Source: a bacterium
GTDB lineage: Bacteria > Verrucomicrobiota > Kiritimatiellia > RFP12 > UBA1067
Assembly: GCA_030537465.1 (NCBI GenBank)
Contig: JAUNMP010000004.1
Coordinates: forward strand, 1 to 58,359
Length of the DNA: 58,359 nt
Direction: 5' to 3'
Shown here: positions 1-58,359 of the stretch, in pieces
Position numbering within the stretch: the first letter of the stretch is position 1
How the letters are laid out: each line of letters starts with the position of its first letter
Notes under the pieces: generated by a model
Database searches by the model: none
What the model was told of the DNA's origin: nothing
Seen by the model: only the letters and a program-made list of their open reading frames with translations
Made by a program: the position numbers and the translations under genes

Positions 1-6
1 GATCAA

Positions 7-38
7 CTAGACATTCTAGATAATCTAGACGATTCTAG
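7..38. repeat. Short tandem repeat, four CTAG-cored units of 9-10 bp
   Basis: CTAG occurs at 7, 16, 25 and 35, with similar spacer bases, so the period is 9, 9 and 10. It lies just downstream of the crcB stop codon. It belongs with the other 7-9 bp period arrays in this window. No gene is visible in 1-73. Confidence 0.6.
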
Positions 39-73
39 GATCACCACGGGGTGCGATGGCACCTTGACGCCCG

Positions 74-436
74 TCAGCGCGAAATCGCGTAGCCGAGGGC
101 CACCGCCGCGAGGCCAGCGAACACCGAAACCAGCACATACCCCGTGAGCTGCGCCCACTGTGCCCCCTCCAGCATCCGAAAAGCCTCGTTCGAGAATGTG
201 GAGAAGGTCGTGAACCCACCGCAGAACCCGACCACCGCGAAGGCACGGATCGCCGCCACGCCGTCCCCCGACCGGGACGACAGCCAGCCGGAGAGGAGTC
301 CGATCGCCAACGCCCCCACCACGTTCACGCCCAACGTCCCCCACGGGAACCCCTTCGGCGTGTTGAGCAGCAGAGAGACAAGGTAGCGGCAGACGCCACC
401 CAGCGCGCTCCCGAGCGCCACGTAGAGAACCGTCAC
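74..436 (-). CDS. crcB: Fluoride ion exporter CrcB/FEX
   Basis: A 120-residue, four-helix membrane protein of the CrcB/Fluc family, dual-topology channels that let fluoride leave the cytoplasm. The family signature is clear: GTLGVNVVG around residue 33, with the conserved Asn, and GFCGGFTTFSTFSNE around 70-84, with the polar phenylalanine/threonine track. Length is normal. The start is a GTG that overlaps the TGA of the upstream gene (GTGA), so it is translationally coupled as the last gene of a minus-strand operon that begins with a sialidase. No fluoride riboswitch is visible before it, which fits a gene carried passively in an operon rather than fluoride-induced. Confidence 0.93.
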   Translation of the reverse strand: MTVLYVALGSALGGVCRYLVSLLLNTPKGFPWGTLGVNVVGALAIGLLSGWLSSRSGDGVAAIRAFAVVGFCGGFTTFSTFSNEAFRMLEGAQWAQLTGYVLVSVFAGLAAVALGYAISR

Positions 437-1494
437 AGCGACACCCCCTCCAGTTCGCGGAAGGACGCGATCACCTTGTTCGCCCGCGCCGCCTCGAGCA
501 CTTCGCGCGGACTCGTGGACGTGATCGCCACCACGCGCATGCCCGCGTCGCGTGCAGCCCGGGTTCCGGCGACAGCATCCTCGAAGACCACGCAGTCCGC
601 CGGCGACACACCAATCCGCCGTGCCGTCTCGAGGAAGCAGTCCGGCGCCGGTTTTCCGCGCGCATACTGCGAGGAGTCGACAATCGCGGCAAACTCCCCG
701 CGGATGCCAAGTCCATCCAGCACGAAGTCGATGTTCTGTGGCGGCGCCCCGCTCGCGATCGCGCAGACGATGCCCTTTCGATGTGCCGCGTCGAGCAGTT
801 CGCGGACCCCCTCCGCCAGCCGCAGGTGCGGTGCATAGAGTTCACGGTAGAGGGCCTCCTTCTCGTTCTCGAGCCGCGTCAGCTCCTCATCGCCGACCGT
901 GCGCCCCAGCATATGCTCCATGTAGACCTTGTTCGGTGCCCCCGACCAGCCGACGATCACCTCGTCCGTCAGCTCGTTGCCGTATTTCCGCGAGAACTCG
1001 TGCCACGCCTGGATATGGTAGCCGATGTTGTCGATCATCGTCCCGTCGAGGTCGAAGATGTAGGCCTTCGCCTCCTTCCGCTCGCCCACGGCGTAGGTTC
1101 CCTCGAAGGCGAGACGTTCGTCAACCGTCACCTTGACCTTCGCCCAGTTGCGCGCGCCCGGCACGAGAGTCGGCTCCTCCGCGAACTCGGCCTTCGCGAA
1201 CACCTCCTCCCGAATCGGCTTTGCGTAGTGGACGCGTGCGTCGACGACGGCCACCCAGGGACGCTGGAATCCGCTCGCCCACGCCTTCTCCATCGCCAGC
1301 GTCCAGCCCGCGAGCACCATCCCAGAATAGGAGGCCCCCGCGAAAAGCGTTCCCTTGTCATTCCGGTTCGGCCCGATCGGAATCCGCACCGTCACGGTCC
1401 GCGCATCCGCGGAGACGACCTGAAGCCCCATCCCGCCCATGATCGGGATGCTCGTCGACAGGGACTCGTTCAGCTCTTCAAGGGACTCGCTCAT
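433..1494 (-). CDS. Fusion of hotdog thioesterase-like domain and HAD phosphatase (beta-phosphoglucomutase type)
   Basis: A 353-residue two-domain protein. Residues 1 to about 135 resemble the YiiD C-terminal hotdog thioesterase-like family (pattern RIPIGPNRNDKGTLFAGA, then VDARVHYAKPI). Residues about 143-353 form a HAD family IA hydrolase: motif I FDLDGT at 147-152 with the nucleophile Asp, motif II IASGAPP, the Lys in GKPAPDCF, and motif IV VFEDAVAGTRAA. HADs of this type act on small sugar phosphates. The ATG overlaps the TGA of the patatin gene (ATGA). The two halves are usually separate proteins, and the substrate of either half cannot be told from sequence. No frameshift is needed, so the fusion is real in this sequence. 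Confidence 0.85.
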   Translation of the reverse strand: MSESLEELNESLSTSIPIMGGMGLQVVSADARTVTVRIPIGPNRNDKGTLFAGASYSGMVLAGWTLAMEKAWASGFQRPWVAVVDARVHYAKPIREEVFAKAEFAEEPTLVPGARNWAKVKVTVDERLAFEGTYAVGERKEAKAYIFDLDGTMIDNIGYHIQAWHEFSRKYGNELTDEVIVGWSGAPNKVYMEHMLGRTVGDEELTRLENEKEALYRELYAPHLRLAEGVRELLDAAHRKGIVCAIASGAPPQNIDFVLDGLGIRGEFAAIVDSSQYARGKPAPDCFLETARRIGVSPADCVVFEDAVAGTRAARDAGMRVVAITSTSPREVLEAARANKVIASFRELEGVSL

Positions 1495-2336
1495 TTCAGA
1501 AACTCCTTCACGGACGCCGCGGACCGTTCTCCTGCGGCTTTTCCAAGATCGTAGACCCGCTGCATCGCCTCCGGATCGTGGCAGACGCGCGCAATCGGCA
1601 GCGGCGCCTCCGGGCAGACGAGCAGCGCCGCACCATCCGCCACACGGCGGTCGATGTATTCAAGCGTGCGATTGTACCATTCGTGCCGCGTCGCCAGCGC
1701 CCGATAGACCGCTGGATAACGACGAAGGAAGACCTTCGTCAACGCCACCTTCCAGGAGGCGAATTTGCGGTAGCCGTGCGGACGCGTCGTGACGACGACG
1801 TTGCGGTCGAACCCCATCCGCTCGAAGTACGCGAGCGGGATACCGTCCGAGAGCCCCCCGTCAAGATACTCATGCCCGCCAATCACCACGGGACGAGACA
1901 CCAGCGGCATCGAGGCGGACGCCTGGATCCAGCGGAACGCCGCCGCATCCGCCCTGTCCAGACGACGGTAGACAGGTTTCCCCGTCTCGCAGTCCGTGAC
2001 CGAGAGATGGAACTCCATCGGATTCGCCTCGTACGCGGCGACGTCGAAGGGGTCCAGCACGAACGGAATCTCGCGATAGCAGAAGTCGACGTTGAAAAGG
2101 TCGCCCGTCTTCCACAGGGAACGCCAGCTGCAGTAGCGCGGATCTTTCGCGAGACGCTTGTTGTAGCGAATCACGCGTCCTGGCTGGCGGCTCTTGTAGT
2201 TGCAGCCGAAACAGGCGCCGGCGGAGACGCCGACGACGCCATCGAATACGACGTCCGCCGCCATCCACGCGTCCATCACGCCGGCCGTGAACAGTCCGCG
2301 CATCGCACCACCCTCGAGAACCAGCCCCCGTTTCAC
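1491..2336 (-). CDS. Patatin-like phospholipase (YjjU/RssA type)
   Basis: A 281-residue cytoplasmic patatin-fold acyl hydrolase. The oxyanion-hole stretch LVLEGGAMRG is at residues 5-14, the nucleophile elbow GVSAG at 36-40 (Ser38), and the catalytic Asp is in the DGG motif EYLDGGLSDG (Asp159), so the Ser-Asp dyad is complete. I place the start at a GTG 2 nt after the MFS stop codon, because homology begins there (KRGLVLEGG). The open frame continues upstream only as a shadow of the MFS gene. Its place between a sugar-type MFS and a hotdog/HAD protein in a sialidase operon does not reveal its lipid substrate. Confidence 0.85.
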   Translation of the reverse strand: MKRGLVLEGGAMRGLFTAGVMDAWMAADVVFDGVVGVSAGACFGCNYKSRQPGRVIRYNKRLAKDPRYCSWRSLWKTGDLFNVDFCYREIPFVLDPFDVAAYEANPMEFHLSVTDCETGKPVYRRLDRADAAAFRWIQASASMPLVSRPVVIGGHEYLDGGLSDGIPLAYFERMGFDRNVVVTTRPHGYRKFASWKVALTKVFLRRYPAVYRALATRHEWYNRTLEYIDRRVADGAALLVCPEAPLPIARVCHDPEAMQRVYDLGKAAGERSAASVKEFLK

Positions 2337-2338
2337 CG

Positions 2339-3565
2339 TCAGGCGCCCTTCCCCGATGGTTTCGGGACCGTCAGCGCGAATGCGCTGTTCAGAAGCGCCA
2401 TCACACCCGCAGTCGCGAAGAGCGCCCCAGCGCCGTAGCGATCGAAGACCCAGCCACCGAACAGCGCGTAGAAGACGGTGATGACGTGGTTGACGGAGAT
2501 GCCCGACGAGAGCGTCGCCGTGAGCTCCTCCTGCGAATCGGAGAGTGTCCGCGCGTAGAGATTCGTCGCAATGGACGCGTTGGAGAGAATCGCGTCGAGG
2601 ATGTAGTTGACGCACACGACGGCCAGCGCGACCTTCGGCGGAAAGACATCCTTCGCGAATCCATAGAGCAGACAGACGAAGAAGAGGATGACTGTATCCC
2701 AGATCATGACGTTCCGGTAGCCCCAGCGGTCGGTGAGGCGCCCGATGAGGCGGCCGCCCCAGAGCGCCGTGAGGAACGCGCTCACGCCGAAGAGCAGCGC
2801 CACCTCCTTCGTCTCCATTCCGTAGCACTTGATCAGCACGAACGGCCCGAAGGTGAAAAACACCTGCTTGCGCGCGCCGTAGAAGAGCTCGAGCGCGTAG
2901 AACTTCGCGTATTTCCGCCGGAAGTAGAACGACGGGCGCGGCTTCCCCTGCAACCCCGGCTCCTTCACGCGTCCACCGAGGAAGACGCTCGCGCCCAGAA
3001 GCGCGATCACCAGGCAGAAGACGACGTCGTAGAGGACATGCTGGTGTTCGGCCGAAAGCGCACGCGTGCCAAGGAAGAACACCGCCGCGACGATCAGGCT
3101 GCCCGCGACGGTGCCCGCGTTGATCGCGCTCGTCACGATGCCGAGCGACTCCCCGCTCTTCCCCTCCCGCGCGATCGACAGCGCGAGGGACTGGCGCACA
3201 GGCATCACAAGGTGCTCACCCAGCGCCCAGATCGTGATGAAGACCACCGCCCCCATCCACGGCACGGGTACAAGCAGCAGTCCCGCCGCCAGCAGCGAGA
3301 TCAGCGTGCCGATGCGGAGGATCTGCCAGTCCGAGAACCGATGCAGCAGCGCGAGGATCGCGATCAGGCAGACCCCAGGCGTCTCGCGCAGGAACTCGAG
3401 CACCCCACGGTCCACGCCGCCGATTCGGTACGTCTCGACGATGAAGTTGTTGAACACCGCCTGGAAACAGCCCATGCCAACGCCCCACACGAGAATGCTC
3501 GTGAAGAACGCGGCCCACCCCGAGTCGGGACGGCACACGGACGCGAAAGACTTCAGATTGAACAT
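2339..3565 (-). CDS. MFS transporter
   Basis: A 408-residue major facilitator superfamily protein with about twelve hydrophobic segments and the loop signature GGRLIGRLTDRWGYRN (around residue 270) between helices of the second half. It starts 6 nt after the sialate O-acetylesterase stop codon, and the patatin gene begins 2 nt after it ends. In a sialidase/acetylesterase operon the natural guess is uptake of released sialic acid or another sugar, but nothing in the sequence fixes the substrate, and it is not an obvious NanT. No Shine-Dalgarno is evident in the short junction, so translation may rely on coupling. Confidence 0.85.
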   Translation of the reverse strand: MFNLKSFASVCRPDSGWAAFFTSILVWGVGMGCFQAVFNNFIVETYRIGGVDRGVLEFLRETPGVCLIAILALLHRFSDWQILRIGTLISLLAAGLLLVPVPWMGAVVFITIWALGEHLVMPVRQSLALSIAREGKSGESLGIVTSAINAGTVAGSLIVAAVFFLGTRALSAEHQHVLYDVVFCLVIALLGASVFLGGRVKEPGLQGKPRPSFYFRRKYAKFYALELFYGARKQVFFTFGPFVLIKCYGMETKEVALLFGVSAFLTALWGGRLIGRLTDRWGYRNVMIWDTVILFFVCLLYGFAKDVFPPKVALAVVCVNYILDAILSNASIATNLYARTLSDSQEELTATLSSGISVNHVITVFYALFGGWVFDRYGAGALFATAGVMALLNSAFALTVPKPSGKGA

Positions 3566-3571
3566 CTTCGA

Positions 3572-5563
3572 CTACTTCACCTTCAGTTCAAACGGCTCGG
3601 CGGGGAAGCCATCCGCATTGTAGAGATTCACCCACGGGTTCTTCGCCCAGCCATAGCGGACCGCAACTGGCGCCGGAACGCTCTTCGACGAGACCACAAC
3701 CGTCTGTCCGACGATTGTCGCCGCGTCCGCCCAGAACCACTTGCCGTCCGTCCCGCACACGGAGAATCCCTCCACCTGGGCGGACGGCGAATTGCGTTTC
3801 ACGTCACCCATCTCGTTGCGCTTCGAGCAGCGCACGTACTTCGTTCCGAGATCCTTCGCCTGGAGACCGGAACCGCAGTCGGCGAACGAAACAGCGAGCG
3901 TTCCACCCTTCGCCGCAACACCCGTCGCGTGTGGTCCGCGGAATGGAACCCTCTGTCCATAGACCTGATTCAGCGCCCAGGCAGCAAGGCGCTTCCCGGG
4001 CGTGCGCTTGTCGCGCGGATGGATGTCGCCGTCTTCGCCCGCGTCGATGAGAATCGCCTGTCCCGTCTTCGGGAGGCGCAACGTGCGCTGCTGCGCAGCA
4101 CGAAGCTCCACCCACGAGAGATCGTCGCTGTTCGGATCTGTCGCCTTTGCGCCAAGCGAGGCGAGCTGGCACCACACGAATGGCAGGTCCGGCTTCTGGA
4201 AGAGCTTCCGCCAGGACTCGATGAATCCCGTGAAGAGCGCCTCGTACGCCTGCGGACCCGACCCAGCCTCCACCACGGTCGTGTTGGACTCGCCCTGATA
4301 CCAGATCACCCCGGAGAGCCCCATCGGGACAAGCCCGGCGATCATGCCGTTGTAGAGTCCCGTGGGATAGTGCTGACGCAGACAGAACCGCTGATGCTTC
4401 GGCAGGTCCGCCCGCGCCTCCTTCGACGCCCACGGCAGCTTGTACTCTTCGGAAATCTGCCATCCCGCGTGGTCAAGGCGTTTGCCTCCGGCGAAGAAAG
4501 TCCAGAGCACGTCGAGCATGTGGTTTGCATTGAAGACGCGCACAGCCAGCTCTCCGTCCCCGCCGGGGAGCGTGTAGAGCTCCGTATTCTTGTCGATTGG
4601 ATCCTCTGGATAGTGGCACGCCACCTTCGTGCCGTTCCAGTAGACCTCAACGGACGACATGTCGAAATGCCACTGGCGCTCGATGAAGCGACGACGTGCG
4701 AACAACGGCGTCTTCGTCAACTTGCGCTTGAACCAAACGGCACCGGGGCCATGGACAAAGGAGGTGGCCTCCTTCGCGGTCAGGTTCCGCCAACCTGCCA
4801 CCGGGATGTCGCCGTGCGGGCGGTCCTCACGCTTCCACTTCCGCTCCCACGCGCGAAGGGCCGCATTGCAGCGATCCTCATAGCCGCGGTAGTCGTTCAT
4901 GAACGCGATCTGGCGCTTCAATTCGCGGTTCGCGGCGGGATTCTCCGCCATCGTCTGCGGGTCGCACCAGGCCTCGATGGTCGACGCGCCCACGGCGGAC
5001 TCGACCAGCCCCACGGGGACCTTCAACGCTGGCTGGAGATTCTTCGCGAACTGATAGCCCACCGCCGTCATGCCGAGCGTCTGGCCGGGTTCGTTCACCA
5101 GCCAGCGTCCGACGATGCGTTCCTGGAGGCCGGTCACCGCGCCGCCGCCCACCACAAAGCAGCGGATCGAAGGATTGCGCGACTTGGCCGCCTCTTCCGC
5201 GTCGTCCGCGCTGCCCTCCTTGAAGGACATGTTGGACTGTCCCGAACAGAGCCACACCTCGCCGACGAGTACGTCCTCCGCGACATAGTCGTTGATCTTC
5301 AGGTCCTGCGGCTCAGTCCCCGCATTCCGCAGATCAAGACGCACCAGCCACCTGCCCTGCGCATCCGCCACGCCGCCTGCCTGGGCTGTCCCCAGCGAAA
5401 CGGAGACCTTCTCACCCACATCGGCGAAACCGAAGACCGGCGTCTCGGCGGACCGATGCAGCACCGCATGGTCCGAGAACAGGGCCGAAGGCTCGACCTT
5501 CGCAAGCAGGGCTCCACAAAGGCCCACAGCCAGGGCCAGACACGCTTTTCCGCTTTTCATCAT
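3572..5563 (-). CDS. Secreted sialate O-acetylesterase (SASA/SGNH family)
   Basis: A 663-residue exported enzyme with an N-terminal signal peptide (to about residue 22). Such enzymes remove O-acetyl groups from sialic acids or other carbohydrates so that sialidases and lyases can act. The block I nucleophile sits in WLCSGQSNMSF (Ser110), the conserved WYQGESNT block follows in the middle, and the catalytic Asp/His pair is in GEDGDIHPRDKR (His about 515). A beta-sandwich insert with RRRFIERQWHFDMSSVEVYWNGTKV is typical of this family. The start is one of two adjacent ATG codons behind AAGGAGC. It lies 15 nt downstream of the sialidase, as expected for removing sialic acid decorations. Confidence 0.92.
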   Translation of the reverse strand: MMKSGKACLALAVGLCGALLAKVEPSALFSDHAVLHRSAETPVFGFADVGEKVSVSLGTAQAGGVADAQGRWLVRLDLRNAGTEPQDLKINDYVAEDVLVGEVWLCSGQSNMSFKEGSADDAEEAAKSRNPSIRCFVVGGGAVTGLQERIVGRWLVNEPGQTLGMTAVGYQFAKNLQPALKVPVGLVESAVGASTIEAWCDPQTMAENPAANRELKRQIAFMNDYRGYEDRCNAALRAWERKWKREDRPHGDIPVAGWRNLTAKEATSFVHGPGAVWFKRKLTKTPLFARRRFIERQWHFDMSSVEVYWNGTKVACHYPEDPIDKNTELYTLPGGDGELAVRVFNANHMLDVLWTFFAGGKRLDHAGWQISEEYKLPWASKEARADLPKHQRFCLRQHYPTGLYNGMIAGLVPMGLSGVIWYQGESNTTVVEAGSGPQAYEALFTGFIESWRKLFQKPDLPFVWCQLASLGAKATDPNSDDLSWVELRAAQQRTLRLPKTGQAILIDAGEDGDIHPRDKRTPGKRLAAWALNQVYGQRVPFRGPHATGVAAKGGTLAVSFADCGSGLQAKDLGTKYVRCSKRNEMGDVKRNSPSAQVEGFSVCGTDGKWFWADAATIVGQTVVVSSKSVPAPVAVRYGWAKNPWVNLYNADGFPAEPFELKVK

Positions 5564-5578
5564 TCGCTCCTTGTAATC

Positions 5579-6799
5579 TTATTTCACGACCCGCCATTTC
5601 GTCGCCATCAGCACGGTCTTCGGACCCGACTTCTGGTAATACACGGTGAAGATGTCCCCATTGGGCAACAGGCAGGACGCCGGATATCCCAGATCTCCGT
5701 TCTCGGCGGGCATGAGCAGGATTTCGTTCGCGACATCCCATGTGCGTCCGCCATCGTCCGAAAGGCAGGCGAACTCGCCGAACCCCGGCTTCGCCAGACG
5801 CCGACCGTACACGCACAGCAGCTTGCCGTCGGGAAGCGGCAGGAGATGCGGCGGGAGGCCGAGCAGCGGCGTTGCCGTCATCGGCGTCCAAGTGCGGCCA
5901 TGATCCTTCGAGAACGTGATGCGCATGTAACCATTGCCAGGACGGGCGTTCTCGCCTTCGGAACCGTGGTAGCGGACCATGCCGATGAGCGTGCCGTCCG
6001 CAAGTTCCGCGACATGCGGCTCGTGGAACATGCCAGGGCGGTCTCCCTCGCCCTTCTCAGTCGCGATCTCAGGGCAGAGATAGCTCCAGGTGTGTCCGCC
6101 GTCCGTCGAACGCGAGACGGAGATGACCGTCTTGTCGAACGTGTTCCGCCCCGCGGCATTGGCATCCTTCTTCGTCCGGCGACCGATCTGCAGCAACGAT
6201 CCGTCCCTCAGCACGATGGGGCCATGCGGCGTCTGATCGCAGTCCACCAACTTCACCGGCTTCGACCAATTCACGCCGTTGTCCGTCGAGCGGATGAGAT
6301 AGTAGCCCAGGCACTCCTGGACCATCTCTGGCGGAATCTTCCCGTGGTGGCGTCCGTATTCAGGATGGCGTTTCAGAATCCCAGGTGAAGCGTAGGCTAT
6401 GGAGGTGAACCAAGTCACGATCACATCGCCGTTCGGTAATTGAACGACGCCGGCGTCGCGGTCGTCGAGGATTCCATTCGCGATCGTCACCGGCCTGCTC
6501 CAGGTTTCGCCGTCGTCCTTCGAGCGGATGATCTGGACCTTTCCGTAGGGGCACACGTGCTCGTCGCGATCGCCGGAGAACACGGCCAGCAACTCGCCGT
6601 TCTGCAGACGGCACACCGTCGGCCAGCCGAGGTAGCGTCCCTCCTCGCTGCAGATCGTCTTCGCCCACTTCACCTCCGCGCGGGACTGGTTCCGCAGCCG
6701 TGAATCCAAACCCGACGCAGGTTCTGGGACCACCTTGGTCTCGGAACCGAGATTCGCCAAAGCAGCACCAACAAGAAGTGCGAGAATTTGTATTTTCAT
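5579..6799 (-). CDS. Secreted exo-alpha-sialidase (GH33-like)
   Basis: A 406-residue six-bladed propeller sialidase. Five Asp-box motifs (S/T-x-D-x-G-x-x-W) are visible: SKDDGETW (93-100), STDNGVNW, STDGGHTW, SKDHGRTW and SDDGGRTW. The N-terminus is a Sec signal, MKIQILALLVGAALA. I choose the ATG at 6799, not the in-frame codon 11 residues upstream, because GGAAGG lies 8 nt before it and the signal peptide starts there. First gene of a six-gene operon with the sialate O-acetylesterase next. The family also includes sialidase-like hydrolases of other sugars, so the exact linkage is open. Confidence 0.88.
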   Translation of the reverse strand: MKIQILALLVGAALANLGSETKVVPEPASGLDSRLRNQSRAEVKWAKTICSEEGRYLGWPTVCRLQNGELLAVFSGDRDEHVCPYGKVQIIRSKDDGETWSRPVTIANGILDDRDAGVVQLPNGDVIVTWFTSIAYASPGILKRHPEYGRHHGKIPPEMVQECLGYYLIRSTDNGVNWSKPVKLVDCDQTPHGPIVLRDGSLLQIGRRTKKDANAAGRNTFDKTVISVSRSTDGGHTWSYLCPEIATEKGEGDRPGMFHEPHVAELADGTLIGMVRYHGSEGENARPGNGYMRITFSKDHGRTWTPMTATPLLGLPPHLLPLPDGKLLCVYGRRLAKPGFGEFACLSDDGGRTWDVANEILLMPAENGDLGYPASCLLPNGDIFTVYYQKSGPKTVLMATKWRVVK

Positions 6800-6832
6800 G
6801 GGCAGTGTCCTTCCATCTTCCAGAATCGCCAA

Positions 6833-6876
6833 AGTTTAGCCATTCCCCTCCATCCCGTCAAGTTGTGTGCTAAACT
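6833..6876. promoter_or_regulatory. Divergent promoters on an 8-bp inverted repeat
   Basis: AGTTTAGC at 6833-6840 and GCTAAACT at 6869-6876 are perfect inverted copies. Each contains a plausible -10 box, TAAACT, pointing outwards. The minus box would start transcription about 27 nt before the sialidase ATG. The plus box ends 7 nt before the DUF4832 ATG at 6884. Read this way the region is a back-to-back promoter, and the repeat could also be an operator. No expression data are available. Confidence 0.5.
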
Positions 6877-6883
6877 AAATGCC

Positions 6884-8338
6884 ATGAAAATCAGTTTCCT
6901 GAGTGCTCTCCTTCTTACGGCCACCGTCTGCGGCGTCGAACGCCGCATCGTCTTCACCGAAGACACATCCGTCTTTCGCAATCCCGGGCAGGGATGGTCC
7001 ACGATGGGCGGCGAACCTTCCCTGAAGAGATTGGAAAAGATCGTCAACATCGGCGCCGTCTATTCGCGCCTCATCTGGTCGGATCTCGAGCCAGAGGAAG
7101 ACGTCTACAATTGGAAGCCCCTCGACGATCTCTTCGCCTGTGGAGAACGGTATGGCCTTCCCGTCTCCTTCCGCATCATGTGCGTGAACCGCAGCGGGGG
7201 CCCCGAATACGACACCCCCAAGTGGGTCTTCGACAAGGGTGCCGCCCAGGATCCCTTCGAAATCGCCATCCGTCCCTGGCGGAAAACCGGCACCGCGCCT
7301 CTGACCGCGTTGCAAAAACACGCCCCCCACTTCGACGACCCCGTCTTTCTTGCCGCACATGAGAAATTCATCAAGGCGCTTGGTGCACGTTACGACGGCC
7401 ACCCTCTGCTGGCGGGCCTCGATCTCGGCAGCTACGGGGACTGGGGCGAATGGCACTGCGGTGGACTTCCGCCCAATGTCCCCGAAAAACTCGACCGTGA
7501 TGCCGAGGGGTGCATCCTCGACCCGCAGCCGAAGCGGAAACACGTCGCCGCCCGCGTCTACCCTCTTGAAACCCGAAAGCGTTATGCGAACGCCTATCTC
7601 AACGCCTTCAGGAAGACGCCGATTGTCTTCATGTCAGACGACTGGGAGGTGATGAAATACGCCATGGGTGACGGAGATCTCCCCCGTGTCGGTTTTCGCC
7701 GTGACGGCGTGGGCTCGCCTTGGCACTTCACGCGCTGGATCGGCACGGTGCCCTACACCGCCCTTCCCAACATGGGCGACGTCTGGCGGACCAGGCCCGT
7801 CTGGTTCGAGTTCTATGCCGGCGCGACCGACATGCGCAGCAGGGGTTGGAACATTCCCTATTCCATCGACTGGATGCTCACCAACCACGTGACGGTGGTC
7901 AACTCGTGCCCCTTCCGACCCGAGGGACTCAAGGCGGATGATCCGCTTCTCCCCCTCCTGCGTCGAATCGATCTCTACGCGGGTGCACGACTTGTCCCGA
8001 CGTCCGCTTCGACCAGACTGGAGAATGGCGTGCTCACCATCTCGTTGACCGGAGAGAACAAGGGCGTCGCCCCCATTCACCTTCCCTACGAGGCCGTCTA
8101 TGCATTCCAATCGACCGATGGCAGGATTGTGGCGGAGCATGTCGCCGCCTCGGACCCAACGACCTGGCTCCCGGGGTCCTTCATTCTCTCCGACAAGCTA
8201 GCGCCGCCGCCCGGCTTCGCCGAAGGGCGATTTTCGCTCACGCTGCGGCTTCGCCACAAAGGCGGGAAGCTGCGCAACTTCCGCTTCGCCGCGCTTGAGT
8301 GCGATGATACGGGAATCCTCGTACTCCAGCGAAACTGA
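6884..8338 (+). CDS. Secreted DUF4832 glycoside-hydrolase-like protein
   Basis: A 484-residue exported protein with signal peptide MKISFLSALLLTATVCG. The N-terminal part reads as a GH42-like TIM barrel (FRNPGQGWSTMGGE, then RLIWSDLEPEEDVYNW, YDGHPLLAGLDLGSYGDWGEW around residues 165-190), followed by the DUF4832 beta-domain. Members occur next to polysaccharide-degrading genes in Bacteroidota and PVC bacteria, and their activity is not defined. The ATG at 6884 is chosen because the signal peptide begins there. The upstream 32 codons overlap the promoter. There is no Shine-Dalgarno, and a -10 box ends 7 nt upstream, so the mRNA is probably leaderless. Divergent from the sialidase operon. Confidence 0.85.
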   Translation: MKISFLSALLLTATVCGVERRIVFTEDTSVFRNPGQGWSTMGGEPSLKRLEKIVNIGAVYSRLIWSDLEPEEDVYNWKPLDDLFACGERYGLPVSFRIMCVNRSGGPEYDTPKWVFDKGAAQDPFEIAIRPWRKTGTAPLTALQKHAPHFDDPVFLAAHEKFIKALGARYDGHPLLAGLDLGSYGDWGEWHCGGLPPNVPEKLDRDAEGCILDPQPKRKHVAARVYPLETRKRYANAYLNAFRKTPIVFMSDDWEVMKYAMGDGDLPRVGFRRDGVGSPWHFTRWIGTVPYTALPNMGDVWRTRPVWFEFYAGATDMRSRGWNIPYSIDWMLTNHVTVVNSCPFRPEGLKADDPLLPLLRRIDLYAGARLVPTSASTRLENGVLTISLTGENKGVAPIHLPYEAVYAFQSTDGRIVAEHVAASDPTTWLPGSFILSDKLAPPPGFAEGRFSLTLRLRHKGGKLRNFRFAALECDDTGILVLQRN

Positions 8339-8350
8339 AACGGCGGAGGG

Positions 8351-9457
8351 CTATGCCAATCTGAAGGTCCGCGCAGGAGCGAGAGCCGCGCCGGGGAAGA
8401 ACTCCAGCGACACACCATTTGCCGCGACGTCGAGGCGGAAGTGTCCCGCGCCGCGGTTGAAGAAGTAATCCTTGACCCCCGGACGGAACAGCGCCGCGTC
8501 TTTCTCGTAGTCCACCCGTTTCTTCGCATCCATATCCGCCAAATAGAGCGTGGCGTACTTCATGGCGTCCGCGCAGATTGGCTCGGCAGTCGCGATCTCG
8601 GGAGCCTTCCAGACGGAGTTGCCCGTGAACTCGGAGAAGCCGCCGAATGAATTCTCATGCCGATAGTAGGCGATCGTGTGGGTGTGACCGGAGAGGACGA
8701 CCGCATGGCGGCGAGACAGTAGCTCGTAGAGGCGACGACGCCCCGCCTCGCAGTCCGGATGCCCCGCAAGCCGCCAGCGGAAGGAACCGCTGCTGTCGGG
8801 GCACGTGAACGGGCCATGCGTCACGAGAAAGGTGTAGCGCACGTCGGAATCCGCCTCGATGCAGGCGCAGATGGCCCCGATGTCCTTCGTCTCGAAATCG
8901 CAGAAGACCCAGAGGTCCGGACCGCGACGGAACGAGAACACGGGATACTTCGCGACACAGCCGGCCTCGCTGGAGATGAATGGCTCCGCGAACTGGAGAT
9001 ACGCCTCCCGCGCGCCCTTGCCGCGGAAATCGTGGTTGCCCATCACGGTGAGGAACGGGACGCCCTGCGGATAGGGGGTACGCAGCATCTTGATGCAGTC
9101 GTCGAGCATCTTCTTGTGCGTGGGCACGTCGTCACAGTCGCCTTGGATGATGTCCCCCAGCTGGAGCACGAAGTCGGCCCCCTTCTCGTGGGCCAGCCTC
9201 GCGCTCGCCGCCAGAAGATCCCGGCAGCGCTTCCGCCACATCTCGCCGTTGCGGCGGAATTCCTCGTGCTGGATCTTCGCCCAGCGGTTGGACTCGTCGT
9301 AGTGCGAATGGTAGACGCTCTCCGGCTCCGCGTCGAAATGCGTGTCGCCGAGGATGGAAACCGCATAACGATCGCCGCTCCGCGTACCAAGAGGCTGACA
9401 TCCGGCGAATCCGGCCAGAGCCGTCGCACCACCAATGAAATTCCGTCTCGTCAGCAT
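8351..9457 (-). CDS. TAT-exported calcineurin-like metallophosphoesterase
   Basis: A 368-residue phosphoesterase with all metal-binding blocks: GDTHFD (38-43), GDIIQGD, GNHDF, THGPF and SGHTHT. The N-terminus MLTRRNFIGGATALAGFAGC has a twin-arginine motif, and the AGC could be a lipobox, so the folded metalloenzyme is probably exported and perhaps lipid-anchored. It starts 7 nt after the G1P-dehydrogenase-like gene and probably shares its transcript. The phosphate ester substrate is unknown. It faces the plus-strand DUF4832 gene tail to tail, with 12 nt between the stop codons and no hairpin. Confidence 0.88.
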   Translation of the reverse strand: MLTRRNFIGGATALAGFAGCQPLGTRSGDRYAVSILGDTHFDAEPESVYHSHYDESNRWAKIQHEEFRRNGEMWRKRCRDLLAASARLAHEKGADFVLQLGDIIQGDCDDVPTHKKMLDDCIKMLRTPYPQGVPFLTVMGNHDFRGKGAREAYLQFAEPFISSEAGCVAKYPVFSFRRGPDLWVFCDFETKDIGAICACIEADSDVRYTFLVTHGPFTCPDSSGSFRWRLAGHPDCEAGRRRLYELLSRRHAVVLSGHTHTIAYYRHENSFGGFSEFTGNSVWKAPEIATAEPICADAMKYATLYLADMDAKKRVDYEKDAALFRPGVKDYFFNRGAGHFRLDVAANGVSLEFFPGAALAPARTFRLA

Positions 9458-9464
9458 GGCGACC

Positions 9465-10811
9465 CTACAGATCGAAGGAGGCCTTCGCGAAATCCATCAT
9501 CTGGCCGGTGCGGTAGAGGAAGTCGAGGGAGTTGTAGCGGTCGCGCATGTGCGCCGCCACGTTGACGCTCGCGAGCGAACCCTCGCGCGTCGCGCCGATC
9601 TCCTCGGGATGCACCGGGGCGCCCACGACGCGCAGACGGCGCTCGATCTCCCGAGCGGAGAGAAGCTGCTTCTCGAGACGGACCTTGATTTCGGGCCAGC
9701 GCGTCTTCGCGATCATGAGCTGCCGGCGGAGGCCGTCCTTGTCGAGGTACTTCGCCTTCGTCGTCGTCACGCCGACCTCCGGGAACGGGGTTCCTTCGAA
9801 GAGCTTGCGCGCGACGGCCTCCTCGGCCGGCCAGTCCGGCCACGCCGCCACGCACGCCTCGACATCAAGCTGCGTATAGTCGTAGGCGAGGATCTTCTCG
9901 TAGAGGCGGCACATGAAATACGTGTACACACCCACCTGGATGCCATGCGGCACGATGTCGCCCTTGTAGGTGTGGTTGTTCATCTCGAGAATGTGGCTGA
10001 ACATGTGCTCCGCGCCCGAGGCTGGACGCGAGCTCTGCATGTCCTGCATCGCGAAGCCACCGAGCATGAGCCCCTCGACGAACTTCGTGAGCGGCTCCGT
10101 CTCCATCGCGGCGACGCCCTCGGGATTCGAGAGCGCCTCGGGAAGGCCGTCCTGCACCGTATGCCACGCGCGGTCATGCCATTCGCACGCGCCCAGCTCG
10201 TAGGCGAGGATCCAGTCCGCACCCGCCGGCACCTTCGCGAGGAGATCGGCGAAACCGCTCGCCGCCATCCACTTCGGCGCCGTGCGCATCACGTCGAGGT
10301 CCGCCACGATCACACGCGGAGCAGGGCACGCATATGTCTTCTTCGCACCCTCGGGGGAGCGGATCGCCGCGCCAAAGCTCGAGTAGCCATCCACGCTCGC
10401 GGCCGTCGCGCACACCATGTAGGGGATGCCGATCTCGCCGCTTGCGAGCTTCGTCAGGTCGTTGACCACGCCCGAGCCCACCGCGACCGGAACGAGCGCG
10501 CCGCCCTTGGCGATCTCGGCCTTCAGGAATTCACGCACCTCGGCGGCGTAGTGGTAGTCCGCATGGAAGGTCCTGCCGTCCGGCTCAAGAATGTAGGTGA
10601 CCACTTCGATGCCCTTGGTCTTCAGCATCTCCGCGACCTTCTCGCCAGCCGCCGCCCACGTGCGCGGATCCGCAACCACCGCCGCGCGCGTCTCGCCCGG
10701 GAACCACTGGGCGAACAGCGGCGCCGTCTGGTCCAGCACGCCATCGCCGATCACGCACGCCTTCGTGTCCGTCGCATGCTTCAGAGCCTCTTCGATCATT
10801 TCCTTTGACAT
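9465..10811 (-). CDS. sn-glycerol-1-phosphate dehydrogenase-like (AraM/EgsA family)
   Basis: A 448-residue iron-containing alcohol-dehydrogenase-fold protein closest to AraM/EgsA. The nucleotide-binding motif VGSGVVNDLTK and the family block PYMVCATAASVDGYSS are clear. Likely metal ligands are the Asp of SVDGYSS, a His in GAEHMFSHILEM, and the His in IVPHGIQVGV. EgsA reduces dihydroxyacetone phosphate to sn-glycerol 1-phosphate, the archaeal-type stereoisomer, also made by some bacteria. The protein is about 50 residues longer than B. subtilis EgsA, mostly at the C-terminus. It has its own promoter (TATAAT at 10842-10847) and the strong ribosome site GGAAGGAAG. It could instead act on another keto-sugar phosphate. 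Confidence 0.82.
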   Translation of the reverse strand: MSKEMIEEALKHATDTKACVIGDGVLDQTAPLFAQWFPGETRAAVVADPRTWAAAGEKVAEMLKTKGIEVVTYILEPDGRTFHADYHYAAEVREFLKAEIAKGGALVPVAVGSGVVNDLTKLASGEIGIPYMVCATAASVDGYSSFGAAIRSPEGAKKTYACPAPRVIVADLDVMRTAPKWMAASGFADLLAKVPAGADWILAYELGACEWHDRAWHTVQDGLPEALSNPEGVAAMETEPLTKFVEGLMLGGFAMQDMQSSRPASGAEHMFSHILEMNNHTYKGDIVPHGIQVGVYTYFMCRLYEKILAYDYTQLDVEACVAAWPDWPAEEAVARKLFEGTPFPEVGVTTTKAKYLDKDGLRRQLMIAKTRWPEIKVRLEKQLLSAREIERRLRVVGAPVHPEEIGATREGSLASVNVAAHMRDRYNSLDFLYRTGQMMDFAKASFDL

Positions 10812-10841
10812 GTCAAACTTCCTTCCGTTAAGATCATCTCA

Positions 10842-10851
10842 ATTATACCAC
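10842..10851 (-). promoter_or_regulatory. Extended -10 promoter for the G1P-dehydrogenase-like gene
   Basis: On the minus strand TGGTATAAT lies about 31 nt before the ATG at 10811 and overlaps the yibE/F stop codon. A purine-rich ribosome site, GGAAGGAAG, follows. This would uncouple the gene from the upstream phosphatase operon. Confidence 0.55.
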
Positions 10852-11973
10852 ATTCGCCTCGCGAACAGACCTCGGAGCCAGAACCGCCGCGCCGACGAAG
10901 GCCGTGAACGGCGCGACAAGGACGAGCGCGAAACTTCCCACGAGCGTCTTGACAACCTCCGCCGAGACGAGGGTCGAATTGAGGAATTCGAGCGGAGGCG
11001 TGCCCTGGGCGGCGAAGACCATCAGCAGCGTGATGTAGCCGCCCGAGTAGGCGAGGAGCAGCGTCGTCGTCATCGTGCCCACCACGCTGCGGCCGATGCG
11101 CAGACCGGAGAGGAAGAGCTCCCGCCGCGGCAGACCGGGATTGTGGCGCGCCACCTCCTCGATGCCAGCCGCGATGTCCATCGCGAGATCCATCACGGCG
11201 CCGGACGAGGCCAGCACCATCGCACCCACGAAGACATCCGCGAGGTCCATCGACTCGTAGCCGGAGTTGAGCAGGGCCTGCACGAACGGCATCGTCGCGC
11301 CGTTGATGTTCATGAGCCACGAGAAGAGATGCGCGAGCACGAGGCCGAAGAACACGCCGAGCAGCGCACCCAGCGTCGCTGCGACGCCCTTCCGGGTAGG
11401 TCCTGCCACAAGGTACATGATCACCGCGGTGAGTACGCAGACCGCAGCGAAGGAGATCCAGCTCGCGGACCATCCCGCGAGCGACAGCGGTACAACCAAT
11501 TTCCAGACGACGAGACAGCTGAAGAGGAAGCTGAACAAGGCCTTCGCACCCGTCCAGCCCCCAAACACGCACAGGAGCAGACAGAAGGCCCCGAACATCA
11601 CGCCCATCCAGCCCAGTCGCCAATGGTCGCGCGCGACGAGCGTCTCCCCTGGTTTCGCGCCATTGGGCGGAATCACGACCACCGCCACATCGCCGACCCT
11701 GAACTGCTTGTCGACGTCCAACTGCGCACGGATCTCGTTGTTCGCGCGGAAGGTCTTCCCCTTCTCGGCGCCATCGAGCACCTCGACCTCAAGATGCTGG
11801 GATCCATAGTCGAGCACCCCGAGCTTCTGGACGTCCGAATCGTCAACCGCCGTCACGCGTGCACACGCGGGCGCTCCCTGCTCCACGGCGACGGTCCGTG
11901 CGGCAGGCATAAGCCACAATCCCACGCAGACAAGCGCAAGGACCAGCACGGGGATGGTGTTCCGTCGGCGCAT
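10843..11973 (-). CDS. YibE/F-like multi-pass membrane protein
   Basis: A 376-residue protein. An N-terminal membrane segment is followed by a periplasmic OB-like region (LEVEVLDGAEKGKTFRANNE, about residues 62-81) and then about seven membrane helices containing GVLLGVFFGLVLAH-type helices and GAMVLASSGAVMDLAMDIA. This is the layout of the YibE/F family (Pfam PF07907). Its function is unknown, though transport has been suggested. It starts 10 nt after the alkaline phosphatase, so the two are probably co-transcribed, which could point to phosphate or phospho-compound handling. Confidence 0.85.
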   Translation of the reverse strand: MRRRNTIPVLVLALVCVGLWLMPAARTVAVEQGAPACARVTAVDDSDVQKLGVLDYGSQHLEVEVLDGAEKGKTFRANNEIRAQLDVDKQFRVGDVAVVVIPPNGAKPGETLVARDHWRLGWMGVMFGAFCLLLCVFGGWTGAKALFSFLFSCLVVWKLVVPLSLAGWSASWISFAAVCVLTAVIMYLVAGPTRKGVAATLGALLGVFFGLVLAHLFSWLMNINGATMPFVQALLNSGYESMDLADVFVGAMVLASSGAVMDLAMDIAAGIEEVARHNPGLPRRELFLSGLRIGRSVVGTMTTTLLLAYSGGYITLLMVFAAQGTPPLEFLNSTLVSAEVVKTLVGSFALVLVAPFTAFVGAAVLAPRSVREANVV

Positions 11974-11983
11974 GGATCCAGGC

Positions 11984-13393
11984 CTACTTCAGCAGGGCCT
12001 TGAGCCGGACCGCGATGTCCGTGTTCTCGAGGAATCCGGTGAAGTTCTCCGCGCCGCAGCCACCCGCGGTCGTCATCGTCGGCAGCGCGGTGTGGGCGCC
12101 GGAGCTCCAGCCCACGCCCGCATGGTTGGAGAGGATACGTCTGCAGGTCGCGGCGAACTGGCGGCGGCGCTGCACATCGTGTTTCGTCGTCTCCCTCTGC
12201 CGTGCCCTGACGAACTCGACGTCCTGCTTGAACGCCTTCTCCAGCTCCTTGACTTCTGCCGCGTTGAGCCGCAGCTGCTTCATCTCCTCTGTTGTGGCCT
12301 TTGCGGCATCGAACACGAGACCAAAGTTCTCCTCCACGAGCGGTTTCACCTCGTCGAACGTGAGGTTGATGTTCTGCTTCAGCATATTCGCGATGCGTTT
12401 CGAGAAGACCTCGGCGGAGCACTTCTGATTCGCGAGCAGCCCGACCTGGAACTTGTAGCCGAGCCCGGCGAATCCCATCGCCATGCCGCCCGTCTCATGG
12501 TCGCCCGTCACGATGACGAGCGTCTCGGCGGGATGCCGTTCCATGAACTTCACGGCAACCTTCACCGCCGCGTCCATCGAGATGATCTCGCGCAGTACCG
12601 CCGCCGCATCGTTTGCATGAGCGCAGTGGTCCACCTCGCCGCCCTCTGCCATGATGAAGAAACCGTCCGGCCCCTCCAGCAGCTCAACGGCCTTCGACAC
12701 CATCGCCGCGAGGTCGGGATACGTCTCCTCGCCGTCGATCGCAAACGCGAGACCGTAATCGGAGAACACGCCCCACGCCCTTCCACAGCCGGGCTTGAGT
12801 GCGGCAAAGGATGCCTTGTCGCGCGCGATCGTGAACCCATCCCTCTCGGCAAGCTTGAAGATGTTGCCACGATACTCGGCATGGGACTTGTCGTCGTACT
12901 TGTCATAGACGCCGCCTCCCGCAAAGAAGTCAAACTTCGACGCCAGCAGGTCCAGTGCGATGCCATAGCTGTCGCCACGGTTCGGACGATGCGCGTAGAA
13001 GCCGGCGGGGGTTGCATGGACGATTGGCACCGTTGTCATGATGCCAACCTTCATGCCGCGCTTCTTCGCGAACTCGGCCACGGACTCCAGGTGGCGACCG
13101 TCCGGCGCCACGCCGAGCGCACCGTTGTTCGCCTTCTCGCCGCAGGCGATCGCCGTCGCGGCCGCCGCGGAGTCAGTCACGATCGCATTCGCCGAGCGCG
13201 TGCGCGTGGAGCTCTGGTAACGGAGAGCGTTCATCGCGAGCGGGCCATAGCCGGATAGACGCGCAAACTCCTCCGTCGTCATCCGCTGAGGCATGGACAT
13301 GCCGTCGCCGATGAAGACGAACACATACTTCGGAGCCTCCGCACATACGGCGGCGGAGACGGCCAACAGACCGAGCAGCAGGTGGAACCTCAT
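11984..13393 (-). CDS. Secreted alkaline phosphatase
   Basis: A 469-residue PhoA-superfamily phosphomonoesterase with a cleavable signal (MRFHLLLGLLAVSAAVCAEA). Seen are the metal-binding FIGDGMSMPQ, the nucleophile serine in VTDSAAAATA (around residue 91), EGGEVDHCAHANDA with metal-binding Asp/His, and VTGDHETGG with the C-terminal Asp-His pair. It would release phosphate from esters outside the cytoplasmic membrane. The start is ATG at 13393, but a GTG directly before it (13396) sits at an equally good distance from AAGGA. It follows the tRNA-Cys terminator, and yibE/F comes next. Confidence 0.93.
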   Translation of the reverse strand: MRFHLLLGLLAVSAAVCAEAPKYVFVFIGDGMSMPQRMTTEEFARLSGYGPLAMNALRYQSSTRTRSANAIVTDSAAAATAIACGEKANNGALGVAPDGRHLESVAEFAKKRGMKVGIMTTVPIVHATPAGFYAHRPNRGDSYGIALDLLASKFDFFAGGGVYDKYDDKSHAEYRGNIFKLAERDGFTIARDKASFAALKPGCGRAWGVFSDYGLAFAIDGEETYPDLAAMVSKAVELLEGPDGFFIMAEGGEVDHCAHANDAAAVLREIISMDAAVKVAVKFMERHPAETLVIVTGDHETGGMAMGFAGLGYKFQVGLLANQKCSAEVFSKRIANMLKQNINLTFDEVKPLVEENFGLVFDAAKATTEEMKQLRLNAAEVKELEKAFKQDVEFVRARQRETTKHDVQRRRQFAATCRRILSNHAGVGWSSGAHTALPTMTTAGGCGAENFTGFLENTDIAVRLKALLK

Positions 13394-13420
13394 CACTTTA
13401 TCGTCCTTCCTAGAAACACG

Positions 13421-13444
13421 AAACCCGCGCCAAAGGCGCGGGTT
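13421..13444 (-). terminator. Intrinsic terminator after tRNA-Cys
   Basis: AACCCGCGCC and GGCGCGGGTT form a perfect 10-bp stem with a 3-nt loop. On the minus strand the second arm runs into TTTCGTGTTT. It ends the small-protein/tRNA transcript just before the alkaline phosphatase gene. Confidence 0.8.
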
Positions 13445-13454
13445 CGCTTGTTAA

Positions 13455-13528
13455 TGGAGGTGGGAAGCGGAGTTGAACCGCTGTAAGCGGATTTGCAGTC
13501 CGCGACCTAACCGCTCGGCCATCCCACC
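13455..13528 (-). tRNA. tRNA-Cys (GCA), CCA encoded
   Basis: The minus strand folds as a 74-nt tRNA including CCA. The acceptor arms are GGTGGGA and TCCCACC, and the anticodon stem-loop GCGGACTGCAAATCCGC carries GCA, the cysteine anticodon. The T arm contains GGTTCAACTCC, the discriminator base is U (normal for tRNA-Cys), and CCA is encoded in the genome. It starts 15 nt after the stop of the 32-residue basic protein, and a terminator follows, so the two are probably one transcript. Confidence 0.97.
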
Positions 13529-13543
13529 TAAAATCGAAAGACC

Positions 13544-13642
13544 TTACTTGGCCTTCTTCGCCGCGAGAAGCCGCGCGTTCAGGCGCTTGGCATAGGCCTT
13601 CCGGCGATTTCTCTTGGCACGCTGTCTAAGTTGCTGTCCCAT
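13544..13642 (-). CDS. Small very basic protein, 32 residues
   Basis: An ORF below the usual length cut-off, beginning MGQQLRQRAKRNRRKAYAKR and ending in AAKKAK. About 40% of residues are Arg or Lys and there are no acidic residues, which suggests an RNA- or ribosome-binding peptide such as a small ribosomal or nucleoid-type protein. I cannot name the family; a similar short basic protein may exist in other PVC genomes, but that is from memory and unchecked. Evidence that it is expressed: a -10 box, TAAACT (13651-13656), 8 nt upstream of the ATG, a terminator just before that, and tRNA-Cys 15 nt downstream followed by another terminator. Confidence 0.7.
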   Translation of the reverse strand: MGQQLRQRAKRNRRKAYAKRLNARLLAAKKAK

Positions 13643-13650
13643 GGCGCGTT

Positions 13651-13664
13651 AGTTTATCAAAAAA
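13651..13664 (-). promoter_or_regulatory. Promoter of the small basic protein/tRNA-Cys unit
   Basis: The minus strand reads TTTTTTGATAAACT, with -10 TAAACT at 13656-13651 ending 8 nt before the ATG. A candidate -35, TTGCGC, lies 18 nt upstream inside the preceding terminator hairpin. Transcription would begin at or next to the start codon. Confidence 0.55.
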
Positions 13665-13686
13665 CCTGGCTCCCGCGCAAGCGGGA
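13659..13686 (-). terminator. Terminator of the DUF1080/GH123-like operon
   Basis: TCCCGC and GCGGGA pair around GCAA (13671-13686). On the minus strand a T run (13664-13659) follows after six bases, some of which (CCAGG) could extend the stem. It overlaps the promoter of the small basic protein. Confidence 0.65.
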
Positions 13687-13698
13687 ATTTCAAGGAAT

Positions 13699-14550
13699 TT
13701 ACAGCTCGCGAATCTTGATGTTGCGGAAGCTCACGGTCGAGTCACCATGATCCTGGATCTTGATGCGGCCCACAGGCGTCTCACCCCAGTGTTCGCCTGG
13801 CTTCTGCTCCTTGACATACTTGGACTCGGCGACCGTCTTGCGGAAGGCCTCGCTGCCACGCTCGTACGTGATGAACTTCACGCCGTTCAGCCAGTGTTCG
13901 ACCACGTTGCCCTTCGCGACGATCTTCGCGGTGTTCCACTCGCCGAGCGGCTTGACTGCGGATTCGGCGTTCGCGGGGATCATATCGTAGAGCGACGCCA
14001 CACGGCGACACTTTCCATCGCGGCCCTTCGTTGAATCGGGATGCGCGGGATCAAGAATCTGATACTCCTCGCAAGTCCCCTTGAAGAGCTTCTGGTTGTA
14101 GAAGTACTTGATGCCGCTGTTAGCCGCCTTCGTGAGCCGGAAGTCCATCTTCAGCTCGAAGTCCTTGTAGTCCTTCACGGTCACCAGATCGCCACCACCG
14201 CCGAGGGCGGACTGTTCCGGCGGGAGCTTCTCCCACTTGCCCTGCTCGTTGATGCGGGAGTGCGGCAGCACCGTGAGGATGCCGTCCTCGATTTTCCAGC
14301 CCTTCTTCGGCGGCTCCGTGCAGCCAGTCTTCTCGCCCACCCAGCCGTCGAATGTCTTGCCGTCCCACAGCAGCTTCCAGCCGGCGGCCTTCTCGCAGTC
14401 CGAGAGCGTATTGGGCAACACGGCGCAGGCACTCGCCGCGCAGGTCTTCTTGTTCGAGCAGCGGCATTTCGCGTTGCAGCCGACGTCGTTCGTCATGCAG
14501 CCGGCGAGCGCAACGGCCGCCACCATTGGAATCAGGGTCTTCTTCATCAT
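13699..14550 (-). CDS. DUF1080 (3-keto-disaccharide hydrolase-type) lipoprotein
   Basis: A 283-residue protein with lipobox LAGC (residues 15-18 of MMKKTLIPMVAAVALAGC), then a Cys-rich stretch (CNAKCRCSNKKTC) and a DUF1080 concanavalin-like domain from about residue 55. The domain hallmarks are WKLLWDGKTFDGWVG, WKIEDGILTV, FELKMDFRLTKAANSGIKYF, VVEHWLNGVKFITYERG, and the end GRIKIQDHGDSTVSFRNIKIREL. Such domains bind or cleave glycosides and are greatly expanded in planctomycetes and verrucomicrobia. It follows the GH123-like gene by 9 nt. The Cys cluster after the lipobox is unusual and may bind metal or form disulfides. Confidence 0.9.
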   Translation of the reverse strand: MMKKTLIPMVAAVALAGCMTNDVGCNAKCRCSNKKTCAASACAVLPNTLSDCEKAAGWKLLWDGKTFDGWVGEKTGCTEPPKKGWKIEDGILTVLPHSRINEQGKWEKLPPEQSALGGGGDLVTVKDYKDFELKMDFRLTKAANSGIKYFYNQKLFKGTCEEYQILDPAHPDSTKGRDGKCRRVASLYDMIPANAESAVKPLGEWNTAKIVAKGNVVEHWLNGVKFITYERGSEAFRKTVAESKYVKEQKPGEHWGETPVGRIKIQDHGDSTVSFRNIKIREL

Positions 14551-14559
14551 GTTCTTTCC

Positions 14560-16011
14560 TTATTTGTTAAGTACCTCTCTCGTGGTCTTCACGAGATCTC
14601 TGAGATCGCCGGGCTTCTTACCCAGCGCGGCCTTGAGGTCGTACTTTGCGGCAAGCGCCTGGAGCTCATCCACGCGAACGCCCTTGGACTTGAGGATGTT
14701 GAACTTCTCGGCCTGCTGGATGCCGTTCAGCAGTTCCAGGAAGCGGGCGGACGGCGATCCATCCGGATAGACGAGGAACGTGTCCCCCGCGCGCCAGTTG
14801 CCATAGGAGGCATCGGCGCACGCGTCGAGCGGCCAGCTGTTCCACGCCCAGCGCAGGAGACCGTCGAGACCACACATCGCCGGATACGCACCGCACCAGA
14901 ACGCCTCGTCAAGCTCGCTGTCCATGAAGGTGTTCGGTTTCGCCGGTCCACAGCAGATGTAGTACGTCGTGACCTTGCCCTCCTTCTGGCGCTGCGGAAC
15001 TTCCGCGAGGAAACCCGGGGTCACGTGGCCGAGCGACTGCGAATAGCTGTCGATCACAATGCCCTTGAACTCGCTCGGCCTGCGGTTACCCGCCATCGCG
15101 ATCTTCATGCCGGGTGCAACCACCTGCATGAACTCGACCGTGTTGCGGAGGTCCTCCGGGCTGCGCTCGTCAAGCGAGATCAGCGTATCCTGGAACCAGC
15201 CCTTCTCCTTCAGGTGCGCCGCGAAGGCCTTGAGGAACGGGCCCCAGTACTCCTTGAAGAACGGCGTACCGGGCTTCGCCTCGGCCTTCTGCATCTTGCC
15301 ATCCTCGCCATACCAGCTCACCTTGTAGCCCCACGGGCACATCGTGTAGCAGGAAATGTGCGGACCCAGTCCGCACGTCCTGCCGAACTCGACGTACGCG
15401 TCGAACTGCGAGAAGTCGACCATGGTGGTGCCGTCTGCGCGGCGCGTGTACTTCACCATCGCCTCATAGCCATCCTGGCACTGGTGGTTCCAGGGGAGAT
15501 CGACGAGGGACACCGTCAGCGTCTTCTGCCCTGCCGAGGCGAGCAGCTTCCAGATCGGCTCCATCGCCGCGTAGTGCTCCTTCGAAAACGGCTTCACGCC
15601 CGCCGTGCGCGACACGGCCCACGGATGCTGCCAAAGATCGAGGTAGTACTTCCAATCCCTGGCCGGCGGCAGCACCTGGTCCACCACACGCACCTTCACG
15701 TCGCCGATCGCATAACAACCCGGCTTGGCATCCGCGGGGACCTGAACCTGGACGACCTTCGGCCCCTCCGCCTTCGAGTTCCATTCCACGCGATCCTTGG
15801 CAATCAGACGTTCCGTCGCCTTCGGCTTCGGGGCATATTTCACGTCGCGCGCCACGCCCGTCTTCACGACGAATCCCGCGGGCGCCGCCCCCACGGACTC
15901 ACCTGCCGGCAGCCACGCGCTCACCGTCTCGCCGCGCCACGCGGCCAGTTCAATCGCCCCTGCGGCGAACACGCCGCCCACAGCAGCGAACGTCATCAGC
16001 AGTCTATTCAT
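14560..16011 (-). CDS. Secreted DUF4091 / GH123-like glycosidase
   Basis: A 483-residue exported protein (signal MNRLLMTFAAVGGVFAAGA). An N-terminal beta-sandwich is followed by a TIM-barrel region with DLWQHPWAVSR, SLVDLPWNHQ, and LISLDERSPEDL, where the neighbouring Asp-Glu is placed like the catalytic DE pair of GH123 N-acetyl-beta-galactosaminidases. The C-terminal DUF4091 part has GLLRWAWNSWPLDACADASYGNWRAGDTFLVYPD. The start is taken at the signal-peptide ATG (16011), behind GAGAGG, with TATACT further upstream. The substrate is inferred only from the family. Confidence 0.82.
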   Translation of the reverse strand: MNRLLMTFAAVGGVFAAGAIELAAWRGETVSAWLPAGESVGAAPAGFVVKTGVARDVKYAPKPKATERLIAKDRVEWNSKAEGPKVVQVQVPADAKPGCYAIGDVKVRVVDQVLPPARDWKYYLDLWQHPWAVSRTAGVKPFSKEHYAAMEPIWKLLASAGQKTLTVSLVDLPWNHQCQDGYEAMVKYTRRADGTTMVDFSQFDAYVEFGRTCGLGPHISCYTMCPWGYKVSWYGEDGKMQKAEAKPGTPFFKEYWGPFLKAFAAHLKEKGWFQDTLISLDERSPEDLRNTVEFMQVVAPGMKIAMAGNRRPSEFKGIVIDSYSQSLGHVTPGFLAEVPQRQKEGKVTTYYICCGPAKPNTFMDSELDEAFWCGAYPAMCGLDGLLRWAWNSWPLDACADASYGNWRAGDTFLVYPDGSPSARFLELLNGIQQAEKFNILKSKGVRVDELQALAAKYDLKAALGKKPGDLRDLVKTTREVLNK

Positions 16012-16032
16012 ATCAGTGTGCCTCTCGTCGTC

Positions 16033-16041
16033 AGTATACCA
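16033..16041 (-). promoter_or_regulatory. Extended -10 promoter of the GH123-like gene
   Basis: The minus strand has TGGTATACT, with the box 21 nt before the ATG at 16011 and GAGAGG between them. It lies 18 nt from the end of the neighbouring kinase gene. Confidence 0.5.
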
Positions 16042-16058
16042 TAAATGCCACGCACGCC

Positions 16059-17171
16059 TCACAGCTTCGCGAGAATCTCGCGGATGGACCGCTCGCGGGC
16101 CTCGATCGCCTCGCAGAGGCGGAACTGCACGCGGGCGCGGTTGAGGTTCTGCCCAGGCTGGCGAACCTTGAAGTACTTGTCGCCCGCGAGGTAGTCCTGG
16201 AAGAAACGCAACCCCAGCTCAAACGGCAACAATCGGATCGCATCGTAGAGATAGGCACGTTCTGCATCAGTCATGAACGAGCCGGCCTCCTTCAGATAGC
16301 CTTTCATGAATGCCAGGAACAGGTTCTCGTCGAAGGTGACTTTCCCGAGATTGAGTTCCTCCTCGCCCGCGGGATTACAGATGGAGCGGACTGCGTCGCC
16401 GACATCGACGTGCATGAGACCCGGCGAGACGGTGTCAAGGTCGATCATCGCCGTGCCCTTGCCGGTGAAGTCGTCGATCATGATGTTGTTCACCTTTGGG
16501 TCCCCGTGGAACATGCGCTTGCACAGTTCGCCAGAGGCTTCGGCCTTCTCGAGGGAGACGGCGAATTCGCGACGCTCCTCGATGTACTTGGCGAGCCGCT
16601 TCGCCTCCATCGATGCGCCAAGGATCTCCCGGGCGGTCGCGCACATGAGCGTCTCGTCATACTGGGCGAGATAGCCACTCGTGACATGGAAACCAGGCAG
16701 CGGATCCTGGATGCTGTCAGGGTCCATGTCTGAGACAAGGTAGTGGAAATGCCCGAGCGCCGCACCGCACTCGAGGGCGTGCTCGGGGCTCTGGGCCGTG
16801 TCAAACGCGTGCGCGGAGAGGATGCGCGTGATGACGCGCCACACGTCGCCATTCTCGTCCGTCACGAAGTCGGCCCCATCCTTTGTCCGGATGATGCGCG
16901 GCATCTGCCAGACGCGGTCGTCGCGGTCGGTCTTCGCGTCCGCCTCGAGCTTCTCGTGGCAGTGGAGGGTGATGTTGTGCATGTTCCGCATAATCGCCTC
17001 GGGCTGCGTGAACACGGAGCGATTCACGCGCTGGAGGATCACCTGCGTCTCGGTGAACGTGTTGCGGAAGACGGCGAGGAAGGTGTCGTTGATGTTGCCG
17101 TTTCCAAACGGCACGAGCGTGACGAGACGTCCCTTGATGTTGAACTGGTTGATGAGCAATGCGAGTTCCAT
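16059..17171 (-). CDS. NahK-like sugar 1-kinase (aminoglycoside-phosphotransferase fold)
   Basis: A 370-residue kinase related to N-acetylhexosamine 1-kinase. Features: the early glycine loop FGNGNINDTF (residues 20-29), VILQRVNRSVFTQPEAIMRNM, typical of NahK, catalytic-loop HGDPKVNNIMID, and metal-binding MIDLDTVSPGLMHVDVGDA. NahK makes HexNAc-1-phosphate from GlcNAc or GalNAc released from mucin or milk glycans, which fits the sialidase and GH123-like genes of this window. The ATG at 17171 (GGGAG 8 nt upstream) is preferred to the in-frame codon at 17234, which lies inside the upstream gene. It starts 11 nt after the C39-like gene. Choline or homoserine kinase activity is an alternative. 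Confidence 0.8.
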   Translation of the reverse strand: MELALLINQFNIKGRLVTLVPFGNGNINDTFLAVFRNTFTETQVILQRVNRSVFTQPEAIMRNMHNITLHCHEKLEADAKTDRDDRVWQMPRIIRTKDGADFVTDENGDVWRVITRILSAHAFDTAQSPEHALECGAALGHFHYLVSDMDPDSIQDPLPGFHVTSGYLAQYDETLMCATAREILGASMEAKRLAKYIEERREFAVSLEKAEASGELCKRMFHGDPKVNNIMIDDFTGKGTAMIDLDTVSPGLMHVDVGDAVRSICNPAGEEELNLGKVTFDENLFLAFMKGYLKEAGSFMTDAERAYLYDAIRLLPFELGLRFFQDYLAGDKYFKVRQPGQNLNRARVQFRLCEAIEARERSIREILAKL

Positions 17172-17182
17172 CTGTTTTCTCC

Positions 17183-18616
17183 CTAGCGAAGTGGTTTCAT
17201 GTACATGAGGCAGTGGGAAATCGTCCACGCCCATTCCGCGGGCATCCGCTTAAGCTCGTGGCCCGCGCCCCAGCTATCCGTGTAGATCACTTCCTTCTTC
17301 TTGTCGTTGTAGCCGATGATGAGGCGCATGTGGCCACCCCTCGCCTGGGGAATGTCTGGCTCGGGGTACGTCCCGAGCGTCACTCCCCAGAAGAGCGGAA
17401 TTCCCTTGTTCACCTGATCATGCACATCCTTCAGGAAGCGGGTGAACTTCGACCGCTGGGCCCCGTTCACCTTCATGTCGCGAAGGACCTCGGCATCCAT
17501 AGCCTCGTCGACCGCGGCGGGACTGAAGATGGTCATATTGCCCTGATGACGCACGTAGACGCTCTCGGCGATTTCCTTCTTCTTCAGTTTCTTCGCCGCC
17601 TTGTTGTAGTTCGCGACCTCCTTCACGAGGCCCTCGATGCGTTCGTTGGTGGGTTTCTCGAAGTCACCATAGGTGACGACCGTTCCGAGCTTGTACTTCT
17701 TGCCAATCGCCTGCACAGAGTCCTTCATGCCCCGCGTGGAGGTCCCCGTCTCCGCGGACGAGCCTGCGGCCTGCGCGATTTCGTGTTCGTCGACGTCGAC
17801 GCCATAGTAGCGCAGCACGCGCTCGGACGTCGCAACGGCACAATAGCCCTTCTGGCCCTGATCAACCATCGGGACATTGTCGATGAACACATCCCCACGC
17901 GGGTCATGGATAACGTTGTCGACAATCTTCTTCGCACCCTTCGCAGCGTTCGCGAGCCCGATCCCCGCCCGCTTCCCACCGGCGGCAAGCCGATCTGGCC
18001 CGTCCACGGCCAGACGTACGAACCCCGGCTCGAACGTGTCCTTACGATTGCCCTTCTGAGTGTAGTTCCACGTCAGCTTTGCAACGGTCGGGATCGCCGT
18101 CTTCGGCCACGTCTGGGACTTCTGGACAACATTGGGCTTTGCGACGCGATCTGTCTCCATCTCGGGGCTCTTTGCGCCACTCGGGGTCAGCTTGTCACGC
18201 ACGTCCTTCATCATCTGGACAAATTCATCCCGGGAGATCGTCTTATCCGTCCGGACACGACGCCGCAGCTTGTGTCCGTCCCCTGTGCTGATGATCTCCT
18301 CGCGTTCCGTGCCCGCGGTCGCGAAGAGCATCAGCTCCACGCGCGAAATCCCGCCCGCCTCGCCAAAAGAGACCTTCGTCTCATAAACGGGCGTGCCATG
18401 GAAGACCACCGCGCCGTCCAGGCGCGTGTCGGCCCCCTCGCGGCTGCCGGACGTGAACTGGAATCCCTGCTTCTCATGCCGCTTCACGAACAGCACGGGG
18501 TCTGACTTCCAGAAGGACTCCTCCCCAAGATCCTTCCCGATGTCATAGGCATTCTCGTCAGCGGCGAGAGCCGCGACCATGGCCGCGAGCGCGACCAACA
18601 GCATTCTTCTTCTCAT
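17183..18616 (-). CDS. Secreted C39-like (papain-fold) cysteine peptidase
   Basis: A 477-residue exported protein: signal MRRRMLLVALAAMVAALAA, a large N-terminal region to about residue 240 without a recognised domain, then a peptidase C39-like domain. It shows VPMVDQGQKGYCAVATSERV (nucleophile Cys about 260), GGHMRLIIGYND (His about 435) and YTDSWG (Asp), a complete triad. C39-like enzymes without an ABC transporter act as free proteases, targets unknown. Strong ribosome site AGGAGGGACGCA. Its first 59 nt overlap the end of the RNase R frame. The NahK-like gene follows 11 nt later, with no obvious functional link. Confidence 0.85.
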   Translation of the reverse strand: MRRRMLLVALAAMVAALAADENAYDIGKDLGEESFWKSDPVLFVKRHEKQGFQFTSGSREGADTRLDGAVVFHGTPVYETKVSFGEAGGISRVELMLFATAGTEREEIISTGDGHKLRRRVRTDKTISRDEFVQMMKDVRDKLTPSGAKSPEMETDRVAKPNVVQKSQTWPKTAIPTVAKLTWNYTQKGNRKDTFEPGFVRLAVDGPDRLAAGGKRAGIGLANAAKGAKKIVDNVIHDPRGDVFIDNVPMVDQGQKGYCAVATSERVLRYYGVDVDEHEIAQAAGSSAETGTSTRGMKDSVQAIGKKYKLGTVVTYGDFEKPTNERIEGLVKEVANYNKAAKKLKKKEIAESVYVRHQGNMTIFSPAAVDEAMDAEVLRDMKVNGAQRSKFTRFLKDVHDQVNKGIPLFWGVTLGTYPEPDIPQARGGHMRLIIGYNDKKKEVIYTDSWGAGHELKRMPAEWAWTISHCLMYMKPLR

Positions 18617-20348
18617 TGCGTCCCTCCTGTTTTACGGTCCTGAATCCACCACGCTTCAACAAAGCCCCCCCGCGCGACGACGCCGGCACGAAGTCCACAA
18701 GTCGTCGGTCGAAGTCGACCTTCTCCACGCAGACTCTCAGGCGCTGTCCGACGCTCCATGTCTTGCCGCCGCCTTCAAGCGTCTCATCGAAATCATTCCA
18801 GCGTAGATAGGCGTCCGACAAATTCGACACATGGACCATGCCACCAACCGCAAGGTCGGGAAGATCCACGAATACTCCGTACCGCGTGCACTTGGAGATG
18901 ACGGCTTCGAAGCTCGTGCCCTTCCGCTCCTCGAGGATCTGCTGGAGATAGCGGTATTTCTTGATTTCGTCGAGCGATCTCTCCGCGTCGTCTGCAACCT
19001 GCTCGCGTTCGGAGCAGTGAAGCGCCGCCGCATTGAGCCATCCGAGATCGAGTCGTCCACCCTTGCCGGCGATCCACGACGCGAGCTGACGATGCAGCAC
19101 GAGATCTGGATAGCGGCGAATCGGACTTGTGAAGTGCGCATAGAACTTCTTCGCGAGACCAAAGTGGCCAATCTCCTTCGCCGAGTAGAGGGCCCGCTTC
19201 ATGGAGCGCAGCACCATCACCGAAAGCACGCCCTCGAGCGGCGAGCCCTTGATCTTCTTCAGGAACTTCGCAAGGTTCTTTTGATAGGAGAGATCTCCGC
19301 AGGAGATTCCAAGCTTCGCGAGGTTGCCGCGCAGTTCCTCGAGCTTGTCGGGGTCGGGGGATTCATGCAGACGCGCGAGGATCTTCACGCCGCGCGTCCA
19401 GAGCTCCTTCGCGACCGCCTCATTCGCCGCGACCATGCATTCCTCGATCATCTGGTGCGACTCGTCGTACGGACGCACCTCGATGCCAGTCATCATACCC
19501 TTCTCGTCGATCTTGATCTCGGCCTCGGGCACCTCCATGTCGAGGGCTCCATCCGCAAAACGATTCTTTCGCAGCTGCTGCGCAAGTTCATGGATGGCGA
19601 GAATCGTCCTGCGCTCCACGGGCTTGAGTCCCCGGATCTTCTCGCCCTTCAGCTCCGTCATCACCTGCTCGTAGGTGAAGCGCGCCTTGGAGCGGATGAC
19701 GCTCTTGGCGAAGGACCGGGCGATGCAATTTCCCTTTGCATCGAAGGTCAGGAAAGCGGAGAACGCGTAGCGGTCCTCGTTCGGAACGAGCGAACAAACA
19801 CCGTTCGACAGCTGCTCCGGCAGCATCGGCACGACCTTGTCCACGAGATAGACCGAGGTCGAGCGTTTGTACGCCTCGCGGTCGAGCGCGCTGCCGGGCG
19901 TCACGAAGTGCGAGACGTCCGCGATGTGGACGCCCAGTACGCGGTTGCCCGACTTGTCCATCTCCAGCGAGAGCGCGTCGTCGTAGTCGCGCGCCGTCTC
20001 GGGATCGCAGGTGAAGATGAATTTCCGGCGCAGATCCAGGCGTCCGTCCAATGGACTCTTCGCACCGCGAGCGGTCTTTGCCGGAGTCTCGGGTATCACA
20101 CCCACACGTTCGGCCTCGGCAATCACCTTTGGTGGGAATTCCTCGGGGAGCTCGTACTGCTTCATCACCGAAAGCGTGTCGAGGGACGGATCGTCAGCCG
20201 GACCGATCACGTCCGTGACCTCGCCCTCCGGGGCGAGACGCGGGTTCTCCCAACGAACGAATTTCATCACCACGCGGTCATTGAGCTTCGCGCCATGCGC
20301 GTCGGGCACGAGAAACTCCTGGCGATAGGTCGGCGAGAGCGGCTGCAC
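18558..20348 (-). CDS. rnr: Ribonuclease R, RNB and S1 part (frame broken upstream)
   Basis: A 596-codon frame holding the second cold-shock domain, the RNB nuclease domain and the S1 domain of RNase R, the 3'-5' exoribonuclease that degrades structured RNA. Catalytic RNB signature DPETARDYDDALSLEM; S1 fold VISKCTRYGVFVDLPDLAVGGMVHVS near the end. The frame runs upstream through EGRVIRIDARAPRSIVGTI, normal RNase R linker/CSD sequence, to a stop beside the heptamer repeat at 20461-20502. The N-terminal cold-shock part (20407-20691) is in another frame. The GTG at 20348 is only the first standard start in this frame, not a convincing one. The last 20 codons overlap the C39-like gene after a G7 run and look non-native. 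Confidence 0.85.
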   Translation of the reverse strand: MQPLSPTYRQEFLVPDAHGAKLNDRVVMKFVRWENPRLAPEGEVTDVIGPADDPSLDTLSVMKQYELPEEFPPKVIAEAERVGVIPETPAKTARGAKSPLDGRLDLRRKFIFTCDPETARDYDDALSLEMDKSGNRVLGVHIADVSHFVTPGSALDREAYKRSTSVYLVDKVVPMLPEQLSNGVCSLVPNEDRYAFSAFLTFDAKGNCIARSFAKSVIRSKARFTYEQVMTELKGEKIRGLKPVERRTILAIHELAQQLRKNRFADGALDMEVPEAEIKIDEKGMMTGIEVRPYDESHQMIEECMVAANEAVAKELWTRGVKILARLHESPDPDKLEELRGNLAKLGISCGDLSYQKNLAKFLKKIKGSPLEGVLSVMVLRSMKRALYSAKEIGHFGLAKKFYAHFTSPIRRYPDLVLHRQLASWIAGKGGRLDLGWLNAAALHCSEREQVADDAERSLDEIKKYRYLQQILEERKGTSFEAVISKCTRYGVFVDLPDLAVGGMVHVSNLSDAYLRWNDFDETLEGGGKTWSVGQRLRVCVEKVDFDRRLVDFVPASSRGGALLKRGGFRTVKQEGRNEKKNAVGRARGHGRGSRR

Positions 20349-20406
20349 ACGCGTAAAGCGTCCCAGAGAAACGATGGTCCCGACAATCGACCGCGGCGCG
20401 CGCGCG

Positions 20407-20691
20407 TCAATGCGGATGACACGCCCCTCGGATCCGCTCTTTCCACCATCTCGTCCCCTTGAACCTGAAACCTGGAACTTGGAACCTGGAACCCTGAACC
20501 TTCAGCTTGATCGTCACCGTATCACCGACCAGAGCCGTGCCGAGGTCCTCGCGCTCGACCCACGTCGCCTCGTCCGTCTCCGGATCCACGAGGAAGCCAG
20601 CACCATTGCGAGCCATGTGCAACTCGCCCGTCATCGTCCCAGTCTCCCGGGGCGACTGTCTCATTCTATGTTTTTCTTTTCTTTTGTTCAT
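20407..20691 (-). CDS. rnr: Ribonuclease R, N-terminal cold-shock part (out of frame with the rest)
   Basis: The reading frame from ATG 20691 encodes a basic head (MNKRKEKHRMRQSPRETG) and the first OB-fold of RNase R: GTMTGELHMARNGAGFLVDP, then ALVGDTVTIKL. At 20502 it enters the heptamer array, and from there it reads nonsense to a stop at 20407. Native sequence continues in another frame. Removing one 7-bp unit joins both frames without any stop codon. Start supported by AAAAGGA about 11 nt upstream. Either the gene is switched off in this copy, or the repeat number is variable, or the assembly has one unit too many. Confidence 0.75.
   Translation of the reverse strand: MNKRKEKHRMRQSPRETGTMTGELHMARNGAGFLVDPETDEATWVEREDLGTALVGDTVTIKLKVQGSRFQVPGFRFKGTRWWKERIRGACHPH
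20461..20502 (-). repeat. Six degenerate 7-bp tandem repeats inside RNase R
   Basis: Plus-strand units are GAACCTG, AAACCTG, GAACTTG, GAACCTG, GAACCCT and GAACCTT. The array sits exactly where the RNase R frame switches. Because 7 is not a multiple of 3, loss of one unit or gain of two would restore the frame. Confidence 0.9.
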
Positions 20692-20716
20692 ATGTTGTAA
20701 GTCCTTTTATATTTTA

Positions 20717-20732
20717 GAGAACTATAATTCTC
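20717..20732. promoter_or_regulatory. Inverted repeat GAGAA-N6-TTCTC with possible promoter
   Basis: It lies in the 52-nt gap between the epimerase and RNase R genes. The minus strand carries TATAGT (20726-20721) about 29 nt before the RNase R ATG, and a second AT-rich box, TAAAAT, beside it. This could be an internal promoter with an operator. Confidence 0.35.
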
Positions 20733-20743
20733 AACCTGCATTT

Positions 20744-21790
20744 TCAGAAGAACCACTTCGCGCACGCGAGCAGACCCTGCTTCCACGGAACACGGTGGGA
20801 GACACCCGTCTTGCCCGCGAATTCGGAGAGATGCGCGACATACCAGTCGTAGTTCCGCACGAGCGCATCCTTGTTGGAGTACTTCGGCGCGAATCCCAGT
20901 GTCTTCTCGGCGCGCTCAATCGAAACAAAACTGTCCGTGGAAGCGGTCTCGTACACCCAGGGATAGAGAGGCGAGAGGTGGAGCTTCTCAAGGATGCGCA
21001 GAATGAAGACAATCGGCGCAACGGGCATGCCATGGATCTTTTTGCCGTGGCCGGCACGGTCCAGCACCGCCTGATAGTCCTCCTTCATCGTCGTGAACTC
21101 CTTCGCACCGATATTGAATTCGGTGTTGACCACCTTTTCGTCGAGGGTCATAGAAAGCCAGATGGCCTCGCAGAGGTCCGCGACGTCCATCAGCTGGTAG
21201 CGGTTGTTGCCGCTTCCGATCATCGGGAAGCCATGCCCGGTGTAGGCCCAGTCATAGAACAGGGCGAAGACGCCGAGTCGCTCGGGACCGATGAAGCTCT
21301 TCGGACGGATCACCGGCACGCAGAAACCGCTTTCCCGCGCGTCTCGGCAGATCTTCTCGGCCTCGATCTTCGCGTGGCCATAGGGGCCGACGCCGATGAG
21401 CTCGTCGGTCTCGTAGATCGGATGACGTTTCGGCACGCCGTAGACGGCGGTGGAGGAGATCTGGATCATCCGCGACACACCACTGCGGCGGCACGCCGTG
21501 ATCACGTTGCGCGCACCGTCGACCTCCGTCGTACGGATGTCCTCCGGAGAATAGAGCGGCAGGGCCGCGGCGGTGTTCACCACGGCGTCGCATCCCTCGA
21601 CGCAGGCGTTCACCGCCGCGGGGTCGCGCACATCGCCCTTGGTGAACTTGAGCCAGGGCTCCTTCGCCTCGGGATAGTCGAAGTCCGCGATGTCGAGCAC
21701 GCGGATCTCCTCCACGCCCTTCGTGCGCAGATGCCGAATAAGATTGATGCCGAGAAATCCGCTGCCACCGGTAACGAGCACAGTCTTCAT
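20744..21790 (-). CDS. NAD-dependent epimerase/dehydratase (extended SDR)
   Basis: A 348-residue extended short-chain dehydrogenase of the nucleotide-sugar epimerase or sterol-dehydrogenase-like group. The Rossmann motif GGSGFLG is at residues 8-14, the DVRD acidic block at 52-55, catalytic ISSTAVYG with Ser, and YGHAK (the YxxxK pair) around 137-141. The protein is probably cytoplasmic. It begins 7 nt after the DUF4340 gene and so belongs to the same long transcript. The substrate cannot be told; hydroxysteroid, sugar-nucleotide and quinone-linked members share this pattern. Confidence 0.85.
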   Translation of the reverse strand: MKTVLVTGGSGFLGINLIRHLRTKGVEEIRVLDIADFDYPEAKEPWLKFTKGDVRDPAAVNACVEGCDAVVNTAAALPLYSPEDIRTTEVDGARNVITACRRSGVSRMIQISSTAVYGVPKRHPIYETDELIGVGPYGHAKIEAEKICRDARESGFCVPVIRPKSFIGPERLGVFALFYDWAYTGHGFPMIGSGNNRYQLMDVADLCEAIWLSMTLDEKVVNTEFNIGAKEFTTMKEDYQAVLDRAGHGKKIHGMPVAPIVFILRILEKLHLSPLYPWVYETASTDSFVSIERAEKTLGFAPKYSNKDALVRNYDWYVAHLSEFAGKTGVSHRVPWKQGLLACAKWFF

Positions 21791-21797
21791 ATTTTCA

Positions 21798-23537
21798 TCA
21801 CTCCGTAATTGAAACCATCAGGGCCGAAATCGTCGAACGGTCGAGCACGAACACCGCGTCCGCGCCGCCCACCGTCGCGTACCGTCCGCCACCGGACGCA
21901 ACGCTCCCCAACATAAGATTGCGCCGGACCGCGTCCTGCCCTTCGAAATCAACGGCAATGACCAGCGTCGGCGCGTCAAGTCCGCAGCGTCGCAGATCCT
22001 CCGGCGTGGCCGCCATCGTCTCCACGCTCTTTGCCTCCACGCGGGTGAGGGCGGCGAGCAAGGTCTTGACGGCGTCGACGCGGACCGTTGCCGGCGCGGA
22101 CCCCTCGGCGAGGTTCCACTGGTTTCGCTCGGGATTGAGCACGACCGAAACCCCAGTCCCTTCCAGAGGCTTGAGCGACAACCGGCGAATGGACTGAACA
22201 TCCAGTTCCAGAAGGGTCTTTGAACGAAGATCCGCGAACGAGCCGCACTCCTTGAACACGGCCTTCGCAACCGAGACATCGGGATGCCCCCCCGACGACG
22301 TCGCCACGGAGACACGGACCGCATCCTCTCCGTCCAGCGGAGCACCCTGCAGCACATCGTTCCGCCGAATACGCAGAACCGCGTCCACCAGGGCCGCGGC
22401 GGCCGCGGGGTCCGCCGGCGCCGCCACGGGTGCCGCCAACCTCCAATCCCCATTCGCGCCCCGTGCAAGCACGTAGACCAGCTGCCCTGCGGTGATCGAA
22501 ACCGACTTCACCTGCTCGTCCGCGCCAAAGGGGAAGACGCGAGAATCACGCAAGGCCGCCTCTCTCGTCCGGAACAGATCCGCAACGGCCGCCGGCATCG
22601 TGACAACCGCCGTACCGTTCTGCACCAATGCGTAGACGAGGTTTGTCCCCGCCGAGGAGCCGAAGACAATCTGTTCGGACGTGCCAGAATCCGACTTCAC
22701 GCTTATGGAAAGCCCCGCCTCCGCGGCCAGGCCATAGGGTGCAAGCGCGGACTGCGACAGAACTGTTCGTTCCCCCACACGCGTGGCATGGGCGGCAGAC
22801 GGCATGACAAAACCGACGATGCGCGCGCCGACAAGGCCATCCACCAGTGCCGACACGACCGTTTCGTCTGCGGGCGCCTCCACAGGAGACGACAACCGCC
22901 ATCCAGATGCACTGCGCACGAGACGGATAAACGGGGCCTCGGGTTTGTGAAGATCAAGACTGGAGATCTGCTCGCTGGCGGAGGAGATCAATGTGCGTAC
23001 GCGGAAGCCGTCCGCATCCACGGGAATTGCCTCCAGAGCCTCCACGCCGACCGTGAATACGTTGACCAAACCATCCGCTCGCGCGTAGACATCCTTGCCC
23101 GATGCCGACAACGCGCCGAAGAACACCTGCGACTCGCCGCCCTTCGCGATGAGCTTCACAGAGGCACGCACCGTACCTGCCAGTCCAAAGTCAGCGAAAT
23201 CTTCGCCCAGGCTGGCCAACTCGGACTCTGTGCGCATATCCCCCAGAGGCAACAACGTCAGAGCGTCCACGAGACGAGCCACGGGAGCCGCATCGGCAGG
23301 AGCGAAATAGGGATTGACAATGCCCCAGGCTCCAATGTCATTTCTTGTCAACTTGACGATGTTCGTGCCATTACGGGAAATCTCAATACCCTCAACGGCC
23401 TCCGGCGCCAGCGTGCAGAGTGTGTTGCGCGTCGCCTCGCTTGCAACTGCCCGCGTCCGCCAGGAGAGAAAGGTAAGGACGGCCGATGTCAACAGTATTC
23501 CAGAGAGGAAGAAGACTATGAAGCGATTGTTGCTCAC
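21798..23537 (-). CDS. Membrane-anchored DUF4340 protein
   Basis: A 579-residue protein with an N-terminal membrane anchor (MSNNRFIVFFLSGILLTSA when the GTG is read as Met), then repeated beta-rich DUF4340 units (e.g. KLTRNDIGAWGIVNPYFAPAD; RLVRSASGWRLSSPVEAPAD; GANGDWRLAAPVAAPAD). DUF4340 proteins accompany ABC exporters of the GldA/F/G kind. The start GTG at 23537 overlaps the stop of the GldFG-like gene (GTGA) and has a consensus AGGAGG 8 nt upstream. Three or more copies of the same module are visible, with the D/A-P-A-D linker repeated. Confidence 0.8.
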   Translation of the reverse strand: MSNNRFIVFFLSGILLTSAVLTFLSWRTRAVASEATRNTLCTLAPEAVEGIEISRNGTNIVKLTRNDIGAWGIVNPYFAPADAAPVARLVDALTLLPLGDMRTESELASLGEDFADFGLAGTVRASVKLIAKGGESQVFFGALSASGKDVYARADGLVNVFTVGVEALEAIPVDADGFRVRTLISSASEQISSLDLHKPEAPFIRLVRSASGWRLSSPVEAPADETVVSALVDGLVGARIVGFVMPSAAHATRVGERTVLSQSALAPYGLAAEAGLSISVKSDSGTSEQIVFGSSAGTNLVYALVQNGTAVVTMPAAVADLFRTREAALRDSRVFPFGADEQVKSVSITAGQLVYVLARGANGDWRLAAPVAAPADPAAAAALVDAVLRIRRNDVLQGAPLDGEDAVRVSVATSSGGHPDVSVAKAVFKECGSFADLRSKTLLELDVQSIRRLSLKPLEGTGVSVVLNPERNQWNLAEGSAPATVRVDAVKTLLAALTRVEAKSVETMAATPEDLRRCGLDAPTLVIAVDFEGQDAVRRNLMLGSVASGGGRYATVGGADAVFVLDRSTISALMVSITE

Positions 23538-25714
23538 GATCTCCACCTCCTGTAGACAAAGACGAGACATCCAACGAGCAGAGCCAGGAAGGACGGGCCT
23601 GATGCCGCGAGCAGTCCGAAGCGGAGCCACCCCGAGCTGTCCATACCGGTCGTAACGACGTTGCCCGGCGCACGGGATGCCGTCAGGGCGTCAAGACCCG
23701 AAAGCCAAGCCAGAGAATTGAGGAACACGTCCCTATTCGCGTTTCCGCGCAGAGCAAGCGCGCCATTCGACACGAACGAGGCATCTCCCACGACCACAAG
23801 CCTCATCGGACGCAGTGCGATCTCCTTGGCATCGCCGCCGCGCTCGACCGCCACGGCCAAGGCCAACGGTCCACCCGGTTCCGAGGTCGCGTCTCGCGTC
23901 CAGGGACGCACAGACGGTTCGGATTCCCCCCACGCCGCAGAATCGGTCCGCGCAAGCTCGGTGTAGACCGCCCCCTCCACCTGGGCCGCTGGCGTGGCCG
24001 CGAGCGGCACCGCCCCTCCGAAGACCGCCGTGCCGCCAATGAGAGGACGCGTCACCGCATGCTCCGCGAAGTCGCGTACCACCACGTCCGCCCCCGAGAG
24101 CGTCCGCGGCGAGACAACCTGATAAGGAAGGACCTTCACTCCCAAATCGGCAAGAAGCGCTCCAACTCCCGCATTGGGTCCCGACGCAGCCAGCACAAGC
24201 AAACGGCCACCTGCCCTCAACCAGCCCTCAAGGCGCGCAACCTCGACCTTCGAGAACGGTTCGCGCGCTCCCGCCACCACCAGCGCCGCGCAATCATCGG
24301 GGACTGCGGGCGAGGCCGTGAGGTCAAGCAGCCCCAGCCGATAGCCATCACGCCGCAGTTCACGCGCAATGTCGCTCATACCGTTGACGGGGTCGTAGGA
24401 CGTGTAGGACATCTCGCCATGGCCCGTCGTCCAGTAGACCGTCTCCCTGAGCGCTGGCAAGGACAGCTGCTGCAGAGCCGATGCGCACGCGGCCTCCCCC
24501 GTGAAGATGCTGGATTCCCCCACGGCGACAACGTTGTTCGTCATCCCGAAGAAGAGATCCGACACCGGCACCATGACTCGACGATTGCCGCGGCGAAAGA
24601 CAAGCGTCCCCTCCTCCGCGCCCTCCCGGACAAGTGCCACCGCCCGGCCGAGCTCCCATCGGGGATCAACGTACTCAATCGCGAGGTCCGCGCCGGCAAC
24701 CGAACGCGCGGTCATCTCCAGTCCCCGCAGAAGCCGATCGACCATCCGGAACTCCGGTGCACGACGTGGCAGGAAACAGGTCACATGCACGCTACCATGC
24801 GTTTCGGCGAGGATCTGGCGTGTCCTGGCCGACGTTGTCTCGACATCCGACCGAAACGGCAACTCAAAGACAAAGTCGACACGCAGCGCTAGCATGGCAA
24901 CGAGGCCGACGAAGACAAAACCGAGCAGTGTCACGAGGATCGTGGAGAAACGCAGGCCGCGTGCGGCACGTCCCCTGAGCCTCGCCGCGGAGACGGCCTT
25001 CGACGCGGAGAAGAGCGCAAAGCACGTCAGCGCGAGATAGAACACCAACGTCGAGAACCGGACAAGTCCCGTGGACAGATCGACGATATGGGCCTCGAAC
25101 GGCATGGACGCGAACTTCATTCGCAGAATCGGCGACCAGGCGGTGGCCATCTCAAAGGCCGCATGCGGCAGCGCCAACATCAGAATCAAGGATGCGAAAG
25201 CCGCAATCGCGGCATGGCGGAAACAGGAGCTCGCCAGTAGCCCCACCGCACACCACAGCGCACATTGCAGAAGCAGCGCCAGAAAGGCCGGAATGAAGGA
25301 CAGCGTCGACAACGCCCCCCAGAAGGCCTGCGCACAGATTGGCAGAAGGATGATGGGGATCGCCAGGTACAGGCAGAGCGTCACACAGCACATCAACAAG
25401 GCACCCAGGTACTTTCCCAGCACAACCTCCCGCTCAAGCACCGGCGCCGTGAGGAGAAGTTCCAATCGTCCACTCGCACGCTCATCTGCGATGAGTCGCA
25501 TCGTCAACAGCGCCGCCAGCACCGGCAGGAATGGAACCGCGGCCGCGGCCCAAAGCGCCTCGACCGGCGTCGTTCCACCATCTCCGTGCGCGAGCGCGCG
25601 CGTGAAAAAAGCCCCAGCCAACGCCAAGAAGCCAGCCACGCTGAACGCAGTCATAGGCGACGACCAAAGTCGCCCAAACGTACGGGCGAAGATTACCCTG
25701 ATCGTCCGCGTCAT
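23534..25714 (-). CDS. GldF-GldG-like fusion: ABC-2 permease plus auxiliary domain
   Basis: A 726-residue protein. Residues 1 to about 250 contain six membrane segments of an ABC-2 permease (GldF-like; DERASGRLELLLTAPVLEREVVLGKYLGALL is typical). From about 260 a further helix anchors a GldG-type periplasmic domain (SVHVTCFLPRRAPEFRMVDRLLRGLE, then YWTTGHGEMSYTSYD), ending in a C-terminal helix and basic tail. It starts with ATGA overlap after the ATPase gene. In Bacteroidota the homologues serve gliding and secretion, whereas in non-gliding PVC bacteria the transported substrate is unknown. The fusion keeps permease and auxiliary part at 1:1. Confidence 0.85.
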   Translation of the reverse strand: MTRTIRVIFARTFGRLWSSPMTAFSVAGFLALAGAFFTRALAHGDGGTTPVEALWAAAAVPFLPVLAALLTMRLIADERASGRLELLLTAPVLEREVVLGKYLGALLMCCVTLCLYLAIPIILLPICAQAFWGALSTLSFIPAFLALLLQCALWCAVGLLASSCFRHAAIAAFASLILMLALPHAAFEMATAWSPILRMKFASMPFEAHIVDLSTGLVRFSTLVFYLALTCFALFSASKAVSAARLRGRAARGLRFSTILVTLLGFVFVGLVAMLALRVDFVFELPFRSDVETTSARTRQILAETHGSVHVTCFLPRRAPEFRMVDRLLRGLEMTARSVAGADLAIEYVDPRWELGRAVALVREGAEEGTLVFRRGNRRVMVPVSDLFFGMTNNVVAVGESSIFTGEAACASALQQLSLPALRETVYWTTGHGEMSYTSYDPVNGMSDIARELRRDGYRLGLLDLTASPAVPDDCAALVVAGAREPFSKVEVARLEGWLRAGGRLLVLAASGPNAGVGALLADLGVKVLPYQVVSPRTLSGADVVVRDFAEHAVTRPLIGGTAVFGGAVPLAATPAAQVEGAVYTELARTDSAAWGESEPSVRPWTRDATSEPGGPLALAVAVERGGDAKEIALRPMRLVVVGDASFVSNGALALRGNANRDVFLNSLAWLSGLDALTASRAPGNVVTTGMDSSGWLRFGLLAASGPSFLALLVGCLVFVYRRWRS

Positions 25715-26418
25715 GCCGCACCTCCCTGGTCAGACGGGGGAACCACCAGGCCGAGAACCATCCGCACGCCGGCAGGCGTCTTTGCCCCCAGGATACGGCC
25801 ATCTCGCAGCACATAGAACTTGTTTGCCCACTGCGCGAGCTCGTCAAGTTCATGTCCGCTCACGACCACCGCGGCGAACGTGGAGACCGCCCCGACAATG
25901 CGCCCAAACGACATACGCGTCGCGGGGTCCAGCCCCGCCAGCAGATCATCCAGTATCAACAGGCGAGGACGCAGCAGGATGGCATCCGCGAGCGCAACCC
26001 GCTTGCGCAACCCGAACGACAACGTACCAATGCATTTTTCGGCATAGGGTTCAAGTCCGCAGAGTTCCATGGCCTCGGACACGCGGTGCCGAATCTTCTT
26101 TGACATTTCACCTCGAAGATTGGCCCGATAGCGCAAATACTTCTTCACGCACATATCCGGGTCCGCGGAAGCGGACTCAGGCAGATACCCTAGCATCCGA
26201 CGAAAGCGGAGAGACTGCCCGAATGCGTCCACACCATCCATGCGCACAGTTCCCGTAGACGGCGAACACAACCCCGCAAGAACCTTCATCAGAGTCGTCT
26301 TCCCCGCGCCATTCGCGCCTGCCAGGACCGCAGTCTCCCCGGGGGCGACGGAGAACGAGATATCCTCAAGAAGCGGCGCCTGACCCCAAGAAAATGATAT
26401 GTGTTGAACTTCTAACAT
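25711..26418 (-). CDS. ABC transporter ATPase (GldA-like)
   Basis: A 235-residue ATPase: Walker A GANGAGKTTL (around residue 36), signature LSFGLRKRV, Walker B LLILDDLL and H-loop VVVSGHEL. It powers the GldFG-like permease encoded next with a 4-nt overlap. Homology begins at MLEVQHISFSWG, so I use the ATG at 26418. The upstream in-frame codon is a TTG inside a hairpin. There is no Shine-Dalgarno before the ATG, but a possible -10, TAGAAT, lies 11 nt upstream inside the hairpin, so this may be a short-leader or leaderless start of the long operon running to 16059. Confidence 0.9.
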   Translation of the reverse strand: MLEVQHISFSWGQAPLLEDISFSVAPGETAVLAGANGAGKTTLMKVLAGLCSPSTGTVRMDGVDAFGQSLRFRRMLGYLPESASADPDMCVKKYLRYRANLRGEMSKKIRHRVSEAMELCGLEPYAEKCIGTLSFGLRKRVALADAILLRPRLLILDDLLAGLDPATRMSFGRIVGAVSTFAAVVVSGHELDELAQWANKFYVLRDGRILGAKTPAGVRMVLGLVVPPSDQGGAA

Positions 26419-26422
26419 TAAA

Positions 26423-26448
26423 CGCGGATATTCTACCAAATATCCGCG
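26423..26448. promoter_or_regulatory. Perfect 10-bp inverted repeat upstream of the ABC operon
   Basis: CGCGGATATT (26423-26432) and AATATCCGCG (26439-26448) flank a 6-nt loop in the 55-nt gap between two minus-strand genes. On the minus strand it ends in TTTAATG, only a weak U tract, so as a terminator it is marginal. It also contains the candidate -10 of the ABC operon, so an operator or attenuator role is equally possible. Confidence 0.6.
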
Positions 26449-26473
26449 GCAGATTGTAGCGGAATCGGCGCCG

Positions 26474-29400
26474 TCATTCGCTCCAGTACTTCTGACGGCG
26501 CGGCATCTCCACGCCTGGCTTGAAGCCCGTCAACGGGACGGGTTCCATCCCGTATTCCTTGCGAATGTCGTTCAACTCCAGCCAATGGAACGCACTCCGC
26601 TTGTTGTTGGTGTAGAGGAAGCGCTGCTGGTGCCAGTCGCACCACTTGTTCGCCTCGACATAGGAGCTGGAGAACGGAATCGCCAGATCGATCCACAGCG
26701 CAAACGTCCGGATTTCGTTGTCCGTCAGCGCCACGCGCCTCTTCCCGTCCTTGCCCGGATGGCCGTCCTTCAGCATCTGGTACCACTTCGACCGCAGCGC
26801 GCCGAACGAATACGGCGGTTTGAACGGCGCAAAGCTGAGTCCGTGCGCGAAGTTCACGTTCTCCGTGCACTTGCCCTTCTCGCTGAGCGCGAGGTACGCT
26901 GCCGTGTACGCGCGGTGGCTCTGGTCGTCGCTTGGCGGGATTTTGCCCGGCACGTCGCGCAGATCGAGACGGTGCGACTCGCCATGGCAGCGGACACAGC
27001 TGCGGTTGAGAATCGGCTGGACGTCCTTTTCAAAGCCGAAGCCGTCGCCGAAGAACGACGCATCGACCTTCTTGGGACGGTTCAAGCCCATCCACGCATC
27101 GAGCGAAGCGAGCGGACCTTCCTTCTCGAGCGTCTCGACGAACGGATGACGCGGACCATTCGGCAACCACGGCTTCAGGCTCTGCGGCGGACGGCGCAAC
27201 GCCAGCGCCGCCGTATTGTCCACCGCCGCCTGATGCGGGTGCTCATGGCAGCCAATGCAGCCATTCACCTCACCTGGCATCAGCGTCGACCAGCTGCGCA
27301 TCGTCTGGATCGCACAGCCGTCCTTGTCGACGAGCTGGAAGTAGACGGGCGTGCGCGCCGGCACCTTCACGCTGCAGCTGCCATCCGCCTCGACGTCCGC
27401 CTCACCCAGCACATGCTTCACGTCATAGGCGCCATTGCCCACGGAGATCGGCGTGCCGATCTTGCCCTGCGTCGAATGCCAGCCATACTGCCAGTTCCAG
27501 CCAATATGCACGGGACGGTACTCGAGACCGATCACGCGCAGCTTCTTCACCGCGCCCTTCGGAATGCCCTTGGACGCCGCACCCTCGTAGACGTTCTGCA
27601 CGTAGTACGTGCCAAACCCCTCGCGATAGTCGATCTTCGCCATCGGACGCGCCGGCGCCCGACGCGGCTTGAGCGCGATCGGCTGCAGGCAGTGGTTGCC
27701 CCAGTCGAACGCCAGCAGTTCGCGCTCCCCCTGCTCGGTCATCGCGTAGACGCCGAAGCGCGAGGAATAGGGACCCCGATAGAAGCTGCACCCCTCCGGC
27801 ATGAAGGAGACGAGCAGATCGCCGTCGCCCAGCGGATAGGGATAGGCCCATTGCGGACCAAACTGCGTGTGCATGTCAAAGGCGTTGTACTGGTAGTCAT
27901 GCGGCATGCGCGTAGGCTGCACGCCCGGCGCCGCGTTCATCGCCGCACCCGCGAGATAGTACATGCCCGGCATGTTCGTGACGGCGGGACCGCACGGATT
28001 GTCCCAGTTGCTCCAGGGAATCGTCATTACGCGATTGCCGGGAAAGGTCATCTTCACGGCATTCGTGTTCATCCCCCACACGGAGGCGGCAGGGTCGTAG
28101 GTCGAGTTCGTGTAGTCGTCGCCGTCCGCGAGACGCGACCGGGCGAGACGCCCCTTCTGTGCGACATGGTGTCCGCAGGAGATCATCATGATATCACGTG
28201 TCCCGGGAATGCCGCGTGTGTGCATCAGCGAAAACGGGAACTCCGAGTTGTTCGCGAAGAGCCCCGTCATCTTCGTACCGTCCGAATTCATCGCATAGAG
28301 CTGCTGAAGCCCGGAGGCGGAGCGGTCGTTGTACTCCCACTTCGTGAAGGAGACGCGACCGTCGTCCATCAGCTGCGGATAGAACGTCTGAACCTGGTCG
28401 AAGCCGATCCGCCGCACGTGCGAACCATCCGCCTCGCAGCGATAGAGGTTGGACACCGGCAGCGGCCAGCAGTCGACGGAATGGCAGCAGCGCGTCGACT
28501 GGAAGAGAATCGTGCCGTCCGGGAGCCAGCAGGGTTCGATGTCGCTGCAGATGAGCGTGAAGTCCTTCTCCTGCGTTCCGCCGATGTCCTCGCGACGAAC
28601 GAGGCCATTGAACGTGAGCTGGGTGATCTTCTTCGTCTCCAGATCCATCTTCCAGATGTGGTAGTCGTCCCCCTCCAGAGAGGTGCGCTTCGAAAAGAGG
28701 AGCGTCCTGGCGTCGAAGGAGAGCGCGGGGTCGCGGATGATGCCCTGCGGCTCGTCGAGGAGCACCTCCTGCGAGACCGTGCCGTCAGCGTTGATCGTCG
28801 CGCGGATCAGCTGCGAGCCGCCGCGGTAGTCGGGCACGCTCTTCCACTCCTGAAACGAGGCATCGGTCATGTCGTCGGTCGCGTGCATGATGGAATTGCC
28901 CATCACGAGATGCTTCACGTAGATGAACGCATCGCACTTCGCGCGGAACTTCGCGAGAAACGCCCTGCGCTTCTCCGCTCGCTCCTTTCTCCATTTTCCA
29001 TCTTCCATTTTCCATTGAACACTCGAGATGTCCTCGCCCAGGGGATCGGGCTTCGTCGTATCCGGCTCAACATTGGCGCAATGCGAGATATTGCTCACCG
29101 CACAGCTCTGGTAGAGCCAATCGCGCACAAGGCGCGTCTCGGGGTAGGCGATCGAGCCATCCGCATTCGGCAGCGGCAGATCCTGCGGCAGCTCACGGCC
29201 GAAGAACGACATTTCGGCAATCTGTACCGTGCAGGGTCCCTCCGCGCGAACCCGATAGGGCGGCGTCTCGAAAAGCTTCTGAATGTGCTTCTGCGCCTCC
29301 CAGGTGTAGAAACAGTAGTAGTGTCCAGCCTGGTCGTAGGAATCTTCGATGACCATCTTCACCGTGCGACCCCGGCGAGGATTCCATGTCGCATAGTTCT

Positions 29401-31534
29401 CCTTGTAGGTGTGGGACGGACGGAAATCGACATGCTCCGCCAACGGCACCCATCCCCCCTTCTCACCCTTCTCTACCCTCTCAACCTTCTCACCCTTCTC
29501 CCCCTTCACATAGAAACTCGCCTTCTTCACGCCGCGGTTCGTGTAGCTGCGCCCCGCCATCAAACGCACGCCGCCGATTTCGCGCGGCTCCGCGAAGTCG
29601 AAGACGACCTCGATCGGTTTCTTCGTCCACTTGAAGGCGCAGGCCGGGTTGATCTGGCCGTCAATCAGCAATTCAACACCCTGGTTCGGCAACGTCGCGG
29701 CCGCAGACGAGGCCTTCACCGCCGGACGCTTCAATGCCGCCTTCGGCACGAGATCCACCCAGTCGTAGTCCTCCAAGGCGCCCCACACGCCAATCGCATA
29801 GGAGTCGTTCCGCGGATCGGGATTCGTCACCATCTCCGTCCAGCTCGGCGGAGGGTCGACCAGTTCAATTCCGCTGAAGAGCTGCGGCTCCGCCGCATAG
29901 GCATGGGCCGCGGCGATGCAGTCCCAGCCAGCCGCTTTCAGCGGCGTTGAGAACGTTGAGAGGGTTGAGAGGTTGAGAGAGGCTCCAGCCTTTTGGACTT
30001 TCTGACGGATCTCAGAAAGAGCCTTCAAAATGAGGTTTTCGGCATCACGGCCCACGACACTGCACCCCAGGGTTGCCAGGAGGGCCGCCTCGTTTTCACG
30101 CGCGCAGCCGTAGGCGCCTTTCAGGTACCACCAGTTGAAACGGGGGTGGTCAAAATGTTTGAATGTTTGAATGTTTGAATGTTTGATCAAGGCCTCAAGG
30201 GGACGGATGCCGGCACGACGACGCACGATCTCCTGAAGTTTCTGGGGAGCAATCTTCTGACGAGCCTTCGCCAACGCCTCCGCCCGTTCGGCGAGGAGCG
30301 TGTACACGCTTTTGAATCCAGGAAGATCGCGCACCTGGTGCGACGGCGTCACGTATGTCGCCTCGGCGCGGAACGGCAGCGGGGCCTTGTTGACGGGATC
30401 GTCGTTCCCCACGCCGCCCAGCGCCTGATAGTCGGCGAGCGCATGGGGCTGGGGTCCACCCTGAATGCAATAGCTCATCCAATCCGTCTGCGCCGCCCGG
30501 GTCGGGGGCGGAAGGCCGTGGGGGCCGTCGCAGTGGAAGTGCCAGTAGCGAGAGGGTTGAGAATGTTGAGAGGGAGAAAGAGAGGAACCGAAGCCGAGGT
30601 GGGAACAGAGCGAGGAGAAGACCGCGAAGGTTTCCTCGGCGCCCTTCTGCGGGAAGTAGTCCTTCCATCGGCTGCCGGTCGCGAGCGCCACGCGTGGCTG
30701 TCCGAGCGCGAGCATCGCCGCATGGTTCACGCCGACGTTCAACTGGTTGAAGAAGAACTGTTCGGCATCGTGGCAGCCGCGTTCGCGGAAGACTTCGCGC
30801 AGCGACGAGATGTAGCAGTTGGGGAATGCGACCTTGATGCGCGGATCAAGCGCCTGCAGATAGGCGCTCATCGTACCGCCGCCGGACGTTCCCATCACAC
30901 CCAGCTTCGAGCAGTCGACATCGGTACGAGTCTCAAGGTAGTCAATGGCACGGATGCCATCCCAGATGCGGAAACGGGCAAAGTTCCAGCCCACGAGCCA
31001 ACCGCGTGCGCCGAGACGCGTATGCTCGGTCGAGCAGTTGTCCGTGTAGTCGTATTGCGCCGCCGACTGTCGACGCTCCCCCTGGGAGATCGGATCCCAG
31101 GCAAACGCCGCGAAGCCCGCCTTCGCCGTCATCACGAGATGCGCCGCGTAACGCGGATTCAAAATGCCGGTATCGCTGTGTCCCAGAGGCATCAGGACAC
31201 CTGGATAGGGCGCCTTGAACTTCGGGTCAGAGGGAAGCGCCAGATGGGCCGTGACGAAGACGCCGGGCTGCGACTCGAAGAGGATGTTCTCAAGGCGGAA
31301 GCCGTCACCTTGGACCTGCCCCACCACGCGGGCGTTGAGCGGCGTGCGCTCGGGGAGACCACCCAGTCCCTCGATCCAGGCCGTTCGCCAGGCCGCCTGC
31401 TTCGCCGTCAATTCGGCCGGCGTGGCGATTGCGGAAACGACGGCGTCGGCAGCCTGATCGGCGGTTGAAAGTTCATCCAGAAGATCCGCCTGTGCGCAGG
31501 CAGACAGAAAGCACACAACAAAAAGCCTTTTCAT
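26474..31534 (-). CDS. Exported esterase / HzsA-like / di-heme cytochrome c fusion
   Basis: A 1686-residue protein. The N-terminus MKRLFVVCFLSACAQA is a signal, and LSAC could be a lipobox. Residues about 30-390: acetyl-xylan-esterase-type alpha/beta hydrolase with nucleophile motif GTSGGG (Ser about 217). About 600-770: discoidin-like module (VVFDFAEPREIGGVRLMAGR). About 800-1430: the HzsA-related region of PVC proteins, with TolB-like blades (RDPALSFDARTLLFSKR). Heme motifs: CIGCH (about 1426-1430) and CVRCH (about 1513-1517) in FEKDVQPILNRSCVRCHG, like PSD1 cytochromes. Five short tandem-repeat arrays encode extra linker residues such as KGEKGEKVERVEKGEKGG. It begins 38 nt after the glycyl-radical-type gene. 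The joint role of esterase and electron-transfer parts is unknown. Confidence 0.82.
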   Translation of the reverse strand: MKRLFVVCFLSACAQADLLDELSTADQAADAVVSAIATPAELTAKQAAWRTAWIEGLGGLPERTPLNARVVGQVQGDGFRLENILFESQPGVFVTAHLALPSDPKFKAPYPGVLMPLGHSDTGILNPRYAAHLVMTAKAGFAAFAWDPISQGERRQSAAQYDYTDNCSTEHTRLGARGWLVGWNFARFRIWDGIRAIDYLETRTDVDCSKLGVMGTSGGGTMSAYLQALDPRIKVAFPNCYISSLREVFRERGCHDAEQFFFNQLNVGVNHAAMLALGQPRVALATGSRWKDYFPQKGAEETFAVFSSLCSHLGFGSSLSPSQHSQPSRYWHFHCDGPHGLPPPTRAAQTDWMSYCIQGGPQPHALADYQALGGVGNDDPVNKAPLPFRAEATYVTPSHQVRDLPGFKSVYTLLAERAEALAKARQKIAPQKLQEIVRRRAGIRPLEALIKHSNIQTFKHFDHPRFNWWYLKGAYGCARENEAALLATLGCSVVGRDAENLILKALSEIRQKVQKAGASLNLSTLSTFSTPLKAAGWDCIAAAHAYAAEPQLFSGIELVDPPPSWTEMVTNPDPRNDSYAIGVWGALEDYDWVDLVPKAALKRPAVKASSAAATLPNQGVELLIDGQINPACAFKWTKKPIEVVFDFAEPREIGGVRLMAGRSYTNRGVKKASFYVKGEKGEKVERVEKGEKGGWVPLAEHVDFRPSHTYKENYATWNPRRGRTVKMVIEDSYDQAGHYYCFYTWEAQKHIQKLFETPPYRVRAEGPCTVQIAEMSFFGRELPQDLPLPNADGSIAYPETRLVRDWLYQSCAVSNISHCANVEPDTTKPDPLGEDISSVQWKMEDGKWRKERAEKRRAFLAKFRAKCDAFIYVKHLVMGNSIMHATDDMTDASFQEWKSVPDYRGGSQLIRATINADGTVSQEVLLDEPQGIIRDPALSFDARTLLFSKRTSLEGDDYHIWKMDLETKKITQLTFNGLVRREDIGGTQEKDFTLICSDIEPCWLPDGTILFQSTRCCHSVDCWPLPVSNLYRCEADGSHVRRIGFDQVQTFYPQLMDDGRVSFTKWEYNDRSASGLQQLYAMNSDGTKMTGLFANNSEFPFSLMHTRGIPGTRDIMMISCGHHVAQKGRLARSRLADGDDYTNSTYDPAASVWGMNTNAVKMTFPGNRVMTIPWSNWDNPCGPAVTNMPGMYYLAGAAMNAAPGVQPTRMPHDYQYNAFDMHTQFGPQWAYPYPLGDGDLLVSFMPEGCSFYRGPYSSRFGVYAMTEQGERELLAFDWGNHCLQPIALKPRRAPARPMAKIDYREGFGTYYVQNVYEGAASKGIPKGAVKKLRVIGLEYRPVHIGWNWQYGWHSTQGKIGTPISVGNGAYDVKHVLGEADVEADGSCSVKVPARTPVYFQLVDKDGCAIQTMRSWSTLMPGEVNGCIGCHEHPHQAAVDNTAALALRRPPQSLKPWLPNGPRHPFVETLEKEGPLASLDAWMGLNRPKKVDASFFGDGFGFEKDVQPILNRSCVRCHGESHRLDLRDVPGKIPPSDDQSHRAYTAAYLALSEKGKCTENVNFAHGLSFAPFKPPYSFGALRSKWYQMLKDGHPGKDGKRRVALTDNEIRTFALWIDLAIPFSSSYVEANKWCDWHQQRFLYTNNKRSAFHWLELNDIRKEYGMEPVPLTGFKPGVEMPRRQKYWSE
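28984..29018. repeat. 7-bp tandem repeat, CCATTTT type
   Basis: Units begin at 28991, 28998, 29005 and 29012 (CCATTTT, CCATCTT, CCATTTT, CCATTGA). It encodes the Lys/Met/Trp-rich linker MEDGKWRKERAEKRR in the fusion protein without breaking its frame. Confidence 0.8.
29457..29510. repeat. 9-bp tandem repeat, six units of CCCTTCTCA type
   Basis: Six degenerate nonamers encode KGEKGEKVERVEKGEKGG inside the discoidin-like module of the fusion protein. A 9-bp unit keeps frame when the copy number changes. A closely related array lies in the GH106 gene at 50594-50647. Confidence 0.85.
29946..29982. repeat. 8-9 bp tandem repeat, GTTGAGAG type
   Basis: GTTGAGAAC, GTTGAGAGG, GTTGAGAG and GTTGAGAG occur in a row and encode the LNLSTLSTFSTPL segment of the fusion protein. 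Confidence 0.8.
30154..30185. repeat. Four perfect 8-bp repeats AATGTTTG
   Basis: Four identical octamers in tandem inside the fusion gene (segment HSNIQTFKHFDHP). This is the only perfect array in the window. As 8 is not a multiple of 3, slippage by one unit would truncate the protein in its esterase half. Confidence 0.9.
30550..30585. repeat. 9-bp tandem repeat, GAGAGGGTT type
   Basis: Degenerate units GAGAGGGTT, GAGAATGTT and GAGAGGGA are followed by GAAAGAGAGG. They encode SLSPSQHSQPS in the esterase domain of the fusion protein. Confidence 0.65.
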
Positions 31535-31548
31535 ATCTCCAATCCTAA

Positions 31549-31576
31549 AAGCTCGAAGCTCCAAGCTAAAAGCTAC
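31549..31576. repeat. Four 7-bp repeats AAGCTNN at a gene junction
   Basis: AAGCTCG, AAGCTCC, AAGCTAA and AAGCTAC occupy the gap between the glycyl-radical-type gene and the fusion gene. The last unit covers the stop codon of the former (31573-31575). Confidence 0.85.
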
Positions 31577-33915
31577 TTCAACCGATGACGGGCGATGACT
31601 TCATCCTGCCAACGCTTCGAAAGCGACGTGAAACGCGCCGAGAAACCGCAGACCCGCACGATGAGATTACGATGCAGCTCGGGGTGCTTCTGCGCCTCCA
31701 GCAGCAACTCCGCGGAGTTGCAGTTCGGCTGGATCATGTGCGACCCCTTCTCGCAGAAGACGCGGAGAATCGCCGCAAGGAGCTGTGCGTTCATCGCAGA
31801 GGCGTCGAAGGTCAGATTCACGTTCGAGGCGTAGAGCTTGTCGTGTGGCAGCTTGCCGATGGAATTCATGACGGTCGTCACGCCCTCTTCGCAACGGGAT
31901 TCGCTCGGACTGAATCCCTGCGCAAGCTGATCTCCGTCACGCCGCCCATCGGGCGTCGCCCGTGTGTTCTTTCCCCAATACATGAACTCGCGATAGGTGT
32001 AGACGGCATAACGGTAGGTGTCGCCGAATCCGTTGTCCTTGCCCTCCGTCGCCTTGTTCGCCTGCTTCATGAACCAGCCCATGAGTTCGATCGGCTCGGG
32101 CGTGCCGTCCCCCCAGTAGGGCGAGGCGAGCGCGGCCCGGCGCAGCTCCTCGCCGCGCGGCCCCTTCCAGTTCGCGCGGACGACGTCGAGGAATTCCTTC
32201 ACGGTCGCAAGCTTGCGGTCGAAGCACACGCTCTTGATCGCCATCAGCGAATCCGTCACGTTGCCGATGAAGCCGAGCGTCATGATGCGCGGATGGGACA
32301 GCGAACCACCCTCGTTCGTGTCGCGCCGAGATTCAATGCAGCCGCGCAGACACATCGAATAGACCGGATGCGGGAAGACCTGCGCACTGGAGACGCCGTA
32401 CTTCGAATAGTCGTCCGTAACGCCCTTCAGATACCGCTCGAAGTTGTGCCAGTAGATCGCGCGCAACTCCTCGAAGGACTGCGCGTTGTCGAGTGGATCG
32501 AGCTCAAGTTCACAGGCCTTCAGCTTCTTGGGGTCTGGATTAAGCGTGAGTTCGAGCAGCTTGATCATCGAGAGATAATTCGCGCCGTCGACGTCCTGGA
32601 CGGAATCGACGTACCCGTTCCAGCAACCCGTACCGATGTAGCTCGTCGCATCCTCGAACGAGAAACCGTCGCGCGTGTACTGCTTCAGATAGCGGTCGTC
32701 GTTCAGAAGCGTGAAGACGGCGTGTCCCTTCATCAGCATCGTGCCGAGCTTCTCGAGATAGGCCTGCGGCGCATTCGACGAAATGCGGCAGTGGAGTTTC
32801 GGGTAGACGCAGTCCGCCTCGAGATGCGCGTCGAGGAACATCGCCGTCAGCTCGTTGTAGAGCGGCACGCCCTTCGTGTCGCATCCGCCGAGGGACATCG
32901 GGATCTCCATCTCGTGGTCGTTGTACGAATCCACCTTCGTCGAGCTGTCGTAATGGCACTCGGCCGTCAGGAGGAACTTCGTGACGAGTTCCCGCGCCGC
33001 GTCCTTCGTGAGCGTACCCGCGGCGATCTCCTTGTTGTAGAAGTCGATCAGATAGGCGTCGGGACGACCGAGCGAGAAGCAGTTCACGCCATCGACGTAA
33101 CCGAGAATCTCGCGCACGAACCAGAGCGTGTTCAGGCCCTCGTAGAAGGTCTTCGGCGGTTCCCACGGACAGCGCCGCGCCGCCTCTGCGATACGGCGCA
33201 GATTGTTGGATTGCTCGATTGTCAGATTGTCGGATTGAGAGAGAAGCCGCTGGGCCTCCGTGGCGAACTTGAGCTGGAGATCATGGATGGTGTCGAGACC
33301 GACGAGCGCCGTTTCAAGTTCCTTGCGGCCCTTCGGATCGTCGGCCGGGCACGTCTTCAACGCGGCGGCGACCTCGTCGCGCACGCCCTTGAAGCCGACG
33401 GAGAGAATCTTGCGGAACGGCGGCACGTGGTGCATGTCGTCGCAGAAAGGTCCGCAGCAGAGCGCCAGACACTCGCGCTGACGCGCCCGCTGACGCTCGA
33501 AGGCGGACTTCGGGACCAGCCCCTTCTCGTCATAGAACTTGCCGCAGAGCCTGTTGACGATACGCGCCGGACGCTTTCCGCCCCAGCCGCCGTTCACGCC
33601 CGCCTCGAAGTAGAACGGACTCTCCTTGAAAAGGAATGGCACGAAGTGGCGGCGCATCGCGAGATAGCTCTCGCGCCGCACATCGAGCGCGTCGTAGCCG
33701 GGATGTTCCCTGCAAAAGGCCGTGAGCTCTTTTTCGATGGCCTGGTAGCTTGCCGCCGAACGCGGATCCTTCACAGGATCGCTCTGGAAGCGATCGGGAT
33801 AGAACGCGCGCAGCTCCGCGCGGAAGGCCGCGTGGTCGATGGCGGACGCCGACGACAGGGCTCCCGCGAGCAGACACGTGGCAACAAGCGTACGACAAAA
33901 AGAAGGATGCTTCAT
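31573..33915 (-). CDS. Glycyl-radical-enzyme homologue (PFL-like) with Sec signal peptide
   Basis: A 780-residue protein of the pyruvate-formate-lyase/dehydratase superfamily. Seen: FYEGLNTLWFVREILGYVDG, active-site loop with Cys431 in IGTGCWNGYV, ATPDGRRDGDQLAQGFSPS, and a C-terminal glycyl-radical loop VRVCGFSARF (Gly757), with QKHPELHRNLIVRV before it. GREs are normally cytoplasmic and need a radical-SAM activase; none is in this window. Here the gene starts MKHPSFCRTLVATCLLAGAL followed by SSASA, a convincing signal peptide, and GRE homology begins right after it, so no later start fits. The base Glu seen after the active-site Cys in many GREs (GCVE) is replaced (GCWN). It starts 5 nt after the second SUMF1 gene. 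Product and activity unknown. Confidence 0.88.
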   Translation of the reverse strand: MKHPSFCRTLVATCLLAGALSSASAIDHAAFRAELRAFYPDRFQSDPVKDPRSAASYQAIEKELTAFCREHPGYDALDVRRESYLAMRRHFVPFLFKESPFYFEAGVNGGWGGKRPARIVNRLCGKFYDEKGLVPKSAFERQRARQRECLALCCGPFCDDMHHVPPFRKILSVGFKGVRDEVAAALKTCPADDPKGRKELETALVGLDTIHDLQLKFATEAQRLLSQSDNLTIEQSNNLRRIAEAARRCPWEPPKTFYEGLNTLWFVREILGYVDGVNCFSLGRPDAYLIDFYNKEIAAGTLTKDAARELVTKFLLTAECHYDSSTKVDSYNDHEMEIPMSLGGCDTKGVPLYNELTAMFLDAHLEADCVYPKLHCRISSNAPQAYLEKLGTMLMKGHAVFTLLNDDRYLKQYTRDGFSFEDATSYIGTGCWNGYVDSVQDVDGANYLSMIKLLELTLNPDPKKLKACELELDPLDNAQSFEELRAIYWHNFERYLKGVTDDYSKYGVSSAQVFPHPVYSMCLRGCIESRRDTNEGGSLSHPRIMTLGFIGNVTDSLMAIKSVCFDRKLATVKEFLDVVRANWKGPRGEELRRAALASPYWGDGTPEPIELMGWFMKQANKATEGKDNGFGDTYRYAVYTYREFMYWGKNTRATPDGRRDGDQLAQGFSPSESRCEEGVTTVMNSIGKLPHDKLYASNVNLTFDASAMNAQLLAAILRVFCEKGSHMIQPNCNSAELLLEAQKHPELHRNLIVRVCGFSARFTSLSKRWQDEVIARHRLK
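33201..33240. repeat. Five 8-bp repeats GATTGNNN inside the glycyl-radical-type gene
   Basis: GATTGTTG, GATTGCTC, GATTGTCA, GATTGTCG and GATTGAGA. They encode the linker LSQSDNLTIEQSNNL before the catalytic barrel and leave the frame open. Confidence 0.85.
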
Positions 33916-33920
33916 GGTCT

Positions 33921-35285
33921 TCAGTCCAGGGTTAGGCAGAGGCGCACGCCGCAGAGGGACTCCTCGGCGGGCTTGTCGGCCTTCAGCGGATACTTGTAGC
34001 CAGTGCGGTAGACGCGCAGGCGGATGTCGTAGTCCTTGCCGTCCCGGCCCTTGGTCGAGCCGCCGGCGCGGTAGTGCGAACCGCGCGTGATGCGGTAGCC
34101 GTGGTCGTAGGTCGCGGCGGGTCCGGTCGGATCGACCGCGCCTTCCTCCGGCAGCCAGAAATTGTGGTTGCCGGCCGCGTTGAGGCCCGAGTTGTCCGAC
34201 GTGCGGCCGAGCGTCGTCGTCCACTGGTGGCAGCAGCCGACCATCGCGTAGAGGCCCCACGCGTTCGGGGGCCTCATGTGCGGCTGGAATTCCTGGAAGT
34301 TCCCCCAGTTGCCGGGCGCGACGTCCGTCTGCGTGAAGAGGTAGGCGTTCGTGCTGCCCGCGCGCGCCGCGTACTCCCACTGCACGTCGGTCGGAAGGTC
34401 GAAGGATAGGCCCGAGCGGGCGCGCAGGATGCCGACGATTGACTCCGGATCGACGGCCGTCGACTTCGGGAAGTTGTATCCGTTCACGGTGTCGGTGCCG
34501 CGAGCCCGTTCGTATGAGATACCCGTGGCCACGGCCGAGAAGTTCTGGCCCAGCGTCTCGCCCCAGGCAACGCTGGACCGCGGCCGCCCCATCTGCTCGA
34601 GCTGGCCCCACGTCATCGGGTAGACGGCAAGGTAGAAGCCCTTCGTCAGCTTCACGTTGCGCGCGGACTCCTTCAGGATGTCCGAATCGAGCATGTAGTT
34701 CCAGCCCGCGTCGTGCGGGTCGGACACGTTCGTCGTGCCCGGGGTGCCGAGGCGGACGTATTCGCTGCCGCCGGAGAGCGCCTTCCATTCGTCGGATGTC
34801 GTCGGCGGCACGTAGCGGAACGCCATGTAGTCCCGGAAGAACATGGTCTTCTTCAGAGCGTTCGTGACCGAATGGTCCGCGTACGTCACCGCGCCGTCCT
34901 TCATCCGCAGCAGCATGTACGGCGGCGTACCCGAGACCTCCTCCGTGACGGAGACGCGGAACTTGAGCTGACCGTAGACGGCGCCCGCATGGTCGGTGGA
35001 CGCGCGCCACGAAATGGTCTGCCGTCCGCTCGGACGCGCCAGCCGCGTCGAGACCGATGCGTCGGAAATATAGACGTCGTCCTGGCCGTTCGACGCCGCG
35101 ATGTCGAGCCGCACGGCCTTCGCCGTCGCGCCCGGGGGCGGCGTCACCGTGAACGAGATGTCGACCGAATCGTCCCAGGGCTGGCGCGAGACCGCGACGA
35201 CGTCGCTCACCACGTAGCCCGCCGCGTCCGCGAGCGCCGTCGCCGCGAAGGCCAGGGCGCAGCCGAATCCAAGAAACTTCCTCAT
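33921..35285 (-). CDS. Secreted SUMF1/FGE-fold protein, paralogue 2
   Basis: A 454-residue exported protein (signal MRKFLGFGCALAFAATALA). Residues about 25-130 look like an immunoglobulin-like sandwich. From about 145 runs a formylglycine-generating-enzyme fold: YPMTWGQLEQM, FDLPTDVQWEYAARAG, PNAWGLYAMVGCCHQWTTT, YRITRGSHYRAGGST, GVRLCLTLD. The usual GNVWEW is GCCHQW. No sulfatase is encoded in the window and the protein is exported, so a ligand-binding or hydroxylating role is more likely than sulfatase maturation. Strong ribosome site AAGGAGGA. It is 13 nt after its paralogue and 5 nt before the glycyl-radical-type gene. Confidence 0.85.
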   Translation of the reverse strand: MRKFLGFGCALAFAATALADAAGYVVSDVVAVSRQPWDDSVDISFTVTPPPGATAKAVRLDIAASNGQDDVYISDASVSTRLARPSGRQTISWRASTDHAGAVYGQLKFRVSVTEEVSGTPPYMLLRMKDGAVTYADHSVTNALKKTMFFRDYMAFRYVPPTTSDEWKALSGGSEYVRLGTPGTTNVSDPHDAGWNYMLDSDILKESARNVKLTKGFYLAVYPMTWGQLEQMGRPRSSVAWGETLGQNFSAVATGISYERARGTDTVNGYNFPKSTAVDPESIVGILRARSGLSFDLPTDVQWEYAARAGSTNAYLFTQTDVAPGNWGNFQEFQPHMRPPNAWGLYAMVGCCHQWTTTLGRTSDNSGLNAAGNHNFWLPEEGAVDPTGPAATYDHGYRITRGSHYRAGGSTKGRDGKDYDIRLRVYRTGYKYPLKADKPAEESLCGVRLCLTLD

Positions 35286-35298
35286 CTCCGCGTCCTCC

Positions 35299-36609
35299 TT
35301 ATTTCACATCCAGGGTCAGCGCCAGGCGGCAGCCCGTGTTGGACGGCTCCGCGTTGTAGGTCGCCCCGTTCAGCGTTCCGTTCTCGCAGTTCGAGCGCTG
35401 GAGCATGCGGTAGGCGAGGCGACCGACGCGCGCCTTCGCGCCGCCCGGGCCGCTGTGGGAACCCCTGCAGACGCGGAACGGACCCGCGCCCATCTGCGGC
35501 ACCGGTCCGAGCGGGTCCACGCCGTCCGCGTGCTTCGCGGGGCCGCCGTTCGCGCCCAGCACCGGGCTGGTCGTCGTCCACTGGTGGCAACAGCCCACCA
35601 GGTCGTAGAGCCCCCAGGCGTTGGGCTTCTTCGTGCCGACGGCCGCGCCTGCGTTGTACGCGCCGTACTCGTTCAGCAGCGCCACGGCCGCGTCGGACGT
35701 GGCGGCCGCCGCGAAGTACTCCTCCTCGCTGCCCGCGCGTGCGGCGTACTCCCACTGCGCCTCGGTCGGGAAGTCGAAGTTCCGCCCCGTGCGCAGGCGC
35801 AGACGGCCGATCGGCGTGTCCAGGCCGATGTTGGGCGTGGCGGGGAAGCAGCAGAGGCCGAGGTCGTTCGTGCCGTCCCTGCCGCGCAGCGCGTCGTAGG
35901 ACACGTTGCGCACGGGCACCGCGTCCTGCGTGCCGACGGACCCACCCAGCAGCGCGTACTGCCTGCGCGTCATCGGGAAGACGCCCAGGAAGAACGCCTT
36001 CGTGAGCGCGATGTTCGCCACGCCCTCGCGACCGCGGTCGCCATCGGTGATGCCGAGGTCCGTCCGCTTGCCGTCGGACCCGATCCGGAACGTCGTCTTC
36101 CCCTTCTGCACGCGCCATTCGCCGGACTGCGTCGACGGGATGTAGCGGAACGCCATGTGCGTCGTCTTGTAGGTCGCGACGTTGACCTCGTTCGAGAACG
36201 CGAGCGGCTTGTAGTCGATCGCGCCGGACGCGAGGTCGACCGTCATATAGCCGACATCGGGCACGTCGTCCACGAGGGACACCATGAACGTGGCGTTCTT
36301 GATCTCCGTCGGGAACGAACCATCCTCCGGCGGCGTCCAGACGACGCGGTGGCGGCCTTCACCGAGGATGGACGCGCCCTGGAGCTGGTCGGCGGCGAGC
36401 GTGCGGTCCCCGAGCTTCACCGCCACGCGCGCGGCACGTCGGCGCGAGGCCTGTCCGTCCGTCTGCCGTGCGCGGAAGTCGATATCCACCTTGCGGCTCC
36501 ACGGCCAGCGTTGCACGACCGTGACTTCAGTGAATTCCCAGCCGCCCGCCTCTGCCAGGACGGCGGACGTCAGCGCGGCGACGGCGATCAGAAACAGGTT
36601 CTTCTTCAT
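35299..36609 (-). CDS. Secreted SUMF1/FGE-fold protein, paralogue 1
   Basis: A 436-residue exported protein (signal MKKNLFLIAVAALTSAVLA), same architecture as the next gene: N-terminal Ig-like region (VTVVQRWPWSRKVDIDFRA), then the SUMF1 fold with FFLGVFPMTRRQYALLGG, FDFPTEAQWEYAARAG, PNAWGLYDLVGCCHQWTTT, FRVCRGSHSGPGG and GCRLALTLDVK. It shares GCCHQWTTT with its paralogue, so the substitution is inherited and not random. The SUMF1 fold is also the C-type-lectin-like scaffold used for variable ligand binding. The gene begins 16 nt after the small secreted protein, behind GGAAGGACC. Confidence 0.85.
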   Translation of the reverse strand: MKKNLFLIAVAALTSAVLAEAGGWEFTEVTVVQRWPWSRKVDIDFRARQTDGQASRRRAARVAVKLGDRTLAADQLQGASILGEGRHRVVWTPPEDGSFPTEIKNATFMVSLVDDVPDVGYMTVDLASGAIDYKPLAFSNEVNVATYKTTHMAFRYIPSTQSGEWRVQKGKTTFRIGSDGKRTDLGITDGDRGREGVANIALTKAFFLGVFPMTRRQYALLGGSVGTQDAVPVRNVSYDALRGRDGTNDLGLCCFPATPNIGLDTPIGRLRLRTGRNFDFPTEAQWEYAARAGSEEEYFAAAATSDAAVALLNEYGAYNAGAAVGTKKPNAWGLYDLVGCCHQWTTTSPVLGANGGPAKHADGVDPLGPVPQMGAGPFRVCRGSHSGPGGAKARVGRLAYRMLQRSNCENGTLNGATYNAEPSNTGCRLALTLDVK

Positions 36610-36625
36610 GAGATGCGGTCCTTCC

Positions 36626-37351
36626 CTAGCGCACGATGAGCAGCAGGCCCAGGACGCCGTCGAGCCAGGCGTCGGAAATCAGGCTGCTGCCCGAGTAGAT
36701 CTTGAAGTAGTACTTGCCGGAGGGGACGCTGGACGCCTCTAGCGGCACTGCGCCGCGCGGCCCGCCCTCGCCGTTCAGCGGCGCGAGGCCGGTCTTCTGC
36801 GTGTTCGCGCCCGTGACAAGGTTCGAGCTCGACATCCAGGTGAGGTTCGCGCCCTGCAGGCCGGGCCACCACGTCGTGTCGAACGGGACGTCCGCGGGCG
36901 CCCGGTAGATGCGCCACGGGGTCGCGTTCGTCGGGCACGTGAGCACGCGGCCGCGCGCGAACGTGCCGGGGCGCAGCTCGTAGGTCGTCGAATAGGACGT
37001 CGTCAGCTTGCCGTCGGGCGAGGCGAACGTCAGCGTCGCCGTCAACGTGTCCATGCGGAACGGTTCGGGCGGCGCGTCGAAGAGCGTGCAGGAAATCGTC
37101 GTCGCCGGCTTCGTCGCCGTCGCCGTGACGTCGTAGTGCCGGCCCTTCACGCGCAGCGCCGCCGCGGTCGCGCCCGCCGGCGCGAGACCGTCCGCCCAGT
37201 CGAGCGGAAAGGTCAGCGTACCGGAATCCAGATACCGCGGCACGCCGGCCTGCAGATCCAGCGAGACGGCGTTCGACTCCGCCGCCCCGGCTGCCCAGGG
37301 AACCAGAAGTCCCACGAGCACGCAGGCCCTGATCCGTGTCTTCCACTTCAT
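36626..37351 (-). CDS. Small secreted beta-rich protein, function unknown
   Basis: A 241-residue protein with signal peptide (MKWKTRIRACVLVGLLVPWA plus AGA). I do not recognise its family. The mature part is rich in Thr, Ser and aromatic residues without a cysteine pair pattern, and reads as beta-strands. The last third has PWRIYRAPADVPFDTTWWPG and PSGKYYFKIYSGSSLISD. It ends in GLLLIVR, similar to the LLVIR end of the giant repeat protein at 53194. The ATG at 37351 is chosen because GGAGGT lies 6 nt upstream and the signal peptide begins there. First gene of the five-gene secreted operon, divergent from the PAS-AraC regulator. Confidence 0.75.
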   Translation of the reverse strand: MKWKTRIRACVLVGLLVPWAAGAAESNAVSLDLQAGVPRYLDSGTLTFPLDWADGLAPAGATAAALRVKGRHYDVTATATKPATTISCTLFDAPPEPFRMDTLTATLTFASPDGKLTTSYSTTYELRPGTFARGRVLTCPTNATPWRIYRAPADVPFDTTWWPGLQGANLTWMSSSNLVTGANTQKTGLAPLNGEGGPRGAVPLEASSVPSGKYYFKIYSGSSLISDAWLDGVLGLLLIVR

Positions 37352-37504
37352 CCGTCTACCTCCATTCAAAATCCACAAAAATTTAAATCAAGGTAATTAT
37401 CGCAAATATCCACTGGTTCATCATTGCACCAGAACGCCTAAAAAGTGTACAATCTGACCACACGAGTAAATATGATACAATAAGTGGCAGATGACAAGAA
37501 GACC
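37352..37504. promoter_or_regulatory. AT-rich divergent control region of the secreted operon and AraC regulator
   Basis: About 150 nt, clearly AT-richer than its flanks. Minus strand: TGCGATAAT can serve as an extended -10 for the operon starting at 37351. Plus strand: GTGTACAAT (37446) and TGATACAAT (37473) are two possible -10 boxes for the regulator. This is the obvious place for AraC binding, but I see no clear direct-repeat site. Confidence 0.5.
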
Positions 37505-38260
37505 ATGACGCTAAAGGAAAAGAGAACGTTCCAGTCAAACTTCCTGCAGAGAGCAGGACAAAACGCGGAGATCATCCGCCAGATGGCGGATGCGGTGCCG
37601 GGCGTGCTCTTCAACATCGTGGACGCCGACGAGCGCATTGTCGCGTTCAATCGTGCGAACTGCGAGGTCTGCAATTTCAAGGACGAGATGGAGGTTGTCG
37701 GCGAGAAGGTCGCGGACCTCTTTCCCGCCGTCCTCGCCGAAGCCTATCTGTCGCTCTACCGCGAAGCGCGCGAATTGGGAACACCCATCCTCAACCGTGT
37801 CACCGCGCATGGAGCGGACCGCTCAACCGATTTCCGCGTTGCGAACGTGTTTCCCCTTCGAGATGCCGCCGGCGCGGTGATCGGCACGGCGGTGTTCTAC
37901 CGCGTCGTCGACCAGCAGCACGCCAAGCCGGACTGGTATGGCGCCATCCAGAAGGCCGTCTCCCACATCGACGCGCACTTCCGCGAACGGCTCTCGCTTG
38001 CGGATCTCGCCCGCATCTCGGGCATGAGCACCACCACGTTCCGCCGCGTCTTCGCCCAGGTCATGGAGATGACGCCCGGCGACTACATCGCCACCATCCG
38101 CATCAACCGCGCACGGAAACTGCTCACGACGACGGACATGAAGATCTTCGACATCGCCTTCGAATGCGGCTTCTATGACCAGAGCCACTTCATCCGCACG
38201 TTCAAGCGTCTTCGGAAGCAGACCCCGGCCCAATACCGCCGCGCCCACTTCAGAAAATGA
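37505..38260 (+). CDS. PAS-domain AraC-family transcriptional regulator
   Basis: A 251-residue regulator. Residues about 10-140 form a PAS sensor (MADAVPGVLFNIVDADERIVAFN, then VANVFPLRDAAGAVIGTAVFY). From about 150 there are two AraC helix-turn-helix units: LSLADLARISGMSTTTFRRVF and MKIFDIAFECGFYDQSHFIRTF, closing with the KQTPAQYRR signature. I prefer the ATG at 37505. The in-frame GTG at 37484 lies 2 nt after a -10 box and could not be on that transcript. It is divergent from the secreted SUMF1/GRE operon and convergent with the heparinase gene, so either may be its target. The ligand could be a small molecule or redox signal. Confidence 0.9.
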   Translation: MTLKEKRTFQSNFLQRAGQNAEIIRQMADAVPGVLFNIVDADERIVAFNRANCEVCNFKDEMEVVGEKVADLFPAVLAEAYLSLYREARELGTPILNRVTAHGADRSTDFRVANVFPLRDAAGAVIGTAVFYRVVDQQHAKPDWYGAIQKAVSHIDAHFRERLSLADLARISGMSTTTFRRVFAQVMEMTPGDYIATIRINRARKLLTTTDMKIFDIAFECGFYDQSHFIRTFKRLRKQTPAQYRRAHFRK

Positions 38261-38261
38261 A

Positions 38262-38283
38262 ATGCGGGGCTTGCGCCCCGCAT
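38262..38283. terminator. Hairpin terminator between convergent AraC and heparinase genes
   Basis: ATGCGGGGC and GCCCCGCAT form a 9-bp stem with TTGC loop, 1 nt after the AraC stop codon. On the minus strand it is followed by TTCATTTTC, so it works best for the GH88/heparinase transcript. On the plus strand there is no T run. Confidence 0.7.
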
Positions 38284-38293
38284 CCGTCCAACG

Positions 38294-38314
38294 CTCAAAC
38301 CTCAAGACTCAACG
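38294..38314. repeat. Three 7-bp repeats CTCAANN over the heparinase stop codon
   Basis: CTCAAAC, CTCAAGA and CTCAACG. The third unit contains the stop codon of the heparinase gene (38309-38311). Confidence 0.6.
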
Positions 38315-40162
38315 CGAGGAATAGGTCGTCGTGAACGTTGCCTCCGTCACGGGATCCGCGAAGGTGAACGCAAGGCGCTGCACGTCGGGGCGGGATGGAT
38401 TCTCGATCTTCTGCTCCGCAAATTTCACCGGTGCCGAAGACTTCACCTCCATTTTCATCTTCCGATAGGTCTTGGCGCTCTTGTCGAAGGTGAAGACCGT
38501 CGCATCGGCGTTTTTCTTCCATGTGCGGTAGGTGATGACGGGAACTTCGAAGGTCGTCGGTTCGGAGCAGGCAATCTTGTCCGTGACGGTGATCTCGTCC
38601 TTCTCGCGGTCGAAGGTCAGCGTCCGGCGCAGCGACTTGAGCGCGGGAACCGGATACGCCGCCGCATACTCGATCTCGAGCGTGTCCTTCGCGTCGGAGA
38701 ACTCGGAGCGAATCACCTGCGCAGCAGCCTTGCGTCCAACGCTTTGGAGCTTCCCACCCACGACAGGCACGGGATGCCCGTAGGAGTTCAGAACCTTCGA
38801 CACGTAGCGGTCCTTCGAGAACGTGCGGCGCGTGTAGACCTCGCCACCCGGATCGCCGCCCATCTCGGTGCCGTCGAGCATGATGTAGTAGGTGCCCACG
38901 TCGTTGTGGTTGTGGAGCTCGGCGTTGTGTCCGCCCTTGAAGGCGACGCCGAACGTCATCGTGCGCTCGGGGTGGTGGACGCGGGAGATCATCACCTGGG
39001 CGTCGGGGAACCAGGACCGCGCGGGAAGGACATCGAGCGTCGGCTCGACCGGCGCGGGCTCCTGACCGAACGCGCGCAGAGAGAAGGTTGCGGGATCGCC
39101 GCGGAACGGTGCGGCCTTCAACGCCTCCGTGTTCACGAGGTCCGGCCAGATCTGCCGGCCGAGTGCCAGATACGTGGGCACCGCGTTGCCACCGCCATCC
39201 GCAAAGTGCGGAGACCGTCCCGCCTGCACCTGGAAACCGTAGGCATACTTCATCACGTCCTTGCACTTCGGATCGGCGAAGAAGTCCACCTTACCGCCTG
39301 TCGCGGCACGCACGGAGAGCCCCATTTCGAGATGGTTGCCGTAGCCGTAGTTCCAGTAGCCCATGCCCTCGGAGCAGTAACCGTCGTTGTTGTAGCCCTT
39401 CAGCGCGTACGGCACGGTCTCCTCGGCGAACGCGACGAACTCGGCGCGCAGACGACGGTCCTCAATCACGGCGAGCGCCGTGCGGACCACGCAGGAATTG
39501 CAGACGCTGTTCCAGTTGTTGCCACCGTGGAACCACCAGTGCCCGCGGATCTTCCGAATGCCCCGCGCATGATCAAGATGCGGCTTGAACGTGCGGCGCT
39601 CGAGTTCGGACCTGATCTTCGCGCGTGCTGCGGCTGGCAGACGGTCCTCCAGCCAATCGTAGCAGAATGCAAGCATCAGCGAAATATGTCCAGCCATGAG
39701 ATCGATGTGTGGCTGCCCATTGAAGCAAGTGAGGGCGTCGTCATGGGCAGGCAGGGTCCAACTCTTCATCGCGCAGAAGGCGTCCACATACTCGACGATC
39801 TTCGGGATGAAACGTCCCTTGTTCTCAAGGCACTCGGCCACATAAAGATGCCGAAAGGCCCCCATGCGCTGTCCAAGGCTTTTCTGATAATGGGTGCGGT
39901 TGCCGTTCTGCGTAAACTCCAGATATTCGGCGTCCGGCGCGTCCGGGATGGGGGCGCCGAGCAGAGCCTCGGCGGCCTTGATCTCGCCCTTCCCATTCGC
40001 AGACGCCGCCAACCTATCCCAGCTTGCACGGTCTGTGATCCGCGCGCCATCTGCCTTTGGCTTTTCCGGAAGCCAGCCTGCGATCTCGTTCACACGCTCG
40101 GCCGTGATGGCGAATGATCCCAATGTGGCCGCCAGCGTCGCCAAAATCAAAAGATTCTTCAT
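38309..40162 (-). CDS. Secreted heparinase II/III-family polysaccharide lyase
   Basis: A 617-residue exported lyase (signal MKNLLILATLAATLGSFA). An (alpha/alpha) toroid with RGHWWFHGGNNWNSVCNS and EGMGYWNYGYGNH (about residues 210-280) is followed by the heparinase II/III beta-sandwich with NAELHNHNDVGTYYIMLDG (about 405), carrying the conserved His residues. These enzymes cleave uronic-acid polysaccharides by beta-elimination and leave unsaturated ends. The upstream GH88 would then remove them, so the two form a functional pair. The start is the ATG at the signal peptide. Heparan, alginate and ulvan-type substrates are all possible. Confidence 0.85.
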   Translation of the reverse strand: MKNLLILATLAATLGSFAITAERVNEIAGWLPEKPKADGARITDRASWDRLAASANGKGEIKAAEALLGAPIPDAPDAEYLEFTQNGNRTHYQKSLGQRMGAFRHLYVAECLENKGRFIPKIVEYVDAFCAMKSWTLPAHDDALTCFNGQPHIDLMAGHISLMLAFCYDWLEDRLPAAARAKIRSELERRTFKPHLDHARGIRKIRGHWWFHGGNNWNSVCNSCVVRTALAVIEDRRLRAEFVAFAEETVPYALKGYNNDGYCSEGMGYWNYGYGNHLEMGLSVRAATGGKVDFFADPKCKDVMKYAYGFQVQAGRSPHFADGGGNAVPTYLALGRQIWPDLVNTEALKAAPFRGDPATFSLRAFGQEPAPVEPTLDVLPARSWFPDAQVMISRVHHPERTMTFGVAFKGGHNAELHNHNDVGTYYIMLDGTEMGGDPGGEVYTRRTFSKDRYVSKVLNSYGHPVPVVGGKLQSVGRKAAAQVIRSEFSDAKDTLEIEYAAAYPVPALKSLRRTLTFDREKDEITVTDKIACSEPTTFEVPVITYRTWKKNADATVFTFDKSAKTYRKMKMEVKSSAPVKFAEQKIENPSRPDVQRLAFTFADPVTEATFTTTYSSR

Positions 40163-40202
40163 CTCGCACCAACCTTTCAACACTGAATCTTCAAAATCCA
40201 AC

Positions 40203-41462
40203 TTACTTGATCAACCGCTCAAAGCGACCCAACGCCTCGAGAAAGTAATAATCGGCGTAGTTGAGCGGCACGTCGACCTCACCGGACTTTGGATTGCCAT
40301 ACCAGCCTGGCTTGTTGCCTACGCAGTGCATCAGGAGGAAGTTACCATTCTCACCCGTCTTCGCGAGGTACGCGTCGGAGGCGAGGGACGAAAGGATCTT
40401 CACGCCGAAGGCACGATAGGCCGCGGCCTTGTCGGTGGGGGCGAACTGGCAGAGCTCGAGCAGAGCGCTCGCGGTGACCGCGGCCGCGGAGGCGTCACGT
40501 TCCTCGTTCGGGATCCGGGGCGCCTTGAAGTCCCAGTAGGCGACACCATCTGCCGGAAGATTCGGTTCGTTCATCCAGTAGTCGGCGCACTTCATTGCGC
40601 GTACGAGATACTTTAGGTTCTTCGTCTCGCGGTACATCATCGTGAATCCGTAGACGGCCCAGCTGTGTCCACGGCTCCAGGTTCCTTCCGTGCAGGCACC
40701 CTGCCCGGCGAAGATTCCGTGCACCTTCTTCGTCACGCGGTTGTAGTCGAGCACATGGTAGGCGCTGCCGTCGGGACGAAAATGATGCAGATCCGTGAGA
40801 TCCGCCTGGCTGCGGCTGATGAGATCGCTCTTCGGATCGCCACCGTTCTTGGCGTCCCACTCGAGGAGCTCGAGGTTCATCATGTTGTCGATGATCACGA
40901 TGTACTGCGGCACGAAGAAGCCATTCCCCTTCAGGTTCTTGGGATTGTTCCAGCTGCAGATGAGCCCCATCTCGTCGTCGTAGCGCGTGCGGAGCGCGGC
41001 GGCCGTGTCGTGCAGGAACGCGGCGTACTTCGGGTCCTTTGTGAGGCGCAGCGCATTGCCGGCGGAGCAGTAGGTGCGGAAACCGACGTCGTGGTTGCTC
41101 GCATCGTGGCGGAGCGGCTCGAGGAGACGGTCCGTGTACTGCGTGGCGGCGTCCTTCCAGAATGCCTCGCCGGTCTTCTCGTAGAGATACCACAGCGAGC
41201 CCGGGAAGAATCCGCTGCACCAGTCCCGCGGCGGGATGACGACAAGCTTGCCGTCCTGCCAGCGCTTGGGCTGCATCTCGGGCTTCTGCGCCTCCATCTG
41301 CTTGAGAAGTCCGCGATACTGCTCGAAGCAGCGCGCATAGACAGACGGAAGCTTCGCTGCCAGGTCTGTTTCGGCGGACGTCGCGGGCGCAGCGAACAGG
41401 GGAAAGGCAAAACCTGTCAGCAGAGTGGTGACCGTCGTGCGGAAAGAGGGGAATGTCGTCAT
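40203..41462 (-). CDS. Secreted unsaturated glucuronyl hydrolase (GH88)
   Basis: A 419-residue exported (alpha/alpha)6-barrel enzyme. Key residues: the catalytic Asp in SNHDVGFRTY (around residue 121), a second Asp in IIDNMMNLELL, plus WCSGFFPGSLWYLY, RGHSWAVYGFTMMYRET, and the end YADYYFLEALGRFERL. GH88 enzymes hydrate the C4-C5 double bond left by lyases on uronic-acid oligosaccharides, so it works after the heparinase encoded 40 nt downstream. The signal peptide lies in the first 25-30 residues, and AAAGGA precedes the ATG. GH105 is the related alternative, but the uronyl-type motifs favour GH88. Confidence 0.92.
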   Translation of the reverse strand: MTTFPSFRTTVTTLLTGFAFPLFAAPATSAETDLAAKLPSVYARCFEQYRGLLKQMEAQKPEMQPKRWQDGKLVVIPPRDWCSGFFPGSLWYLYEKTGEAFWKDAATQYTDRLLEPLRHDASNHDVGFRTYCSAGNALRLTKDPKYAAFLHDTAAALRTRYDDEMGLICSWNNPKNLKGNGFFVPQYIVIIDNMMNLELLEWDAKNGGDPKSDLISRSQADLTDLHHFRPDGSAYHVLDYNRVTKKVHGIFAGQGACTEGTWSRGHSWAVYGFTMMYRETKNLKYLVRAMKCADYWMNEPNLPADGVAYWDFKAPRIPNEERDASAAAVTASALLELCQFAPTDKAAAYRAFGVKILSSLASDAYLAKTGENGNFLLMHCVGNKPGWYGNPKSGEVDVPLNYADYYFLEALGRFERLIK

Positions 41463-41505
41463 CGATGGTATCCTTTCTGAATCACCGTAGTAAAGATGGG
41501 GGTCG

Positions 41506-42477
41506 TTATTCGCTGGATGTCGTTTGGGGAGACCGTCTGCTCCAGAAGCTCGCGAGAATCGACCCCGAAAAATTCATCCAGATGGAAAACACGTTCGCGG
41601 GAAGTGCCGCCGTTGCCGAATGGAGCACGTCGTTCGCCAGGGCCCCCGCCATGCCGCCGTTCTGCATACCAACCTCGATTGCCACCGTCCGGGCATCGCG
41701 CTCGTCGAACTTGAAGAAGCGCCCCAGCAGCCGCGTGATCCAATAGCCCGAAAGATAGCCGATGGAGTTGTGCATCACAGCCACGGCGAAGATCACCAAC
41801 CCCGCCTCACGGAACTTCGTCTGGCTCTGTGCGGTGAGAACGAGCAGTGTAAAGCAGATTCCTGCGGACGAGATGAAGCTCAGGACGCCGTCGCAGACGG
41901 CCTTGTGACGTTCGAACGACTTGTGGAACAGCCAATGTACAAGCGTCCCCGCCAGAACCGGAATCAACACAATCTGGAGGATGCCGATCATCATCGCCGT
42001 CGCATCCACCTCGACCATCTTGCCCGCGAGCAGCTTCATCATCACCGGCGTGAGAAACGGAGAGAGCAGCGTGGAGATGCAGGTCATCGTCACCGAAAGC
42101 GCGACATTCGCCTTCGCGAGATACGAAACCACGTTGGAGGCCGTCCCGCCTGCCACGGACCCCACCAGCACAATACCAGCGCCGATCTCGCCATCAAAGC
42201 CAAACGCCGTGGCCAACCCCCATCCAACGAAGGGCATCACCAGGAACTGCAGAACCACGCCCGTCAGCACGGCGACCGGCATCTTCGCCACGCGAAGGAA
42301 ATCGTCCAGCGCCAGCGTCGTACCCATGCCAAACATGATCAGTCCGATTGCGGGCGAGATGAGCTTCAGCAGCTTCACGCCACACCAGGTGTCGAACGCC
42401 TGCGGCCAGAGACAGGCCGCCACCACGCTCGTGACGATCGCAAAGCTGAATTTCTGCCTTTTCAGGAAGTTCTTCAT
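41506..42477 (-). CDS. Bile acid:sodium symporter (BASS)-family transporter
   Basis: A 323-residue membrane protein with about ten helices. Family motifs: PAIGLIMFGMGTTLALDDF (around 34-52), GSVAGGTASNVVSYLAKANVALSVT (around 108), and EVGMQNGGMAGALA near the C-terminus, the two crossover regions that bind sodium. Members move bile acids, pantoate, pyruvate or sulfated compounds, so the substrate is open. The ATG at 42477 overlaps the TGA of the upstream secreted-protein gene (ATGA). The longer frame upstream is the shadow of that gene. Confidence 0.9.
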   Translation of the reverse strand: MKNFLKRQKFSFAIVTSVVAACLWPQAFDTWCGVKLLKLISPAIGLIMFGMGTTLALDDFLRVAKMPVAVLTGVVLQFLVMPFVGWGLATAFGFDGEIGAGIVLVGSVAGGTASNVVSYLAKANVALSVTMTCISTLLSPFLTPVMMKLLAGKMVEVDATAMMIGILQIVLIPVLAGTLVHWLFHKSFERHKAVCDGVLSFISSAGICFTLLVLTAQSQTKFREAGLVIFAVAVMHNSIGYLSGYWITRLLGRFFKFDERDARTVAIEVGMQNGGMAGALANDVLHSATAALPANVFSIWMNFSGSILASFWSRRSPQTTSSE

Positions 42478-43781
42478 GACTGCCAGGCAATAAAATTCCA
42501 CAGAAGCGAATAACGGGTCCGACCATCTGGGCGCTCGTCCTTCTCCCACAGAGACCAGAATGGCGCCCAGTTCCGCTCGATTCCCTCCGAGTGTCGAATC
42601 GGAATCAGCTCCAACGTGCGGCTCCGCGCACGGCCACCTTCCGTCTCGCTGCTCCAGAACGGCCAGACCCGTAGGTAAGAGGACTGCAATTCACCCCTCT
42701 CATCACCCCCCGGGACCTGCGACTTTGAACGTTGAACTTTGAACTTTGAACCAGGGGCCCTCCAGCGGCGTTCCCAGGTGAAGAACGGGAAGAAGTTGAA
42801 TCGTTTCTCAAACGTGCGAGCCGTCGTGAGTTCGGTGTTCTCCATCAGCTTCCAGCCGATTCGCCAGGTTCGTTCCTCGGGGCGTTCCTTCGGGCGATCT
42901 GCAAACGAATAGCCACGGATCTGCTCCCAGATCGGCCAAATCGAGATGCGATCACGCGTGGGCGTCGACTCAAAATCGATGAACGGCCACGGTAGACGCC
43001 AACGTCTGGCCGCATCCGTCTCCGTGTAGGAGAAGAATGGCGGGATGACCATTGTCTGCGATTCACGCGCGCGACGCACTTCGCCGTAAAACGGCAGGAA
43101 CCACCACGAATGGCCAGCACCAGACGTATCGCGATCCTCGTCGTAGGATGCCCACGTCACCAGAGGCCAAAGCGCATAGTGGTGTTCACTTTCCCGCTGC
43201 CGGGCGTAACCATAGAACGGCCAGACGCCCACTCCGGGGCGAGGATCGTCCCGCCAGGTCACAAACGGCCAGAAAACCGCATGGCTCCGCACGCCCTTCA
43301 CCTCGTAGGTGTGCCAGATTGGCCAGAGGACGCAGGAGAAGTCGTCCATCAGGAGAAAATGCGGATGATTGCCATAGAACGGGAAGAAGGCCCAGTAGTC
43401 CTCGCCCTTTCGCGTGGTGCCACTGAACCAGAACGGGAAGATGTCGAAGGTCCAGGAGGGATCCGTCGCGCGGGCGTCCCCATAGAAAAGCAGAAACGCA
43501 CTCCACCACGAGGCGTCCGCATGACTGCGATAGGAGACGAGCGGCCAGACAATGTCGTTGGCGGCGGTCCGCGCCGCAGTCGACTCAACCTGAGAATAAA
43601 ATGGGCGTACGGCCCAGAACGTTGCGTCCCCTGGCTCCGTACGACGGTATTCGAAGAAGGGGCCGACGTGCCAGTTCGAGACAAGGCTCTCACCGCCGCG
43701 TCGGACGGTCTCCGCCTCGTCACCCCACGCGCCGAGCGCCAGCGTCGCCAGCGCAAGGAGACCTGCCGCCCGCACGTGCAT
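42474..43781 (-). CDS. Secreted aromatic-repeat (WPF/FPFY) protein, function unknown
   Basis: A 435-residue exported protein (signal MHVRAAGLLALATLALGAWG). It consists almost wholly of about fifteen 25-30-residue repeats with a W/F-P-F/L/I-W/F/Y core: VGPFFEY, VRPFYSQ, VWPLVSY, IFPFWFS, FFPFYGN, LWPIWHT, FWPFVTW, VWPFYGY, LWPLVTW, FLPFYGE, IPPFFSY, PWPFIDF, IWPIWEQ, FFPFFTW, VWPFWSS. Such strand-turn periodicity suggests a beta-propeller or beta-barrel-like outer-membrane protein, but I cannot assign a function. A heptamer array (42724-42751) adds a polar insert after residue 340. It sits between the TPR membrane protein (3 nt upstream) and the BASS transporter (overlapping). Confidence 0.75.
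   Translation of the reverse strand: MHVRAAGLLALATLALGAWGDEAETVRRGGESLVSNWHVGPFFEYRRTEPGDATFWAVRPFYSQVESTAARTAANDIVWPLVSYRSHADASWWSAFLLFYGDARATDPSWTFDIFPFWFSGTTRKGEDYWAFFPFYGNHPHFLLMDDFSCVLWPIWHTYEVKGVRSHAVFWPFVTWRDDPRPGVGVWPFYGYARQRESEHHYALWPLVTWASYDEDRDTSGAGHSWWFLPFYGEVRRARESQTMVIPPFFSYTETDAARRWRLPWPFIDFESTPTRDRISIWPIWEQIRGYSFADRPKERPEERTWRIGWKLMENTELTTARTFEKRFNFFPFFTWERRWRAPGSKFKVQRSKSQVPGGDERGELQSSYLRVWPFWSSETEGGRARSRTLELIPIRHSEGIERNWAPFWSLWEKDERPDGRTRYSLLWNFIAWQS
42724..42751. repeat. Four 7-bp repeats TTTGAAC
   Basis: TTTGAAC, GTTGAAC, TTTGAAC and TTTGAAC. They encode the insert SKFKVQRSK in the aromatic-repeat protein, between two of its regular repeats. Confidence 0.9.
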
Positions 43782-43784
43782 GGG

Positions 43785-46700
43785 TTACTTTCCCTTCGTC
43801 GTCGCCTTCTGCAGCTTCTCGACTTCGCCGAGGTCGTATTTGGAGAGCTCGCTCTGGTGACTGCGGATCGTGCGCAGCGTGCCGCGGGCGCGGCCGAGGT
43901 CCCCCTTGGCGATCTGCACGCGGGCAAGCGTGATCTGCATGCGGATGTCCTCGATCTTGTTCTTCTCCTTGGAGAGCTGAATGGCCTTCTTCACGTATTC
44001 CTCGGCGGAATCGAGTTCCTTGCCCTGGTCGAGCAGCGCGGAACCGAGCGTCTCCCAGGCGACATAGAGTTCCGGCGCGGTCTTGACGGCGTCGCGCGCG
44101 AACTTCTCGGCCTCGTCGGAACGCTGGAGACGACGAAGCACCTCCGCGAGGTCATTCTGGGCGGCGGCCAACGGACGTTCCTGGTTGACTGAGAGTCGCA
44201 GGAAGGTCTCGGCCGTCATGTAGTCGCCCTCCTTCAGGCGGAGCGAGCCCATCACGTAGTTCGCGAGCTTGTTGCTGCGGTCCTGGCGCAAAACCTGGCG
44301 AGCATGCTTCTCGGCGCTCTCGCCGTCGTCCATCGAGATGTCGAGGTTGAGGATCATGTCCCCCACGACCGTGACGTCCGGACGCGTGGCGCTGGCCGCG
44401 ACAAGGGCATCACGCGCCTGCTTCTGGAAAGGCTTACCCTTGCGCATGAGCACAAGCGCGCGCGTCATCTGCACAAAGTAGTCGCGCGGCGAATCGGCGA
44501 TGGACTCCATCTTCGGCAGGATGACGCCGTCGAGTTCCTCCAGGATCTTCTTGCGCTGCGCTTCGTCCTTGGCCGAGTCGAACTGCTGGAGCAGAACGCC
44601 CGCGAGAAGCGACCAGGCCTGCAGCGATTTGGGTTGGAGGTCCGTCACCTTCTGGAGTGAGAGTCGTGCCGCGCTGAGATCGTTGTTCATCAAGTGAAGT
44701 AGCGCCCAGTCGAAACCGGAGCTCTCCTGGCTCTTCGCAGCCTTCACCGCCTTGGTAAGATGCTCTTTGGCCTCATCCAGCGCGCCCTTCTGCAGTGCAA
44801 GACGTGTCAGGCCCATCAGCGCGTCATGATTGGAGGCGTCGGACTCGAGCACCTTGTTGTAGACCTCGCGCGACTTCTGCGACTGGTTTCCGCTCGCATA
44901 GATGGCGGCCATCATGTTCAGGAGACCGGCCTGACGATCGGCGGGAACGAAGTCGATCGCACGCTGAACCTGTGCGATGGCATTTCCCGTCTGGCCGGAA
45001 CGCGCCCACGCGTAGCCCATGCGGGCGAAGATCTCCGGCGAGCGGATGTAGCCGTAGTAGCAAGAAAGCGACCAGAGCAGGTAGCGGCGCTTCGAGTCGT
45101 CGACTATGGCCTTCAGCTGGCGCTCGATCTCGGTCTTGTGCGCAACCGCCGCGGGAATCCCAGCACGTGCCATCTCGAATTCGTTGAAAAGCGCGCAGAT
45201 GTTGTCGCAGTCAATGGTCTTGAGGACGAGTTCGTAGAGCTCCCACGCCTCCTTGTCCTTACCGAGGTCCTGCATCACCACGCCGAGGTTGTTCGCGATG
45301 AAGCCAACATGGCGGCGCAGCTGCAGACGCAGCGCGTCGACGGGATCCTTCGCGTTGGCGATCTCGCGCGAGCCCTTCCGCTTCTCGGCGTGAAGTACAG
45401 GCTCCATCTTCGCCCAGAACGCCTTGAAGTCAGCCATGGCCTTGTCGCCATCCACGTCCTTCTTCACGTTCTGCGCGCCACCGAAGAACAGGCACTCAGG
45501 CACGGGCTGGCGCTCGGCCATGTACCAGAAGTCCGGCACGCCGAAGATCGCGGCCTCCTGGGTGATCTTCTGGTCGCCCATAAACCAGTCCTGCAGGAAC
45601 GGCAGCACGCCCAGCTCGATGGAGAGCGCGAGGTTTGCATGTCCCGCGGAAAGCTTCTTCTCCTTCACGAGCGCGGAGAGCTCCTTCAGGTAAGCATCAT
45701 CCATGTCGCGCTGGAGGCAGACGAGGTTCAGCTCCTTGCCACGCGTTGCCGCGACAATGCGGAGATGGTCATCGAGCATGCCGTCCGTCACCATCCAGGT
45801 ACGGGCACCCATGCGGTCGATGACCTCATTGGCACAGGTATCCGCATAGGCGCCACGGTCGCGCGAGCAGCTGAACGCGTTCACCAACGCCGCCAGGGCG
45901 ATGATGCCGAGGAAAACGCCCAGCACGGCCGGCGCCATCCGGCGGCCGATCACGAATACAGGCTGAAGCTTGTCGTACTCAACGGCCGGCAATGGCGTCC
46001 GGGCCAGCACATACCAATACGCCGCGAGATAGCCACTCGTCACCGCGACCAGCACGGACGTCGCCACGGGGGAGACTCCAAGGGAACGCATCAGGCTCTC
46101 GGGCGCGAGCGGCGTCGCGAACGCCAGAATCGCGCAGACCGTCATCGCGATGTGGAAGAGGTACTGACTCCAGACGCGCTCGTTGTTGAGTCCGCGCGGA
46201 GCCGCGAACATGCACGCAACAAACGGCACGACAGAGAGGATGACGACGAAGAGCCACCCTGGGCGGCCAACCCACTGGCGCATCTCGTGCGCATACTCCT
46301 GAATCACCTTCACGAGGACCGAGCCGATATCCGTGAACTTTCCAGCCGCCGCTTCGGGCAGCTGCAGATACGAGTTCGCCACGCTGCAGGCGAAAATCAT
46401 ATAGAAGACAGCCCCAAGGAACAGGAAGAGTCCCACCGGCAGATAGAACCGCCAACCGGTCTTCACCGAGGCGACGACGACGCACAGCAGGAACACAGGC
46501 ACCAGCGGGATGAAAATCACGCTCTCGACGAGTCCCGCGGCCACGCCAATGCCCAGCAACGCCGCAAAAAGCGGCAGCAGACGAGACCAGCGCAGCATCG
46601 GCACGAACAGGAAGAAGAGCAACAACGCGCAGCAAACATCGAACATGCGGAATTCAAGATGCGTCGACGACTGCCAGACCGCCGTCGAGAAGACGAAGGC

Positions 46701-47102
46701 GACTCCGGCCGTCAGGCCCGCGATGAGCGAGGCCCCGCCCATAAACTTGACGGTGTCCTCCTGGGAGACCGTATTCCGGACGAAAAACCCGACAAGGCCG
46801 CAGACAAGCCCCGCGGAGAGCACACCACACGCGAGCGACACGAGGTTGATCCGCATGGCCACGGAGGCGGGGAATGTCATCCCCCCCACCGCCTTGACCA
46901 CGGCACCCCAGATCGGACTCTGCGGCGAGGTCAGCGCGTCCATACCCATCCATTGCGTGAACAGATGCGCAGATTCACCCGGGAAGACGTAATTTGCCAA
47001 CGTCAGTGAATAGACCACCAACGCCAAAAACGCAACACCAAGTGAACACAACCAGAGGGGAAGACACGAGGTCTTCTCAATGACTTTGCGACTGTCTGCC
47101 AT
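43785..47102 (-). CDS. Polytopic membrane protein (DUF2723/GT117-like) with C-terminal TPR domain
   Basis: A 1105-residue protein. Residues 1 to about 440 hold some twelve membrane helices and begin with FLALVVYSLTLANYVFPGES, similar to the N-terminal loop of DUF2723 (GT117) glycosyltransferase-like proteins. About 440-620 is a soluble domain. From about 620 run tandem TPRs (NNLGVVMQDLGKDKEAWELYELVLK; AAIYASGNQSQKSREVYNKVLE; NDLAEVLRRLQRSDEAEKFARDAVK) to the end. It may add sugars to exported proteins or act as a membrane scaffold. Own promoter: TGTATAAT at 47135-47142, ribosome site GAGAAAGGA. First gene of the three-gene operon ending in the BASS transporter. Confidence 0.8.
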   Translation of the reverse strand: MADSRKVIEKTSCLPLWLCSLGVAFLALVVYSLTLANYVFPGESAHLFTQWMGMDALTSPQSPIWGAVVKAVGGMTFPASVAMRINLVSLACGVLSAGLVCGLVGFFVRNTVSQEDTVKFMGGASLIAGLTAGVAFVFSTAVWQSSTHLEFRMFDVCCALLLFFLFVPMLRWSRLLPLFAALLGIGVAAGLVESVIFIPLVPVFLLCVVVASVKTGWRFYLPVGLFLFLGAVFYMIFACSVANSYLQLPEAAAGKFTDIGSVLVKVIQEYAHEMRQWVGRPGWLFVVILSVVPFVACMFAAPRGLNNERVWSQYLFHIAMTVCAILAFATPLAPESLMRSLGVSPVATSVLVAVTSGYLAAYWYVLARTPLPAVEYDKLQPVFVIGRRMAPAVLGVFLGIIALAALVNAFSCSRDRGAYADTCANEVIDRMGARTWMVTDGMLDDHLRIVAATRGKELNLVCLQRDMDDAYLKELSALVKEKKLSAGHANLALSIELGVLPFLQDWFMGDQKITQEAAIFGVPDFWYMAERQPVPECLFFGGAQNVKKDVDGDKAMADFKAFWAKMEPVLHAEKRKGSREIANAKDPVDALRLQLRRHVGFIANNLGVVMQDLGKDKEAWELYELVLKTIDCDNICALFNEFEMARAGIPAAVAHKTEIERQLKAIVDDSKRRYLLWSLSCYYGYIRSPEIFARMGYAWARSGQTGNAIAQVQRAIDFVPADRQAGLLNMMAAIYASGNQSQKSREVYNKVLESDASNHDALMGLTRLALQKGALDEAKEHLTKAVKAAKSQESSGFDWALLHLMNNDLSAARLSLQKVTDLQPKSLQAWSLLAGVLLQQFDSAKDEAQRKKILEELDGVILPKMESIADSPRDYFVQMTRALVLMRKGKPFQKQARDALVAASATRPDVTVVGDMILNLDISMDDGESAEKHARQVLRQDRSNKLANYVMGSLRLKEGDYMTAETFLRLSVNQERPLAAAQNDLAEVLRRLQRSDEAEKFARDAVKTAPELYVAWETLGSALLDQGKELDSAEEYVKKAIQLSKEKNKIEDIRMQITLARVQIAKGDLGRARGTLRTIRSHQSELSKYDLGEVEKLQKATTKGK

Positions 47103-47134
47103 ATCTGAAATCCTTTCTCTCCCAAAACCACGTT

Positions 47135-47142
47135 ATTATACA
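47135..47142 (-). promoter_or_regulatory. -10 promoter element of the DUF2723/TPR gene
   Basis: The minus strand has TGTATAAT preceded by TTTTTAA, 32 nt before the ATG at 47102, immediately after the subtilase stop codon (47143). GAGAAAGGA lies between it and the ATG. Confidence 0.55.
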
Positions 47143-50127
47143 TTAAAAAGCGCGAATGCGGTAGAAGGAATTCGACGTTGCCGCCGGCAGGGCGAATGCC
47201 CCCTCCCGCGCCGTGGGCGGCAGGTTCGTGAAAATCCCCGTCCAGGCCGCGCTTGCCCCAATGGATTCCGTCCGCTCGACCACCTGCGTCCGCTCGCAGC
47301 CGCCCCGCCAGACGATGTTCGTGGGACTGACCGACACGATCCGGAACACGGATTCCGGATCGACGGGATCAGTATCCGCCGCAAATTCATCCGCATTGGA
47401 GACACCGTCTCCGTCCGCATCCGCCCCTGCTTTCGCAAATTCCGTCCCCTCCGTCGCCCCCGCCAGGTATCGTCTGTACCACCACTCCGGAAGTCCAGCC
47501 ACGGAATTCGTCTCGAAGACGCCATAATAGCGGAACAAGACGTCCACTGGAGCATCCATTTCCACTTCAAAGGACCTCGGCATCCGTCCCGAGGCATCAA
47601 GCACCAGCTCTCCCTCGGACGCGCCACGTGCCGCACAGACGACCTCCGCCAGTCGCTGTTCGTCCAACAACGTCTTCTGCCCCGTCGACTCGTCCTCCCA
47701 TTCCATACTCTCCAGGTGTTCCGCCCCATCCGGGAGATCTTCGGGGACAGACACCCGAACCACCTGTCCCGAGAGGATCATCGTCGTCTCCGTCGTTCCC
47801 CAGTCCTTCAGGCTCGGGAACCGCGAACGATAGCGCAGGGGAAAGACCTCCGCCTCGGGACCTTCCGCGAAGACCATCTCGGGCATTCCCTCGAAGGCCC
47901 CGCGGACATAAAGGGCGGCCGCACCACCCTCCGTCGAGTCATAGGGAACCGTCACTCCCTTGATCCAGACCGAATAGGTCGCAGGCGCGGCGGCGCCGAT
48001 CCGCACGCCCTCAACCGTGTTCACCCGATCTCCTCCATTCACGCCATTTCCCCACCAGACAGCCCCCGTCGTCTCGTTGGAGACCACAAGGTCCAGATCG
48101 TTGACCAGCGCCTGTCGCGCCAACGGATCCGACGGATAGTCCAGCCAGACCAACTGGACGTCCAGAGGGGCCCCGTTCGTCACCGTCACGCGGAACACGA
48201 CTTCCGATCCCTGACTGAAAGGCACCCGATCAAACAGTCTCACAGTCAGATTCGACGGATATAGCGTCTCTCCAAGGTCGATACGCCCCCACCCCTGACG
48301 ATTGTTCGGAGCCGCACCACCACAATCGGCACCCATATCGGCCGACATGTCATGGGCTCCTCCCATCAGAATCGCCTTCATCAGCGCCGCCGTCGGGAGC
48401 TCGTTCGTGAATCCCCGCCGCTCCACCAGCCACTCCCGCACCAGGGCCGCGGCGCCGGCGACCAATGGCGCGGCCATCGAGGTACCACCGTTGTAGGTAT
48501 AGTTCGTGTTGGCGGCATACGACTCCCAACCAACCGTCAGATTGGATGGGATCTCACGCGTCCGTGTCGAGAGAATCATCGTACCTGGCGCACAGATGTC
48601 GGGCTTGATGCGCCCGTCTCGCATGGGACCACGTGCCGAGAAATCGGCGATCTGCGACACGTTGTCGGCATGGTACCCGTAGGAGGTGCCGGGGCGAAGG
48701 CTCTCCGTCGCCCCCACCGACAGCACGTTCTTGGCCCCAGACGGGTCGCTGATCGTCCCCGCGGCTCCCTTGTTGCCAGCAGAGAACACCACGAGATGTC
48801 CGGGATGCTCCCACAACCACGCATCAACCGACTGACACTGCACTGTGTAGAAGGAACTATCTTCGTAGCCCCAGCTTTCCGAATGGACGAAAGCCGGGCA
48901 GACATTCGTGTCGGGCTGGAACAGCTCCGTCCAATCGGGGAAGATCAAGTCTCTACTCGTCGTGGCACTCCCCCACACCCAGAGACGAGCCCCATGGGCG
49001 ACTCCTCTGATTTCACCGTTGGACCGCTCACCAGTTCCAACCAGGGAGCCTGCGACATGAGTTCCATGTCCGAACACATCTTTCTTCAAGGTGGTCGAAG
49101 ACGTCTGCCGAATCGACACGATCCGTCCCCGGAAATCATCCATCACAGTCATGGGATCGCCTGAATCAAGACCACTGTCCGCGCAGGTGAGAAACTGCCC
49201 TCGTCCCGTCAGACCATGCGTCTTCCAGACGGGCTGGACATTCATCAACCCAGGCTTCACCGCGACGTTGTTCTGCAGCGAGGCCGGTACGTAGTGTTCA
49301 ATCCATCGAACGTCGCCGCGCTTCGCCAGCTCGTCCACGACCGATGCGGAAATCCGAGCCCGCAGGACGCCGCGTCCGCCGCTCTCGGGGATGACCGTTC
49401 CGCCCTTCTCCCCCACAAAATCCTTGAGCGGCCCCACATCCGTCGCCATGAGCGGCAGCACCGTCACATCGACCCTCTCGGGATTCGCCGCGGCGAGATC
49501 GCGCACATGTTCCTGCACCTTGTCCTTCGGATCGAGTTCGTAGGCCGCCGCGAAGAAGGCGTCGTCTTCCAGTCTCTTCAGAGTCTTCGCGCTCGCCTCG
49601 ACGATCAGCGAGTTGACGGGCATGAACCCAAGCACCCGCGCGCCGCAGGCAGAGGCACGATCGCGCACGATCTTGGAAACGGGCAACTCCGAGACGACGA
49701 CGAACGTCACCGTGCCACGGGCGGACGGCATCTGAAGTTCCGCGAATTTCGCCGGGAACTTCCGCCGCCCCTTCTCCAGCGAAATCGTCCGGTTCGCCAA
49801 TCTCACCTGTCGTTCCGCCGGCGTATTCGTGCTCACCGAAGAAACCGTCGTCCGTTTGGGAACGGCGACAACCGGCTTCGGGAGAACCATCCGTGACTGA
49901 ACCCCATCAGGCGCATTCGTGATTCCGGCAACGACCGGGCTTCTGACCTCCGACACCGTATTCGTAGCCACCAGTGCTTCATCTGTTGAGGAAGTCATTT
50001 CCCGCGGGGATGGATCAATGGCGTCATTCCCCGCCCGTCGGGCAACATGCATGACCAACACCCCCAGCAGCACCACGCTGCCGAGAATCCCCAGACCGCA
50101 GACAATTCTGTTTCCCCGTTCCGTCAC
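47143..50127 (-). CDS. Secreted/anchored subtilisin-like serine protease (S8)
   Basis: A 994-residue protease. N-terminal membrane segment IVCGLGILGSVVLLGVLVMH; propeptide-like region to about 290. Catalytic triad: Asp317 in LTCADSGLDSGDP, His354 in VFGHGTHVAG, Ser in NGGTSMAAPLVAGAAAL. After the protease come beta-domains, then a calcium-binding type-3 repeat (DADGDGVSNADEFAADTD) and the end SFYRIRAF, common in secreted PVC proteins. The start GTG (50127) lies inside a heptamer array in which nearly every unit begins with ATG or GTG. Only this one opens the correct frame. It could process surface proteins such as the giant repeat protein encoded upstream. Confidence 0.88.
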   Translation of the reverse strand: MTERGNRIVCGLGILGSVVLLGVLVMHVARRAGNDAIDPSPREMTSSTDEALVATNTVSEVRSPVVAGITNAPDGVQSRMVLPKPVVAVPKRTTVSSVSTNTPAERQVRLANRTISLEKGRRKFPAKFAELQMPSARGTVTFVVVSELPVSKIVRDRASACGARVLGFMPVNSLIVEASAKTLKRLEDDAFFAAAYELDPKDKVQEHVRDLAAANPERVDVTVLPLMATDVGPLKDFVGEKGGTVIPESGGRGVLRARISASVVDELAKRGDVRWIEHYVPASLQNNVAVKPGLMNVQPVWKTHGLTGRGQFLTCADSGLDSGDPMTVMDDFRGRIVSIRQTSSTTLKKDVFGHGTHVAGSLVGTGERSNGEIRGVAHGARLWVWGSATTSRDLIFPDWTELFQPDTNVCPAFVHSESWGYEDSSFYTVQCQSVDAWLWEHPGHLVVFSAGNKGAAGTISDPSGAKNVLSVGATESLRPGTSYGYHADNVSQIADFSARGPMRDGRIKPDICAPGTMILSTRTREIPSNLTVGWESYAANTNYTYNGGTSMAAPLVAGAAALVREWLVERRGFTNELPTAALMKAILMGGAHDMSADMGADCGGAAPNNRQGWGRIDLGETLYPSNLTVRLFDRVPFSQGSEVVFRVTVTNGAPLDVQLVWLDYPSDPLARQALVNDLDLVVSNETTGAVWWGNGVNGGDRVNTVEGVRIGAAAPATYSVWIKGVTVPYDSTEGGAAALYVRGAFEGMPEMVFAEGPEAEVFPLRYRSRFPSLKDWGTTETTMILSGQVVRVSVPEDLPDGAEHLESMEWEDESTGQKTLLDEQRLAEVVCAARGASEGELVLDASGRMPRSFEVEMDAPVDVLFRYYGVFETNSVAGLPEWWYRRYLAGATEGTEFAKAGADADGDGVSNADEFAADTDPVDPESVFRIVSVSPTNIVWRGGCERTQVVERTESIGASAAWTGIFTNLPPTAREGAFALPAATSNSFYRIRAF

Positions 50128-50169
50128 CCGTCACCCGTCATTCTTCACTCTTCATTCAACATTCTTCAC
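50121..50169. repeat. Seven 7-bp repeats spanning a stop codon and the next start codon
   Basis: CCGTCAC, CCGTCAC, CCGTCAT, TCTTCAC, TCTTCAT, TCAACAT and TCTTCAC in exact 7-bp register. The array fills the whole GH106-subtilase gap, including the GH106 stop (50166-50168) and the subtilase GTG (50125-50127). Confidence 0.95.
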
Positions 50170-53165
50170 TTGACCACGACGGGTCCCAGCAATCCCGACA
50201 TCTCCAACGGCGCATCCTTCTTCGGCCCTGCAATGGTCCAGGTCTTCCGCTGGGCCTCGGGAAGCCCGGCATCATACACCAGCCGGTTAAACCAGGTGCT
50301 CGTCACCTCGACTCGGATGTCGTTGGCTCCGTCCTTCAGTTCGATTTCGCACCGATAGGGCGGCGCCCAGAGCGTGCGGACCTTCTTCCCGTTCACAGAC
50401 ACGTCCGCCACCGTTTCGACCTCTCCCAGATCCAACGTCGCGAAACCGGCCTTCCCCTGAATCGTGGTCGTGTATACGGCCGTGCCCGAGAAATGCCGCC
50501 CCTCCTCCCCCAGCGGCAGCTCCGTCCAGCTCTTCAGCTCGGTCAATTCGATTTTCTCCGGCGCGCCCCATCCCTTCGGGAAAGCCAACGTCCACCCCTC
50601 AACCTTCCTATCCTTCTCAACTCTCTCAACCTTCCCACCCTTCTCAACCGCTCCCCCGAACACCACGAAGGCCGACTCGCCACTGGCGAAGTCAAAGGCC
50701 AGCGTGGTTCTGCCACCAGAAGTCTCCACAACCGATGCGGCCTTCACGGACCCCGTCACAGGATCCCACAGCTGGGCGTTCCCCGTCGCGCGGAAGCTCA
50801 CCTCGCCCTTGTAGCCCTCCGGCCCATTCGCGCTCACAAAGTACCAGTCCTTCCCGACCTCCGTCCGATGGATCCATTCAAAGGGCGGCTCAAGCGGCGC
50901 CACTGCGCCCGCACGAGCATTTTCGCCGATGACGACGTCGGGCACCAGTCCCACCACGGCGGCGGACGGCGTGCCCCGTACGACACGCGCCCCCGCCGCG
51001 GCGAGTGCCTGCATTTTCTCCTCGCTCTTCGGCGCCACATACGTCCCCTCCGGCACCCACAGCACGGCATACGAAACGCCATCGGGCAACACAAGACGCC
51101 CATCCTTCACGGAAACGCGGTTCAGCAGCACATCGGGATTGCAGTAGTCGAACTTGAAACCGTCCGGCAATGGGGATATCTCGCTCGGCTTGTGCCCCAC
51201 CTCGTCGCCAAGGAACCAGAGCACGTCGCTGCAGGGGCGCCCCGCCTCAAGCAGCGTCTCGCAGCGCGCGAAGTAGTCCGTGAACTCCTTCATCGCCCCC
51301 CACCATGTCTGGCAACGGATGAACGGCGTACCGATGTGATGTCCGAAACTCGTCCCCGGCGGCAGTCCGTCGATCCGAGGATTGTGCGTGTAGGTGTGGA
51401 AGACGAGATGCGTCACACCGCGCGCAAGCGCGTGGTTTCCGGTGCGCTTGAGGGATTTCGGATCCTCGTTCCACTTGAGGTTCATCGTGGTGAAGGCCTC
51501 AGCCGCGCACCGTCCCTTTCCGTAGACATGCGTCGCGCTCGCACAGGGATAGACGGGCTTGAAGTCGTCCTGTCCCACGAACTCGGAGTCCCGCGGATGC
51601 CAGAACTCGCACATCGGCACGTCGCACCACTTCCAGAAGCTCATCAGATCGCCCGGCAGCACGTCGCCGAACGCGGTCTCGTACTGGGCCGTCATCCCCA
51701 TCGAACGCGCAAGCTCGTTCATCCGCGCGTAGTAGTTCTTCTCGACGAGTTCGCCCAGCGTCCGCCGCCAGTCGAGAAGGAAGCGCTCCGTCGTTGCGGG
51801 ATCGTCGAGCACCCAGCCGAACACGGCAGGGAGCTTCTTCCGGAAATCGTAGCCATTCGCGGCGCGGAAGTCGGCCTCGAGGGTCGCCGTCCAGGTCTGG
51901 CGGCGGCACTCCCAGCTGTCCACCACAAAGCCCTTCAGCCTGCCGCCCGCGCAGGGGCCCTTCGCCAGGCGGCCGATGTACGAGGCGAAATGCAGGTCGA
52001 TTGCCCGACGGTCCATCTTGTTGCACTCCCAACCCGTCGCCTCCTTCGGGGCGGGACCGTTCCGGGCGCCGTTGTTGACATGCCCGATGCGGAGAACCGT
52101 CCAGTCCCCGGCGGGCGCGTTCCAGACGAGCCGACCGTCTCTGAACTTGTCCGTGAGGTCGAGCACCTGGTCCGCCTTCACGTAGGCGGCTGCGTCCTGC
52201 TTCGGCGCGGGACGCTTCACGAGCCCGCGCAGCACCCATCCGGCGAGGCCCTCCCAGTTGTTCAGGCGCGCCCCCGTGCTGAAGCGCACGTCGCGCACGT
52301 TCATCGGATGACGGTGCTCAAGCGTGAACTCCCAGAGGCGGGCCGTCCGCGCGTCGCACGCGAAGGTGATGGGCACCTTGTCCTGCCAGACGCCCTGCGG
52401 AACCTCCTGGTCCAGAACCGTCGTGCGCCCCCCGTCCTCCTCAACCGCGACCAGCTTCACGCGCGCGTCCGGCGTATAGGAGTTCGGATGGTTCATGGCG
52501 CTCGGGCTCGGCAGCTCGATGGTCCGCACGGTCATGGGCCGTTCGAACGAGAACGTCCGCGTCATGACGCCATTCCGATCGCTCTGCGCCACCGGCTTTG
52601 GCGCGACGACGCCGCCATCATCCCCCATCGGCGTCGGGAAGGCCAGGACGAACAGATCATGGTAGTCGAGATCTGCCCTTGCTAGCCGGCTCTCCATCTG
52701 CCAATCCGGTTCCGGCAACGCCGCATCCACAAGGGTCCCGCCTTCGACATCCAGTCGCGAATACGTGAGATTGCGCATCGCCAGGTCGGGCGTGATCCAG
52801 GGGCCGCCGCTCATGGACCATCCCGGACAATTCTGCATCTTGAAGACGAGCCCCCGCTTCTCGCACCCCTTCGCCGCGTACTTGATGAGGTCATCCCAGT
52901 CCGCGCTCAAACAGGGAATCTGCGGCGACACGCCCGGCCAGGGTCCGCCGAACTGTCCGTGGAAAAGCTGGATGCCGCTGATGCCCGCCGCCTTGATGGC
53001 GTCGAGGTCCGCGTCAAGTCCCGCCTTCGCGACGTTGCCGCCAATCAGATGGAACCAGGTCTCCGGATGACGCTCCACCGCGGGATGGGCAAACGACTCC
53101 ACGTCGAAAGCGAGCCCCTGCACAGCCATCAAACCGACGGCACCGAGAAAAAGTTTTTCAAGCAT
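50166..53165 (-). CDS. Secreted GH106-like alpha-L-rhamnosidase
   Basis: A 999-residue exported glycosidase (signal MLEKLFLGAVGLMAVQGLA). The start is typical of GH106: ERHPETWFHLIGGNVAKAGLDADLDAIKAAGISGIQLF. Then WDDLIKYAAKGCEKRGLVFKMQNCPGW, GFVVDSWECRRQTWTATLEADFRAANGYD (acidic residues of the barrel around 415-440), and a C-terminal jelly-roll with TTIQGKAGFATLDLGEVETVADVSVNGKKVRTLWAPPY. GH106 members remove terminal rhamnose from pectic polymers. A 9-bp repeat array adds VEKGGKVERVEKDRKVEG before that domain. The promoter ends 6 nt before the ATG with no ribosome site, so it is probably leaderless. Confidence 0.85.
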   Translation of the reverse strand: MLEKLFLGAVGLMAVQGLAFDVESFAHPAVERHPETWFHLIGGNVAKAGLDADLDAIKAAGISGIQLFHGQFGGPWPGVSPQIPCLSADWDDLIKYAAKGCEKRGLVFKMQNCPGWSMSGGPWITPDLAMRNLTYSRLDVEGGTLVDAALPEPDWQMESRLARADLDYHDLFVLAFPTPMGDDGGVVAPKPVAQSDRNGVMTRTFSFERPMTVRTIELPSPSAMNHPNSYTPDARVKLVAVEEDGGRTTVLDQEVPQGVWQDKVPITFACDARTARLWEFTLEHRHPMNVRDVRFSTGARLNNWEGLAGWVLRGLVKRPAPKQDAAAYVKADQVLDLTDKFRDGRLVWNAPAGDWTVLRIGHVNNGARNGPAPKEATGWECNKMDRRAIDLHFASYIGRLAKGPCAGGRLKGFVVDSWECRRQTWTATLEADFRAANGYDFRKKLPAVFGWVLDDPATTERFLLDWRRTLGELVEKNYYARMNELARSMGMTAQYETAFGDVLPGDLMSFWKWCDVPMCEFWHPRDSEFVGQDDFKPVYPCASATHVYGKGRCAAEAFTTMNLKWNEDPKSLKRTGNHALARGVTHLVFHTYTHNPRIDGLPPGTSFGHHIGTPFIRCQTWWGAMKEFTDYFARCETLLEAGRPCSDVLWFLGDEVGHKPSEISPLPDGFKFDYCNPDVLLNRVSVKDGRLVLPDGVSYAVLWVPEGTYVAPKSEEKMQALAAAGARVVRGTPSAAVVGLVPDVVIGENARAGAVAPLEPPFEWIHRTEVGKDWYFVSANGPEGYKGEVSFRATGNAQLWDPVTGSVKAASVVETSGGRTTLAFDFASGESAFVVFGGAVEKGGKVERVEKDRKVEGWTLAFPKGWGAPEKIELTELKSWTELPLGEEGRHFSGTAVYTTTIQGKAGFATLDLGEVETVADVSVNGKKVRTLWAPPYRCEIELKDGANDIRVEVTSTWFNRLVYDAGLPEAQRKTWTIAGPKKDAPLEMSGLLGPVVVK
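50594..50647. repeat. 9-bp tandem repeat, CCTTCTCAA type, in the GH106 gene
   Basis: Six units including CCTTCCTAT, CCTTCTCAA, CTCTCTCAA, CCTTCCCAC and CCTTCTCAA. Translation gives VEKGGKVERVEKDRKVEG, nearly the same peptide as the array at 29457-29510 in an unrelated protein. Confidence 0.85.
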
Positions 53166-53171
53166 GCCGTC

Positions 53172-53180
53172 AGTATATCA
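53172..53180 (-). promoter_or_regulatory. Leaderless-type promoter of the GH106 gene
   Basis: Minus strand TTTTGATATACT, with TATACT (53177-53172) separated from the ATG by just GACGGC. It lies in the 28-nt gap after the giant repeat gene. There is no Shine-Dalgarno. Confidence 0.6.
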
Positions 53181-53193
53181 AAAGTGACGACGT

Positions 53194-56100
53194 CTAGCGA
53201 ATGACCAGAAGCGTGCTGCCGGACATCGGCGTGGCGAGGAGCATTCCCGACTGCATCTTCAATGCGAAGCGCTTGACCTTGCCCGCGCGGACGGCCTTGA
53301 TCGTATTCGGAACCGTCGCCGTGCCCGCCACGCAGGCCAGCGGGAGAACGGTTGCGGACGAGGGTCCCTCCGCCGTCTCGGCGAGACACAGGTCGATCAT
53401 CGCCGTGCTCGCCACCGTCAGATTACCGTCGATGAACGGACAGAGCGCTTCGTCCTCCCAGTCGCCCGCGACTTCAAAGCCGCGTGCCAGCGCCAGCGTG
53501 CCGTTGCAGACGACACCCGGCGCACGCACGAGCACGGGAACGGCGCGTTCCGCCCCGCCCAGATCGAGCATGCCATCATACGCCACCGACACCGCCGCGG
53601 GGATGGCGCCGTCTGCCGCCAGCTTCAACACGCCGTCCTCGACATGCGTCGGCCCCGTGAACGTGTTCGGCGCGGCCAGCACGAGCGTCCCTGCACCAGC
53701 CTTGACGAGACCGCCGTCCAGTTCGTCCCCGAGACGTGCATCGTGATTCAGCGTCTGGGCGATCGTGAAGATTCCGCCCGCCACCTTCGACGTGTCGATT
53801 ACGGCACCATTCGTCGACACATTGACGGCCGTCAAATCCTTCAGTTCGGTGCCGTCTGCCGCCCCGAGCGGAACGAACATGCCGCCATTGAAGTTGAAGG
53901 TCCCGCCCGCCTTTGTCTGCATGACGCGTCCCGCCTCGAACACGGCGCCCGCGTTCAGATCCAGCACTGTTGGAGACGCCGCATTCTTCGTGAAGTCAAA
54001 CCTGTTGGCTACGGTCAAGCGACCGCCATTGAGCGTCACGAAAGTCGGCGCAGCCTTCGTCGCCGCCGTATTGCCCTCGAAATACGTCCCCACGTTCACC
54101 ACGCCGCCATTCACCGTAAAGACATTGGTGACCACGTTGGCCGCCGAGGGGTCGGAATAGTTCAACGACACGTAGGCCCCCAGATCGAGTACGCCCCCAT
54201 TCACCTCGATTTCATAGCGCGCCTTCTTCTTCCCCTGGTTGTAGCCGGTTCGAAGGTAATTCCAGATCGTGGCCTCACCGCCATTCTGCTCGTAGCGAAG
54301 CGTAATCGGGCCGCTGACAGGCGACACGTTGAGATAGAAGCTCATCGTGATGTTGTCGCCCGACAGCGCACCGTTGTTCAGCTGCAAGCAGGCTCGACCG
54401 GCTTTGGCCGGCATCTGCGGCGTACCGAGCGCGATGGCGCGGGAACTCGTAGGGGCCACCGTCGGCGCCTGCGACGGATCACCCGCCACGCCAATCGCGA
54501 GCGTTCCCTCGTTGACGGTGATTCCGTAGTAGTTTCCGGCCGGCGTGTCGCCATTCGCATGCATCTGCCGATCGTTGTCGTTGTTGCCGGAACCTGCCGT
54601 CGGCGCAAACGAACCCGTACCGCCCAGCGTCAGCGTGCCGGTACCGACCTTGATCAATGCGCTCCTGGTCGCAACCGGCGCCCGCGCCAGCAGATTCGCA
54701 TCCGTCTCGAAATAGGTTGCGCGCCCGCCGTTCAGCTGGAATCCACCGAACTCCGTATCGGCGCCCGTGTAGCGGAAGGTCGACGCCCCGGTCTTCAGGC
54801 GATCCGCCGACGTGGCGAAGGAGAGATCGTTCACTTCCGTGCTGCCGCTCCCGGTCGTCAGCGTGCCCGTGAATCCGGTCGTATTCAGCTTGACCGCGCC
54901 GGCCCCCAGCGAGACAGACGTATTTGCAGACACGTCGCCCGCGCCCGTCAAAGACGCCACGTCGACCGACGAGACTGAGGTGTCCGTGTTCTCTGCCGTC
55001 CGAATCTCAAGCTTGTCGGCGACCTGGAGCACGGCCACGCGATGTACGCCGGACGTCGCCGTCAGCACGGGCGTCGCCGTCCGATAGGTCGCGAGAGCCA
55101 GTGACCCGCCCGTCAGCGCGTATCCCGTCCCGGCCGCGCCATCCAGCGTCAGCGCCCGCAGCGTGACGCCATCCGTCGGAATCGTCACGGAGACGTCGGC
55201 CGCCGTAGCCGGATTGAAGACGGCCCGCGCGGACTCCGCATTAGGCGGCAGATCCGTCCCCGTCCAGTTCGGCAGCGAATTCCAGTCGCCGCCACCCGTT
55301 GTAGCCGTCCAGGTTGGATCGGGTGTCGCCTTCCGCGCACAAGTCATCACGAGCGCCGTGTCGCACGCGGGCTGGTCGGGGTCGTCATAGTCTTCAAGCG
55401 TGAAGGTTGCCGTGTACTCGGGATGGTCGGCGGGGTTGATCGCGAAGCGCGCGGGATCGACCGTGCTGTTCGCAGAAGAGAAGACCAGCACCGTGCACGA
55501 TTCGGACGGATTCGTCCGTGTGAGGGCCGGGAAGTCGTACTTTCGAACGGACACATGGATCGGAGACAGGACCTGAAGCGCATTCGTCACCGCGAAGCTG
55601 GGCCCCGTCGAATCAGTGTGCACGACCAGATAGGTCGGCGAAGACGCCCCAGACGCGCCGAGCGTCAGATCGGAAGTCCGCACAACATAACCGTTGTAGT
55701 TCTCGAACGCGGCCCCGGGAGCGACCTCGACGCGGCAATTGGAGGCGACGCAAGTCCCCTCTCCGTCACGTACGGCCGTGAGGCGTCCGCCGTCCGCCAC
55801 GCGGACCGGTCCCGTGAACGCGCAGACGAAGTCGCCGCCCAGCATGACGGGGCCATGCGTCGCCAGCAAGCCGCCGTCAGGCCGTTCGCCCAAATCCGGA
55901 TCGTGGCGGAAGACGCCCTTCAGGTTCAGATAGAGCGTCGCATTCGCCGGATCGTCGCAACTGGCCGAAAGGTCGAACACGGCGCCGCCCGCGCCCACGA
56001 TCCACTCGGAGACAGAGCGCAGATAGCTGTTCTCACCCGCAAACACGGGCTGGAACGCGCCGCCGTCGAAGAAGACGCGGACCGACGCATCGTTGACTTT

Positions 56101-58173
56101 CGAGGCCTGGAGGTGGTGTGCGCGCAGAACTGCGCCCGTGGAGAGATTGAGCGCAAGCCCCATCCCCTCGGCACGGCAGAGATTGAAGTCATACGGCGCC
56201 ACGTCGTAGACATCGCCATCGCCCAGATCGACGACGCGTGCGTCCTCGGAACCATAGACCTGGACCTTCAGCGTGGCCGTCGTCGCCGATGTCTCGATCC
56301 AGCGACGATAGGAGATGCCGGATGCCAGACTAAACGTCTTCGCCAGGCGGCGCAGCGCGTCGGCATCCGACACCGGGACCGTCAACAGCGTATAGATACC
56401 AGTCGTGGACAAATCGTCGGACCAGGAATCGCCCGTCTTAAGATAGATCGTGCCAGCCTCGGCAGCGAACGAATCCGTCACCGTGAGCGGAGCCTCGGGT
56501 GTCACGTAGATCTGGCACGACGCGCCGACGTCCAGCGTCCGGAACGTCCGCGCGTGGTTGGAGAGATACAGGCGGGAACCGGCCTCGCAGATCACCTCGC
56601 TCGCCGCGGGCAGATCGCCGGTGGAGAGCCTCAATCCGGCATTCGCCTGAACTCGCGTCGGTCCCGCATAGAAGGTATTGGTCAGGATATTGAAGGCGAC
56701 GGAACCCGTCATGCCCGGCCCCGGCCGCAAGGTCAGACCTGCAGGCGCAAGACCGTCGACGGTGTTCGTCGCCACGAGCGGCACGGAAATCGTCAACGTG
56801 ACGCCTGGATTCGCCTGGAGCGTGAGGCCCTTCGCGCCGACCCACACGCAGTCCTTCGAAATACCGCTCCCTCCGGAGCCATCGCCGAAGATGTGCTGCG
56901 TCGAGGTGCCGTGGATCACACCGCCATCGACAAGCATGGTACACTGGGGCTTGGGATAGTCTGTCCAGCCGCCCCCGTGGAAGAATCGCTTCGTACGGAC
57001 CGTTCCGCCGTCACGGACCGTGAAGTTCCAGTCCATCGGCGCATTCACGTTGTAGGTCTCCAATCCCTCCAAGACATCCAGGACGCCATCGTCCGAAACG
57101 ACGAAATCGCCCGTCAACGTTGCAGACGAATTGGCCGAGGCCGCATACCCCAGGATCACATAGCGATTAACGGTGATCGTTCCGCCCGAAAGAAGAACCT
57201 GACTCTTGCAGCCGGCCGCTGCTGAAACGGTGAAATTCAAACCCGAGTCGCGAACCGTCAGCGCTCCCCCCGTCATCTCAAGGCATCCCAGCGAGCCGCT
57301 GGCGGCACCAAAACGCAGAACCTTGCGGTCAGACACATAGTCGGCGTCCAGAATATTCTCTCCACCTGTGATCCGGAGAACGGACCGTCCTCCCGACGCC
57401 GTCGACCCGGTATAGAAAGCCCCGTAGAAAATGTTCGTGCCACCGGCAAGCTCCAGCGTCGGCGTTGCCGCGCCGTAGTCGAACTTCGCACCGACCCGCG
57501 TCCCCCAGCGCTGCCCGAAAACGTTGACACCCCCGTCGATGCGGAGCGTGCCCTCCGCCACAGTGAGGCCCGCATAGCCCACCAACGGAGAATCGCCATT
57601 TGCGGGGAACTCCAGATTGGAAGACGAGGAGAGAGTCGATATGCAGGTGCGGGAACTGACGCCGAAGAAGTTCGTGGCGCCGTTGGGCGCGCCGTGGATC
57701 GTGAACGTGCCCGGCCCCTTCTTGATGAATGCGCCCGTGGGCTGCACCCAGTGTCCGTTGAAACCAAAGTCGGAGACGGCATCGACGATGACGGCGCGAT
57801 TGGTGTCACCACCCGTGAAGGCATTCGTCACGCAGTGTCCCAGCGTGGCGCCAGGCGCGCCCGTGTAGCGGAACGTGCCCGCGCCTAGAATCAGAGGACC
57901 GGAGGCGCCGAGCGAAGAGCGTACGCCCTCCGACGCCAGCGCCGTCGCCACGAGCGTCCCGCAACCGTTCGACGTCGTGCCCGTGTAGTCGTTGAAGCGT
58001 CCCAGCGTGACGATGCCGCCGCCGGACGCCCCCGGGTTCGTCTCGACGTCGAGCGTACCCGTAATGCGGTCGGAGACGTTCGTTGCCATGCCATTCCCCG
58101 GCGCGATCGTCATCGTCGCCGCCGAAAGTGCGAAACAGCCCACAGTCCAAATCGTGCAAATTCCCGTTTTCAT
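53194..58173 (-). CDS. Giant secreted autotransporter-associated beta-strand-repeat protein
   Basis: A 1659-residue secreted protein (signal MKTGICTIWTVGCFALSAAT). The body is a long parallel beta-helix built of Gly/Thr/Asn-rich repeats of the PATR kind: YAGLTVAEGTLRIDGGVNVFG, GAGTFRYTGAPGATLG, KVGTGTLTLGGTGSFAPTAG, LVKAGAGTLVLAAPNTFTGPTHVEDGVLKLAADG. No C-terminal autotransporter barrel is present; it ends GSTLLVIR. Likely a surface or released adhesin, or a glycan-binding scaffold. The ATG at 58173 is chosen because the signal peptide begins there, and TATAAT ends only 6 nt upstream. It is followed by the GH106 and subtilase genes. Some repeats are near-identical between its two halves, suggesting internal duplication. 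Confidence 0.85.
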   Translation of the reverse strand: MKTGICTIWTVGCFALSAATMTIAPGNGMATNVSDRITGTLDVETNPGASGGGIVTLGRFNDYTGTTSNGCGTLVATALASEGVRSSLGASGPLILGAGTFRYTGAPGATLGHCVTNAFTGGDTNRAVIVDAVSDFGFNGHWVQPTGAFIKKGPGTFTIHGAPNGATNFFGVSSRTCISTLSSSSNLEFPANGDSPLVGYAGLTVAEGTLRIDGGVNVFGQRWGTRVGAKFDYGAATPTLELAGGTNIFYGAFYTGSTASGGRSVLRITGGENILDADYVSDRKVLRFGAASGSLGCLEMTGGALTVRDSGLNFTVSAAAGCKSQVLLSGGTITVNRYVILGYAASANSSATLTGDFVVSDDGVLDVLEGLETYNVNAPMDWNFTVRDGGTVRTKRFFHGGGWTDYPKPQCTMLVDGGVIHGTSTQHIFGDGSGGSGISKDCVWVGAKGLTLQANPGVTLTISVPLVATNTVDGLAPAGLTLRPGPGMTGSVAFNILTNTFYAGPTRVQANAGLRLSTGDLPAASEVICEAGSRLYLSNHARTFRTLDVGASCQIYVTPEAPLTVTDSFAAEAGTIYLKTGDSWSDDLSTTGIYTLLTVPVSDADALRRLAKTFSLASGISYRRWIETSATTATLKVQVYGSEDARVVDLGDGDVYDVAPYDFNLCRAEGMGLALNLSTGAVLRAHHLQASKVNDASVRVFFDGGAFQPVFAGENSYLRSVSEWIVGAGGAVFDLSASCDDPANATLYLNLKGVFRHDPDLGERPDGGLLATHGPVMLGGDFVCAFTGPVRVADGGRLTAVRDGEGTCVASNCRVEVAPGAAFENYNGYVVRTSDLTLGASGASSPTYLVVHTDSTGPSFAVTNALQVLSPIHVSVRKYDFPALTRTNPSESCTVLVFSSANSTVDPARFAINPADHPEYTATFTLEDYDDPDQPACDTALVMTCARKATPDPTWTATTGGGDWNSLPNWTGTDLPPNAESARAVFNPATAADVSVTIPTDGVTLRALTLDGAAGTGYALTGGSLALATYRTATPVLTATSGVHRVAVLQVADKLEIRTAENTDTSVSSVDVASLTGAGDVSANTSVSLGAGAVKLNTTGFTGTLTTGSGSTEVNDLSFATSADRLKTGASTFRYTGADTEFGGFQLNGGRATYFETDANLLARAPVATRSALIKVGTGTLTLGGTGSFAPTAGSGNNDNDRQMHANGDTPAGNYYGITVNEGTLAIGVAGDPSQAPTVAPTSSRAIALGTPQMPAKAGRACLQLNNGALSGDNITMSFYLNVSPVSGPITLRYEQNGGEATIWNYLRTGYNQGKKKARYEIEVNGGVLDLGAYVSLNYSDPSAANVVTNVFTVNGGVVNVGTYFEGNTAATKAAPTFVTLNGGRLTVANRFDFTKNAASPTVLDLNAGAVFEAGRVMQTKAGGTFNFNGGMFVPLGAADGTELKDLTAVNVSTNGAVIDTSKVAGGIFTIAQTLNHDARLGDELDGGLVKAGAGTLVLAAPNTFTGPTHVEDGVLKLAADGAIPAAVSVAYDGMLDLGGAERAVPVLVRAPGVVCNGTLALARGFEVAGDWEDEALCPFIDGNLTVASTAMIDLCLAETAEGPSSATVLPLACVAGTATVPNTIKAVRAGKVKRFALKMQSGMLLATPMSGSTLLVIR

Positions 58174-58179
58174 GCGGTG

Positions 58180-58209
58180 ATTATACATAAAATGTGGATA
58201 ATCTGACAA
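58180..58209 (-). promoter_or_regulatory. Leaderless-type promoter of the giant repeat gene
   Basis: Minus strand: -35 TTGTCA, an 18-nt spacer that ends in TTTTATG, then -10 TATAAT (58185-58180), and CACCGC directly before the ATG at 58173. No Shine-Dalgarno. This is the best-looking promoter in the window. Confidence 0.7.
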
Positions 58210-58359
58210 GACCTTCTTGGCGATCCCTATACGTTCGGCATCATTCTCTGATTTCCTTCGGCGGGAAGTCTAGGAAATCTGGGTCAGGAAAGCATTCCAG
58301 TTCCGTTAGAGGTAATTGCAAAACCCCTCGGACACCCTGTCGCCGGCCCTGCCACCCGA
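58210..58359. other. Window edge without a confident gene
   Basis: About 150 nt. On the minus strand one frame is open from the edge to a TGA at 58241-58243 (ending LTELECFPDPDFLDFPPKEI plus RE), and another ends earlier in GFCNYL. Either could be the tail of a gene outside the window, and I cannot decide between them. Confidence 0.3.

Follow-up and report, generated by a model that had tools for sequence, protein, structure and literature searches.

A signal-bearing glycyl radical enzyme in a Kiritimatiellae operon suggests radical chemistry outside the inner compartment

The window analysed here, the whole 58,359-nucleotide stretch of contig JAUNMP010000004.1 (assembly GCA_030537465.1, from a member of the Kiritimatiellia), contains five minus-strand open reading frames that a first-pass annotation had described as an operon of exported proteins. 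Re-reading the DNA gave the same coordinates and exactly the same gaps of 16, 13, 5 and 38 nt, all five proteins were found to begin with export-like signals (5/5, by a motif-based reading), and the PAS-AraC regulator is, as annotated, divergent from the operon. The genes and features of the locus are:

36626-37351, minus strand: small protein, predicted to be exported, first gene of the operon; N-terminus MKWKTRIRACVLVGLLVPWAAGAAE
35299-36609, minus strand: SUMF1-fold paralogue B, predicted to be exported; N-terminus MKKNLFLIAVAALTSAVLAEAGG
33921-35285, minus strand: SUMF1-fold paralogue A, predicted to be exported; N-terminus MRKFLGFGCALAFAATALADAAG
31573-33915, minus strand: putatively exported glycyl radical enzyme (GRE), 780 aa, PFL-like and Gly_radical domains; N-terminus MKHPSFCRTLVATCLLAGALSSASA
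33841-33915, minus strand: Sec-type signal of the GRE (MKHPSFCRTLVATCLLAGALSSASA), ahead of the conserved core
32623-32625, minus strand: predicted catalytic Cys431 (GTGCWNG), invariant in 20/20 relatives
31645-31647, minus strand: predicted glycyl radical residue Gly757 (RVCGFSARF), invariant in 20/20 relatives
26474-31534, minus strand: esterase-like, F5/8-like, HzsA-like beta-propeller/middle domain and di-heme protein, 1686 aa
27245-27259, minus strand: c-type heme motif CIGCH, in register with CSGCH of HzsA
26984-26998, minus strand: second c-type heme motif, CVRCH
26423-26448, minus strand: terminator-like hairpin, 26 nt past the last stop (pattern match only)
37469-37497, minus strand: promoter-like site of the operon (weak pattern match; the number found equals the shuffle mean)
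37484-38260, plus strand: divergent PAS-AraC regulator (Pfam PAS_4+AraC)
38309-41462, minus strand: heparinase II/III-like and GH88-like genes beside the operon, putatively exported (weak Pfam scores)

Promoter-like sites lie on both strands of the A+T-rich divergent gap, in a count no higher than in shuffles. The PAS-AraC regulator may control the operon, and its relatives adjoin other exported-GRE loci (51% identity at L078; 40-42% at L225, L227 and L235). The protein of the last gene has a lipoprotein-like start, MKRLFVVCFLSAC, with a lipobox-like LSAC. Pfam supported the annotated domain content of the two SUMF1-fold proteins and of the GRE; as for the esterase/HzsA-like/di-heme protein, the HZS_alpha domain and both CxxCH motifs were recovered, and the esterase and F5/8 matches fell below the cut-off.

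The GRE matches PF02901 (4e-75) and PF01228 (7e-20), and the PDB structure closest to its AlphaFold (AF2) model (pLDDT 85) is that of choline TMA-lyase CutC (5fau, Z 35.9, 704 residues, 20% identity). Cys431 aligns with the Cys of the CutC GCVE loop (the thiyl-radical cysteine of the finger loop), His162 is likewise invariant in the 20 relatives, and Asn433 stands where CutC has the Glu of the GCVE loop, a position held by N, D or E across the subfamily. Judged by sequence, the window GRE is intact, with Gly757 for the glycyl radical, Cys431 for the thiyl radical and His162 all in place, and it falls in the CutC/glycerol-dehydratase (eliminase) branch. Its best NCBIfam score was 272 bits, against a subfamily cut-off of 678, and the equivalog models gave at most 235 against 1100; since no named equivalog model was reached, we describe it as a GRE without assigned specificity, nearest to the eliminases. 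No cognate radical-SAM activase gene lies within the operon.

Within the order, GREs of 45-67% identity constitute one family, separated from the rest at ~35% and lower, and in a scan of 84,980 species this subfamily was found only in MAGs of Kiritimatiellae, Opitutales, Verrucomicrobiaceae, Lentisphaeria and Victivallales; on this distribution the subfamily is PVC-restricted. Many of its members bear Tat- or Sec-like signals, these being gut Kiritimatiellae together with one Opitutales and one Verrucomicrobiaceae MAG. Tat-like N-termini occur at L051, L052, L053, L061, L062, L063, L068, L069, L072, L077, L079, L097, L098 and L128, and Sec-like ones in the window and at L050, L054, L055, L058, L059, L073, L075 and L076, the calls at L055 and L058, where an R-K pair is also present, being the least certain. 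The GREs of L056, L057, L064-L067, L070 and L071, and members in the wider phylum, are untagged, and such cytosolic relatives begin directly at the core that the window signal precedes. All genomes compared are MAGs and the signal calls are motif-based, apart from the TIGR01409 Tat profile, whose cut-off was passed by the clade-1 GREs of L051, L052, L053, L069, L097 and L098, by one GRE of genome G058 and by C394 of the window's own genome. In the assembly this C394 gene (L016), a Tat-tagged GRE, is broken up by a frame change. The TIGR01409 signal is a feature of relatives; that of the window GRE is of Sec type, with a strongly hydrophobic core and without a twin arginine.

Two further GRE clades of the same genomes, which serve as a negative control, had no signals at all among ~15 N-termini. 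On the tree the signal states need eight changes, and the window GRE is sister to that of L050 and next to those of L055 and L058, all of them Sec-type. The annotation had counted orthologues encoded without a signal peptide against its proposal, and several distant members of the subfamily are indeed untagged, which makes predicted GRE export a derived and recurrent trait within the subfamily. A second, divergent GRE clade (L224-L243; LQVRVCGWNVRWN, ~26% identity) bears Tat or Sec signals too, beside a tagged or untagged activase.

The HzsA-like part of the last protein matches PF18582 at 4e-31 (107.9 bits against a gathering score of 26.6) and the HzsA structure 5c2v at 3e-13, and the nearest PDB matches of its esterase part are carbohydrate esterases (best 6goc); the HzsA-like/di-heme half was predicted at pLDDT 41 from a 6-row alignment, and we make no claim on its fold. 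Hydrazine chemistry was considered and rejected, the hydrazine synthase model NF052339 scoring 44 bits against a cut-off of 800. A GRE and an HzsA-like protein (60-80% identical) are linked in six genomes from four genera (the window, L050-L053 and L082); the two genes either adjoin or have between them an esterase gene, an activase gene or a few genes. In L051 and L082 the esterase has a gene of its own, and in the window it forms one protein with the HzsA-like part. All five HzsA-linked GREs with a readable N-terminus carry an export signal. These neighbourhoods bear out the annotation's notion of a system in the periplasm or at the surface, built around a GRE with a signal. Conservation was seen for the GRE and HzsA-like pair; the exact five-gene order was found in the window only. 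Five genes as a single conserved unit were accordingly rejected, as only the GRE-(esterase)-HzsA group and the SUMF1 module recur. The statement that SUMF1-fold, HzsA-like and GRE proteins are not known as a unit also needs correction, for HZS_alpha and FGE domains share five open reading frames of the window's own genome, as read from matching places and frame lengths. In that genome HZS_alpha matches at 16 places and FGE at 22, its HzsA-like di-heme proteins being greatly expanded, and C367 contains an open frame equal in length to that of the window's esterase-HzsA protein.

SUMF1-fold A matches PF03781 at 2.7e-8, with similarity to PorK/GldK and TvpA, and SUMF1-fold B at 5.6e-12, with similarity to TvpA (2y3c) and PvdO (5hha); the scores, 34.2 and 46.3 bits against a gathering score of 23.3, cover the C-terminal part only. 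Reading the C-terminal sequences of both directly for the motif, rather than from an alignment to an FGE structure, we saw no FGE active-site cysteine pair, and an FGE function of the pair is disfavoured for that reason. It had been suggested that the pair binds or modifies a ligand, and both proteins do look like ligand binders. The small protein has no family match in Pfam or NCBIfam, and elsewhere in the genome a distant relative of it heads a different SUMF1 pair. Three more loci of this genome have the small/SUMF1/SUMF1 arrangement, accompanied by different cargo and with small proteins that are barely similar, and one of the three again has a signal-bearing GRE fusion; rather than a fixed part of the operon, the pair is a separable module.

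Exported GREs have among their neighbours GH2, GH28, GH43, GH78, GH106, GH88, GH127-like and GH27-like enzymes, and a GH106 is also encoded within the window. An exported-looking protein of 1664-1671 aa (53194-58209, minus strand) adjoins this GH106 rhamnosidase. Some GREs are themselves fused to domains of this kind. At L054 a single open reading frame joins a signal peptide, a GH16 domain (PF00722, 6e-17) and a GRE (ONTV01000059.1, 6411-9554) and is followed directly by a radical-SAM activase with a Tat-like tag (9586-10431), making it the clearest single locus for the question of external activation. In the window's own genome, C15 (L018) has a GRE C-terminal to a 3-keto-disaccharide hydrolase domain (PF06439, 4e-12), and on C326 (L083:4700-8605) a GRE ends a signal-bearing 1302-aa frame beside a SUMF1 pair, both contigs stopping inside their GRE domains. 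The N-terminal part of the L083 fusion has no PDB or Pfam match, and its resemblance to a (beta/alpha)8 glycosidase is only an impression. From its gene context, we infer that the operon serves the breakdown of complex sugars (glycans) outside the cytoplasm. L279 and L283 have untagged-looking GREs with in-frame upstream sequence resembling a sialate O-acetylesterase/GH2-type domain.

The window's own genome encodes activases on C132 (beside its own GRE), C18 (PFL), C433 and C226. The C226 activase, a candidate partner for the window GRE, scores above the TIGR02494 cut-off and begins MACARRDFCRGSIAALAALGTVPFAWA, with a GAGGAG ribosome-binding site upstream; its gene follows a GH88 gene, and is neither in the window nor co-encoded with the window GRE. 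In the order, a Tat-like extension is present on 15 of ~36 activases of the C226 type and on a single one (L076) of the six that make up a second type, with an RR/RK-x-F motif and an h-region, and the other activases lack it. Within close activase pairs the extension differs mainly at third codon positions (6/1/19, 7/3/15 and 5/3/17, for example) and the DNA just upstream of it is unlike in four of five pairs, so the extension is translated and constrained. None of 10 activase N-termini matched TIGR01409, so that their reading as Tat signals draws on the motif and the hydrophobic core.

Where GRE and activase genes are adjacent, the activase is tagged beside seven of seven Sec-type GREs (L054, L076, L224, L226, L228, L230 and L232) and untagged beside all 12 Tat-type GREs (tagged 0/12; L052, L063, L097, L098, L147, L225, L227, L233, L238, L254, L255 and L256), counts that represent only three to four phylogenetically independent contrasts, all concordant (sign test, p 0.25), and in which the signal types of L054, L098, L233 and L256, missed by the core pattern, were assigned by inspection. 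In the operon at L234 the activase is tagged and the GRE is not, and L235 is ambiguous. At the level of fully surveyed genomes the rule is a tendency, with Sec-type GREs in seven of nine genomes that have a tagged activase and in two of eight that do not (G058 and G064); in G139 a tagged activase goes with a GRE that has no tag. The pairing of adjacent genes is the pattern expected if Tat-type GREs receive their radical inside and leave the cytoplasm folded, and Sec-type GREs are charged outside. The window's own genome has genes for TatC and for c-type cytochrome assembly. At L063, an aldo/keto reductase (7937-9331) that starts in a Tat-like manner and has two ferredoxin-like clusters lies in an operon with a Tat-type GRE and an untagged activase, and is a possible exported redox partner.

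The predicted export of the GRE, and often of the activase too, among relatives suggests radical chemistry outside the inner compartment. The annotation had the signal-bearing GRE at the core of its system, and missed the exported activases and the glycoside hydrolase-GRE fusions. An alternative that we consider unlikely is that the GRE-activase complex and its radical are made in the cytoplasm and that one Tat signal per pair exports the folded complex, the GRE's own Sec-like sequence being weak or an anchor. Only one partner is Tat-tagged in the adjacent signal-bearing pairs, as this would have it, and the L234 operon fits as well; however, the window-type GREs have clear Sec-type signals, and the tagged activase of the window's own genome is encoded apart from the GRE. 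Less probable again is an exported scaffold reused for binding or non-radical chemistry, with its residues kept by descent: an oxygen-labile radical and SAM-dependent activation do fit poorly outside the cytoplasm, and the GCVE-loop Glu is replaced in the window GRE, but the Cys and Gly motifs are invariant in all exported members aligned, and activases adjoin these members. We give the same low credence to misread starts or non-functional signals on what would be an ordinary cytosolic dehydratase, a reading that agrees with the clearly untagged members of the subfamily; against it, the 5-nt gap behind the previous gene fixes the start of the window GRE, signals occur across several lineages, ahead of the core or of GH16, and the Tat members pass TIGR01409. 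Finally, although GRE microcompartments with N-terminal targeting peptides occur in other bacteria, it is highly improbable that the extension is an encapsulation peptide, as the 91% complete genome has no BMC shell genes (PF00936) and the extension, a signal-like stretch without charges, is not amphipathic.

We therefore favor an exported, radical-competent GRE acting on a glycan-derived substrate, a reading that we hold to be reasonably probable. The window GRE would cross the membrane via Sec and fold outside, where the Tat-exported [4Fe-4S] radical-SAM activase of C226 would put the glycyl radical on it. The enzyme would then eliminate or dehydrate a sugar acid, polyol or glycoside released by the neighbouring hydrolases and esterase, and we propose a small substrate because known GREs have buried active sites. 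The SUMF1 pair would bind a ligand or anchor the complex, and the di-heme protein may accept or supply electrons, electron transfer by this protein being speculation. Taken alone, the step in which an exported activase installs the radical externally is tentative; we know of no SAM or low-potential reductant in the periplasm, and the need for both in external activation counts against the model. More tentative still is the full picture, in which gut Kiritimatiellae would perform extracytoplasmic glycyl-radical chemistry on plant or host glycans by two export logics, Tat-type GREs being activated inside and exported folded, and Sec-type GREs being charged outside by Tat-exported activases.

If true, this would be the first extracytoplasmic radical-SAM/GRE system and an anaerobic, O2-free counterpart of LPMO-like radical sugar chemistry, and a lineage that is abundant in rumen and gut and uncultured would gain a role. 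Export of both GRE and activase would raise the questions of how an activase outside the cytoplasm obtains SAM and low-potential electrons, whether a GRE can pass through Tat with its glycyl radical preserved, and whether anaerobes apply radical chemistry to glycans directly. In textbooks, GREs and the SAM-dependent activases that serve them are oxygen-labile systems of the cytoplasm. The literature searched, which left preprints and most subscription papers outside, held no report of a GRE or GRE activase that is a Tat substrate, exported or periplasmic; both enzymes are already known, and their extracytoplasmic versions are, within that literature, the new part.

Among known systems, CutC and the B12-independent glycerol and propanediol dehydratases share with the window GRE a fold of more than 700 residues, the Cys and glycyl loops and, with C226 as the candidate here, a radical-SAM activase partner; the window GRE differs from them in its export signal, in GCW[NDE] for GCVE, in its glycan-degradation neighbours, in a genome without BMC genes and in scores far below the NCBIfam equivalog cut-offs. 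YbiW/PflD-type GREs (8id7, 8id0) have, according to the structure titles, been crystallised with carbohydrate-derived (sugar-alcohol phosphate) ligands; they are not known to have a signal sequence, their ligands are phosphorylated, and their structures rank below CutC in a sequence search with the window GRE. The hydrazine synthase alpha subunit HzsA resembles the last protein of the operon in its HZS_alpha middle domain, its CxxCH in register and its second, C-terminal CxxCH, whereas the window protein is fused to an esterase-like domain and belongs to a set of 16 paralogues in this gut bacterium. TvpA, PvdO and GldK/PorK are likewise exported and have a SUMF1-like fold region, and the window's SUMF1 proteins depart from them as a tandem pair headed by a small protein with an export signal, in which the FGE cysteines were not seen. 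In the export of folded redox proteins by Tat, the Tat-exported cofactor enzymes, such as formate dehydrogenase and the molybdoenzymes, offer a likeness to the system proposed here.
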